A stretch of DNA of 64,000 nt from Dermatophagoides farinae (Eukaryota > Arthropoda > Arachnida > Sarcoptiformes > Pyroglyphidae): positions 3,224,001 through 3,288,000 of the forward strand of contig NC_134678.1 of assembly GCF_024713945.1 (NCBI RefSeq), read 5' to 3'. This document shows, piece after piece, positions 1 to 64,000 of this stretch; position 1 is the first letter of the stretch, and each line of letters opens with the position of its first letter. Position numbers and translations under genes: made by a program. The notes beneath the pieces were generated by a model. The model worked only from the letters and a program-made list of their open reading frames with translations, did not search any database and was not told the DNA's origin.

Positions 1-2
1 TG

Positions 3-812
3 AAAAAACATTTATCGAAATTCCGAATTTCCACAATCAAACGCAAACGACGTTCAATTGCGGCTAAATATTCACGGATATCGAGTAAATCAAGCCCGAA
101 AAGTAGTCGTCGTAGTAGACAAAGTCTAAGTAGTAGTACTCCAAGTACAATATATCAATCACCGGTAATGAAAGTCAAAACGATGACAAAAACATCCAAA
201 CGACGTGGAAGAGGAAGACGATCATTATCTACCGGTAGTATAAAAATGAAAATGACTACTGCAAAATCTAAACGTCCATCGCGTAAACAACCAAGTCGCC
301 GATCATTATCATCAAAAATTTCAATGAGCAAACGTCGTAGTCAAAGTAAAGCATTGATTAGAAAAAATCGTGTTGGTTTCAAATATTTTCTAAGTCCAAA
401 AGTAATGAAAATGATGAAAGAATTTGAACCATCATCACCATCATCATTATCCAAATCTAGTTCAATTTCTGGTCGCAAAGGAAAAGGTCGTCGCAGCGGT
501 GGTGGCATGTTAAACAGTAGTAATTCATTTTTACTATATAAACTACCACCGGAAGAACGACAAGAATTATTCGAAATGGCAGATGAATTAATCAATGATT
601 CATTTATCGATGATAATAGTGATATTGATCAATTATTTTCCGAGTTGAATGCTGCCTTACCAAAAGTATTTGGTCATCGTGCCAGAAGTAATACCGTTAG
701 TGGCAGTAATGTTTCGATCGGGGATCAACAACAACAACAACTAAATGATAGTCGAATTAAAACGAAAAAAAAGTCATCGAGTCAGAGTAGTATCAAGAAT
801 ATCGGAAAATAA
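3..812 (+). CDS. Basic Ser/Arg/Lys-rich protein, 3' part only
   Basis: The reading frame is open from the window edge to the TAA at 810-812, so this is the C-terminal part (about 269 residues) of a larger gene or last exon. The first 170 residues are extremely rich in Ser, Arg and Lys, with runs such as SSRRSRQSLSSSTPS and RRGRGRRSLSTGS, giving a strongly basic, probably disordered region. It is followed by a more ordered acidic stretch (LPPEERQELFEMADELIND, then a DDNSDIDQLFSELN segment) that could form helices, then a polyQ patch and another basic tail. The composition resembles nuclear or RNA/DNA-associated proteins, but I recognise no domain and assign no function. An internal ATG at 168 is not needed as a start because the frame runs through it. 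Confidence 0.7.
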   Translation, partial: KKHLSKFRISTIKRKRRSIAAKYSRISSKSSPKSSRRSRQSLSSSTPSTIYQSPVMKVKTMTKTSKRRGRGRRSLSTGSIKMKMTTAKSKRPSRKQPSRRSLSSKISMSKRRSQSKALIRKNRVGFKYFLSPKVMKMMKEFEPSSPSSLSKSSSISGRKGKGRRSGGGMLNSSNSFLLYKLPPEERQELFEMADELINDSFIDDNSDIDQLFSELNAALPKVFGHRARSNTVSGSNVSIGDQQQQQLNDSRIKTKKKSSSQSSIKNIGK

Positions 813-998
813 AAGATATTTCGATATTTATTTATGATGTGTTAGCATGTGTTTGTGTGACAAGACAAAAAATCTAAAAATTAAAATTTTTTTTGTTTTA
901 AATTAAATCTAATTTTTTTTGTTTATTCCAACCTTTCACAAACTGTGGTCCGCGATCCAGTACCGGTCCGCTGCCGAAAAAGTTTGCGAAACGTTGAT
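813..998. other. Convergent 3' flank between two genes
   Basis: This 186-bp gap separates the stop of the Ser/Arg-rich gene (+) from the stop of the glycosyltransferase (-). It is AT-rich apart from a GC-rich imperfect palindrome at 936-993, listed separately as a hAT-like remnant. Confidence 0.6.
936..993. mobile_element. Short hAT-like palindromic remnant
   Basis: An 11-base arm (tttcacaaact) at the left is matched in inverted orientation with one mismatch at the right (agtttgcgaaa). Between them lies a GC-rich core containing gtggtccgcgatcc and ccggtccgc. Ends reading TTTCxCAAACTGTGGTCCGCG are typical of non-autonomous hAT elements. I could not define target-site duplications, so this is a probable degraded MITE. 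It lies only 5 bp beyond the stop codon of the glycosyltransferase gene. Confidence 0.4.
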
Positions 999-2315
999 TT
1001 ATTTAGTTGATTTGACCATTTGTTCAATATGTTCACAGGCAATTTCTTTCGAACGACTTGCACGAATTCTTTGACCAACTTTATCCAGTTTTTCACAAAG
1101 TTCGCGATCATTGATCAATTCATCAATTGTTTGTACAAGTTGTTCATCAGTGAATTGATGTTGATCTAAACGACGGCCAAAATTTTTCTCATGTACACGT
1201 TGTGCATTATTATATTGATCATAGAATAATGGTATTACGATCATTGGTTTTCCATAATAAACCGTTTCCGTCAGTGTGTTGTTTCCACCATGAAAAATGA
1301 CTAAATCAACCATTGGAATAATTTTTGTTTGTGGTACGTATGGCCCACCCCACATATTTGGTGCTATTTCATATTGATCATGAAGTGGTCCCATCGATAT
1401 CAGATAATAATATGGTGTTTTGGATAAAACACGTACCATACGTTTCATTAGATCCAGATTACATGAACCCATTGAACCCATTGATAAAAATATGAGTTTA
1501 TCACCCGGTTTCATTTGGCTACGAATGCTGACAGGTAATTCAAATGGTTCCGGTTCATCACGTACGAATGCATCAACACGTAAATAATGTTTGGGTAACG
1601 TTACCACATCATCGTAATCTAGTTCCATTGGAAATTGATAAATATTTAGCAATGGTGATCGTGGGAAAAAAACTTGATCCACTGTCGGTGGATAGCCGAA
1701 TTTTTCGCAAATTTCTCTTTGTCTAGCAACAACTTTATCAAAATATTCTCGATGTAATATTGTACGATATTCTTGCCATTCGCGGCGATCACCATCGATC
1801 GGTAGGCCGGATGAAAATGGTGGTAGACGTTCATCGGTAAAAAGTCCTAATGGATTAGCACAGAATATATAAGCCCATGGTATTGATGAATTCATAATGC
1901 ATGGTGGCATTATTTTTGCATCCGCAAGTAAAATATCCGGCTTTTCTCTTTCGATTAGAATCCGAATCTGTGGTTCAAATGCTTCAGCATTGGCGCCAAG
2001 ATTTCGAATGAATTTACTATCAATCATTCTACGAATCTTTTCGATCGGCTCAATCGAATCGAACAAACCCATTCGTACGAAACTATTGATCAGAATTTGT
2101 ATTGGCGCCAGGTTTTTTTCTTCTTCATTTTTCTCTTCGGCTACCGGTTTCAGGCCTATAATTTTGAATTGATTCGAGTATGGTTGAAATTTTTTCACAA
2201 AACTTTCATTCACCAAAAAAAACACTTGATGACCACGTTGAACTAGTTGTTGACCAAGACCAATACAAGCGTTTTGTGGACCAACAAGATCCATAACATG
2301 AATGAAGATTTTCAT
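999..2315 (-). CDS. UDP-glycosyltransferase, bacterial MGT-like, single exon
   Basis: This 438-aa GT-B fold enzyme is predicted to transfer a sugar from a UDP-sugar to small lipophilic acceptors, a detoxification role. The N-terminus (MKIFIHVMDLVGPQNACIG, then RGHQVFFLVNE) has the acceptor-side Rossmann pattern. The C-terminal half carries the donor-binding signature: YVPQTKIIPMVDLVIFHGGN near residue 342, followed by ExVYYGKPM and FYDQYNNAQRV. There is no signal peptide and no C-terminal membrane anchor, unlike animal ER-resident UGTs, and no intron. Mites are known to carry a UGT family of bacterial origin with these traits, so this copy probably belongs to it. The start is ATG at 2315; the 24 bp upstream in the same frame has no ATG. 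The gene is divergent from the Ig-domain gene. Confidence 0.9.
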   Translation of the reverse strand: MKIFIHVMDLVGPQNACIGLGQQLVQRGHQVFFLVNESFVKKFQPYSNQFKIIGLKPVAEEKNEEEKNLAPIQILINSFVRMGLFDSIEPIEKIRRMIDSKFIRNLGANAEAFEPQIRILIEREKPDILLADAKIMPPCIMNSSIPWAYIFCANPLGLFTDERLPPFSSGLPIDGDRREWQEYRTILHREYFDKVVARQREICEKFGYPPTVDQVFFPRSPLLNIYQFPMELDYDDVVTLPKHYLRVDAFVRDEPEPFELPVSIRSQMKPGDKLIFLSMGSMGSCNLDLMKRMVRVLSKTPYYYLISMGPLHDQYEIAPNMWGGPYVPQTKIIPMVDLVIFHGGNNTLTETVYYGKPMIVIPLFYDQYNNAQRVHEKNFGRRLDQHQFTDEQLVQTIDELINDRELCEKLDKVGQRIRASRSKEIACEHIEQMVKSTK

Positions 2316-2616
2316 TTTTTTATAGTAAAAAGATTTCAAAAGTTAAAAGGAATTAATGTTGTTTTGAAAGAAATGACAATCTCATTATTGTAAGACAAAT
2401 CATATTTATAGTTAATGTCTTTTTCGAGATAAACATCAACAAATATCCTAAATTGGAAGAATGTTCGAGAAAATTAATCATTCAATTAACTATAGTTCAA
2501 AGTTCTCTCATGATAATAAAATACAAATTAAATTATCATCAATCGAATTAAATGCTTATTGCAATGAACAAATTTACTGGGAAATTATGTCGAAAAAAGG
2601 CAATCAGTAAAAACAA
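2316..2616. promoter_or_regulatory. Divergent intergenic region between UGT and Ig-domain genes
   Basis: About 300 bp separates the two divergent start codons, so it must hold both promoters or a shared one. It is AT-rich without a clear TATA box or Initiator that I would defend. Confidence 0.4.
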
Positions 2617-3570
2617 ATGCATTTTTTGATTATATTAATGATCACTATCCTGACAAGATCAAGACTTGTTTTTATGATAGAAATGATATTTGACAGGCCA
2701 TATCTACCAATTGCTTCATTTGATCGATTGGATTCGGATATCATATGGCGTACATCAAATCATTCGATTTATGTACAATACATTTCGGAAATGTCAACAA
2801 CGAAGATAAAGAATGTTGATGGAAAACAGCAGCAGCAGCAACAACAACAACAACAACAATCATTATCCTCGCAATTGATAATCAAACAAATTCAATCAAT
2901 ATCGAATGAATCGATACACATACGTGAATCATTATTATTGGAAAAAATTTCTATTCGATGTCAGATATTGGCAAACAGTAGAACCAGTTTCACTAATCTA
3001 TTTAAACCATTTTATTTGGTGAAAAAAATCTGGGAAGAAACAAAAAATCGACTGATTTTTGGTATCGGAATATTTAAAAAGAAAAGTAAACTATATATAA
3101 TTTTTTAACTTAAAACTTTTTCAAATATTTATCTAATCTTTTCCTATTAAGACCTATCACCAGTACCAAGTAGTGATGGACAAACAAGGCAATATTGGAT
3201 GAAAGATTTTTATCAGCTAAACGATAGTATAACGATGAAAACGAATGGCCGTATACGTATATTTGAAGATGAAATACAATTTCGTTCGGTTGAATATGAT
3301 GATTCGGCTATCTATACTTGTGCGGATTTATCGAATACAAATGGGATACGTTTTCTTCATTTTCGACTTATTATACGATCTTATGATAGTAATTGGTTGC
3401 AAACATCAAATCCGATTGCAATGATGAAAATAACATTACTTTTCATTATTCTATTCATTATCCTTCCATGGACATTATATCGTTATCAAAATTTTGATAA
3501 ACAACAAGTTCGAAAATATTATAAAGAAATGAAGGTTAGGAAATCAGTGGAAAAAAAGGAACACAATTGA
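2617..3570 (+). CDS. Small single-Ig-domain type I membrane protein (hypothetical)
   Basis: Two exons, 2617-3085 and 3152-3570, joined across a 66-bp GT-AG intron in phase 1, give about 295 residues. The N-terminus is hydrophobic (MHFLIILMITIL), a probable signal peptide. A polyQ run from a CAG/CAA repeat sits near residue 70. The Ig-fold landmarks follow: first Cys in SIRCQIL, Trp in RQYWMKDF (encoded just after the splice) and second Cys in the canonical YDDSAIYTC. A C-terminal hydrophobic segment (ITLLFIILFIILPWTLY) is a single transmembrane helix, with a short basic cytoplasmic tail. I do not recognise an orthologue. It may be a lineage-specific cell-surface receptor or adhesion protein. 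The Ig landmarks straddling the intron support the gene model. Confidence 0.7.
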
Positions 3571-3607
3571 TTGTTACAATGCATTTATATACAAAATAAA
3601 ATAAAAT

Positions 3608-4151
3608 TTAATCATCATCATCATCGGTAGTGGATTCATCGTCCGAGTCATTACTACTGTTTTGATCATTTTCATTCAAATTAATTCGATTTGAATTCAT
3701 TTGTATAAGGTCATCATCATCATCATCATCGACCACCAATTTATTATCGACTGTTTTTGAATCAATAAATTCTTTTGGCCTAGGATTTTGGGAAAAATTT
3801 AGAGACTTTAAAACTATTTTTTTTACAAAAAAAATCAGGGACAAACCATTTATTCTGTTGTTTTAGATAACGGATATGATCTTTGAGTAGTATGGAATGA
3901 ATTTCTGCTCGTACTTTATTACCTTCTTCAATTGGTGTAACAATAAGATAATCACCACGTTTAATCCAAACAGAACGGCGAAATTTTGTTGGCATAGATA
4001 CAAGATATTGTTCACCATCACATGTACGAACTTCATGAAGATTATTACCACAACCACGTAAAACCTGGACAATTTGTTCACCAGGATCGGGTAAATGATA
4101 GAAATCATTCAATTCACGTGCAACATGTTTCTTTTTCGTTGCTTCTGTCAT
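3608..4151 (-). CDS. EIF1AD: EIF1AD, eIF1A-like OB-fold protein
   Basis: Exons 3847-4151 and 3608-3779 (minus strand; 67-bp intron) encode 158 aa, close to the human length. The S1/eIF1A OB fold is complete: QIVQVLRGCGNNLHEVRTCD, then YLVSMPTKFRRSVWIKRGDY and IVTPIEEGNKVRAEI. The splice was chosen because it yields W-P-K-E-F, matching the W-P-x-x-F of vertebrate EIF1AD, and continues into a long acidic Asp/Ser tail as in the family. The protein is nuclear in vertebrates (haponin) and related to initiation factor eIF1A, but its exact role is not settled. Without splicing, the frame would run into intron sequence and lose the acidic tail. Confidence 0.92.
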
Positions 4152-5668
4152 AATTTTGTTTGTCTTATTTATTAAAGGTAGTTACTTTGTCTTTGAAAAT
4201 AAAAGAAATTTAAATCACCATCTTCAATAGATTCTGTCAATCATCAAAAAACTATAAATTTTTTATAATAAATTCGTAATTAAAAAATTGTTTTGATTCT
4301 TTCCGAAACACATGTGTTAAATCCGAATGAATTAAATATTATCATCAGTAGATGGTGCTTCAATCATTTTATATTTGATTAGTGATGATGATGATGGTGA
4401 TGATCGTCGTTATTCGACAACTCAGCGCAACAACAACGACGACGACGACGGCGACGACATCATCAGCATCTTTTTTGCACTTTATCTTGAGTTTCTTTTG
4501 CCTAACTTTTTCTTATACAATTTCTTTTCATTCATTTCACACATACACAAAGCCGGCCAAAGCCGCACAAATTACCATCAGCAGACAGATTACATACAAA
4601 TCTACATTAATGATAGAAAAAGCCTGAACAACTGACACATACCACCAACAGAAAAAAAGCTGACAACCTTAAAAAAATCTTAAAGAACCAACAAAAAAAA
4701 ATCGAACCGAACCTGAACCTGAACATACAACATACAAGAAGAAAGAAAAAAAAAATTCGACCAAAGTAACCATACTTTCCCTTCGAGATACGTGGCATCA
4801 TCATCGTCATATTGTTGAAATTTGAATCATTAAAAACTTGGATTGGTATATTCCAAAAATCGAATATCCATGAAGAATTTAAATTATTTTTTTTTGTGTG
4901 GCTGATTTATTTTTTTTTCTTTGAATTTGCAATTTCAATGATTCGAAAAAAAAATTTCTCTTCGAACAAATCTGAAGAATTCGAAAAATTTATTTTAGTA
5001 GCCATCATTAACTCCATTAAAATCAAATCTTTGTGTGTGTGTGTGTTTTGCATCGAATGATCAAAAAAGAAAAAATCTCTGACATCATCATTTTCATTTG
5101 ATTGTAATAATTATCCCATTTTTTTTATTACATTCCACATTTCTTTTACTTTGATTCAAAAAAAAATTTTTTTTTTTGTTTGTTTGTTCACCATCCTCAC
5201 CGCCACCAATTATCATTATCATCATACAATCATCAAATTGATATGAAAATCAAATAATTTCTGCTTGTCTGGACACTGTTGTCGTTTGGTTTTCTGGTAT
5301 TTTGTGCTCAATTTTGTTGTCATTTTTTTTGTAAATAATCAAACGAAACAAAAAGCAAAAAAAAATTGAATTCGTCATCAATCTCATCATTGATGACAAT
5401 TGTTTGTGTATTTATGAATACCAACGAAAAAAATTGAAATCGTTTGGAATTTTAATTTTGTTTTGATTATTATGCAATTCAAATTATTATAAACATTTGG
5501 AGTATTTACATCTATTGAAAAAAGGTGATAATTCCCAGCCAAAATGCATTCATTATTTTTAAATTTTTTTTCAAAAATATTCTTTCAACAGGAAAACCAA
5601 AAAATTCAATCAAATTATCATCATTCATCAATTTATTGATCGTGTTTTTTTTTTTTTTGGATGGAACA
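4152..5668. other. Intergenic region with probable 5' UTRs
   Basis: This holds the promoter side of both EIF1AD (-) and the RRBP1-like gene (+). It is low-complexity AT-rich DNA with GAT/GAC trinucleotide runs (4380-4460). A possible 5' UTR intron acceptor (ttcaacag) lies near 5592. Short ORFs here are composed of simple repeats, and I see no additional gene. Confidence 0.5.
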
Positions 5669-8600
5669 ATGTTGGATTTTTTAGCCATCTGCTGTTTTCT
5701 ATTAATATTATTCGCTGTATTGTTATTTTATTTAACACGTGAACAATCATATGAACAGGCATTGGAAGAACAGCGAAATAAAAATGATGATCTATTAACA
5801 CCAACCAATATCATTGCAGGTGATAATGTAGATAAAGGTGGTAATAGAAAAGATCGAACGAAACGATTGAATTTGAATAAAAAATCAAATAAAGAATCGA
5901 CTAACAAACAAACTGCAAGTAATAAGCAACAGCAGCAAAGTGCTGCAAATAAAATACAGCAAAAATCAATCAATATCAATGAGAAAACATTGCCAGGTTT
6001 GACTGATGGGATAGCACCATCCCCAGTTGATGAATCGAAAATTTTGAAACAAGATGATCATAGAAAATCTAGTGAAAATGAATCGATTCCTACTATTTCT
6101 TCGGTTGCTGCTTCTACTACTACTGTTCCAGTATCGATACCTGATGATAAAATTGATGCTGTTAAAATTGATCCCATTGTTGAACAGCCGATTAAAATAA
6201 AGAATCAATCATCAACATCTTCCATGAAGACCGCTGTCATTCAAGATACTACCACAATGGCCATTAATAAATCAAATAATCATCAACCGATAACCAATGG
6301 GAAAAAGAGTAAAAAATCCAATTTATCAAAATGTAGGTTTGAAGTTTTTGTTATAAAATTGATTAAAAAAATTTAATTTTTTCAATAGCTTCCCGAGATT
6401 TCAACATGAATGATATAATTGAAATTATAAAATCATTCACCAAGGAAGAGGTTACCGATCTTACCGATCATTTATTGACCATACAGGCTAATGATCAATC
6501 AATCAATGATCTAAGTTGGCATACGGTATGTTTTTTTTAATTTTTCAAAAAAATTTTTATTATTTTCAATTTATTTGTTAGAAAAATGATCCTGTCGAAA
6601 GTTTGCGTAAACAATTGACCGAAAAAGAAGAGATGATCAATACACAGAAGATAAATCTGGAAAATAGTAAACGTCGATTCGATTTGATCAACAATGAATT
6701 GAAGATGAGTAAATCGAAACTACAGAATGAATGTCGTATGCGACAAGAGATTGAGATGCAAAAAAACAATTTTGCTCGTATGTTGTCCGAAATGGAGAAA
6801 AATGGCAAACAACAGATGGAACGTTTGGCTGAAAAAAATCGCATAACACGGCAAGAGGAATTTTCTCGTCATAATATAATTATTTCGGATATGAAAAATG
6901 AGATTAATAACTTGAAAATACAATTAATGGAAAAGCAAAAAATGCTGGCTGAAATGGATGAACGTAGTAAAACTAATGATGTCAATAAACAAAATTTGGA
7001 AATTTTACAACAGGATCTTTTGAATGCTAAAATGGATTATGAGAAAAATTTGAAAAATCTCACCGAAAAATATCAGGCCGAAATTTGTTATTTAAATGAA
7101 GATCAATTAAAATTGAATGATAGATTGAATGAAATTGTTATGGAAAACGAACAGCTCACAGCTCAAATTGAAACATTGAAACAATCGTTGAAAATGGCCG
7201 AGAAAACTGCGATCAACAATGAATCGTCTGCTAAAGAAAATCTTTCCAAAGCATCAGCAACAGATGCAAATGAAAATTCGAATAGCACCGACAATTATTT
7301 CAAAGATGCTTTGACTGGTAATGATGAATCGAAGACAACGAAAGAAAATTGCGAAAAACCTGAAGATACAAATAAAGATTCTGTGAACGAAATTCAACTG
7401 CTCAAAAAAGAATTGGAAGGTTTGAAAACAAAAAACAAAACATTGGAAGAAAAAAAAAATTTGATAAAGCAAATTTCGGAAAAACTTCATATCGTAGACG
7501 AAGATGTTTCGATTGATAAATTGTTTAATTCCATTGATGAGTTGCGAACATTTAAAAAAAAATGGGAAAAATCTGATGGCGCAAATAAAGAACATCTGTT
7601 CAAAATTCAACAGCTCGAAAAAAAATTGGAAGATTCGAAAAAAGAAATTATAACATTGAAAGATGAAAACAAAAATTTCATGAAGCAAATTTCGGAAAAA
7701 CTTCCAATCAAAGACGAAGATCTTTCGATTGATAATTTGTTAAAATCCATTGATGATTTGCAAACAGCTAAAGAAGATTTCCAAAAATCTGAAGACACAA
7801 ATAAAAAATATCTGTGCAAAATTCAAAAGCTCGACGAAGACTTGGAAGATTCGAAAACAAAAATTGAAACATTGGAAGAGGAAAACAAAAATTTCATGAA
7901 GCAAATTTCGGAAAAACTTCCAATCAAAGACGAAGATCTTTCGATTGATAATTTGTTAAAATCCATTGGTGATTTGCAAACAGCTAAAGAAGATTTCCAA
8001 AAATCTGAAGACACAAATAAAAAATATCTGTGCAAAATTCAACAGCTCGAAAAAGAACTGGAGGCATTGGAAGATTCTGCTGCAAACTTAAAATTAACCA
8101 TCGATGATGGGAAAAAGAAAGAAAAACTTCTCAAAGATGTATTTTCCAAATTCACCAATATCAAAAATGGCTCCAATGACAACGATTCAGGTGATAAATT
8201 GTTGAAATCGATTGATGAATTATTAGAAACGAAAAAAGAACTGATGGAAAAATCATCCAAATCGAATGATGAAATCGAAAATCTAAAATTAAAATTGGAT
8301 GTAACCGAAAATGAAAGTCTTAAATATAAAAATTCTCTCGAAGATGTGGTATGTATTTTATGGTCGTAAATTTTTTATTTACAAAAAAAAATTATTTTTT
8401 TAGGAAAAACGACTTCGCAAAATTGAAGGAGAATTGCAAGAAGGACAGTGCAAACGAACAGAGCTTACTAAAAATGAACAACAAATTACATTTCTTCAAA
8501 AAGAATTGACAGAAAAGGATGAAAAATTGAATGAATTGAAAACAGAATCTAAACATGTAAGTAATTGATTATATTCTTGATTGATTCTATACTTAAACTA

Positions 8601-8915
8601 ATCTATATTCATCAGTTAAAAAGTGATCTTGATAAAAATAATGAGCTTTTAAAGGTAGAACAAACAAAATGTTTACGATTACAGAATGAAAATGATCAGA
8701 ATACAACGGCGTTCGAAAAGATACAGAAAGAAAATCTTGAATTGAAGAAAAAGAATGATAAATTAAATGAATTGGTACAGATTGGTGTGCAAACATACCA
8801 GGAAGAAAATCGTAGAGTACAAGATCTAGAACAAAGATTAGCCGCTTGTAAATCATTGAATGGCAATGATAATGGTGATAATAATAATGTATGTCCAACG
8901 ACCAATGGTAATTGA
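5669..8915 (+). CDS. RRBP1/kinectin-family ER membrane coiled-coil protein
   Basis: Five exons (5669-6332, 6389-6525, 6582-8348, 8404-8556, 8616-8915) encode 1006 aa. An N-terminal signal anchor (MLDFLAICCFLLILFAVLLF) is followed by TREQSYEQALEEQRNK, which matches the SYEEAL motif just after the RRBP1 anchor. A Lys/Gln-rich linker follows, then the conserved LSWHTKNDPVESLRKQL block (RRBP1 has DPVxxLKRQLxEKE), then about 700 residues of coiled coil. Family members sit on the rough ER and bind ribosomes, kinesin or microtubules. ATG 5669 is the first Met of the frame and lies directly before the anchor. All junctions are GT-AG and in phase. Within the coiled coil, residues about 561-770 form roughly three tandem 72-aa repeats, two nearly identical at DNA level. 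The paralogue assignment (RRBP1 or kinectin) is open; arthropods may have one ancestral gene. Confidence 0.88.
7678..8056 (+). repeat. In-frame 216-bp tandem coding repeat
   Basis: Within the RRBP1-like coiled coil, the segment from 7678 recurs at 7894 (216 bp, 72 codons). The first 160 or so bases are identical apart from one base (GAT to GGT, Asp to Gly in LLKSIDDLQ versus LLKSIGDLQ). An older, more diverged unit precedes them at about 7462 (KQISEKLHIVDEDVSIDKLF). The near identity implies recent duplication or gene conversion. Confidence 0.85.
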
Positions 8916-10369
8916 ATTTGAAAAATGAACCAAAAAAAACGAAACAAATTCAACAACAACAACAACCAATCAAATGGTGTGATATCATTTTTTTCACAAT
9001 TATTTTTTTTGTCATTTTATCTCATCACATAATCACCAAAAGAACTACTAGAACAATGAAAATATCGCGAATCCAAGCAATTTCTTCAATTTTCTTTTTT
9101 TGTATCTTTTCTATGCAATAATATGCAAGTGATGAATTATATAATTCCCGCAAAAACGAAGGTATGTCCGTTTTTTTCTTGATTTGCAAATTATACTACA
9201 CACAAATATACACACACATGTTGAATATAAACATTTTATTAATATTTATATATGTTTTGCTGCATGAATTGTTCCAATGACATGGACACATCCACACACA
9301 CACACACACCAACTCTCATCATCCAAATATTATTTTTGGTGGAACAATATTGTAAAGGAAAAACATCAGCAACAACAACAAAAAAAAAATTATTTTTCTA
9401 AAACACAAAATTTGTGGATAGATTTTTCTTTCCAGAAGAAATCTATTTTTCAATTCCATATTTTGTCATTCATTCATTCATTCATACATCTATGTCATCC
9501 ATATCATCATCATAATCAATTTAACCATTTTGGAATGCAAATGTAACAACAAGAGAAAATCCATGATGAAAAAAACTGGCTACATTTTCAATTGATTATT
9601 TATTTATTATTTTCTTCATTCATATATATCAGGGATGGCGAACCTATTGGCACGCGTGCCAATTTCCCACAGAGCTCTATTGAACAGGGGGCGCACGTTC
9701 GCCACCCCTGATATATATAATTATTATATTTTTATGGATTGATTTTTTTCCCATATATTCTAAACAACAACAATTGGTCCCGGTATGAATGTTTTTGTTG
9801 GACAGTAATAACAAAATTATTTCTTTAAAAAAAATTATTGATTGAATGGGGCCCATTTATATATATTTTCCATTTTAAATGAAATGTATTTGTCTTGCAT
9901 GATATGATATTGATGATAATGATTATGATTATTATTATAAAAAAGGCCATATTTTTAATTCATTTCTCAAATATTCAATTCAATATATTATTATTATAAT
10001 TATTTTATATTAAATGTTAAATATTTGTGTGCATATCTATCATCATATATATATTACCTATATGATAATATAGATTGAATTTGAATTTATTTATTTTTTT
10101 TCATAGAAATGATAATTCAAAATTGAACAATATTCAAAAATGACATTATTCCGGTCAATTGCTTTGATATATATTCGATTAATAAGTAAATAGAAACCTT
10201 ATTGAGTATTTCACTTGTTACCATTAGTGATTTACTGATAACAAATATGATCCAAGAGCTAAGAGATAAAACAAAAAAAATCTGTTGCATATTGGAGCAA
10301 TATTTTTTTTGCAATTAAATTTGGTGGAATTTGTTGTTGATCGAAAAATTTTCCAACACAAAAAAAAAC
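8916..10369. other. 3' flank and intergenic region
   Basis: About 1.45 kb of AT-rich sequence containing the 3' UTR of the RRBP1-like gene, simple repeats ((CA)n near 9294 and ATTC repeats near 9470) and the hAT MITE at 9630-9710. No gene seen. Confidence 0.6.
9630..9710. mobile_element. Miniature hAT transposon (MITE) with 8-bp TSD
   Basis: An 81-bp GC-rich island in AT-rich DNA. It starts CAGGGATGGCGAAC and ends GTTCGCCACCCCTG, which are inverted repeats with a single mismatch. It is flanked on both sides by the 8-bp direct repeat atatatat (9622-9629 and 9711-9718), the target duplication size of hAT transposases. The interior contains the palindrome TTGGCACGCGTGCCAA, common near hAT ends. 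It has no coding capacity, so it must have been moved by a transposase encoded elsewhere. The AT dinucleotide target makes the duplication slightly less certain. Confidence 0.82.
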
Positions 10370-10843
10370 ATGGCAAATAACAAGAAAATCATATTGAAAT
10401 ATGATGACCAAACTGTTGGCCGTCAACATTTACTTATGGTAGCCAGTGTAATAAGCTGTTTATTGGCCATCATATCAACATTATTCATTGCAAATAGATA
10501 TTATGATTATCTATTGATACCATTGTATATTGTAATGGCTATCCTTTCACTAATATCACCAATGATACAACGAATTCGTTTATTATTAACAGCAGCTATT
10601 ATACTATTCATATTGGTCATTGTTAAACTTTATGTTTCCGTTGAATTGATTCGAAAATATCTTGATATTCGTCATGATTGTTTTATAAATTATCATGATA
10701 ATTGTTTTGATAAAAATTGGCGATTAACCATGTTGAATACAATGAATGGCTGGGCATTGATGGTCATTTCAACAATTATCGATACTATTAATTTCATATC
10801 ATTGATGACTATTTTATTTAATTGGTATAAATTATACAAATAA
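10370..10843 (+). CDS. Four-transmembrane protein, hypothetical
   Basis: Single-exon ORF of 157 aa starting at ATG 10370 (MANNKK). Four hydrophobic helices are visible: LLMVASVISCLLAIISTLFI, LLIPLYIVMAILSLISPM, LLLTAAIILFILVIVKLYV and ALMVISTIIDTINFISLM. Between helices 3 and 4 is a short loop with two cysteines (RHDCFINYHDNCFDKNW), probably extracellular or luminal and disulfide-bonded. It has no tetraspanin CCG motif. I do not recognise the family. The frame also reads upstream of the ATG without another start. Confidence 0.65.
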   Translation: MANNKKIILKYDDQTVGRQHLLMVASVISCLLAIISTLFIANRYYDYLLIPLYIVMAILSLISPMIQRIRLLLTAAIILFILVIVKLYVSVELIRKYLDIRHDCFINYHDNCFDKNWRLTMLNTMNGWALMVISTIIDTINFISLMTILFNWYKLYK

Positions 10844-10874
10844 AAAATTCTTTATTACAGCTTTTTTCATCCCA

Positions 10875-12035
10875 TTATTTGAAACCCATTTGACAACGAA
10901 AATGTGTCTGTTTTGTTTGATTTGATTTTTGGCCTAATCGCAATTCCATTTTATATTTCAAACGATTCATGTATTGAATATCACGTGCAAATTGTTGGCC
11001 TGTTGAACCATTAGCACAGCTACCATTCCAACCAAGCATTCGATAACCGCGTTGAATTTTATTCATCAATTCACGATTTTTCGATCGATCCACAGGCACT
11101 AATTGTTTTTGTTGTGGAGGTAATTTTTGTTTATAATAAATCATCAATGAACGGTGACCAATAATTGCACCGGATGGTAATCGTAGCTGATAATTATCAT
11201 CATCCAATACATTTAAATCTACTTCATCGTCATCCTCTTCCTTCGGTTTCGAGTCATTTGGATAACTGGAAGAATAATCATAAAAATCTTCAAATTCCAA
11301 TAATGATTCGGTACGGTTATGAAAAATTATTTTCGTATGTCCCACGTCGATCATATGTTGCTGTGTGGATTTAGTCGATGAAAATGTTTTACCATTATCA
11401 CTACACCAAAGGCAACAATGTCCATGTGCAACTTTTGTACCAAGATAAAGTAATAATCCTTTCACATCGATACAATATTCTAAATCCGGTATGAAAAATG
11501 AATGTATTGTAGCCATGTGGGTGAGATTCGATTCAATATCGGTCGAATGATGACTACAGAAAAGACATTCATCAATCGGTATTGTTTCAAGAATTTCTTC
11601 ATCACTATCCATTTCTTCCCAATCGGATTCATTAAATTCTTCGTCTTTATTTTCTTCTTCGGGTTGTTGTTCTTTATCTCTCGATTTAGTTTTCTGTTGA
11701 TTATGATTATATCGATTCAAAAGTCTAGCCGCGATGGCCATTTGTCGAACATGTTTATTACTTGCATTATGTTGTTTGAATGCTTTTTGATTGACAAAAT
11801 TTTTGCCACATACATCACAATAGAATGTTGATTCATTAGAATTTTCTTTCTGACCTTGACCAACATCCATTGTATGTTTGATTTTTATCTGATTAAATTC
11901 ATCTTCAGTGATTGATTTTAATTGATTTAATTTACGTTTAAGATTATAAAGATGCCATTCACTTTTATAATGTTCACGTTGATGAGTCGTCGATGGTAAA
12001 CTTATCTGACAGGTTAGGCAAGATAATTTATCCAT
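10875..12035 (-). CDS. ZNF622: ZNF622/REI1-like 60S subunit maturation zinc finger
   Basis: Single exon, 386 aa. The REI1/ZNF622 layout is present: an N-terminal C2H2 finger (LSCLTCQISLPSTTHQREHY, then KSEWHLYNLKRK), a second finger (YCDVCGKNFVNQKAFKQHN), an acidic linker, then paired fingers (CLFCSHHSTDIESNLTHM and CLWCSDNGKTFSSTKSTQQH). The C-terminal block contains the conserved RLPSGAIIGHRSLMIYYKQ and YRMLGWNGS. In the family this cytoplasmic factor acts late in 60S ribosomal subunit maturation, in recycling of nucleolar shuttling factors. The start is ATG 12035, directly followed by the first finger. Its start is only 215 bp from the divergent small gene at 12251. Confidence 0.93.
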   Translation of the reverse strand: MDKLSCLTCQISLPSTTHQREHYKSEWHLYNLKRKLNQLKSITEDEFNQIKIKHTMDVGQGQKENSNESTFYCDVCGKNFVNQKAFKQHNASNKHVRQMAIAARLLNRYNHNQQKTKSRDKEQQPEEENKDEEFNESDWEEMDSDEEILETIPIDECLFCSHHSTDIESNLTHMATIHSFFIPDLEYCIDVKGLLLYLGTKVAHGHCCLWCSDNGKTFSSTKSTQQHMIDVGHTKIIFHNRTESLLEFEDFYDYSSSYPNDSKPKEEDDDEVDLNVLDDDNYQLRLPSGAIIGHRSLMIYYKQKLPPQQKQLVPVDRSKNRELMNKIQRGYRMLGWNGSCANGSTGQQFARDIQYMNRLKYKMELRLGQKSNQTKQTHFRCQMGFK

Positions 12036-12250
12036 TCTTTTTTTGTTGGGTAAAAATTTTTCGTATACAAAACACTAATTAATTTCAATTAATATGAGGA
12101 CAAAAAATATTTCGGTCGAATGTTTTTATATCAGAACGCGTGGCTTTCACTGTCACATTTTATTTGAATGGAATCTTCAAATTGTATGCGGTTTCGCAAC
12201 GTAACAAAATTTCGATTTGTCAAACAGAATTTAAAAAACACGGCTCCAAA
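12036..12250. promoter_or_regulatory. Bidirectional promoter, ZNF622 / KEN-SxIP gene
   Basis: A 215-bp gap between divergent start codons, so both promoters must lie here or overlap. It contains a locally GC-richer stretch at about 12138-12200 (acgcgtggctttcac, tgcggtttcgcaacg). No single element was defined. Confidence 0.5.
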
Positions 12251-12692
12251 ATGGTAATTTATTTTACTAAATGTTTTTCATGTTAATATTAATTAATCTC
12301 TCTTACGGATAGGAATCAGAAAATTTTCTAAACAATCTTCCTGTATTTAATAAGGAGAATTTTTCCAAAATTAATACACGTACAATGAAAAAATCATCCA
12401 ATTCATTTCTATCGGTTTCATCCAAAATTCGTTCAATTAATGATGAATCATTGGAAAGTAAGTGTTATTGTGATGATGATGATCATGATGCACATGCATT
12501 AAATGTTTTAATAATCAATTGATTTCCAAAAAAACAGTACGCGAACCCGAATACAATATATTAATCGATTTTCTCAAAAAACATTATCATCAAGAATTGG
12601 ATGATCCTAAAACGGTACCATCAAAACGTTCATCCATACCGAATACGATCAATAGTTTGGAGCAGAAAAAATCTCGACGATTTTTAAATTAA
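12251..12692 (+). CDS. 100-aa protein with KEN box and SxIP motif (hypothetical)
   Basis: Three exons, 12251-12253 (only the ATG), 12313-12457 and 12538-12692, give a 100-aa protein with consistent phases and good GT-AG sites. Residues 15-17 are K-E-N in PVFNKENFSKIN, the form of an APC/C degron. Residues 81-84 are S-S-I-P in the basic context PSKRSSIPNT, the form of an EB1-binding SxIP motif. A helix-prone segment (REPEYNILIDFLKKHYHQEL) lies between them. A small basic protein with both motifs suggests a mitotic microtubule plus-end or spindle regulator, but this is inference from short motifs and I do not recognise an orthologue. It is divergent from ZNF622. Confidence 0.6.
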
Positions 12693-13361
12693 TATAATCT
12701 TGAAAAGTTTAAATATTAAATAAATAAATTCTAAAAAATGATTTTCGAAATATTTTTCGATTTTTTTTCTTTTGTTTCCAACAATTTTTTTTTCCTGTAT
12801 AATACATTGTGACCATAACCATTCGGCAATATTAATCAATGCCAAAGTGTGGCGCCACAATCGGATTTGATAAATCTTTGGAAACGCAATATCTCTTATC
12901 ATCATCATCATCATCATATCATATATTAAAACGCAACTCGAAAGCATGCATGCATGGCAGCAGCACATAGCATTAAAAAAAAGTCTCTACACAGAGAGAA
13001 AAAATGTAAGCTTCACGGCACTACATATGATTTGAAAATGCACAGTGACAGTTAAAGAGAAAAAAGCTATTTAAAAACATTGAGCCGATTACTGTCTAAA
13101 TATGCGTATGCATGCAACAGCATCATCATCGTTTTGATTTGAAATTCGACTGTTTCAACATTATTGAGATCTATTTCGACATAAATGATATTTAAAGTTA
13201 ATAGCGCGTCTTTTGAATAATTGAAATAATATTCACTAAATAATAAATTTATTTTTTTAAATAAAATTGTTTTTTATTTAAATTGAAAACTGTATGAAAA
13301 AATTCAAAAATTATGAAAGAAATTATCAATAAAATTTTTTATGAATAATTACAGTTTACCT
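12693..13361. other. Intergenic region
   Basis: AT-rich. It contains an 18-bp sequence (tacacagagagaaaaaat, 12988-13005) that occurs again in the same orientation at 15649-15666, suggesting a dispersed repeat. No gene seen. Confidence 0.5.
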
Positions 13362-13734
13362 TTAATCTTCCAAATATTCTTCGTAAAAATTTTGCTCTAA
13401 AGAATTTTCTTTAAAGAGTGTCAAGGCTATCTTTTTCTGAATGAAATTCACCATCGAATAAGATGGATTTTTCATATTCTTTGATGTCGAAATTGAACGT
13501 TTGTTCAATTGATGGAATCGTTCGTATTTATACGAAGAGTGACGATAATTTGGTCCAAATTCCAATGCATCTTCCCAATAATGCAATATGTTGTGGAATT
13601 TGGGCGTTAATTTATATATAGATTTATTTGATCGAATGAATAAAAAAAGAAGTCGGCAGTCGCAGTCTATATTTTACACATTATCATCATACATTTTTTT
13701 TAATGTATCAGGGCGTTGAGTCGTGTGAGCCCAT
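13362..13734 (-). pseudogene. Small ORF interrupted by a 102-bp insertion
   Basis: On the minus strand, ATG 13734 opens MGSHDSTP and then meets a stop at once inside a 102-bp insertion (13609-13710). Beyond the insertion, 13601-13362 continues as an open frame (KFHNILHYWEDALEFGPNYR and on to EEYLED) with codon usage like the neighbouring genes. The insertion is flanked by a 7-bp direct repeat (aacgccc on the minus strand). Removing the insertion and one repeat copy would join the two parts in frame as about 87 aa. I do not recognise the protein. It may be an intact gene in other strains, or the downstream part may be the last exon of another transcript. Confidence 0.45.
13609..13710 (-). mobile_element. 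102-bp non-coding insertion with 7-bp TSD
   Basis: The segment is bounded by the 7-bp direct repeat gggcgtt (plus strand, 13602-13608 and 13711-13717), a likely target-site duplication. A second copy of its core lies in opposite orientation at 15564-15650, with a 7-base indel. No clear terminal inverted repeats, so the family is unknown. Confidence 0.55.
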
Positions 13735-15026
13735 AACCTGATAAAATAAATATGCTGAGTAATGCACAAGAAATAAGAATATCGTAGAATAGAAATAAGC
13801 AAATAAAGGTTTACTAAAACGGACAAAACAAGTGTTATAATTCAGTTCTTAAGTTTACATATAAATATAGTATAAACGGAACCATTGTTCCAAGTAGTTC
13901 TACAAAACATTGTTAACATATAATAATTCAATATATTCGAACAGTAATTTATTACATTTGTATTAGCATTGTTCAACCAGATAGATTTTTTATTTTTTTT
14001 TTAAAGATTAATTGTGATGTAGGTTAATTCTTTTATGAGATAAATCATAGCTTTAAAATTAAATTGAATAAAAATTTAAAAAACAAAAACAATATCCATT
14101 AACATTTGGCAACGAAAACAACAACAATCATAACATTGTAAAATTACATTAAAAATGAATGAATGAAAAATTATTTCCATAATGGGTTATTTGTTATTCA
14201 TTTCTGAAGTGATATTTTGATATTTCATGATTTAAAAATTTATTTTTTAGAATTTATCAATTAAATTCTAAATTTGATTAATAATGAAATTCAAAATCGG
14301 AGCTTAACCTCCAATTAGAAAGCGTATTTACCATTCTTTGATGGAGGTTAATATGTAACTTTGCAGTTTAGCCTGCTAAATAACCTGCAAGTATACACTC
14401 AATCTTGCAGTTTACCCTGCTCACTTTATTCCCTGTGTATATATTGGGAATATTCAGGTGTATGATGTGTAAGGATCAAGTATATTTTTTCCGACTTCTA
14501 ATGCAATGCTTAGAAAACCTGAAATGTAAGAAAAAAACAATTAATTTTTTTTTTGCTATTTGCAAATTAGTAAATAACGATATTTTGAACAACTTCAGAC
14601 ACACACTTTTTGTAACATGAGCAACACAAAACACATTATTTTCTTTTCTTAACGTTGTCTTTACGCTTTAAATTTTTGAGACGTTACCCCCACGTTAAGC
14701 GGGATAGTACTGTAAATCTTTTTTCGTTTCTTTTTTTCAAAAACTCAAAAATTTGAGTTTGTCCTTTCCTGTCCACTACTAATATTCAAAAACAAAAAAT
14801 CCTTCAAACATTACCAAAATAATCGCTCGGGCATAAACGATGATATTTTTGAATGTCTAAAATCCAATTCGTATTTCTTCCACTCGTGTTGGATTATGTT
14901 TGCGACTATATTATTTGGAACAAAAAACAAAAATAAAGATTAAGTGCGAAAAACATGATGATATTTATACCAAACAATAACAACAAAACAATACATACCG
15001 AAACTAATTTCCAATAAAGACGTCAT
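13674..15026 (-). CDS. Possible 60-aa spliced ORF (doubtful)
   Basis: Three in-phase pieces can be joined by GT-AG sites: 14999-15026 (MTSLLEISF), 14815-14905 (ANIIQHEWKKYELDF and on to PERLFW) and 13674-13737, ending at a TAA inside the 102-bp insertion. The middle piece looks like coding sequence. The last piece uses a different frame from the MGSHD ORF that overlaps it, so both cannot be right. I list it because a short conserved exon may exist at 14815-14905; confidence is low. Confidence 0.22.
14680..14714. mobile_element. Pogo/Tigger-like terminal remnant
   Basis: The sequence gagacgttacccccacg then ttaagcgggatagtactg, followed by TA, reads on the minus strand as a CAGTACTATCCCGC end. 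This is the style of Tc1/mariner-superfamily pogo/Tigger termini, which begin CAGTA and contain TAACGxGGGGGTxACGT. I found no matching opposite end within the interval, so this is a solo remnant. Confidence 0.35.
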
Positions 15027-15947
15027 ATAATTTGGTTTTATTAAAAACACGGATTCAATGCGTCAATTAAATAACCGCACTCGAACACAACAAAGAATTA
15101 AATGGAATTTGAATGAAAAATTTAACAAAATCGTTGATTTTCGAATCGAATGGCCAACTAATTTCTTTAATGAATTGTAATTGAAATCATCAAATAATTT
15201 TTCGGTAGGAATAGAGAAAAAACATACCTGGATTCAAAATGAAATAATATTTTGTCGCATTAACGGTGTGAAAAACGAAATTTTATTTTGACTCCAAATC
15301 ACTAGTATGTGTCTGTGTCAGCGTGTGTTCAATTGTGTTGCTCGGACTCGGAATTTGCAGTTGGAAACATCCTGTTTCTCTCACCGCCATTCTCGGTCGA
15401 AATAGGAAGAGGTGGCAATAGGCAGGAGCATGCGCAGCCAGTTGACTGCTACAATTTTTTATTTATATTATGTGCAGAAAAAAAGATACAAGTTTTCTTT
15501 TTTCAATTACGAATATCAATGCTGCTGCTAACGACGGCAAAGCGTTTTTTATTCGATTAATGATGATACATTAAAAAAATGTATGATGATAATGTGTAAA
15601 ATATAGACTGCGACTTTTTTGTTATTCATTCGATCAAATAAAAATCTATACACAGAGAGAAAAAATCGAAAATCATTTACTCAAAATCCTGTCAATAAAC
15701 AGCGTTACCATACAAATTACAAGCAGTTAAAAATTGTATAAATTGGAGCACTCAATGTTACGTAGTATATGAATACATATTCATATATACATACATTATT
15801 ATACACGCTGAAAGCATTCCCTACTGTTGGATGTACATACATAAACACTAATTGGCTTACTCTTTTATATAAAGTATGATGATGATGATGATTTTTTAGG
15901 ATACTTATATATATATATATATCAATCAATAATAAGTGATAGCAATC
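15027..15947. other. Intergenic region upstream of eIF5
   Basis: Contains a locally GC-richer stretch at 15300-15470, the inverted repeat copy at 15564-15650 and a TA microsatellite at 15906-15922 just upstream of the eIF5 start. No convincing gene. Confidence 0.5.
15564..15650 (+). repeat. Inverted copy of the 13609-13710 element
   Basis: 87 bp matching the reverse complement of 13617-13710 closely, except for one missing A in an A-run and a missing 7-base segment near the middle. The two copies form inverted repeats about 1.85 kb apart. Directly beyond it lies the second copy of the 18-bp sequence tacacagagagaaaaaat. Confidence 0.7.
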
Positions 15948-17535
15948 ATGGCCAGTGTTAATGTTAATCGTAATTTAACCGATCAATTTTATCGGTATAA
16001 GATGCCAAAATTATTGGCAAAAGTTGAAGGAAAAGGCAATGGCATCAAAACGGTTATTGTCAATATGGTTGATATTGCTAAAGCATTGAATCGTCCACCA
16101 ATGTGTATGTTTTGTTTCTATTCTGAATATTTAATTCAATATTTACATATATTTGTTTCTATCTCTTGTTTATAGATCCAACCAAATATTTTGGTTGTGT
16201 TCTTGGAGCACAGGTTAATTGTGATGTAAAAAATGAACGTTATATTGTGAATGGATCACATGATGCAGCACGTTTACAAGATTTATTAGATGGTTTCATT
16301 AAGAAATATGTTCTTTGCGCTTCTTGTGATAATCCTGAAACAACATTGTTGGTTAATCATAAAAAAGGTACAATTAGTGCCACATGTAAAGCATGTGGCC
16401 ATCTGGGATCAATTAGCTCACAGGATAAATTGACCACATATATATTGAAGTGTCCACCGGATCAACAAAATGCACCCGGTGCATCAGTGAGTAAACGAAA
16501 GAAGAAAGAACGTGAAGAAAAATGCCGCAAAGATGGTCAAAATGGTCGTAGTGGTAGTCCACAACATGATTCCGATGAATTTACAGCCGAAAATGGTGAT
16601 CAGGATAATGATTGGTGTGATCCAACTGAAGTTGCCGAAGATCTGGATAATAGTGCATTGAAAAAATTGACGCTAAATGACGATCTTGAAAAATCTGTTC
16701 AACAACGAATGCAAATTTTTTATGATTTTGTCAAGGTAACTATTTTTCTATTTGGGGTGATATAAACAATAATCAATTTGATTTTAGGAAAAAACTTTGA
16801 CTAACGGACCGATTGATGTAGCCATTCAAAAGGAAATTCTTAGTGAAGCTGAACGTTTAGAAGTTAAGGACAAAGCTGCCATTGTTCTTTGTGAAGTTTT
16901 ATTCCGTGATCCAACTAAAATTCCTGAAAAGATCAAGGCTAATCGAAATTTATTTTTACGCGTAAGTTTGACGACTCTGATGATTAATATAATTAAACCA
17001 TCCATCACCACCACCACCATGGTATAATATTTTTTCCACCTAAATCATCACATAGTTTACATTGGATAATCCCAAATGTCAAAAATATCTGATTCGTGGT
17101 TTTGAATTGACTGTCAAAGAATTTCCCATTGAATTGCTTCCACGTGTTGCCACCATTTTGAAAACATTCTATGATGAAGATATTTTGGATGAAAAAGTTC
17201 TTATCGATTGGGCTGATAAGGTATGAAAATTAATGAAATTTGAAAATTTCACAATCATTTTTGTTGTTTTGTTCATTTAGAAAAAATCTGCTGTCAAAGA
17301 ATTAGGAACGCAAATCTTTGAAAGAGCACAAAAATTTATTGATTGGCTTAAAATTGCCGAAGAAGAAGATGATGATGATGACGATGAAGAGGAAGAGGAC
17401 GAAGTGCAAGTTGTTTATGATGAACGAAGTCGACCAGATAAAATTATTGAATTGGAAGAAAAGAAACAATCGGAAGAGGTGAAAAAATTATTAAATAAAG
17501 ATAAAGATTTAGATATTGATATTGATGCTATTTAA
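15948..17535 (+). CDS. EIF5: Translation initiation factor eIF5
   Basis: Five exons (15948-16104, 16176-16735, 16788-16961, 17056-17220, 17281-17535) encode 436 aa, nearly the human length. eIF5 is the GTPase-activating protein for eIF2 in the 43S/48S complex. The N-terminal domain is almost identical to the family: [19 protein letters not shown], then [18 protein letters not shown], with the catalytic Arg in the VNVNR segment. A C2-C2 zinc ribbon follows (CASC at the end of exon 2's first third and CKAC). The C-terminal W2/HEAT domain spans exons 3-5 and ends in an acidic Asp/Glu stretch. The first splice gives RPPMYPTKYFG, matching RPPTYPTKYFG. ATG 15948 gives MASVNVNR, as in orthologues. 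Confidence 0.96.
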
Positions 17536-18076
17536 ATAATCATCGTTAATATCATGGCTTTTTCCTTTTTTTTCTATTTAAAAATTGTAAAAAACAAACA
17601 ACCGTATCAACAACAATGATCCGTATATAATACATTCGATCGAAATATATAATGAATTCTGATAATTAAAATATTTTATTATTATTCAAGAGATAATGAT
17701 GAAAAATTTAAATTTTTTTAAATACAACTATGTCTACATGATCAGTATGGATTATGTAACAATAGAAAAAGTGTGTTGGTTTTTTGAGCTCGTTCTTGTA
17801 TTGTTGACGTTGATGATTGTTGTGTGTATGCGTGGTAGAATATATTAATTTTTTGCTTCGCCTAATAGCCATTATGTGTTTGTAATATTTTTTTTCAATC
17901 AATCAAATTTCATTCACAATTCATGCTGATTAAAATTGTTTATAATTTATTTCGATGAGATTAGTACATTGACCATTATTATTTTTTTGGATTGATTGAT
18001 CAAATCGCTCATCGTTTTGTTTTGAAAATTCTCTTTTCATTGAAAAGTGTTTTTTTTTGCATTTCATTCATTCATC
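17536..18076. other. Intergenic region between eIF5 and KLC
   Basis: 540 bp of AT-rich sequence that must hold the eIF5 3' UTR and the KLC promoter. No other gene seen. Confidence 0.6.
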
Positions 18077-20307
<2,231 letters not shown>

Positions 20308-21164
20308 TCACATTATCAAGTAATCATTTATGATCAAGTTTTATTCCTTGAAGAATTGATTTATTTTTATTTTTTTATTTCACCTACTAAATTATCGTCG
20401 ACAACGATTGGCTCATTCATTAAGTTCCTTATTCCAGAAAAAAAACTATGTTCGATTCGACTATTTCTTTTTCACATTTGATTTGAAAAAAAATTGAAAA
20501 TTTTCAACATTCTCCTTTCCCACATCTAATTATATTTTTTTTCTTTATATTCTATAGACTGTGATAAATATTTTGTAACACATTTTGAATGAAACGACGA
20601 AAAAATGAGAATAATTTAAAATTGTATTAGAATTATCGGTACTCATCATCATCCATTAACACACACACACACTTACACAGCACTATATCCAATTATTGAC
20701 ATTCAAACCACACTACCATTAATTATTGATTATATTAAATATCATCATAAACCATTTTTATTTATTTTTTTTTTCTTTGTTCAAATAAAAATTCAAACCA
20801 TTTCGTTACATTTTGATTGTGATTAAAATCACAATTAGAATGTTTCGCCATCTGATGTCCATAATTCTCATCATTATCATCGATTCTACATTGGCTAAAA
20901 AAAATAAAGTAAAAGTGAAATTCAATTGTTGGAGCTGTGTATAATTGATTTTTTTTCGTTATTTTTTTCTATGACAACCATCAAAATCTATATGTAGAAA
21001 TCTAGATTATAAGTCATGCACACGTACACATAAAATAAATCAAACCCGATAAATGGAACATTTCTATTTTGTTTCAACAACAACATATCAAGAATTATTC
21101 ATCAATATATTATTGTCAATCATCAATTGAATGAATAAAATATTGACCTCATAAACAAACGAAT
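20308..21164. other. Intergenic region
   Basis: 857 bp: KLC 3' UTR, then AT-rich sequence with a short (CA)n run near 20660, then the upstream region of the palmitoyltransferase. No gene seen. Confidence 0.6.
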
Positions 21165-22140
21165 ATGTTTTGGAAGAAACGTTATTCGGAATTGTTATCA
21201 TCGATATTTTTTCTATCGATGATTATTATTGTATTCATATTCGAAGTATTTGTGATACGTCCATATTTGCTGGAAAGTAATGTGTCCAATTTCGTTACAT
21301 TGCATTTATTCATGGCCATCTTCTTACTTATTAATACTTGTTTAAATCTTTATCTGGTTGTACATACGGATACATCGATCATCGGTATGGTAATGCCTTC
21401 TATAACACCATTACCCCCACAATGGCATTATTGTTATGTATGTGAATCGAATACACCACCACGTTCATTTCATTGCAAAACATGTAATCGTTGTATATTA
21501 CGACGTGACCATCATTGTGTTTTCACATGTAAGTCGTTTATTTGATATTTAAAAATTCATAAAAACTCATTTTAAATTTGTCAATTTTATAAAGCCTGCT
21601 GTATTGGCTATAAGAATTACAAGTAAGTTTAAGTTTTGAAAAATTAATTTGAATTTTTAATACCATTTTTTGTTCATTTTATTTAGATATTTTATGGGCC
21701 TTTTGTTTAATGTTGGTTTCGCATGCACTTATGCAACGATAATGCATTGGCATTATATTTGGTTGAATATTAATCATCTTGGTTTATGGGCAATCGCCGC
21801 TCATTCTGTTCCATTAGGATTCTATCTATTAGGCATGATCGATTTATGGACAACTTGTTGTAATATAATATCAATGCTTTGCATTGTTGGTGCTATATTC
21901 GCTTCCGGTTTATTCATCTATCATTTTAATCTGTTACGAATGAATCGTACAACATATGAAAGAGCCAAATCGATTGCCGATTATGATCTAAGTGATTGGC
22001 AAAAAAATCTTTCGGAAACACTTGGTGATCGTTGGCTATTGTTAATATTTCTATGTCCATTAATTAAATCAAGTTTACCCGGTGATGGTGTACATTTTCA
22101 AACTAAACAGGAAAAATATTTACAGAATAAACAAATTTGA
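21165..22140 (+). CDS. DHHC palmitoyltransferase (ZDHHC24-like)
   Basis: Exons 21165-21528, 21595-21622 (a 28-nt microexon) and 21687-22140 encode 281 aa. Two N-terminal transmembrane helices are followed by the DHHC cysteine-rich domain: WHYCYVCESNTPPRSFHC, then CNRCILRRDHHCVFT and CCIGYKNYKYF, the latter created by the microexon. The catalytic Cys is in DHHC. Two to three further hydrophobic segments follow. The enzyme S-palmitoylates proteins at Golgi or ER membranes. The domain layout and short length are closest to ZDHHC24; the paralogue call is moderate. It is convergent with the next gene, with only 10 bp between the stop codons. Confidence 0.88.
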
Positions 22141-22150
22141 AAAACAATAT

Positions 22151-22745
22151 TCAACGTAATCGTTTATTTTTTGTGATTTTTTCAATATCTTGTCTGCTTA
22201 AATATTGTACACCATCTCGAAATCGTCCTAACTGATAATCCATTCCTCGTACTTCATTTAATCCTTTTTTCTTGGGTTGTGGTTTTTGTTTTTTTCGTTT
22301 CAATGTGGTTCCTGATGTATGATTTTGTTGTTGTTGTTGTTCACGTTCTTCCCGTTCTCTTTGTTTACGTTCACGAACTTCTTGTAAATGTTGCTGAATA
22401 TTTTTACCACGTGGTTTTTTTGGCTAAATTAAAAAAAAAATCAAATTTAAAATTCATTTTTTTCTGCAAAATAAAAACATTTTTACCGTTGCGCCTAATC
22501 GAATGGCAAGTTCACGTTTGGCTGCACGTTTATCTTTATCAGAAAATCCTTTAATTCCCAAATTAAAGACCTCATGGCGTGCTTTTTCAAGATCAAATTC
22601 ATTCGGTTCAAGCTTTTTTTTTTTTGATTGTTAATTGAATGTTAAAAAATTAAAAATTAACAGTTTAAAAATTTGAATGAAATTTAATTACCTTTCTTTT
22701 TGATGTTTGAAATTTATTATTTTTACGGAAATTTTGTCTTGACAT
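22151..22745 (-). CDS. C1orf131 / DUF4602 homologue
   Basis: Exons (minus) 22692-22745, 22487-22612 and 22151-22423 encode 150 aa, all joined in phase 0. The N-terminus is basic (MSRQNFRKNNKFQTSKRK). The central block EFDLEKARHEVFNLGIKGFS, continuing to RELAIRLGATPKKPRGKN, matches the DUF4602 pattern (Phe/Gly-Ile-x-Gly, then AIxLGAxPPK). The end, LGRFRDGVQYLSRQDIEK, matches the family's closing LGRFxNGxLxLSxxDIxKI. Human C1orf131 is a nucleolar component of early small-subunit (90S) pre-ribosomes. The basic, helical character fits that role. Confidence 0.82.
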
Positions 22746-23154
22746 GATAATATAAACAAATTAATCAAAAAAAAAAAACCAATTCAACATGTGAATGTTG
22801 TGAAAAATAAATAAATCGTAATCATTAACTGACGAAACTATCGATACAATCGTAATATTATATCTAAAAAAATTGTAGAAATAGTTATCAGATGGCAGCA
22901 TATGGACTGTTTTTATTTCATAAAAAAAATTCAGTATTAAATGCGTGCGCGCTCAACCGAGAATGAATGTGTGAAAGAGCGACAGAAATCCAAAAAACCG
23001 GGCTATAGTCTCCAAAAACTAAAAAAAAAACGGATAGGAAAAGGGAGAACAACAATGATGATGAATGAATGGAGCAATCCATTCTTGAATGAGTGTGTAT
23101 GTGTGTGAGTTTGTGATGTTCATTCATTCGTTGAATAGCAAATAATGATCGGCA

Positions 23155-23185
<31 letters not shown>

Positions 23186-24202
23186 CATACAATTGTATTT
23201 CAGATTCTTTCGTGTGTTGTATACAACCACAAATTTTTGTAGATTGTTGACTAAACCAGAACAGACGCCAGAGTATGTTATGTGTGGCAAGTAAAAGAAA
23301 AAATCGAGCAGATTCGATTCGAATAATAAATGCAATAGGATCCCTACCAGAGAAAAAAAAAGAAGAGCCATGTTGTTGTATTTTACGGGTGGTGGTGGTG
23401 ATGATTGTAGATATAAATTTTTCTCTTGAATTTTAAACCATTATCATCATTCAATACAATAATAATAATAATAACTACGATTTTTTTAACTTTATACCAG
23501 AAGCCAATAATCTCAGTGGGTTTGTTTGTTGTATTATTACAGTGGCAATCTTGGATGACGAAATAGAAGAGAATCTTTGATCAGATTAGATCATCTTTGC
23601 TATCTTTTTCCTATCTCTCTGTTTCTGCTTCGCCATTAAAGGTTTCCCCTTGCTATACACATTGATGGCTATTATTATTTTTTCTTTTTTTTTATTGATT
23701 TCGTGATTTTACCAAATGTAAAAAAAACTATCAGTGTTTTGAACTGAAGAATATACGAGGTTTTCGTTCTGGCTTCAATCACATTGTGTGTGTGTGTGTC
23801 TGTCAATCGTCGTTGATGATGCGACAAGAAAATCTTTTGAATGTCAACATATACGGGCAAATCAGCCGTTAAGATGAAATTTAATTCAAATTGTTGAAAT
23901 TCTTTTTCTAATTCGTAAGTTTATACATGAATTTTTTTTCTCATTCAAAAAAAAAATTTATTTTTTTTTCAATTCTAGATGATGATAGTGGTGGTGGTGG
24001 TGGTGTTGTTCTTACTACATACATAGTAAATATATAAACATCCAAATGCTGCCAATGTAATCATAGTCATTTGATTTGATTTGATTCGACTAATCAATAA
24101 TACCTTGTCTATCTTAATCATCATATATCTTCATCATATCAGAAAAAAAATTTTCTTTTTGATAATTTTTATCATAAATATCAATTAAATAATTGAAATC
24201 GC

Positions 24203-24234
<32 letters not shown>

Positions 24235-26879
24235 AACCAAAACAACGATCGAACAAAAACAAAAACAACCATTCATTCATTCATTCATTCAGAAATATTT
24301 TTGGAACAAAAAAAATAAACAAAATAATTATGTTTTGACACTCATCAAGTTATATTACATTGTGGTAAGTGTAATCTTTTTGTTTTGTATACATTCTGTC
24401 ACATTAATTGATTAATTGTTCAATGTTTTTTTTGAGTCATTGATATTGAGATTATTGAATCAGTAATGGTGACCTGTATATCCGATTCGAATCAATCGAA
24501 ATTGACCAAATCGATTGTTTTTTTCGAAATTATACGAATTCAAATCAAGGATTCGATTCGAAAAAAGAAAATTGTATTTTCATTGATTAAGGTCGATATA
24601 GTCCCTTTCCTCTCGTGATGATGATGATGATGATTGATATAATGTGGTCTTTTTCTCTTTAGACAAATCACAATCATGAAAATTTGTAAATTTTTCTTAA
24701 AAAAAAAATTTTTTCTTACAATTGATATTTGCGTGCATCAAATGATCATTATAGTTTTTATACATCCAAAGCAACAATATGAATCACGCAGGTGTGTTTT
24801 CGTGTTTGATAATAAGAAAATGGTGATGATGATGATGATAATAACAAGAAGCGGAACAGGGTGCATTTTGTTTGTCAAATATTTGTCTGTCTCTCTCTCT
24901 CTCTCTGTGTATATTTCAACTTTAAGTTTATTTTTTAACAAAACAAAAAATGATCACCCATTTTTACAACAATTGGTGATGATAATAATAATGGCCATAG
25001 GATGTAAATGATAAATGATTTGAAATCATTCATTATTATCACCAACCATACATCAATATTGTTCATTCATTTTCTTTTAATAATTTGTTATCTTTTATGT
25101 TATAAAAAAAGAGTTTTGTTTATCTATTATTCATCGACTATACAAGACGAACAATAATAATAGAAAAAAATAGTGATGGTTAGTTAGATTTTTCTGGTTT
25201 ACTGATTGATGGAAAATATCCATGACAATCTATATACCATGTGAATACATACTCATACACACATAATGAACATCCGACATTGCACCAACAACATCAACAA
25301 CAACAACAACAGCAATGAACGAATTCATCCATGAATTGATTCACAATTTGATGATACCTGTTTATTATTATCTTGTTGTTGTTGTTGTTTTCATTTGGCG
25401 GCCATCATCATCATCATCATCATCATCAGATACAGATGATATACACATAAACATACAAACACAACGAATGCATACATTAATGACAGATGTTCGGCTTTGT
25501 TCGCCCTTGTTGTTTTATGTTTTTGTTATTATTGTTGATTAATAAACTACTGTGAACGACTACTGTGTACCTTGTTAAAAAAAAAAATTTTCTTCTGATA
25601 GTAATGTTCAACTTGAAAAACTTTCAAACATTCTATATCATATGAAACATCATTTATCAGTAAAAAAAATAGGATGGTCTATTGTTTTTTTTAGCCGTAT
25701 CATTTCGAATGGATAATTCATTGTTTTTTCCTTTACAATAGAAAAAAAGGCTAAATATAATATGTAGAAAGAATAGGGATGGAAGCCTATCGCATCCATT
25801 ATCAGATATACCTGTTTGCATGTATGTGTGTGTTCATGTTTCTCAACTTTTTTTTGCAGAAAAAAAATAAAGCAATATTTTGTGCTTTCATTTTGTAATG
25901 CATCGCACCGCTTTACTTACAATACATATGTGATTAATTATCATTATCATTATCATTAATGTACAAACTGCAAAGAAAAAAGAATTCAAATTAAAACTTT
26001 AAAAATATTTGAATCAAATGAGAAGGCAACAATTATTTACGGATGAAAACAAACGAATAAACTACATTGAAATAAACATACAGAAACCGAACACAATTGA
26101 GCCGAAACATTCAGATTATTGATTTTAACCATAGATCCGATCTGATGAAAATTTTTTCCCATTGGGCTGATAGGCGCTTGACGTTCTACACAATTGTCAT
26201 CATCATCATCATCATCATCATCTCACCCAAAATCAACAGGTAGTTGTTTTTTGTTTTTAATTTTCATTTAACCAAAGAATCAAACACTCAAACCTCAAAA
26301 TCATCGGTAGGCAACCAAATAACATAATCAAACCTATGATTTTGAGGTTTTGTTTTTTAAGAGGGTGGCTGCTTGTCAAAAAAAAAAACAAAATTGTCAG
26401 CTTTCTCTCTCTATTTCTCCCTCACTCTCCATACAAATTGAACCTGATTTGAGTTTATTTTATTATCATTTTTTTTTATATACAGCAATAATATTTATCA
26501 TTTTGTTGTTGTTGTTGTTGTTTTATTTTTCCATATAGCCCAGATTTGCTTCAAATGTCTAAATGTTGTTGTTATTTTTTTTTATTAATAATTCTTTATC
26601 TTTTCAATTTATTTAGATTATCAAATTCACTTCAAAATATTGATCTAATCAATATTGAAACAACGAAATTTATAAATTGATTTATTCAATGTGAAAAAAA
26701 ACAAAACAAAAAAAGAAAAAAAAACAATGAAGAAGAAAAAAGATTCTGGTCAATCAATTAAACAATGTGAAATATTTTCAAATTGATTATCAAATAAGAA
26801 AAAAAAAATCTTTGATCTTTGTTATTTTGTTTATTATTATTATTTCGTTGAAAAAAAAACAAAATAAAACGCTACAAAA
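22746..26879. other. 4.1-kb gene-poor region upstream of spectraplakin
   Basis: AT-rich, with GAT, CAT and TG microsatellites (for example (GT)n at 24206-24231), poly-T tracts and no ORF with convincing codon usage. It probably contains the promoter and untranslated 5' exon(s) of the spectraplakin gene and the promoter of the C1orf131 gene (-). Confidence 0.5.
24206..24231. repeat. (GT)n microsatellite
   Basis: An uninterrupted run of about 13 GT units in the region upstream of spectraplakin. Confidence 0.9.
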
Positions 26880-27372
26880 GTGTATCCATTCAGACAGTCA
26901 CGTGATTTTTTAAATCTTCGACCACATTCTAGTCTATCTGATCTCAATAATCATAATTCAAATCATCATCATCATTATATTTCCGGTGCTACTGCTCATC
27001 ATAATCATCTTCCTCGTTATCAGTATCAACATCAACATTTTCATTATCCATATTATTATTATAATCAACAATCATCAATCAATTCATCATCACCATTTAA
27101 TCATCAACGACAATTATCACCATCAATACGTTTATTACAATCGGAACAGAATCTTATATCCGGGACCGCAGCATCTCAACATGATAATGATGATAATGTT
27201 TCAACAAAAACATTACGTTCAAAATCATTTTCAATATTTTATTGTAGTCTAGGTAATCATCGTTCAATGGATCAGAATCTAAATTCATCCGAACTATCTG
27301 AATGGTTACGTTTTCAACCGATTTCAATATTACAATTAGATCCACCTGATCGTTTTGTTCTATTCATTGCTG
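26880..27372 (+). CDS. Spectraplakin alternative first/early exon 1a
   Basis: The open frame ends at a GT donor in phase 1 with the peptide [16 protein letters not shown], which joins exon 32093 to give [11 protein letters not shown]. This matches the LDPAxRAVxRxADERD sequence before CH1 in shot and MACF1. The 5' part is His/Asn/Tyr-rich and low complexity. There is no in-frame ATG before 27267 ([13 protein letters not shown]), so either translation starts there or an upstream exon supplies the start; candidate acceptors lie near 26880 and 26893. The coordinates given are the open frame, not a proven exon. Confidence 0.7.
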
Positions 27373-28036
27373 GTAAGTTTTGTCCACTTTTTTTCTCTTT
27401 TTTTTTGTTGATAATTATACAATCAGCATTACAAAATTTTTTTATAAGCCATAAATTTCATTATTATCATCATCATCATAGTCATTACATACATTTTCTT
27501 TATATAACCACAAGTTTTATAGATTATTTTTATTTTTTTATTATTACTTGATAATGACCTCTGTTTATGATGGTCAAATCTTGTTTTGTAACAACAAAAA
27601 AATTGCCGTCAAAGAGACAGAGGTACTTATTGGGTTATTTTATTAACTATTTTTTATTATTATTATTAATACACCACTAACTCTATGATGTTGATGATTG
27701 TATGTGTCATTACCAACGGATGCGATTGCAATGAAAAATGGCAAGCGAAAAATAAAATGTCTACCATACAAATATTGATTAATTTATATGAAATCAATAG
27801 AAAAAAAGTGCCAATATTTGTTTACCCTGGACATTACTACAGTCAGCATAGAGATTGTTTCTCTATTTGTTGTTGATAGGTTGGTTGTCTTTCTATCTAT
27901 ATTGAATGTAAATTGAATTTAATATGAATCGACACCTGAGATTTTTTTTTTTATCCTCATCGATCATGACGATTGCCGAGAGACGTGTCAAATTAATCAA
28001 ATAATGATAATAATAATAATAAAATATCAACCAATT

Positions 28037-28080
<44 letters not shown>

Positions 28081-31000
28081 CAGACACACATGGGAACACG
28101 GAGATCCTTTTTTCTATTATGATGTGATCATCGGCTACATTATTATTTTACATCATAAATATCATAGTTTCATTCATCTATCTATGATCTCATTGATTAA
28201 TGATATAATTTGTATCTCTATGTGTGTGTGTGTGTAACAATATACAATAAGTACAAAAGAAATATAGAAAAAATTAGGTATAAGAAGCTAACGTGTGATA
28301 AGATGATTTTTGATTGTTGTTTATTACTCAAAAATAAATGATTTTGTTTAAATTGATTGTTCATTTTTTTTTTTTGATCTCTCATCATCATTTTATATGG
28401 TGGCAAATTTATCGTTTTGTTCTGTTTGATTCATCTGATTGTCGTTGTCTTTGTTCTGATGATGATGATAATAATATTTTTTTGTTATTATTATTATTAT
28501 GGGCAATGTTGCCAGATTTGGTAAACGACCATTACATGAGAATTATATTTCAGCAACAACATACATATTATCCTATCATCGTTTTATAATGTGGAATTTT
28601 TTAAAACGTGTTGAATTATCAACTAATACCGATGTTGACGATGATGGTGATGATTCATCGAAATTATCATTGAATAATAATGATAATCGTTTTATTCAAA
28701 ACAATGTTGATAATGTGGATTGGAAAACAATCCAAAAATTTAAAACCAACAGCAACAAAAACATCGTTGTCACATCAACAAATCGATCATCATTTCAGAA
28801 TTTTTTCGGTGTTAATTTAAAAACAGTGAATAAAAACAATGTTAATCACGGTAAATGATGATTTGTTTTTATAAATGAAAATATTCAATAAATATCCCGT
28901 TATAACAATTCATAATGGTTAGCAAAAGATGGCGCGACTAATGTGGCTAATTTTTTTTTTATATTTTCTGTTTTTTAAATGAACAAAAATTTTCATTCGA
29001 AAAAGTTTACATTTTTTACTTGATGAAGAATAATTACGAATTAATAGCGGCAATGATCATTTCATTTATTAAGACCAACCAAACAAAAAAATTGTTCGAC
29101 AAATAATTTTTGACGTAGGCAGACATTTTCAATGAAAGAATTGAGAAAAAAAAATCACTTTTTTTGGTCAATACACACACAATACAGCAGTGTTTTCTTT
29201 TTTATACTTTACCTTGAATTGAATTGAATTGAATTCAATTCAATTCAATTTTCCGTTTTTTTTCTCTCTTCGTTTTAATTTTCAGGCAAGGTGTTTATTT
29301 TGTTTTGTTTTTTCAATTTCGAACGAATTTGAAATTTTTTTTATCCTTGTTTGTGATCAAAAAAAAAATTTTAGTTATACATTCATATTTCTCATGTGGT
29401 TTTTAGCAAAGAATTTTTTCAAACTAAATTCTAAAATATTCTTTTGTCTTTCAATATTTGAAATTTGCTACGTCATTCTCTGTTTTTTTTTTTTTTTTTT
29501 TTTTTTGTTAAAATCGAAACGCAACCATCAATACCGGATTGATCGAAAGGATTTGAACAAAAAAAAAATTTTTTACAGCAAAAAAATGCCTTAAATGGTG
29601 ATTCCTGTCTATGTGTTGTGTGTGTGTGTATTTGTGTTCCATGTTAGTTTGTTGTTTGACTGTTTATGGTGTGTGTGTGTGTGTGTGTTTGTGTTTCGAT
29701 GTGATTTCCATCACCATCATCATCATCATCATTCGACAACAACAGCAACATCCAACATTTTGTTTGATGTGACCATAATTGGAAATTGATCAACCTTTTT
29801 TTATTATTATCTTTATTGTTTTTCAATGAAATATGAAACGTTTCTTCATTTTTTTTTCTCGCTTTTCAGATTGTATTGTGGATGAATTCTACGTGTTTTT
29901 TTTTCGTTTCGTTTAATTTCGCGTTGGCTGAATAGTTTCTGTTGTTGCTTTACCTATCTTCATATTTTTTTTTTTTTTTTTTGGTACAAATGTGGCGTAA
30001 ATTTTCATGTTTCAAGATCACACATAATGTCTATAATGATAGTGATTTGATGCGGCCAATGGATTCCTTTCTGAAACATTTTAAACGAAAAAAAAACAAA
30101 ACTAAAACATATGGAACAGATACCTGTCGCGCCTGAATTGAATTGAATCGAATGAAAAAAAATGCACATTGCTCGTATACATACACAATATAATAATAAT
30201 GATGATGATAATCATACCATGCCATTCAACATCTTTTCTTTGCCTACACGATATTTTTATTCCTCCAGAAAAATTTTTTCCGCTCATTAAAAAAAAAAAT
30301 TTCATTATAATAATAAAAATATTCTCATTGGCTAAAATGAATTTTTCATTATTCATTGATGATGTGGATTCAACATTTGGTTTTGACATACACACACACA
30401 AATACACATTGAAACCAAGAGAAAGAAAGAGAGAAAGAAATTGCATTGCATCCGATCGATTTAGTATATATGGTTTACAAAATTATCATTTTATTATTTG
30501 CTATGAGAACCATTTTTAATTGATAAAATATTAAATGCAGCAACCACGATCAAAAAAAACATGACATGTTTTCCTCTCTCTCTCTCTCTCTCTCTACATT
30601 CAAATGTTAACATGTTGTTGTTGTTGCTGTTGTTGTTGTTGTTGTTTTTGTTATTGTCGTTATTGTTATTAATATTATACAGATAATGGATTGGATCAAT
30701 AATCAAATGATGTGGCTGTGGCAACTTATTGATCATACATACAATTGGTTTTAGCGGCTTTGATTTCAAATGTGTCACACACATAATTCATTTGATTTTT
30801 TTTTAATGTATGCAACTAGTGTTTGTTAAATGTAGTGGATATTCCCACAGTAACACAATAATAATATTTTTTAGATGTTTCCTTAGAGACTTTCTCTTTT
30901 TTTTCTTTTTTAAAAGCAGTAGTAGTATAGTTATCACTATAACAAACTGTTCGCATGCAATTCCAATCATCATCATCAACATCATCATCAATTGACCAAA

Positions 31001-34000
31001 TATGAACAAAATCTTTAACATTCATGTTTAATTTTTTTTTTTTTTGGATGTTATTTTCATTGTTGTTTGTAGTAGTAATTTTTGTTGTTTAGTATTGTGA
31101 TGCGGCTTTTCGATGTATCGTCGATCAGTCATCGATGGCCTTTTTCTTTTTTTTTTCTTGTTAATCCAATCATGAAAACTTGTGGTTGTGGTGATGATGA
31201 TGGTTTTTATGGTTTCAACGAATTCCAATTCATAAAAAGTTTTTTTTTAGTTTTTTTTTTTTGAATGAATGAAATTCACACCACTTACACACACGCATAC
31301 ACATATTATGACCATCATAGAATGAATGATATTGGTTCAGCATCATCATCATTATCATTGTCAATCCAAATGATGATCATCATTTGATTTGAAATGAAAT
31401 ATTTTCAAATGCAAACAATTCATTCAAACGTGTAATGATCGTTGTCATCGTCGTTAGTTTCATGTCTATTGTCGTCATCGAAAATTTTGTCTCATCGTTG
31501 TCGTCGTTATCGTTATTGTGTCGTTATTAATTATCATTATTCTTAATCTGATTTCTATTAATCAAAAAAAAAATTATCTTCATCGTTTTTATTCTGAATC
31601 CTAATCACAGTATTTATCTATTCATTATATCTACTACTAACCAAAAAAAAAAAAACAACAAAAAAACGAAACCACTGATGATGATTTGATTTTGATTTAC
31701 ACCGTGATTTTTATTATCAATATATTGTTGTGGTAATACAACTTTTCTACCTGGATTTTTTTTTTAATTTAATCAAATTATCATTTTAAAAAATTATATT
31801 TTTACATTGTGTTTTGTGTGTGTGTGTATGTGCCAAATTATTGTAACATCATCATTCTAAAAATTAAAGAAAAAAATGGAATATTATGAACATTATCACC
31901 ATTATGATCATAATATGAATAATATCGAAGAAGAAGCGGTCCAAGAATATGAAACCAGCGTTTATAAACATAAAGGCGTGTACCACATAACAAAATAGTG
32001 ATAATATTCATTCTTGATGTTCATTTTTCATATTTTTAAACAAGAATTAATTAAATTTTTGTTTTGATTTTTTAAAATTTTTTTCCGTTTAGATGAAAGA
32101 GATGCAATCCAAAAGAAAACATTTACAAAATGGGTGAATAAACATTTAATTAAAGTAAGTTTGTTATTATTCATCATCATTATTATTATCGTTTGCATTG
32201 ATTTCCTTTATATATTCAATCTGTTGTTTTATTCTTGTTATTCCTATGTGTTCATTATTAATTAATCAATATTAATCATAACAAACAAAAAAAGCTTGGA
32301 ACAGTTCGTCAGGTATTATTTCAATAATGATAATAATCTAATTCAGCTAACTAAGATACGTTTTTCTTTCATTAAAAAAACCAAACTAAAGTCTATTCCA
32401 TGTCTACCATTATTGCCTTCGTGTATAAGCATCGATTCCTGTGATAATAATAATAAAAATATCAATGTAATAATTGTGCTTATTCTTTTGTTTATTGCTT
32501 TTCTTCTTGAATATTTAGTTTTAATTGATTAATTTTTTTTTATTATTGAAAAATTAAAAGGTAACGAAAGGTGTCGTCGATTTATTTGAAGATATTCGTG
32601 ATGGGAATAATCTCATTTCATTGTTGGAAGTATTATCGGGTGAAACATTACCTAGAGAAAAAGGAAAACTACGTGTACATCATCTACAGAATGTTCGAAC
32701 ATGTCTGCAATTTCTTAAAAATCGAAATGTAAATTAAATGTGAAAAAAATTCAAAAAAAAAACAATTGACTAATCAATCATCATTCTTCATTAGATAAAA
32801 CTTGTAAATATTCGTGCCGATGATATTGTCGATGGTAATCCTAAATTAACATTGGGCCTAATTTGGACAATCATTCTTCATTTCCAAGTATGTGTTTATA
32901 ATTTTCGAAAACATTATGCCCATGATTTTCATACAATTGTTTTTTCATACAATTAGCTATCGGATATAATACTTTATGATGATACGATATCATTCAAAGA
33001 AGCATTGCTAAAATGGGCTAGAAAAACAACACAAGGTTATCCAGGTGTTAATGTAACCGATTTTACTCATAGCTGGAAAGATGGATTAGCTTTCAATGCC
33101 ATTCTACATCGAAACCGGTAAAAATGAAACCAATACCATATATTAATGAATACTGATTATAAATATTTTTGTTTCTAAATATCAAGTCCGGATCTACTTG
33201 ATTATCGTTCATGTCGTTCGAGAACGGCAATCGAAAATCTAGAAAATGCCTTCACCATTGCCGAAAACGATCTGGGTGTAACAAAATTATTGGATCCAGA
33301 AGATGTTTACTGTCCGAATCCTGATGAAAAATCATTGATAACATATATTTCATCTTTGTATGAATTATTTCCTGAACCACCAGAAAATAATCCATTATTG
33401 GATAAAGAACGTATTAAACGTATTGAAGAATATAAAACGGCTGCTAAACGTCTGGTCAAATGGATCGATGAAAGTTGTCATCGTCTTAGTGATCGTAATT
33501 TCAGTCCATCATTGGAAGAGATGAAACGAATACAGGAAGAAACGTATCGTTTCCGTTCGGAAGAAATTCCACCACGATTCAAGGATAAACAACATCTTTG
33601 TGAATCATATAAACAAATTCTTGAAATGGCTTTAGCATTACCCGTACGAATTGATGAGGAAATTAAACCGGACAGTATTGAACAACGATGGAAAGAAATG
33701 CTGTTAGCCTATCAAGAACGTGATCGTGACATCAAAGATTATATGTCAAGATTAGAAGATCTGGAACACTTGGCTAATAAATTACGAAAAAACATTCGTG
33801 AATGTGACAAAAAACTCACCGATATTGAATATGCAATTGTCGATCTACAGAAACGTATTCAACATTCCACCACCACCGAACCAACTGAACAGGCGATCGA
33901 ACAAATACAAAAAGAGCTTAAATTCGAAGAAAAACGTTTGAATATGATGATCAATGATGCAAACTATTTGATTGATCAACATTATCCGGAAGCTAGAGAT

Positions 34001-37000
34001 CTTTATGAACAAGTTAAATTATTACATGAACGATATCAAGCATTGAATTTGGAATTTAATGAACGAATATTTGGTGCACTACAAGATAAATCCATACAGA
34101 AAATTCATCAGGTATTTGCCGATTATGTTTCGGCATTATTGGAAAAATTACGTGAACAGGAACGAAAAATTGTTAAAAAGCTACAGGAACCAATACCAAG
34201 ACGTGTTCAGGATATTGATCGCTTGGCTGTTGAACATAAAGAATTTGAAATTGAAACCAGGCAATTTGAACCGGATGTGGAAAAAGTGAAACGTGAATAT
34301 TCGAAATTACCCACACGAAATGCTGGTTCACAATCAAAATTTGAAACATTAATGGAATTATGGCAAAATATTTGGAAGTATTCGGATAGTTATGTACAAC
34401 AGATGGATGCTATACGAATCATTCTGTTGGATATTAATGATGCAACTAATATGATTTGTGAATTGGAAATTGCACTATCAAGTTCACCAGATATGTCTTC
34501 TGAAATTGACAAGGCACGAGCGGTATTTGATGATCTTCGACGAATTCATTCCAAAGTTATAAAACACGAAAGTAGTTTTGAAAAATTATTATCAAATGTT
34601 TCAAAGATTCGTAATATTGTCGAACGGAATCGACCACATCGTACAGCATCACATCCCGATATTGATCAACTTGAACGTGATGTTAAAATATTGAATCGAA
34701 GATGGAAAGATATTGCTACACAAGCAATGGAAAGGTATTTTATATGAAATACATGACTGTTCATTTTGATTCATTTTCTTGATTTTTTTTCAGAATCAAA
34801 TCATTGGAAACCTGTACAGAATTATTGAATGCTTATCGTACCAAAATGTGTAAAGAGATTGAATGGATGAAACGAATGAATCAGAATGTCGATGATTTTG
34901 TACGTCGTAAAGAGTTGAAAAATGCCAAGGTAATTTGAATTTTTTTTTTTGACTGTTTTTATCCAATAATTAAATTTTTTTCACCTTAAAATATTAATAA
35001 TAACTTAGCAACTTTATGAAGAAGCATCATCGCACAAGATATCGATTGAAGAAACCAATCATTTAGGTGCTCGATTTATGAAAGAGGCAAAAATCTATGA
35101 TTTGAAATTGAAAAATTATCGTGAAAAAATTGAAGAGTATCATCCAAGCGTTGATGCTGCAGCTAAACGATCAAAAATTATTGGCGGAATCGATTGTGTT
35201 GAACAGGAATTGAAACAACTCAATGATGATTATGCCTCGCTTTTGAATCGTATACTTGGCCTTTTGAATCAACTACAAGATGATGATTCAAAGCTACGAG
35301 AATTTGTAAGTAATATATCTATTTATTTATTTGTTAATATATTTTTTTTCAATTTCAAACTTTATTTTTCTATTCTAAATGTTTAAAATTTATATTCAAT
35401 TAATTGATTAAAAATCTTTAATTCATTAATCAATTAGCCAACAACTGTCACTATCAAGACTTATGAACAATTTCCTGGTATTAATTCAATAATCAAAAGT
35501 CATAATTCTACTTTTATTTTTTCAAATAATAATAATAATAACAATAATAATAATGATGATGATAATAATAATAGTAACCGTAATTCTAATAATGTGATGA
35601 TTGATGAAGATGATACAATCGATAGCCAATGTAGTACTACTACTATTTCATTCACTAATCAATGTCATCCATCACCAACGACAATAGAAGCAACATTACA
35701 AAAATATCATCATAAAATAACAACAGCAACCGTTTCAAATGTACCATTAAGTGACTTACATGAATGTAAAAGTCTAAATATTTCTACATTGAATTTAACA
35801 CAAGATATACAATCAAAAGAAACGGATGATAATATTACTGAAATAACCGTAAATCGTATATACGAAACAGATGTTCAAAACAAAACATTTATATTGAAAA
35901 AATCTCAACCATTACAACATAACAATGAATCTGAATCATTTTCAATTAATGTGGATGGTGATAAACCAATCGATGATATGATAATGATTGACCGTTATGA
36001 GCCTATTGCTCGATTATCTTGCTCATCCGATATCCATCATCAAATAAGTCGAGCATTCATCGATGATATCTCCAGCACACCTATTCAATCGAAAGAGACC
36101 GATGTATATTTTGAGGATGAAAATCCAATCATTTTATCTACAAATCTATCTGAAAACATTCCATATGATGTGATAAATACCACTTCTATGGTGATGGCAG
36201 AACCTTCATATTATTCCGAACCACCTATCATTATTAATAAATCAATGAAAACAATTTCTGAAATAGAATTTTTATCCACTCAACCAGATGAACAACAACA
36301 ACAACAACAAACGATAGAACCAAACTATTATGAACATTTTCAGCTGCCAACTAACGAACTCGATGATGATAATAATTTTTCAAAAATTAACACTGATAAC
36401 ATTGATATTAACAAACCATTTTCAACATCTTTTCATTTTGATTCTGTTCCTGTCGATTTTTCCACATCATTTCCATTAACAATTAGTGAAAATGCTAATA
36501 TAAATGTTCCACTAGAATCTAAGGAACATTATCCTCTTATTCAGGTGAGAACTAGTCACTAATCTTATTTTGTGAAGAATTTGCGTGAAATTTCGCAATT
36601 TTGTAATAATTCTCTTTTTTCCCTCTGTTTCTAGCATGAATTGGCTGATGAATTTTTACACTGGCTTAATCAAAAAGAAAAAATCATTAAAAAATTGGAA
36701 CCAATTTGTTCAGAACCACAAAAACTTATTGCACAATTACAACAAACACAACAATTGACCGAAGAATTTGTTGCGCACAGTCCAATGTTGAATAAGATTG
36801 ATAAATTTGCCGATTCTCTTATGGAACGTTTGGATCGAACCGATTCACAATTTAGATCGATACAGGAAAAACAACAATCAATCCATGATAAATGGAACAA
36901 ATTGACCAATATTTTAGCTGAACGTGAAAAGAATTTACTTGCTGTCAAAGATGCGGCCAATGAATTCCAGAACAAGTATGATCGATTATTGGCTGCTTTG

Positions 37001-40000
37001 CATAAAATTTCTGATGATTTTGACAATATTGTTGATTCTGGTGCCGATGGTGATGAACAATTGTTGAAATTGTCTCATTTAGAAGAATCGCTAGAAGCAC
37101 AACGTCCAAACATTGCCGATTGTGACCGTTCATGTCAAAAACTTTGTGAATTGCTCACCGATAATGGTTCAAAGAATGAAGTTCGAGGTCGTGTTGATGG
37201 CCTACGAAAATTTTACGATGATTTAAGCCAAAAAATAAGCGATAAAAAAGCTGAATTACAATTGGCATTGAAAGAAGATAAAGATTTCTTTTTCAATTGT
37301 AATGCCATTCAAGATTGGCTTCGTAACATGCAGAATAGATTATTGAAAGAATTTAAAGTTTCGGCCATACATGAAAAACTTCTCAAACAAGTGGATCAAT
37401 TTGAACCACTTTATCGTGAAGTTTTGGATAAGGAACATGAAATTCATATTTTGATTCAAAAAGGTGACGAATTACAGCGAGGTATTAGCCGACCAAGTGA
37501 TCAGAATCAAATACGAACAAAAATGGATCAATTAAAACGTCAATATAATCAATTGAAAGATGAAGCTACCGTACAACATACAAAATTACAGAAATGTTTA
37601 GACATTAGTACAAAATATCGAAATGCTTTCAATGCTTTCATGCCATGGTTGACACAGGCCGAAAATCGCCTAAAACAATTTGAAGGACTTGTGCTGACCA
37701 AACAACACATGGAAAAAATGTTGCGTGAAATTCAGGTAATTCAGATTTAAAATTTTGATGAAAATTTTGATTTTTTTTCTCTTCTGTTTGATAAAAATAC
37801 AGGCCTTGAAAAGTGACATTTCCCGACATAGTTCAGATTTTGAAACAATTTGTTCGTTAGGTGAAAGTCTCATCTCAACGGCTGATATTGATACTGAAGT
37901 AATTCGTGAACAATTAAATGAATTGAAAAAACGATGGAATAATCTTCAACGAGAAGTTGAAAATAAACTTAAAGAAGTGGAACAATTGTTACAAAAATTG
38001 AACATTTATGATGATAAAGCAGGGGATTTGAATCATGGCCTCAATCGTCTGGATGATAAGCTTAATCAATTAAGTCATAAAGATCCAAAACAATTGGAAA
38101 AACTTGAATCACTAATGGATGATTCAAAAAAATTGGCCGATGATTTGGATAAGTTGAAAAAAGTTGGTTTCAAAATTATCGATGAAGCTGGACCGGATGC
38201 TGATTCGGCTCCTATCCGTGATGGTTTAAAAAATTTTGATGATCGTTATAATACGTTGAACAACAATTTAGCTGATCGTCATCGTAGCCTGCAGAAAGCA
38301 TCAGGTGCTATGCAAAAATTCAACAATGATCTTTCTGCCATTCAAAAAGATTTGAATGCCTTGGAAGAAAAACTGGATAAAATGGCTCCAATTGGTCGCA
38401 AAATTCAAGTGGTTCAGATGCAAATTGAAGAAATGAAAGAATTCAATGGCAAATTATCTAAAGTATATGATAATCTTAAAGAAGCTGACCGAACATGTGA
38501 TGATTTGATTGCCAAAGGATTTGCTAGCGATCCAATCGGTACTCGTAATCAATTGGACAATTTACATCGAAAATATGAACGAATCAAAGAACGTGGTGAG
38601 AATCGTTTGAAAAATCTGGATGATGTTCTCGATCAATTGAAACAATTTAACGATCTTATTAATCAAAACATGAGAAGCATTAAAGATTTATTGAAAGAAA
38701 TTGACAATTTCAAACCGATTAGTCGTGATGTTGAAACCATACGATCACAGCAAAGAGAACTACAATCGTTTGTACAGAATCGTGTCGAACCATTAAAACA
38801 ACAAGTTGACGAGGTAAATCGATGTGGAAATGAATTGATACAATCAGCATCTCATGGTGTCGATGTTGGCCAGGTGGAAAAAGATCTGGAAAAACAAAAT
38901 GAAACCTGGAACAATCTCAAAGCAAAGGTACAAGAACGAGAAAAAAGTCTGGAAGCTGCTTTCCTTCAGGCTGGCCGATTTGAAGATGCATTGCGAAATG
39001 TTGAAAAATGGCTCAGCGAAACTGAAGAAATGGTAGCTAAACAGAAACCACCATCATCGGATTATGTTGCACTCAAAGCACAGATTCAAGAACAAAAATA
39101 TTTGAAAAAGACATTGACCGATCGTCAAGAAAGTATTGATAATCTACAAGAATTGGGTCGTGCTTTGATGAATAATTTGGATCGAGCTGAACGAAATCAG
39201 ATTGAAAAACAATTGGCCGACGTTAATCGACGTTTCAATCGATTATTTGATAGTTGTAATGAACGAATGAAAATGCTTGATGATATACTTCCATTGGCGA
39301 AAGAATTTTCCGAAAAAATTGTTCCACTTCAGGAATGGCTTGAATCAAGCGTAAGAAAACTTACCACACTGCAGGCTTTCTCAATCGAACCGAATAAATT
39401 AAATCGACGAATCAGTGAACATCAAAGTTTCCACCAGGAAGTAGTAGGTAAACAAAAAGATTTCAAAAATCTATCAAACATTGCCCAACGGTTGATTCAT
39501 CTAATTCGATCGGATGATGAAGGAAAATTAATTGCTGATAAACTATCCGAAGTGATTGAAAAATATGCTAAATTGGTTGAAGATAGTGATGAATTACAGA
39601 AAACATTACATGATGCATCCAAACAAATCGTAACATTCTTGGCTAATTTTGATAAACATTCAAAGTGGATAAATGAAATGGAATCAAAACTACAAAAACA
39701 TAAAATTCTTAACGTTCATCTGGATAAACTTAGAGATCAATTGGATGACGTAGAGAATATTCATCGTAATGTCGATTCGTATCAACGTGAAATCGCTGAA
39801 TTTGTCACTCATGGTCAACAATTGGCCAAACAATATTCAACGAATGATTCAATGTTTATACGGCAAAAAGTTGAATCCATTCAGAATAAATTCAATGACC
39901 TTACACAAATGGCCAGTGATAAATTGGAACAAATTCGAGCTTCATTGAATTTGGCTCAAAAATTCTATGCTGCCTTCGATGAATTGAATGAATGGATGAA

Positions 40001-43000
40001 AATGGCTGAAAATAAACTGAATCAAATTGATTCATATCCTATTTCACAACAAAATGAAATTATCGATAGTCTAGAATCGGATGTTACATCGAAACGAAGA
40101 TTATTGGATACGATTAACAATTTGGGAAATGAATTTGCCCGCACAAGCCCAGGACAAGGTGCATCGACAATCAATGGCTATGTTTCCAAATGTAATAAAC
40201 GATTTGATGCCATTATTGAACAACTTCAACGAAAAAGTGAAAAATTACGCTTAATGCGTGAACAAAATGAATCGCTAAACATCGATATCGATGAATTATT
40301 CGATTGGTTTAGAGATGCTGAACGACAATTATTGGAAGCCGAACCAATCACATCGAATTATGATCAGCTTTTGATTTTATTGCGTGAAGTAAAATCCCTA
40401 AACGATGATATTAATCAACAAAAATTACGTGTACGTGAAATTGTGAATAAAGTGAAAAAATTAATGCGTGATTCGACGACGGCCAACGATGAATTGATCA
40501 ACATTAATAATAAAACTGATGAACTTAAAGAATTGGCTAATAATGTTGCACAATTATGTCAGGATCGTCTTAATTCGATCGAACATGCCTTGCCATTAGT
40601 TGAACATTTCTTTGATACCCATAATGAAATTGTACAATTTTTGGATGAAATCGAAAATGAAGTTCAAATTCTGTCACAACCATCGATTTATGTGGAACAG
40701 ATTCGTAAACAACAGGAAACGACAAAACGTTTGATACAAAGTCTGAAATCGAATAAACCATTATTCGAACGATTGAATAAAACTGGTGATGAACTGATTG
40801 GTTTGTTGCAGAAAAAATCCGATATACATCAAATTAAACAGATTATGGATGATGATAATGAGCGATATAATCGGCTTAAAAATGCTTTACGTCAACGACA
40901 AAATGATCTGGAGAATGCTTTACAAGCAACATCATTATTTACGGATAAATTGGATGGCATGTTGAATGCATTAAATAATACTGCCGATCAATTGAAAAAT
41001 GCCGAACCAATTTCGGCACATGTTCCAAAAATTAAAGAACAAATCGGCGATAATAATGCCATATTGGATGATCTGAAAAAACGTGAAGATGCATTCAATG
41101 CTGTGAAGAATAATGCGAAAGAAATAATAAGTAAAGCTGGCCGTTCGGATGAGCCTGCCATTCGCGATATTAAAAATAAATTGGATCGATTGAATGACCT
41201 TTGGAATGATATTAATCGAATGGCCAATGAACGCGGTGATTGTCTGGATGATGCACTTAAATTGGCCAAACAATTCTGGAATGAATTAAATGATGTTATA
41301 CGTGCAATCAAAGATCTTGAAGATGCACTTGAATCACAGGAACCGCCGGCCATTGAACCAGATAAAATTCAACGACAACAGCATATTCTATCGGAAATTA
41401 AACATGATATGGATCGTACACGACCACGATTGGAACAATGTAAACAAGTGGGTAAAAATCTGATCAAAGTGTGTGGTGAACCAGATCGTCCAGAAGTACG
41501 AAAACAAATGGAAGATCTTGATAGTGCATGGGATAATGTAACCAGTTTGTATGCAAAACGCGAGAAAAATCTTATCGATGCCATGGAAAAAGCAATGGAA
41601 TTTCATGAAAAGATGCGAAATCTTCTGAAATTTCTGGATGATGCAGAAAATAAATTCGACAAACTTGGTCCGATCGCAGCCGATATTGATGAGGTGAAAA
41701 AACAAATACAGGAATTGAAAAATTTCAAAAATTGGGTCGATCCACATATGGTCGATGTTGAAGCATTAAATCGTATGGCACATGAACTATTGGATCGAGT
41801 ACCAAGTCACCAGGCTAAAGGTATTCGTGATGCTATCAGTGATATTAATAAACGATGGAAAAATTTATTGAAAAATATTGGTGATCGAAAAAGTGATCTG
41901 GATAATGCCCTACTAAAATTGGGACAATTTCAACATTCCTTAAATGAATTACTAGCCTGGATCGATAAAATTGAAAAAATATTGGATGAAGGTGAAAAAA
42001 TATATGCTGATCCACAAGTGATTGAAGTTGAATTGGCTAAACATAAAGTGTTACTCAATGATATTAATGCACATCAGGCCAATGTTGATGCATTAAATCA
42101 GGTTGGCCGTCATCTAATTGATTCGGAAATGGGATCCGAAAATGCACGAAATACGAAAGCTAAATTGAATCATTTGAATTCCCGTTGGAATACGCTAATT
42201 GATAAGGCTAATGGTCATACAAATGAATTAGAAGAATGTTTGCGAAAATCACAATCACTTGCACAGGAAATTCAAGATATGATGGCCTGGTTGAATGAAA
42301 TGGATCAATTGATTAGTACATCGAAACCAGTTGGTGGTCTACCGGAAACGGCACGTGAACAATTGAATCGTTTTATGGAAATCTATAATGAATTGGATAT
42401 GAATCGTCATAAAGTGGAAACCTTATTGCAAAATGGTCATGATTATGTATCAAAAGCTAAAGAAGGACAAGCCGTTCATCTACAACAGAATCTAAAAAAT
42501 CTACAAAACAAATGGGAAAATATTTTAAATCGTGCTAATGACCGTAAAATTAAATTAGAAATCGCGCTGAAAGAAGCAACCGAATTTCATGAAGCATTAC
42601 AAGAATTTGTTGATTGGTTAACATCGGCCGAAAAATATCTTGCTTCATTACAGCCGGTTAGCCGTGTATTAGAACATGTTCTTAAACAGATTGAAGAACA
42701 TAAACAATTCCAAAAAGATATTGGTCTACATCGTGAAACAATGTTGAATCTGGATAAAAAAGGAACACATTTGAAATACTTTAGCCAAAAACAAGATGTC
42801 ATCCTCATTAAGAATCTTCTTTCAAGTGTACAATTACGTTGGGAAAAAGTATTGACTAAAACGGCTGAACGAGCAAGAAATCTTGATCATGGTTTCAAAG
42901 AGGCAAAAGAATTTCATGATTCATGGTCCGATCTTATTACATGGCTTGATGATGCTGAACGAACATTGGATAGTATTGAACCAATGGGTAATAATCCTGA

Positions 43001-46000
43001 TTTAATTAAACAAACTCTTTATCGTCATAAAGAATTTCAACGACAATTGGGTGGTAAACAATCGAATTATGATTCAACAATGCGTTTTGGTAAAAGCCTA
43101 AAGGATAAAGCACCAAAAGATGATGGACCCATATTACAGGAAATGTTAGATGAATTGAAAAATAAATGGAATGCTGTATGTCAGAAATCGGTGGATAAAC
43201 AACGTAAACTTGAAGAAGCTCTACTGTTTTCTGGACAATTCAAGGATGCCATACAGGCATTGATTGAATGGTTGGAAAAAGCGAAACAAATATTGGCATT
43301 TGATCAACCGGTACATGGTGATCTAGATACGGTCAATACATTGATCGATGATCATCGAAACTTTATCGATGATTTTAAATCACGTGAAAAGAATATGCAA
43401 TTTGTTCGCAAAACAGCGGCTGATCTGATGAAATCGGCTAATGCAGATGATGCACGACAAATCGGTAGACAAATGGAAACATTGGAAGAGAAATGGGCTG
43501 AAATTGAAAAAATGATGCAACAAAAACAACTTCGTTTAGATGATGCATTGAAATTGGCAAATCAATTACATAAAGCTGTACATACATTGCTTGGATGGCT
43601 TTCGGATGCTGAACTTAAATTACGTTTCGCTGGCCCGTTACCCGATAATGAAGATGTCGTACAACAACAAATACGTGAACATGAAAATTTTATTCGTGAA
43701 ATGCAACAAAAAGAACGTGAAAAGAATTCAACATTGGATTTGGCCAACGATATTCTACGACTTTCACATCCAAACGCATTACCAGTTATTAAACATTGGA
43801 TAACAATCATTCAATCACGTTGGGATGAAGTGGAATCATGGGGCAGACAACGTGAAAAACGTCTTAATGATCAATTAAAATCGATGAAAGATGCATCCGA
43901 ATTATTAAATAATTTGGATCAATGGTTAGCGACAACAGAATCAAATCTGAATGAACTTGAATCACAACCATTACCGGATGAAATAATTGAATTGGAAAAA
44001 TTAAATGATGATCATCAACGATTAATCGATGATTTGAATGACAAAAAAGTGGATGTTGAATTTATTATCAAAACATATTCGTCGAAGAAGCCGTCATCTG
44101 CCTCGAAAGATCGATCAACATCATCAAAACATCGTTTATATGGTGTGAAAATGCCGAAAGCACAATTTGAACCGGAAATCAATAATCCGAAAGCTAATCA
44201 TATGTTGGATAAATGGCATTCTGTATGGCGATTAGTTTCCGATCGTATGAAACGATTAAAAGATGGCTTAAATTATAATCGTGAAATGGAAAAAATGAAA
44301 AATTTTGATTTCGAAGAATGGCGAAAACGTTTTTTATTCTTTAATGATCACCGTAAAGCAAAATTAATGGATTTTTTCAAACGAATCGATCGTGATAATG
44401 ATGGCCGTGTTAGTAAATCTGAATTTATCAATGGAGTATTGAATTCACGTTTTACAACGAATCGTTTGGAAATGGAAAATGTGGCTGATATATTCGACAT
44501 TAATGGTGATCGTTATATTGATCAGAAAGAATATTTGGATACATTAAGGCCGGATAAAGGTGATGGTGCTGGTCAATCATCAAAAACGGAATCGGAAATA
44601 ATACAGGATGAAGTTCAACGATTAGCCGATCAATGTACTTGTGTTGAACGTTATAAAGTATATCGAATTGATGAAGGAAAATATAGGGTAACTAAATATA
44701 TATGGGGGTTTAATTTATAAGGATGTTAAATTTTTTATTAATTTTTTTTTCTCTTTCAATAGTTTGGCGATTCGCAAAAACTTCGTCTAGTTCGAATATT
44801 ACGTAGTACCGTTATGGTACGTGTTGGTGGTGGATGGGTTTCGTTGAGCGATTTTCTTCTCAAACATGATCCTTGTCGAGGTATGTTTTTTTCCTGATTC
44901 AGATTAAATCTTTGTTTAAAAAAATAAGTTTGATGGTCGAAATGGTTTTTTTTATTTGTTCGTTTTCAATTTGATATTGATTTTTGTTTGTTTATTTTTT
45001 TCAAAAAAAATTGCATGTATTAATTTTGCTTCGATTGTTGATTCGAATGAATGGGCTTTAATCCATAAAAATCCAAAAATACATAGCCAAAGGTCGTACT
45101 AATGTAGAATTGCGAGAACAATTTGTGCTTGCTGATAGTGTAAGAGGTCAATCAATGACACCATTTAAATCAAAATCACCATTCCAATCGGATGGTTCCA
45201 TTACGATGACTGGCCCGATTTCGAAGGTATTTTTTTCTGTTTGTTGTTATCAACAATTCACATTTACGGTTTTCTATCTGTAGTAACAATGTTTCTATCT
45301 TTGTCGAAAATTTTTCTTTATTTCTTTCTTTTTCTATTAATTTTTTTGTTTTCAATTTTATTTGACCATCCAACTGCTAAATCTATATTCCATACACACG
45401 CTTTTCTAACCACCTTGTTTTTTTTCCTTCTTGAATAAAATTTTATTCACTTTTGCCATACCAAAAAAAAAGACTGCTTTCTTGAATATTGTGGATGTTT
45501 ACCGGTACAAACCACTATTCTACCATATGGTTTCATCTATCAGCCACTTATTTATGATATAAATTCTAAAATTCCTGTGCCAAAAACTACAAATCTGGTA
45601 ACCTATCTGAGAAAAAAAAATTTTTCATTTCATTTCAAATCAAATCTTTATTATTTATGTCTTGAATTTTTTTATTTTTATTTTCATACATTTCTTTTTT
45701 CAATAATGATAATGTTTATTCATTAATGTATACATATAGATCCGAGAAAAAACCGAACGGAGTATGCCTATGTCTCAAACTTATCGTTATGGAGGATCTA
45801 GTGGTGATCATACCAATAATGAAGATCAAGAAGATCTATTTCGATCACGTTCACGTACACGTATGACTCGTAAGTTTTTTTAAACAAAAATATCAAGTCA
45901 AATTCAATTGTTAATTGATTAATTTTTTTTTTTGCATGACAACAGCTTCGAATAGTCGGCCAACAAGCCGTTCTGGATCGTACCATTCATCAAGTCAACC

Positions 46001-46184
46001 ACCAAGTCGTGCTGGTAGTGATATGTCAACCGGAAGTCTTGAAGGCTATAAATTAGGTCCAAGAAAAAAGAGTGGACTTAATGGTTCGACTATTGGTCGA
46101 CCAACAACATCATCATTTAATCGTGCATCTTCATTTACTAAACAATCATCACCTTCTCCGATTGGTCCACGATGGAATATATAA
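26880..46184 (+). CDS. shot: Spectraplakin (short stop / MACF1 / dystonin)
   Basis: Giant actin-microtubule cross-linker. Common exons: 32093-32154, 32561-32728, 32795-32887, 32957-33117, 33187-34734, 34794-34929, 35009-35305, 35438-36544, 36635-37735, 37803-44687, 44763-44880, 45087-45226, 45740-45869, 45946-46184; all phases agree. With first exon 28499-28850 the product is 4178 aa. CH1-CH2 actin-binding domains start at [19 protein letters not shown] and end near [21 protein letters not shown] shortened plakin-like helical region follows, then a 369-aa Asn/Ser/Thr-rich insert, a rod of about 20 or more spectrin repeats, two EF hands ([13 protein letters not shown] and [14 protein letters not shown]), the GAS2 domain ([37 protein letters not shown]) and a Ser/Arg/Gly-rich microtubule-binding tail. 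I see no SH3 motif in the plakin region and no plectin repeats. The 5' boundary of exon 1a is uncertain. Confidence 0.93.
28039..28079. repeat. (CA)n microsatellite
   Basis: An uninterrupted dinucleotide run of about 20 CA units in the spectraplakin 5' region between exons 1a and 1b. Likely length-polymorphic. Confidence 0.95.
28499..28850 (+). CDS. Spectraplakin alternative first exon 1b
   Basis: ATG 28499 opens [18 protein letters not shown] and continues 117 codons (Asn/Asp-rich) to a donor (cacg|gtaaat) in phase 1. Joined to exon 32093 it gives [13 protein letters not shown]. It fits as an isoform-specific amino terminus. It has Gly2 but lacks Ser/Thr at position 6, so N-myristoylation is not well supported. 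Confidence 0.6.
28851..31875. other. Spectraplakin 5' intronic/intergenic DNA
   Basis: About 3 kb of AT-rich sequence with many microsatellites (CT repeat near 30574-30595, GTT repeats near 30616-30650, GT repeats near 29660-29690). It lies between alternative first exons. The short ORFs are repeat-derived. No other gene seen. Confidence 0.55.
31876..31975 (+). CDS. Spectraplakin alternative first exon 1c (GC donor)
   Basis: ATG 31876 opens [20 protein letters not shown], then [10 protein letters not shown]. No GT donor in phase 1 exists before the stop, but aaag|gcgtgt is a GC-type donor in phase 1 that would give [13 protein letters not shown]. It lies only 117 bp upstream of the first CH exon. 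Use of the GC donor is inferred. Confidence 0.5.
32295..32312 (+). CDS. Candidate 18-nt microexon in CH1
   Basis: Between CH1 exons 32093-32154 and 32561-32728 (phase 0 to phase 0), the sequence aaag|cttggaacagttcgtcag|gtatt has both splice signals and codes LGTVRQ in frame. Plectin has small alternative exons at the equivalent position of its actin-binding domain. Without the microexon the CH1 length matches shot, so it would be optional. Confidence 0.3.
35438..36544 (+). CDS. Spectraplakin 369-codon Asn/Ser/Thr-rich exon
   Basis: An open exon of exactly 1107 nt, phase 0 at both ends, between the plakin-like region and the rod. It starts [14 protein letters not shown], has an Asn/Asp run encoded by AAT/GAT repeats, then low-complexity Ser/Thr/Asp/Glu-rich sequence. 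Because it is frame-neutral, it could be included or skipped. It has no spectrin-repeat character and no recognised domain. Confidence 0.7.
45473..45597 (+). CDS. Candidate alternative exon after the GAS2 domain
   Basis: A 125-nt stretch with AG before and GT after, open for 42 codons ([15 protein letters not shown], then [17 protein letters not shown]). It needs a phase-1 donor upstream and ends in phase 0, the same as exon 45087-45226. It therefore fits as a mutually exclusive alternative to that exon, spliced from 44880 to 45740. The acceptor follows an A-run, which is weak. Confidence 0.4.
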
Positions 46185-46682
46185 TGATTTGAAAGACAAA
46201 TTATAAATAATAATGACCGATGATAACGACGACGACGATGACGACGACCATTATAATATTTTAATAAGAAAAACAAAACAAATATATGACAATCTTAATG
46301 CGACTAATTTTTTTCTATTTCTAACTAGTCTCTCCCTTTTCTCACACAAAAAGAAAAAAGACTACTATTGTATTAACCATGATGGAATATTTTTTTTTAT
46401 TTATTTTTTCATATTTTTTTATGTTATGTTTCAAAAATACAAATAAAAATCCTTCATCAGTATTAATAAGATGGTGGTTGATTCGAAAATCAAATTCAGA
46501 AAAGTTCATCAATGGTACAATCTTATTTTACACCAATGTTGAATTTAATAATAAAAAATATGATGAAAATTATTGCTGTCAGATGGCGATACATTTTTAT
46601 TGTCAAAGCATAAAACTAATGATGATGAATATTTTTTTGTGATTTTTTTTCATTTTAATTTACGAAAAATAACAAATCAATA
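46185..46682. other. Intergenic region between spectraplakin and OSTC
   Basis: 498 bp: spectraplakin 3' UTR followed by the OSTC upstream region. AT-rich, no gene seen. Confidence 0.6.
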
Positions 46683-47208
46683 ATGGATACTATTGCCGAA
46701 ACAATTGTTGGATTACCATTTCATATTTTAGTTATGCCGAATCTTAAATTGAAAAAACCATGGTGGCTACGATTACCATCATCGATGGTTGTTTATAGTT
46801 TTGTTTTGGTTTCCTATTTTCTTGTTTGTGGTGGAATTATATATGATGTCATTATAGAACCCCCGGCTATCGGATCGAATGTTGATGAACATGGACATTC
46901 ACGGCCAGTAGCATTCATGCCATATCGTGTTAATGGACAATATATAATGGAAGGTCTAGCATCTTCAATGCTTTTTACATTGGGTGCCATTGGTTTTGTC
47001 ATTCTGGATAAAACACATCAACCGACCACGCGTAAATTGAATCGAATATTCTTGATTTCAATTGGTTTCGCACTTATATTGGTATCATTTTTTACTACAT
47101 GGATTTTTATGCGTATGAAATTACCGTAAGTCATTGTTTTCCATTTTTAATCGAATCCAGAATCTAACAATTTTTTCAAAAATTTTCAATAGTGGCTATC
47201 TGCAATAA
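46683..47208 (+). CDS. OSTC: OSTC, oligosaccharyltransferase complex subunit (intact copy)
   Basis: Exons 46683-47125 and 47193-47208 encode 152 aa. OSTC/DC2 links the STT3A oligosaccharyltransferase to the Sec61 translocon in the ER membrane for cotranslational N-glycosylation. The sequence follows the human protein closely: [62 protein letters not shown] and the closing MRMKLPGYLQ, whose last five residues come from the tiny second exon. Three transmembrane helices are visible. This is the left, complete gene of a tandem duplication; a partial copy lies at 50181-50553. Confidence 0.96.
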
Positions 47209-47524
47209 TCCATGGAATCGGCCACCGAATTCAACAAGACTGTGGCAATTTTTGATATTTAAATGGAAAATTTGATATACGAAATATTAAAAAATGAATT
47301 TTAAATTTTAAAAAATGAAATCAAGAATTTTTCTTTCGATCACCTTCTTTATGAACGTCCTCGATATTCACTGGGATCGAGAAAAAGAATTTCCAAATTT
47401 GATGTGGTAGTGGTATAGTATACATATATGTCTTAATGTGCAATAATTTAATAACATTGCCCGCGTGCAACACATCGGCTTAACACTCAAAGACACACCT
47501 ACATAAAAAACATTATACTTTATA

Positions 47525-47734
47525 CAGACGCTCTCCGACTTGCAAACATTCGGAAATATATCATATATGACGAATGAATTTTAGTTAAAAAATTTTTTTG
47601 CTTCACTTTCGTGAGGCTAAATTCTAACTGAATGTTACAGTTGGAAAGAAGAATGAGCCAAAAAATTTGCGAAAAAATTTATGTTACGAACTTTCTTCTG
47701 GAACATAACTCGTTTGTGAGTTGAGGTTTGTCTG
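47525..47734. mobile_element. Pogo-like MITE, left duplication copy
   Basis: 210 bp flanked by TA dinucleotides. The left end reads CAGACGCTCTCCGACTTGC and the right end, on the minus strand, CAGACAAACCTCAACTCAC. The two are imperfect inverted repeats with the CAGAC start and AACGxGTTAxGTTCC-like interior of Tc1/mariner-superfamily pogo elements. No coding capacity. The same element sits in the right unit at 50867-51076, so it inserted before the duplication. Confidence 0.6.
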
Positions 47735-47833
47735 TATATAGCTCAATAAAATAGCTCACCTCCATCAACACTAGATGGTGACCAAATGGTCAATGTCTGT
47801 CCGTCGATGTGTGTGTACAATCATAACACGGTC

Positions 47834-47985
47834 ACGGTTTTTTTTTCGCGCCATTTTGCTTCATTTTTTTCTTCGCGTTAAATGTCACTTGTTATCCAAA
47901 TGCTTTAGATCAAAGTTTTTCATCGAACAATTCAGAATTTATCGGCTTTTATCGCGCGCCATTTTGCTTAATTTTTTTTTCGAAT
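47834..47985 (+). repeat. Local rearrangement with a BET exon fragment
   Basis: In the left unit, a cgcgccattttgctt-type motif occurs twice (about 47847 and 47955). Between the copies lies about 55 bp (47884-47938) nearly identical to the start of BET exon 2 at 48262-48316, including gctttagatcaaag and ttcatcgaacaattcag. The right unit has the motif once and no exon fragment. This is a small secondary duplication specific to the left unit. Confidence 0.7.
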
Positions 47986-48155
47986 TAAATTTTCATTTAT
48001 TTCAACATTTAAATTTTATTCGATTCAACAACAAAGAAAAATTCGATTTCGTTATTTGATTTGTGTGTTTGTTTGTCTTTGTGAAAATTGCATCTAATGA
48101 AAAACAACTTAGAAATACACACGCAGCAGAAAATCGTTACAAAAGAACGTATAAT

Positions 48156-50553
48156 ATGGATCCCAGGTTTGTTTATTTTTTTTCATTTAAAAAATGGCCT
48201 TTATCAATCCAAAAATTGGTTGGTTACTTTTTGGTTGTTTATTTTACCAAAATTCTAGCAATGCCACTTGTTATGCTGATGCTTTAGATCAAAGTTTTTC
48301 ATCGAACAATTCAGAATCGAATATGTCTTCGACAACAACACCAACTATCGTTACATCCCAACAATCAACTTTACCGACATCCATTCAAACTGCTGCATCG
48401 ATGCTCATTCAACAGCAACAAAAACCTCAACAAGATCAATCCATATTAGCTGGACAACAATTGTCAGCAAATGTTGGTGAGGCCTCCGTGATAGGAACCA
48501 ATCAAGATGATACACCAATCTATTGGCATGAACCATTAATACCGCCGGTTAAAGGAATGGTACAACCAATCACTGCACCACCGCCGGATAAACCACATCG
48601 TAATACAAATCAGCTACAATATATGCTACGCATAATCAATAGAAATATTTGGAAACATCAATATGCATGGCCATTTCAAGAGCCTGTTAATGCGGAAAAA
48701 TTACAGCTACCCGATTATCATACAATCATTCGAAAACCAATGGATTTGGGAACGATAAAAAAACGCTTAGAAAATTGTTACTATTATTCAGCACAAGAAT
48801 GTATAAATGATTTTCGTCTCATGTTTGACAATTGTTATTTGTATAATAAGGAAGGTGATGATGTTGTTATGATGGCACATAGTATTGAAAAATTATACAA
48901 TTCAAAATTAGCCGAAATGCCTCGTGAAGAGATTGAAATACCTATACAGGTAAAAGGCGCCAGAAAAAAAGGTAAAGGAAGATCAAAAACGAAAGGAGGA
49001 TCTGGTCCTAGAGGTATGTCGTATTTTGTTTATTGTTAAATTACTTATTGTATGTTATACATTTTTAAATATTAGTAATCAATACAAGTTCGCGACCATT
49101 GTCAACGCCAATATCCACTGTTCCAAAGCAGCCCATATCTTTATATCCTGTACAACCACAACAACATATACCCTATAGACAGATGAATAATAGTGGTCCG
49201 ACAGTGGCACAAAAAAATAATGTTAATCAAACATCCATTGTTCCATCAACAGCATTAACTGATGGCAAAACATCATTAGCAACGATGCCTACAATGGATT
49301 CGATTCTTAACCAAAATCCTCCTACGATTTTACTTCCACAACTTCTCAGTATTCAAAAACAATCATCAAAAGTGAAAAAAAGAAAATTATCCAAAGAAAA
49401 TTATTGTTATAAATATAATTCACCTGATCATCAAGTTGTTAATATGGGTCGAAAATTACAGGTAAATAATTTAATTAATTTATCATTTGTTTGGTCAATA
49501 TATAGTGCCTCTGCTGGGCAAAAAATCTGTCTTGTAATCGATGATGGATTTTTAATCAACAGAAGAGGAAAATAGTGTAATCAAAATTAATCGCAATTTT
49601 TCTTTAATAATAATGAGAATTATGGTTTCATGGTTTTGTGACATTTCTCTTTTGTATTAGGATGTGTTTGAAATGAGATATGCAAAAATGCCAGATTTTG
49701 AGGATCATAGCGATGAAAGTGGTACATCCGACAGCAATCATTCCTCATCATCATGTTTCGATAGTGAAGATGAAAATGAACGACGTAATGCATTGAAAAC
49801 CTTACAAGAACAATTGAAAAAATTGACCGAACAAGTACAACAATTAGCTAAACAATCAGAGAGAAGTAGTAAGAAAAAGAAACATAAATCCAAAACTAGT
49901 GAAACGGATCTTAAAGAACGTGGTGGTGATAATAACAGTCGTGTCAAAGTAGAAGTTGATGATTTAAATACCGCTTTTTATCACCACCGTCATCATACGA
50001 CAAATAAAACGAATCGTGAATCATCTGAAGCTGCTACTGTACCTCAGAATTTGAATCGAATCGATTCAGAAGAAGAAGATAATGCTCGTCCGATGAGCTA
50101 TGATGAAAAACGACAGCTTAGCCTCGACTCTAACAAATTACCTGGTATGTTTTTTGTTTCACATCATTTTTGATTCTATTATTATATATGATGTCATTAT
50201 AGAACCCCCGGCTATCGGATCGAATGTTGATGAACATGGACATTCACGGCCAGTAGCATTCATGCCATATCATGTTAATGGCCAACATATAATGGAAGGT
50301 CTAGCATCTTCAATGCTTTTTATATTGGGTGCAATTGATTTTGTCATTCTGGATAAAACACATCAACCGAACACGCGTAAACTGAATCGAATATTCTTGA
50401 TTTCAATTGGTTTCGCACTTATATTGGTATCATTTTTTACTACATGGATTTTTATGCGTATGAAATTACCGTAAGTCATTGTTTTCCATTTTTAATTGAA
50501 TCCAGAATCTAACAATTTTTTCAAAAATTTTCATTAGTGGCTATCTGCAATAA
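48156..50553 (+). pseudogene. Truncated BET copy fused to partial OSTC copy
   Basis: Exons equivalent to the intact BET gene: 48156-48166, 48259-49013, 49076-49461, 49661-50144, open throughout (545 codons). Bromodomain 1 is complete ([29 protein letters not shown]). Bromodomain 2 is almost entirely deleted, and the copy ends before the ET domain at NKLPG. Three deletions relative to the intact copy (345 nt, 219 nt, and 199 nt of DNA that removes 144 coding nt plus an intron) all keep frame. Directly downstream lies the 3' part of OSTC. A donor at 50145 and a possible acceptor at 50202 would join the two in the OSTC frame, giving a 639-aa chimera through 50203-50470 and 50538-50553. Whether it is expressed is unknown; the usual BET upstream region is missing. 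Confidence 0.75.
50181..50553 (+). pseudogene. Partial OSTC copy lacking its 5' part
   Basis: Matches 46836-47208 at about 97% identity and is open through both exons, but lacks the start and first transmembrane helix. It has about five replacement changes (PYRVNGQY to PYHVNGQH, T to I, G to D, T to N) against about three silent ones, so it looks free of constraint. It may survive as the tail of the BET-OSTC chimera. Confidence 0.85.
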
Positions 50554-50866
50554 TCCATGGAATCAGCCACCGAATTCAGCAATACTGTGACAATTTTTGA
50601 TATTTAAATGGAAAATTTGATATTCTAAATATTAAAAAAAATTTCAAATTTTAAAAAATGAAATCAAGAATTTTTCTTTCGATCACCTTCTTTATGAACG
50701 TCCTCGATATTCACTGGAATCAAGAAAAAGAATTTCCAAATTTTATGTGGTAGTGGTATGTCGTAATGTGCAATAATTTATTAACATGGTGTGAATGCCG
50801 ATTGCCCGCGCGCTCGGCATAACACACAAAGACACACCTACATAATAAAACACATTATATTTCATA

Positions 50867-51076
50867 CAGACGCTCTCCGACTTGCAAACATTCGGAGATA
50901 TATCATATATGACGAATGAATTTTTGTTAAAAAATTTTTTTGCTTCACTTTTGTGAGGCTAATTTCTAACTGAATGTTACTGATGGAAAGAAGAATGAGC
51001 CAAAAAAATTGCGAAAAAATTTATGTTACGAACTTTCTTCTGGAACATAACTCGTTTGTGAGTTGAAGTTTGTCTG
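50867..51076. mobile_element. Pogo-like MITE, right duplication copy
   Basis: 210 bp, same ends and TA flanks as 47525-47734, differing at scattered bases. It was carried along in the segmental duplication. Confidence 0.6.
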
Positions 51077-51179
51077 TATATTCTTTACAAATAAAATAGC
51101 TCACTTCCATCAACACTAGATGGTGATCAAATCGTTTCGATTGGTCAATGTCTGTCTGTCCGTCGATGTGTGTGTGTAT

Positions 51180-52231
51180 ATATGTAACAACAATCGATGC
51201 CTCTCCCTTTTGTTTGGCCAGCCATCATGAATCGTTGTGTGTGTTTTGTGAGCAGTAAAAATTGAGCGACGAATCGCTGACTCGATCTGTTCGCCCAACT
51301 GTTCCCGCTCACTTATATTCAGCGTTTATTGTATTCTCTGTTTGTATATTTGACCTGACCATCATCATTAATTAACATCAAATAAATAAAATTTGAGACC
51401 CATCAAATCAATCAATACCGGTTAAAACTACCGTTTTTCTTTTAAAACGGAACCACTTTTTTGGAAAATCAACCAATTTATATCATCTTGAAGTGTATTT
51501 TGTGTCTGTGAGTGTTTATCAACGACAAAAAATCATGGTCGTTGCTTGATGACGGACGCTTTGTTTTGTTTTTGTATGTGTATAAAGAATTTTCAAACAA
51601 CATCTTTATGATTAAAGTTTATTTGTTTTTTCATACACACCTACTCATGCATTCATCATTTAATCAATGAATTATGGATTTCGATTTCGCTTTTTCGATT
51701 GAATTAATGGCGGTCATCTTGCTTGTGCCCAGAAAGAAATTCTTATAAATACAACAGGCCATAATATTTATGGATTTTTCCGTTTTGTGTTTCCTTCTGA
51801 TCAATTTTTCCAATTTTATCAAAATTGAGTCGTCTTTTTTTTGTTTTTCTTTTTGATTGTTTGCCTTCCAATACCCAACACACACAAGATTACATGCTAT
51901 AACCTGATCATGAATATTCTGGCCAAAAGATGGAGCCTATTTTTGATGATTCTTAATGACTCGTTTTTGTGTGTGTGTTTTGGGTAATTTGATGACACAC
52001 ACACTCATAACACGGCCACGGCTTTTATCGCGCGCCATTTTGCTTAATTTTTTTTTCGAATTAAATTTTCATTTATTTCAACATTTAAATTTTATTCGAT
52101 TCAACAACAAAGAAAAATTCGATTTCGTTATTTGATTTGTGTGTTTGTTTGTCTTTGTGAAAATTGCATCTAATGAAAAACAACTTAGAAATACACACGC
52201 AGCAGAAAATCGTTACAAAAGAACGTATAAT
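51180..52231. promoter_or_regulatory. Upstream region and 5' UTR of the intact BET gene
   Basis: About 830 bp (roughly 51180-52010) has no counterpart in the left unit, although flanking sequence on both sides does. Lying directly upstream of the BET first exon, it is the likely place of the promoter. No core element was defined. Confidence 0.45.
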
Positions 52232-55200
52232 ATGGATCCCAGGTTTGTTTATTTTTTTTCATTTAAAAAATGGCCTTTATCAATCCAAAAATTGGTTGGT
52301 TACTTTTTGGTTGTTTATTTTACCAAAATTCTAGCAATGCCACTTGTTATGCAGATGCTTTAGATCAAAGTTTTTCATCGAACAATTCAGAATCGAATAT
52401 GTCTTCGACAACAACACCAGCTATCGTTACATCCCAACAATCAACTTTACCGACATCCATTCAAGCTGCTGCATCGATGCTCACTCAGCAACAAAAACCT
52501 CAACAAGATCAATCCATATTAGCTGGACAACAATTGTCAGCAAATGTTGGTGAGGCCACCGTGATAGGAACCAATCAAGATGGTACACCAATCTATTGGC
52601 ATGAACCATTAATACCGCCGGTTAAAGGAATGGTACAACCAATCACTGCACCACCGCCGGATAAACCACATCGTAATACAAATCAGCTACAATATATGCT
52701 ACGCATAATCAATAGAAATATTTGGAAACATCAATATGCATGGCCATTTCAAGAGCCTGTTAATGCGGAAAAATTACAGCTACCCGATTATCATACAATC
52801 ATTCGAAAACCAATGGATTTGGGAACGATAAAAAAACGCTTAGAAAATTGTTACTATTATTCAGCACAAGAATGTATAAATGATTTTCGTCTCATGTTTA
52901 ACAATTGTTATTTGTATAATAAGGAAGGTGATGATGTTGTTATGATGGCACATAGTATTGAAAAATTATACAATTCAAAATTAGCCGAAATGCCTCGTGA
53001 AGAGATTGAAATACCTATACAGGTAAAAGGCGCCAAAGAAAAAGGAAAAAAAGGTAAAGGAAAATCAAAAACGAAAGGAGCATCTGGGCCTAGAGGTATG
53101 TCGTATTTTGTTTATTATTGATAATAATTTACTTATTACTGTATGATATGCATTTTTAAATATTAGTAATCAATACAAGTTCGCTACCATTGTCAACGCC
53201 AATATCCACTGTTCCAAAGCAGCCCATATCTTTATATCCTGTACAACCACAACAACAAGTACCCTCTAGACAGATGAATAATAGTGGTCCGACAGTGGCA
53301 CAAAAAAGTAATGTTAGTCAAACATCCATTGTTCCATCAACAGCATCAACCGGTGGCAAAACATCACTAACAACAACGCCTACAATGGATTCGATTCTTA
53401 ATCAAAATCCTCCTACGATTTTACCGCCACAACAGTCTAATAATTTACCTCAACGTTCAAATGTTGATATGAATGCTATTGGACAACAACAACAACAACA
53501 AACATCATTGTTGCAAGCATCGCAACCACAACAACAACCTCCATCGACAAATTCTCAATATCTCAATTCTAGCCCAACAACTGTGATCCCAGTCAATTCG
53601 ACAGCAACCAAAACGCCTAAGAAAGGTGTAAAAAGAAAAGCCGATACTACAACATTGGAATTAGAATCATCGGGTAATTTTGCGACCCATATTGTCGCCG
53701 AAGATATTAAACCATCGACAATGAAAACACGAAGAGAAAGTGGTCGACCGATAAAGAAACCGTCGAAAGAATTACCTGATATCGGTATTCAAAAACAATC
53801 ATCATCAAAAGTAAAAAAAGGAAAATTATCCGAACAAATGAAATATTGTGGAACGATTCTGAAGGAGCTTTTTGCTAAAAAACATTACCCTAATGCATGG
53901 CCATTTTATAATCCAGTAGATGTGGATCAACTTAAACTACCCGATTATTATGATGTGATCAAACATCCAATGGATTTGAATACGGTCAAAAGAAAACTAG
54001 AAGCACGTGAATATAAGAAACCTGGTGAATTTGCTGCCGATATAAGGCTAATATTTACAAACTGTTATAAATATAATTCACCTGATCATCAAGTTGTTAA
54101 TATGGGTCGAAAATTACAGGTAAATAATTTAATTAATTTATCATTTGTTTGGTCAATATATAGTGCCTCTGCTGGGCAAAAAATCTGTCTTGTAATCGAT
54201 GATGGATTTTTAATCAACAGAAGAGGAAAATCATAGTGTAATCAAAATTAATCGCAATTTTTCTTTAATAATAATGAGAATTATGGTTTCATGGTTTTGT
54301 AACATTTCTCTTTTGTATTAGGATGTGTTTGAAATGAGATATGCCAAAATGCCAGATTTTGAGGATCATAGCGATGAAAGTGGTGATGAAGGTGGTACAT
54401 CCGACAGTAATCATTCCTCATCATCATGTTCGGATAGTTCCGATAGTGAAGATGAAAATGAACGACGTAATGCATTGAAAACCCTACAAGAACAATTGAA
54501 AAAATTGACCGAACAAGTACAACAATTGGCTAAACAATCAGAGAGAAGTAGTAAGAAAAAGAAACATAAATCCAAAGTTAGTAAAACGGATCGTAAAGAA
54601 CGTGGTGGTGGTAATAGCGGTGGTGTCAAAGTAGAAGTTAATGATGATTTGGATGCCGCTTTTAATCACCATCATCATCATACCGCTGGTAATCAGACTA
54701 ATTCTGCATCAATTAATTCACAATTTCCAATCAATGCTTTTGGTATGAATGATGCGTTTGGTGGCGGAATCAGTAGTGGTTCTAATGCTATAAGTAAGTT
54801 TTATAAATGAACTATGGAAAAAAAATTATATGTGAATTGTTTATACAGATTCCAATAGTGTCAATAGTAAGAAAACCAAGACGACAAATAAAACGAATCG
54901 TAAATCATCTAAAGCTGCAACTGTACCTCAGAATTTGAATCGAATCGATTCAGAAGAAGAAGATAATGCTCGTCCGATGAGCTATGATGAAAAACGACAG
55001 CTTAGCCTCGACATTAACAAATTACCTGGTATGTTTTTTCTTTCACATCATTTTTGATTCTGTATTTATATTTGTGATTTGATGATATACAGGTGACAAA
55101 CTCGGTAAAGTTGTACAGATTATCCAACAACGTGAACCAACATTAAGGGATTCAAATCCGGATGAGATTGAAATTGATTTCGAAACATTAAAGCCTTCTA

Positions 55201-58200
55201 CATTACGTGAATTGGAAAGCTATGTAGCCAGTTGTTTGAAAAAGAAAAATAGTATGTTTTGTTTTATTAAATTGTTTCATCTTGATTTTTCTGATAATCA
55301 ATTTTATTAACCCTCCAAAAAAATATAGCCACGATAAAAGATAAAAGGCCAAGTAAAGCAAAAGAAGATACGGAAAAGAAAAAACAGGAAATTGAGAAAC
55401 GCCTTAATGATAATGGACAATTAACGGCCAATAAGAAAAATAAAAAAGGTTTGGATAGATTTAAGATTCATAATAAATTAATGACATATTGATTGATTAA
55501 ATTTAAATTGATTAATGTTTTTTTCTTTTTCGTTAATTATGGCCATATTGTTCCTGATCCCCAAACATTGAAACAAATAATTTTCGCAGATCCATATGCA
55601 TTCACCGAAGAAGAAAATGGTGTTAGATTAAGTGAATCAAGTTCGAGTGATAGTGATTCGAGCAGCGATAGTAGCTCATCATCAAGTTCATCATCGGACA
55701 GTTCTGATTCTGAATCAGGTTAGGAATAAACTTCCTTCATATTATAAAAACATATACAGACACATTGCACAAAACATTAAGCCTTTTATATATGATAAGA
55801 TTATATAAATTTGGCCATAAATAATGTAGGAAGAAAAATGGCTGATAAAATTTTAACTTGGTAGATTTTCCTATTCAAAAAAAAACTGAAATTTCAATAC
55901 CTTGGAGTGCAGTGTGTGTTATATTATATGGAATGAAAGAGAAAGAAAGAAAAGATTCATTTATTTATTCAATCCTAAAACAAAGATTTATTTTTTGCAT
56001 ATAATTGCAATTTGCAAAACGTCCACAATACTTACACAATACAATTTAAATGTCTTTGATAAACAACATTTAAATTATTTTTTCTTTGATAATATTTTAT
56101 GGATCATATTTTTCATTCTTCAATATCCCTGTGTTGCTACTACTCACTATTATTTATTGTTTCAACAAAATTCTTTGTCTCCTGGTCCTTTTTTCTCGCT
56201 CGTTCTCATTCTTGTTTTGTCTCTCTCTCTCTCTCTCTAATTCCTAAGACATTTTTCACAAACTGTAACCCATAATCATCATCATATTCGTCTATTTTCT
56301 ATCTTAATAATTTTATTCTCTACCAATCATCATAACAAAAGAATATTCTAGATTTATATAATTTGTACAAAAAAAAAATCACATCATCAGATGAACATTA
56401 TCTACATATATTTGTCACAAATAATATCATCTTTTGTTCAATTGTAAATGTTTACCTGAATAATTCTACTTATTATTTTTGTCGGTTGTTATCCAATATT
56501 TCGACATTTAGTGTGTGTGTGTGATGATTTTATAAAATACGTTCATTTTTTTGCACCCACATATATTTTATTTAGTTTTTTTTGTGTGTTGTTTTAATCC
56601 TAATCTAAATTATTGACTTGTAAAAATTATATAATTTTTTTCTTATTTCGCGCCTAAATAAATTGCTCGACTTTTTTTTATCATCTGCATCGTCTATTAT
56701 TATCTAAGCCCCCTTAGACAACAACGTTTTTGATTTATTCTTGTTGTTTTTTTTGTTTCTAAAATAATTTGTCAAACAAATTATAAATTTTTTTACACAT
56801 ACAAAAAATTTTTCATATACAATCTAAATATTTTATTTTATTAATTGAATGAATGATGACAAATAATAAACAAATTGAAATTTGGAATATTGTTTTGGGT
56901 TCAATTTTTTTTTGTTCGCCACTGCACTCTGGGTTTGAGATTTTTTTTAGATATTGATGCTAATTGAGGAATCTTATTTAAATATCTAATGACGATTGTT
57001 TAATTGATGATTTGATCCAACAATCATAATGAATTCAACAAAATTGATTGATTGTTTTTTTGAGTTTGATCAAAAAATAATTTCTTCCATTATATTTTCA
57101 TATATTAGAATCACCGAAGAAAAAAGGAAGCCAAAACAATCAGGCCGGTAGTCAATATAATGCACCACAACATGCACCTACATTTCCCGGAACATTACCG
57201 ATAAATTCTCCCTATACACAGCCATCTTCATTTCCAAATAATTCATCCGGAAGTGGTGGTATTGTTTCCAGTGTATCAACGATTGGAATTCAGCCACCAA
57301 CATCATCAAATATAGCACCACCACCACCGCCGCCCTCATCAGCATTACCATCGATAGGGCAATCATCACATCATGCTCATCCATTATTACCTATTTTAAA
57401 TGTTGGTATACAAGAGCCTTTTAATATGAATTCTGGTCTTCAGCCACCACCAACATCATCATCATCATTGACTAAGAATATTCCATCCCAATCTCAACCA
57501 CCACCACCAAATTCTTCGTCGTCCATTAATTCGGCCGGTGGTGGTGGTAATCGTGCTGTAGCACAACCATCACTTCGTAAATCTAATTCATCATCTATAC
57601 ATCAATTATCATCGCCATCATTTCAAAATTCTCAACATACATCATCATCTTCATCAACACATTTTAAAAATGGTTAGCCATATTTTCGGTTAAGATGAAC
57701 ATTCATTCCAACCATTTTGTTTGTTTTTATTTACAGCCAATGTTTTACCACGAGAATCATCATCCGGTTCTTCATTAAGTATGTTGGATTGTTTTCTAAT
57801 CAAAAAGACTATGAATTTCAAAATTAAAATTTTTATTGTTTTTTAGTATCCAAAATAAAGGAAGAGCCAAGTAGCCGTATAAATGATCCAGGTAAGTTTT
57901 TAGTTGAAAATTTACCTTATAAAGTTACAATACTATATTTATAATATAATAGACTTTGTGGCTTATAAATCTAAAACCAGCAATAATGTCAATCAAACTA
58001 TGGACAAAAAAGATTCAAAATCATCGATGAATCTAATGTCGAATTCTGGTTTATCTTCAAAGAAAACGGTTTGTAATTCAATTATTTGATTCTGATTTCA
58101 TTGATTATAATTTTGAAAATTTTTATTTGAATACAGGCTCCTACGACGGACCCCAAGCAAAAATCAATGACCTCTTGGTCCAGTCAAACATCAAGTAGCA

Positions 58201-58701
58201 GTTCAAATACTGGATTCTTGCCTAAAGCAAGCACTGAAAATACTTTTGAACAATTTCGTAAACAAGCCAAAGAGAAAGAGAATCGTGAAAAACAATTAAA
58301 AGTAGCACAGGAACGTAAACAAGAACAGCGGCAACGGTTAGAAAAACATAACATCATTAAAGAAGAAGAAGAATTGAACTCAACACAAGTGGATAGAACG
58401 CGTAAACATAATCCATATGATGATATTGCTCGCCATGGTAAATCCACTAATTCATCACCGGCATCGGATTCGAATTCAATGTCACCTGCATTTACAAATT
58501 CGGTATCTGAACGTGAACGTCAACGACAACGGGAACAGGAACGTCGCCGTCGTGAAGCTGTAAGCATTTTGTTTTATTTTTATTATTATGTATTTTATAT
58601 TGTAAGAATTCATATTTTATTCCATTTATAAATAGATTGCATCACAAATCGACATGAATCGTCAAAGTGACATCATGGCCAATTTTGAGGAAATGTTATG
58701 A
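52232..58701 (+). CDS. fs(1)h: BET bromodomain protein, BRD4/fs(1)h long form
   Basis: Fourteen exons (52232-52242, 52335-53095, 53167-54119, 54322-54793, 54849-55028, 55093-55251, 55329-55448, 55590-55718, 57109-57672, 57737-57778, 57847-57891, 57953-58068, 58137-58559, 58636-58701) encode 1346 aa. The protein reads acetylated histones and recruits P-TEFb. Bromodomain 1 (WPFQEP shelf, Asn in YLYNKEGDD) and bromodomain 2 ([30 protein letters not shown]) are complete. Then come a coiled-coil motif ([18 protein letters not shown]), the ET domain ([20 protein letters not shown]), the Ser/Asp/Glu-rich SEED region, a Pro/Gln/Ser-rich stretch, and the BRD4-type C-terminus ([17 protein letters not shown], then [17 protein letters not shown]), the P-TEFb-binding end of long isoforms. 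The start [12 protein letters not shown] uses an 11-nt first exon and is inferred. Confidence 0.93.
55719..57108 (+). other. 1.39-kb BET intron, possible short-isoform 3' end
   Basis: By far the longest intron of the gene. Reading through its donor gives Gly then TAG at once, directly after the SEED region, so retention would produce a short BET isoform. The intron has AATAAA-like motifs (for example near 56657). No ORF of interest. Confidence 0.4.
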
Positions 58702-59610
58702 AGAATTTTCGGATCAAGAATGTGTTATCATTCACTCATTTTTGATTCTTTAATAAAAACAACACACTCGTTTTTGGCGATTCTTTTTTTACCTATTCAT
58801 AATTTCAAACAACTAATCGATTTTTTGTATATTATATTTGTACGATAATATTAATTCAAAGAAACTAATTTTTCTCATCTTTACTTATCGTACCACCATC
58901 ATCATCAGAAAAAATGAAACATTAGATTCATAAGCAGCGTCTTCATAATCATTATTCTTCATTGTTTTTTTTTTTTTGCTAATAACATAATTCATTCTGA
59001 ATATTGAATGTACTTCATTAATATACTGGCTAACTCTTTATTTTTTTTTTCATCTGTAATATATAATAATTTGAAATCAACATTCATGATCAACAAGCGA
59101 ATATTTTTTTTTTCTTTTCTCTCTTGAATGATAATCAACCATAAATTGATGATCACCTAATTAATTTAGAGTTATTGTATCCTTCTATATTCTATTTATT
59201 TATTATCGATGCATGATTATGAATTCGGATTTTTTTTTCGGTCAGTTTTCAACACTGTATTTTTTCTCATTTTTTTTTCTTTTGCTATATAATGAATTAG
59301 GAGAATCGAGATCATTTTTTTCATAATAAATAATACAATATATTTAATTGTACAATTTTTCTTTGCCCCAAATTATTGATTATATTCAAATAAAATCCCA
59401 ATTCGTAAATATAAGAACGATACTGAAAACTAATTGTTGATTCCTCAGGATTTTAGTGTGCCTTTTTTGTTGATAAATGTAGCTGCTTTTGATTAAAAAA
59501 AGTTCACTTTATTAATATATATGATGGGACCAAAAACCAATAACTTGGAATAATTTTTTTAATTTTAATTCGACAAATGATTGAAAATTTTTTAAAGCGT
59601 TAACATTGTG
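58702..59610. other. Convergent intergenic region, BET and METTL3
   Basis: 909 bp of AT-rich sequence holding both 3' UTRs, with AATAAA-type signals. No gene seen. Confidence 0.6.
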
Positions 59611-61320
59611 TCAAAGATTGATGATCTCTTCCGGATAACATTTTTTATATGCATCGATTAATTGGGGATCCATTAAACAAATATTCTCTAATTGATTACC
59701 CAATGTTACCCAATTTGGTTGCGTATTATGTTGTCTGCCGAATAGTTCAATTTTTCGTGTACCAGGTGATAAACGTTCAATAATACCATAAATTTCATCT
59801 GGTTTATGACTTGTAGCACGAACTTCGGCTACGATAACATCGCAATCAAGACTACGATTAATGTTCTTTGGATTTCCTTTCACACCAACCAGACAGTGTT
59901 CTTTACCATGATTAATCCAATGTCCAGTACGACCAGTGCGTATAATACGTTGTAATTGATTTGTTTTCACCCAGATTAATTCATCACATCTTTCATAGCC
60001 CCAAAGTTTAAGACATTCACGGCCCAATTCCATGGCACGACCGGTAACCCATAAAAATATAAGACCTTCATCCTGTAAACATGGTATATTTAGATTTCGC
60101 ATTTCATCATCGGACATTGTTCCATATGGTAATTCCATGTGAATATCCCATGGTGGATCGGCCATTACGACGGCAAATTTACCCAAAATACTCATGTCGA
60201 AAAAACGTAAATCGCATCGTATCCATTGTGCTGGGAAAAGATTTCTTTTGAATGGCTGTTCAGTTGCATTGGCCAATGTTTTGACAATATTATTATTCGT
60301 AGTAATAGTATTCATTGTTTGATTATTCATTTCATTTTTACTTTTTTCATCGTGTTGGTCATGGGCCGATGCAATATGAACATTCTTATTATTCTTCTTT
60401 TCAACTTTGTAATGTACATATTTACAGGTATCCATATGGAAACAAGTATTTAAAAAAGAACAATCTCCCAATGATTCATCTGTATGTTTTTGAATGATTT
60501 TTAAAAAATGTATACGTTCACATGGTTCATTCGAATCATTCGAACGCATACATTCTTCGGGTGTTCCACGTGAACAAAATTCCTGTACATTTGGATTCAG
60601 CGAACGAAATTGTTCATTCAATGATAATTCTTTAGCCGTTGGTCTTGACAATAATTTTTGAATCTCTTCAGAAATTTTTTGATTATTTTTTTCGATCGTC
60701 GACTGTAATGATAAGATACATTCGACTGAATCATTGTTTGATTTTTCTTTTTCATTTGAATGAAATTTTTTCGTCGTTTGTGAGTCGTCTAGATTGGATA
60801 CCGATTGATTTGTCTCATTAGTTTCATCATTACTTGCCGCTCGTTTCAATGTATTTTCAACTGTTTTGATTTTTTCATTATCTTCCTTCAATAGTTTTAA
60901 TGCATCACAATCAACAGATAGAACAAAAATGGTTTTTTCACTATTATCCGATGGTAAATATTCATTGAGTTGGATTAATTTTCGTAATGAAAATTTAATT
61001 AATAATTCTTTGGTCGTTTTTTTATCCGTAAAACTGGACGTATAAGATATGATTGTTGAAAAATCAATAGGAAAATTGTTTGATTTATCGCAAAGAATAT
61101 CTATCAATTTATTTTCTATTTTTTTAAAATTTGGATTCGTTTTTTGATCATTAATAAAACCAACTGGAATGGTTGTCGAAATATTCGTAAAAGATGCTGA
61201 TGACGATGATGTTACACTCAATATATTTTCACGTTGCCGTTTCCATTGTTGAATTTTTTCTTTTATGGAATTATTTCGTTTTTGAATTGCCTGTAAATCA
61301 TTCCATTTTGAATTGTCCAT
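59611..61320 (-). CDS. METTL3: METTL3, catalytic m6A mRNA methyltransferase
   Basis: Single exon, 569 aa (human 580). Catalytic subunit of the METTL3-METTL14 complex, which writes N6-methyladenosine on nuclear mRNA. The catalytic motif DPPW (VMADPPWDIHMELPYG) is at about residue 388. The paired CCCH zinc fingers precede it (VQEFCSRGTPEECM, then CSFLNTCFHMDTCKYVHY). The MTase domain continues LFLWVTGRAMELGRECLKLW (first L is I in this copy), WVKTNQLQRIIRTGRTGHW and NHGKEHCLVGVKGNP, ending LFGRQHNTQPNWVTLGNQL. The N-terminus (MDNSKWNDLQAIQKRNNSIK) is a helix as in the family. The start is ATG 61320; the frame extends 32 codons upstream with a hydrophobic, non-homologous stretch that is unlikely to be translated. 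Confidence 0.97.
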   Translation of the reverse strand: MDNSKWNDLQAIQKRNNSIKEKIQQWKRQRENILSVTSSSSASFTNISTTIPVGFINDQKTNPNFKKIENKLIDILCDKSNNFPIDFSTIISYTSSFTDKKTTKELLIKFSLRKLIQLNEYLPSDNSEKTIFVLSVDCDALKLLKEDNEKIKTVENTLKRAASNDETNETNQSVSNLDDSQTTKKFHSNEKEKSNNDSVECILSLQSTIEKNNQKISEEIQKLLSRPTAKELSLNEQFRSLNPNVQEFCSRGTPEECMRSNDSNEPCERIHFLKIIQKHTDESLGDCSFLNTCFHMDTCKYVHYKVEKKNNKNVHIASAHDQHDEKSKNEMNNQTMNTITTNNNIVKTLANATEQPFKRNLFPAQWIRCDLRFFDMSILGKFAVVMADPPWDIHMELPYGTMSDDEMRNLNIPCLQDEGLIFLWVTGRAMELGRECLKLWGYERCDELIWVKTNQLQRIIRTGRTGHWINHGKEHCLVGVKGNPKNINRSLDCDVIVAEVRATSHKPDEIYGIIERLSPGTRKIELFGRQHNTQPNWVTLGNQLENICLMDPQLIDAYKKCYPEEIINL

Positions 61321-61524
61321 TTTGATCGAAAAATACACTGATATTCGAATGTCAATCCAAAAAAAACTGAACAAAACAATAATAATGACTATTTTAATAA
61401 AAATTTCTCTTATCAACTATTTCTACATGATAGCTAAACTGAATTCGTTTCAGTTTCAATTATTATATTTAAATTATTTTTATTTGAATCAAATTATTAT
61501 AAAAAAATACGAAATAAAATCTTG

Positions 61525-62715
61525 TCACGAAAATTTTGATGATTCAAGTTTAAGTAATTTATCATGCATAATTTGTTCGTCACCGGAATTTTTATTAAAT
61601 GGAATGGCTAATGCTTCTCGTAGATATTCATGTGCTTTTTCTTGTTCATTCGTCTGGATTAATGTTTGTACAATATAGAAAACATTTTCTTTCCATCGAG
61701 GTTTGAGTTGATATGCTTTAAGAAAATACTGTAAGGCGTCTTGATTTGTTATTGATGGTAAACTATAACCAACAATCATACCGGCCAATTTTCGTTCAGC
61801 CCATGAAATAAGCAATAATTCAAGGCAAAAACGACCGGCCAGATGATATAATGTTGGATCATCATCTTTCAACGACAATGCAATATCCAAATGTTCTTTG
61901 AATTTGATGCCATTTTGTATCTTTTCCCTGATAGAAACAAAATCTTTAAGGCAACCGATCGAAATGGCATACCATTTATGACAATTGGCATTTTGATCAT
62001 TAAGTTTCAAAGCTTTATCAGCCATTTCAAATGATTCATAAAGTAATTTTTTACGGGATTCTTCATCATTCATATGGACAGTGGTTTTGCTCAACAAATG
62101 TGTTGCTTTCGAAAGTCTCCACAACGTTTCCACATCATTTGGATTCTAAAAAAATAATTGAAAAATAAACATTAAATTTTTTTTTTGAAAAATCAATTAT
62201 TTATTATTAAAAATACTTTTAACAATTTTTGTTTGAGATAATCGGAGATATATTGCACATCAACCGAATCATTTTCAAACATTTCATCGATTCGGCTATA
62301 ATCATCATCTTGTTCGTTAATTTCATCTTTAAAACTATCAATGTGAATAAAGAATTAAAAGTGGAAAAAACTTTCACCGGAAAAATACTTGCATTTCAAT
62401 TGTATCATAGAATTGTTCAGGTTGATAATCTGTTTCATCGGATGAATCTTCTCTAGAATTATGTTTGATTTTCTTGTTGTTTGCTTTCAATTGTTGTTGA
62501 ATAGCATCCAACTTATCGTAAAGACGATGAATTTCTTTTTCAAATTCAATTCTAAAGGTTCTAACATCATCATCATCATCATCATCATTTCGTTTTCGTC
62601 GCTTTCGTTGTTTTTCTTTTAGATCATTATCATTTATCAAAATACTTGTTGCATATCCCAGTAGTATGCCACAAACAAAGCATAGAATACCAGTCATTAA
62701 AGTTTTTCGTGTCAT
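61525..62715 (-). CDS. RMDN3: RMDN3/PTPIP51-like TPR protein, ER-mitochondria contact
   Basis: Exons (minus) 62378-62715, 62217-62334 and 61525-62145 encode 358 aa. An N-terminal membrane anchor (LMTGILCFVCGILLGYATSI) is followed by a basic Lys/Arg patch, a coiled coil, an acidic stretch and QFYDTIE, which fits an FFAT motif for VAP binding. The C-terminal TPR-like domain matches RMDN3: ETLWRLSKATHLL, HKWYAISIGCLKDF, KFKEHLDIALSL and NQDALQYFLKAYQLKP. The human protein tethers ER (via VAPB) to mitochondria. The intron 1 donor was taken as ccg|gtgaaag because it alone restores the frame to FKDEINEQDDD; the stronger-looking caa|gtattt would give a stop. Confidence 0.88.
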
Positions 62716-62919
62716 ATTTGATAACCTATGAAATTTTTCATCGTTAATGTAAAAAATGATAATAAAGAATATTTATTAACAGTTGTGATTTAACAACAAA
62801 AACATCTTTAATGAGCGCATTTCATAAACTCTGTAATCGAAAAGAAAACTGTTGCGCCAAATTCAAAACAAATGAATTTTATTTATTGAATTTTGTTTTT
62901 AATGGATGAAAAAAAGTCT

Positions 62920-64000
62920 TTATCGTATTCGAGATTTCAACGATAAACTCATGTATGCTAAAAAACGCATTGCAATGATTAATAATATCAATGCAATAAT
63001 GTCGATATAAAGATTAGATGGATCAAAACTTAATTCTTCGATTACAGAAATTCCCTTGGTTAGACAACGTTGTTCACCACCATGACCATTGCTTGTTACT
63101 AAAGCTTCATTAATCGATGAATTCATCAATTGATTGTCATAAATTTTCTGCGTTGTACAAGTAATATTTTCTATATTTATCCATTGTGTTATAATCAATG
63201 CTTCATTACCATAGTAAAACCAGGAAATGTATTTGAATAGCTTAAAATACACTGGTATTGTACTATTGTTGATAAAGAAACCACCAAACAAAAGTAGTGG
63301 TAAAATTAATGGTGATGATAAGGCAATGGCCATTTTTGTCGAAGAAGATAAACATGAGATCATGTAACCTAAAGAAATTTTGATATGAAAAAAAATTAGT
63401 ATTAAAATATCATTTTATGATTCATGTTCAGAAAAGATTACCGAAAGAAATTCCACAATTTGCGATTAGATTTGAAATAAAAATAAACATAATGAATGAA
63501 TTCCACGTATTATTAAAACCAACCATATAATAAAGTAAGGCAACTAATATGGTTGGAAATATGATTTGATAAGGCAATTCGGAAAACATTTTGGCCAAAA
63601 AATAAGTATCAACACGATACATTCCATTATTGTATTCGCGTAGAAAAATTGGAAGTTCACTGCAAAAAGTCTAAAAAAATAGGAATGAAATTTGATAATA
63701 ATCAATTTTCAATTTTCAATTCAAACAAAAATATTTACATTGATAACCGAGAAAACGTTCATAAATGTTAGATTGATAATTAGAATGAAAATCGCTCCAT
63801 TTATATTCATTATTCCTTTCTGATCTAGCTGTTGTCTCCAATAAACGATTCCCAAAAGTAATGCAACAGTTAAAGTTTGTGAAAATTTTATCCGTGTAAT
63901 CATCGGTTCACGAACATTTGAAATAAATGAACGCCATAATAGAGCATGGAATTGTTCCATCCATGATGCTTTATATATGATTGATTCCGGCTGTCGAACA
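62920..64000 (-). CDS. w: ABCG transporter, white-like, 3' part
   Basis: The C-terminal transmembrane half of an ABCG half-transporter, cut by the window end. Exons (minus) are 63739-64000 (partial), 63442-63670 and 62920-63368. The sequence tracks insect white: [91 protein letters not shown] and [17 protein letters not shown]. Six transmembrane helices are expected. Insect white carries pigment precursors with Scarlet or Brown; astigmatid mites lack eyes, so another substrate is likely. The assignment to white versus another ABCG of the ABCG1/4 type rests on these segments only. Confidence 0.9.

Follow-up and report, generated by a model that had tools for sequence, protein, structure and literature searches.

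In the window analyzed here, a 64-kb stretch of the Dermatophagoides farinae genome (contig C2, 3224001-3288000), genes for the membrane protein OSTC and for a BRD4-type BET protein each occur twice, once complete and once partial. This arrangement raises the questions of whether the locus is a real tandem duplication, whether that duplication is young, and whether the junction of its two copies encodes anything. The repeated unit, an open frame with splice signals across the seam, and the uneven divergence between the copies can be read directly from the DNA. Together they point to a genuine partial tandem duplication with a predicted in-frame hybrid and give strong indications that sequence has been exchanged between the copies. 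The whole explanation, in which a tandem duplication was followed by losses from the left copy and by conversion, leaving an in-frame BET-OSTC hybrid at the seam, appears to us fairly probable.

Extent of the duplicated unit

Self-BLAST and a repeat search of the window revealed collinear direct repeats from 46836 to 55074, with 90-96% identity in four large pieces: 46836-47816 versus 50181-51175 (90%), 47943-49342 versus 52019-53433 (96%), 49405-49998 versus 54063-54683 (92%), and 49997-50190 versus 54881-55074 (95%). The two largest pieces have E = 0 in self-BLAST, far beyond chance. With ends refined by eye, the left copy of the unit lies at 46837..50187 and the right copy at 50182..55071, both on the forward strand and head-to-tail, each spanning OSTC exon 1 to BET intron 5, so that the breakpoints fall inside two genes, as in chimeric genes formed by partial tandem duplication. 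The seam carries the motif TTATAT (50182..50187, no strand assigned), which by eye is common to OSTC exon 1 (46837-46842) and BET intron 5 (55066-55071). The resulting gene order of OSTC, partial BET, partial OSTC, and BET fits the prediction of one tandem duplication. The initial annotation had proposed such a double block, from the middle of OSTC exon 1 to the intron after BET exon 5, and the self-comparison of the window bears this out.

A search of the whole genome (62,435,336 bases in 22 contigs) with positions 46000-50000 returned five matches, all within the OSTC-BET locus, and neither a third copy nor a separate single-unit contig was found, these counts being lower bounds. A predicted group 2 allergen from this genome matches Der f 2 (1ahk_A) at 119 of 120 residues, which identifies the species; a papain-type protease was not informative in this respect. 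The left copy has no counterpart of the 825 bp that precede the right BET (51176..52000, no strand assigned), a sequence that is single copy in the genome. Because the region 51176-52018 as a whole is single copy, insertion of a repeat into the right unit was rejected and a deletion from the left copy is preferred, as judged without an outgroup. The missing 825 bp are the presumed promoter, which counts against use of the hybrid described below.

Gene content of the two copies

The complete left OSTC (exons 46683-47125 and 47193-47208; span 46683..47208, forward strand) encodes 152 aa and matches OSTC chain 6s7o_H with E = 4.2e-64 and Pfam OST3_OST6 with 35.4 bits. The OSTC piece on the right is missing 51 codons from its start, or 58 with the predicted splice, which leaves a fragment of two exons (50203-50470 and 50538-50553; span 50203..50553, forward strand) in frame with the left BET. 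An OSTC pattern used to seek stray mite contigs in a prokaryote genome collection gave 43 matches, none of them a relative.

The right BET (52232..55720, forward strand; exons modeled as far as 55093, where exon 6 starts) contains two bromodomains and an ET domain in the gene model, the set that defines the BET family, of which Fs(1)h is a member. The left BET (exons 48156-48166, 48259-49013, 49076-49461, and 49661-50144; span 48156..50144, forward strand) has 545 open codons and one bromodomain; its exon 1 is a model, and an alternative ATG at 48194 inside intron 1 opens the frame too, in both copies. The left copy has in common with BRD4 a bromodomain 1, which matches the first bromodomain of BRD4 (6dne) with an i-Evalue of 1.2e-50. 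Unlike BET proteins, it keeps only an end remnant of bromodomain 2, most of which is gone, and PF17035 gave no match to an ET domain in either the left BET or the hybrid. Two ET matches occur in the genome, one in the right BET and one in a separate BET-type gene on contig C10, whose three bromodomain rows look like two domains, one of them split by an intron.

The initial annotation was thus right that the left OSTC and the right BET are complete and that the seam genes are partial, the OSTC piece missing its first 51 codons and the left BET stopping before the ET domain. It did not mention the loss of most of bromodomain 2 from the left BET or the usable in-frame splice at the seam. Its suggestion of extra dosage of a dosage-sensitive chromatin regulator is not supported as stated, since the left copy has one bromodomain and no BET/ET domain; with the bulk of bromodomain 2 and the entire ET domain absent from that copy, full-length BET remains single at the locus.

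In the protein alignment, the two BET copies show nine length differences (1, 3, 115, 1, 73, 4, 3, 1, and 48 residues), all nine in frame and three of them large. The 48-residue deletion in the left BET takes out the 55-nt intron 4 as well. Introns 1-3 of the left BET have GT and AG ends, and the left copy retains every one of its splice sites. An origin of the left BET as a retrocopy was rejected because introns 1-3 are present.

A predicted in-frame hybrid at the seam

The seam would be crossed by a 58-nt intron (50145..50202, forward strand; GTATGT...TTATAG), the first half of which is BET intron 5 and the second half former OSTC coding sequence. The BET intron 5 donor at 50145 is retained, and the sole AG in the seam intron stands at its very end (50201-50202), within what used to be OSTC codons; splicing at this AG restores the native OSTC frame. 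A single open frame therefore runs over the seam via the predicted splice 50144-50203 and continues, with the OSTC intron removed, as far as the OSTC stop, giving a predicted hybrid of 639 aa whose C-terminal part corresponds to OSTC residues 59-152. If the seam is not spliced, the frame stops 9 codons beyond the donor (ORF 49664-50173). The lengths of other introns at the locus are 55-202 nt, with TAG at the end of most of them, and AATAAA motifs lie downstream of the hybrid at 50844 and 51090. A Pfam bromodomain was found in the hybrid, and OST3_OST6 gave no Pfam match at E <= 0.01. The OSTC part comprises what we take to be transmembrane segments 2 and 3.

The hybrid may be transcribed, and we lean slightly toward its being silent. 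If it is made, it would most likely act as a partial BET, competing weakly with the full-length protein as an acetyl-lysine reader that has neither bromodomain 2 nor an ET domain. A more elaborate proposal is that the hybrid is a new gene that is expressed and under selection, its product a single-bromodomain acetyl-lysine reader that two OSTC membrane helices anchor in the ER or nuclear envelope and that competes with full-length BET, with its 5' end preserved by conversion from the neighboring copy; this we consider improbable.

Uneven divergence between the copies

The copies differ at 122 of 3141 aligned bases (3.9%), a comparison confined to sequence that aligns without large gaps and thus without the relict at 47817-47938 described below. 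In OSTC, differences number 8/290 in exon 1, 2/67 in the intron, 0/16 in exon 2, and 47/593 (7.9%) in the 3' region. On the BET side they number 4/217 in the 5' region, 0/11 in exon 1, 0/92 in intron 1, 10/752 in exon 2, 8/62 in intron 2, 16/324 in exon 3, 1/199 in intron 3, 24/484 in exon 4, and 2/34 in intron 5, and the most diverged parts of the unit are 8-13% different. The longest identical run is a 334-base stretch (47943..48276 = 52019-52352, forward strand) that covers the 5' region, exon 1, intron 1, and the start of exon 2 and is a probable conversion tract. Under random placement of the differences, which presumes even mutation along the unit, such a run was reached in 2 of 10,000 placements and the second-longest run (316 bases) in 4 of 10,000, while the 326-base identical run at noncoding sites alone was never reached in 10,000.

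Adjoining the identical stretch, the left copy carries a relict (47817..47938, forward strand) in which diverged BET 5' flank (like 52001-52066) is joined to the initial 58 bases of BET exon 2 (like 52336-52393). Compared with the right copy, the relict has 12 substitutions and 1 gap, or 13 differences in 122 positions, versus 0 of 334 in the adjoining stretch (Fisher 2e-8). On the simplest reading, the 5' end of the left copy was rearranged, and conversion or insertion from the right copy later supplied an intact one; alternatively, part of the left copy may have been duplicated locally, with conversion following.

The low-divergence tracts could instead represent conserved noncoding elements in a duplication that is simply 4-8% diverged, because regulatory or alternative-exon sequence might be present in the 5' flank and in intron 3, and intron 3 of the left copy is open in frame for 38 codons. 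This explanation is unlikely in view of the complete identity of about 305 noncoding bases versus 47/593 differences in the OSTC 3' region (Fisher 3e-9), the contrast in divergence between introns 3 and 2 (Fisher 5e-5), and the relict, in which part of the same BET 5' flank is present a second time with 15% divergence across 67 bp. Gene conversion would best explain the mosaic divergence. The initial annotation gave about 97% identity in OSTC, which exon 1 reproduces (97.2%), and took it as a sign of a young event. Since divergence varies so strongly along the unit and points to gene conversion, this identity does not date the duplication, which is not clearly recent. The locus is a clear case of the identity of a tandem pair misdating the event, as parts of it seem to have been re-homogenized.

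Selection on the left copy

Over 544 aligned BET codons, NG86 gave dS 0.053 and dN 0.038, a ratio of 0.71 (bootstrap 0.43-1.35), which does not demonstrate constraint. Codons 1-240 had dS 0.010 and dN/dS 1.48, and the codons after 240 had dS 0.088 and dN/dS 0.64. The OSTC fragment shows 5 nonsynonymous versus 3 synonymous differences in 96 codons (ratio 0.49); by eye, the intact OSTC has the residue of the PDB OSTC chain at 4 of the 5 replaced positions, indicating that these changes fell in the fragment. From such substitution patterns, selection on the left BET and the OSTC fragment looks relaxed.

A rival account accepts the duplication as real but treats both the left BET and the OSTC fragment on the right as pseudogenes in decay that yield no product, their frame open by chance and conversion repair; on this account our judgment is evenly divided. 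The ratio of 0.71, rising to 1.48 in codons 1-240, the concentration of OSTC replacements in the fragment, and the loss of 825 bp upstream of BET all agree with decay, and the chance of finding no stop in the left frame, 0.22 with 33 substitutions and 0.058 with 65, is not negligible. Against decay, every one of the nine coding length differences is in frame, the three large ones among them (a chance of 1 in 27 for random deletions), and the left copy has kept all its splice sites and acquired a new in-frame one at the seam. The no-stop chance and the three in-frame large deletions speak for a maintained frame. The small indels say little on this point, since multiples of 3 account for 5/8 of those in noncoding sequence as well as 6/6 of those in coding sequence.

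Possibility of an assembly artefact

A published 62.43 Mb D. farinae assembly, which by its size should be the one analyzed here, was built from PacBio, Illumina, and Hi-C data by merging three assemblies with Quickmerge, with a heterozygosity of 0.52% and a k-mer size of 59.35 Mb (PMC11074847). Its size lies about 3 Mb above the k-mer estimate, so it may contain false duplications, and two diverged haplotypes, or a chimeric Quickmerge join, set end to end would likewise yield complete outer and partial inner genes. The initial annotation held an artefact to be unlikely because the units have diverged; the conclusion stands, but the reason does not, as two abutted haplotypes would look the same. 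The stronger arguments lie in the amount of divergence and in the seam. The copies differ by 3.9% overall and by 7.9% downstream of OSTC, about 7-15 times the published heterozygosity (PMC11074847), whereas falsely duplicated haplotypes should diverge by an amount near it, which makes a false haplotype duplication unlikely. The seam shares 6 bp only, too little for an assembler overlap. A left "allele" would moreover be grossly defective, lacking a bromodomain and upstream sequence; the window contains no N bases, and the whole-genome search, with counts that are lower bounds, found no separate single-unit contig. We regard an artefact as very unlikely.

Proposed origin and comparison with known systems

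In the preferred history, which starts from a real tandem duplication, BET intron 5 would have been joined to OSTC exon 1, probably via the 6-bp microhomology, producing a tandem OSTC-to-BET segment. Deletions may then have removed from the left copy the 825 bp preceding BET, the bulk of bromodomain 2, and intron 4, and gene conversion (or insertion) between the copies would have re-homogenized the left BET 5' end and possibly intron 3. What remained at the seam would be a bromodomain-1-only BET frame splicing in frame into a truncated OSTC, the 639-aa hybrid. We infer the conversion and the order of these events, as well as transcription and any effect.

Sdic of Drosophila melanogaster is a chimeric gene that arose by partial tandem duplication. 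Chimeric genes formed in this way are a known kind that includes chimeras of Drosophila yakuba (PMC7475035, PMC3395120, PMC5460883, PMC6776367). Sdic and the D. yakuba chimeras share with the mite locus head-to-tail copies of adjacent genes, breakpoints inside genes, and a fused frame at the seam. Unlike them, the mite locus consists of two single units and not an array, its hybrid is predicted from sequence, and a chromatin reader is fused to a protein of the ER membrane. Duplications of this sort are commonplace. An expressed hybrid would represent a natural BET fusion gene that arose in one step, through a partial tandem duplication, and whose two intact parents lie next to it for comparison; an unexpressed one would be an unremarkable partial duplicate in the genome of a mite. 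Among the openly licensed PMC papers listed by the literature searches, none was seen to report a BET duplication or a BET-OSTC hybrid in Dermatophagoides, which is weak evidence of absence.

BET relatives that miss a standard part, like the left BET, are present in the Drosophila testis, where tBRD-1 lacks an ET domain and tBRD-2 has one bromodomain (PMC4345279). In contrast to the predicted hybrid, neither is described there as lacking both bromodomain 2 and the ET domain or as fused to a membrane protein. Both tBRD-1 and tBRD-2 are required for male fertility according to the same study (PMC4345279).

Bromodomain Genes and Other Open Reading Frames

On another contig of the Dermatophagoides farinae genome, a BET-type gene at G000:C10:873270-875227 gives one ET match together with three bromodomain rows, which probably represent two domains. 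This gene is separate from the window locus and thus brings the number of BET genes in the mite to two, not counting the partial copy. On a further contig (G000:C8:230070-232664, minus strand), six bromodomain matches are clustered within approximately 2.6 kb and probably belong to a single gene of the polybromo type.

Within the tandem duplication, the left and right copies of BET intron 3 (window 49462-49660 and 54120-54321, respectively) are nearly the same, with 1/199 differences, and the left copy is in frame without a stop for 38 codons. This near-identity and open frame could perhaps reflect an alternative exon end, or perhaps chance.

Elsewhere in the window, a tandem array (7341-8062; 216-bp unit, 3.4 copies, 85% matches) sits within a 588-aa ORF that resembles a coiled coil. 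A 2321-aa ORF (37755-44720) lying upstream of OSTC resembles the spectrin-repeat end of a spectraplakin, a putative assignment. A 601-aa ORF with a DPPW motif (59611-61416, minus strand) resembles, and is putatively, a METTL3-type methyltransferase.
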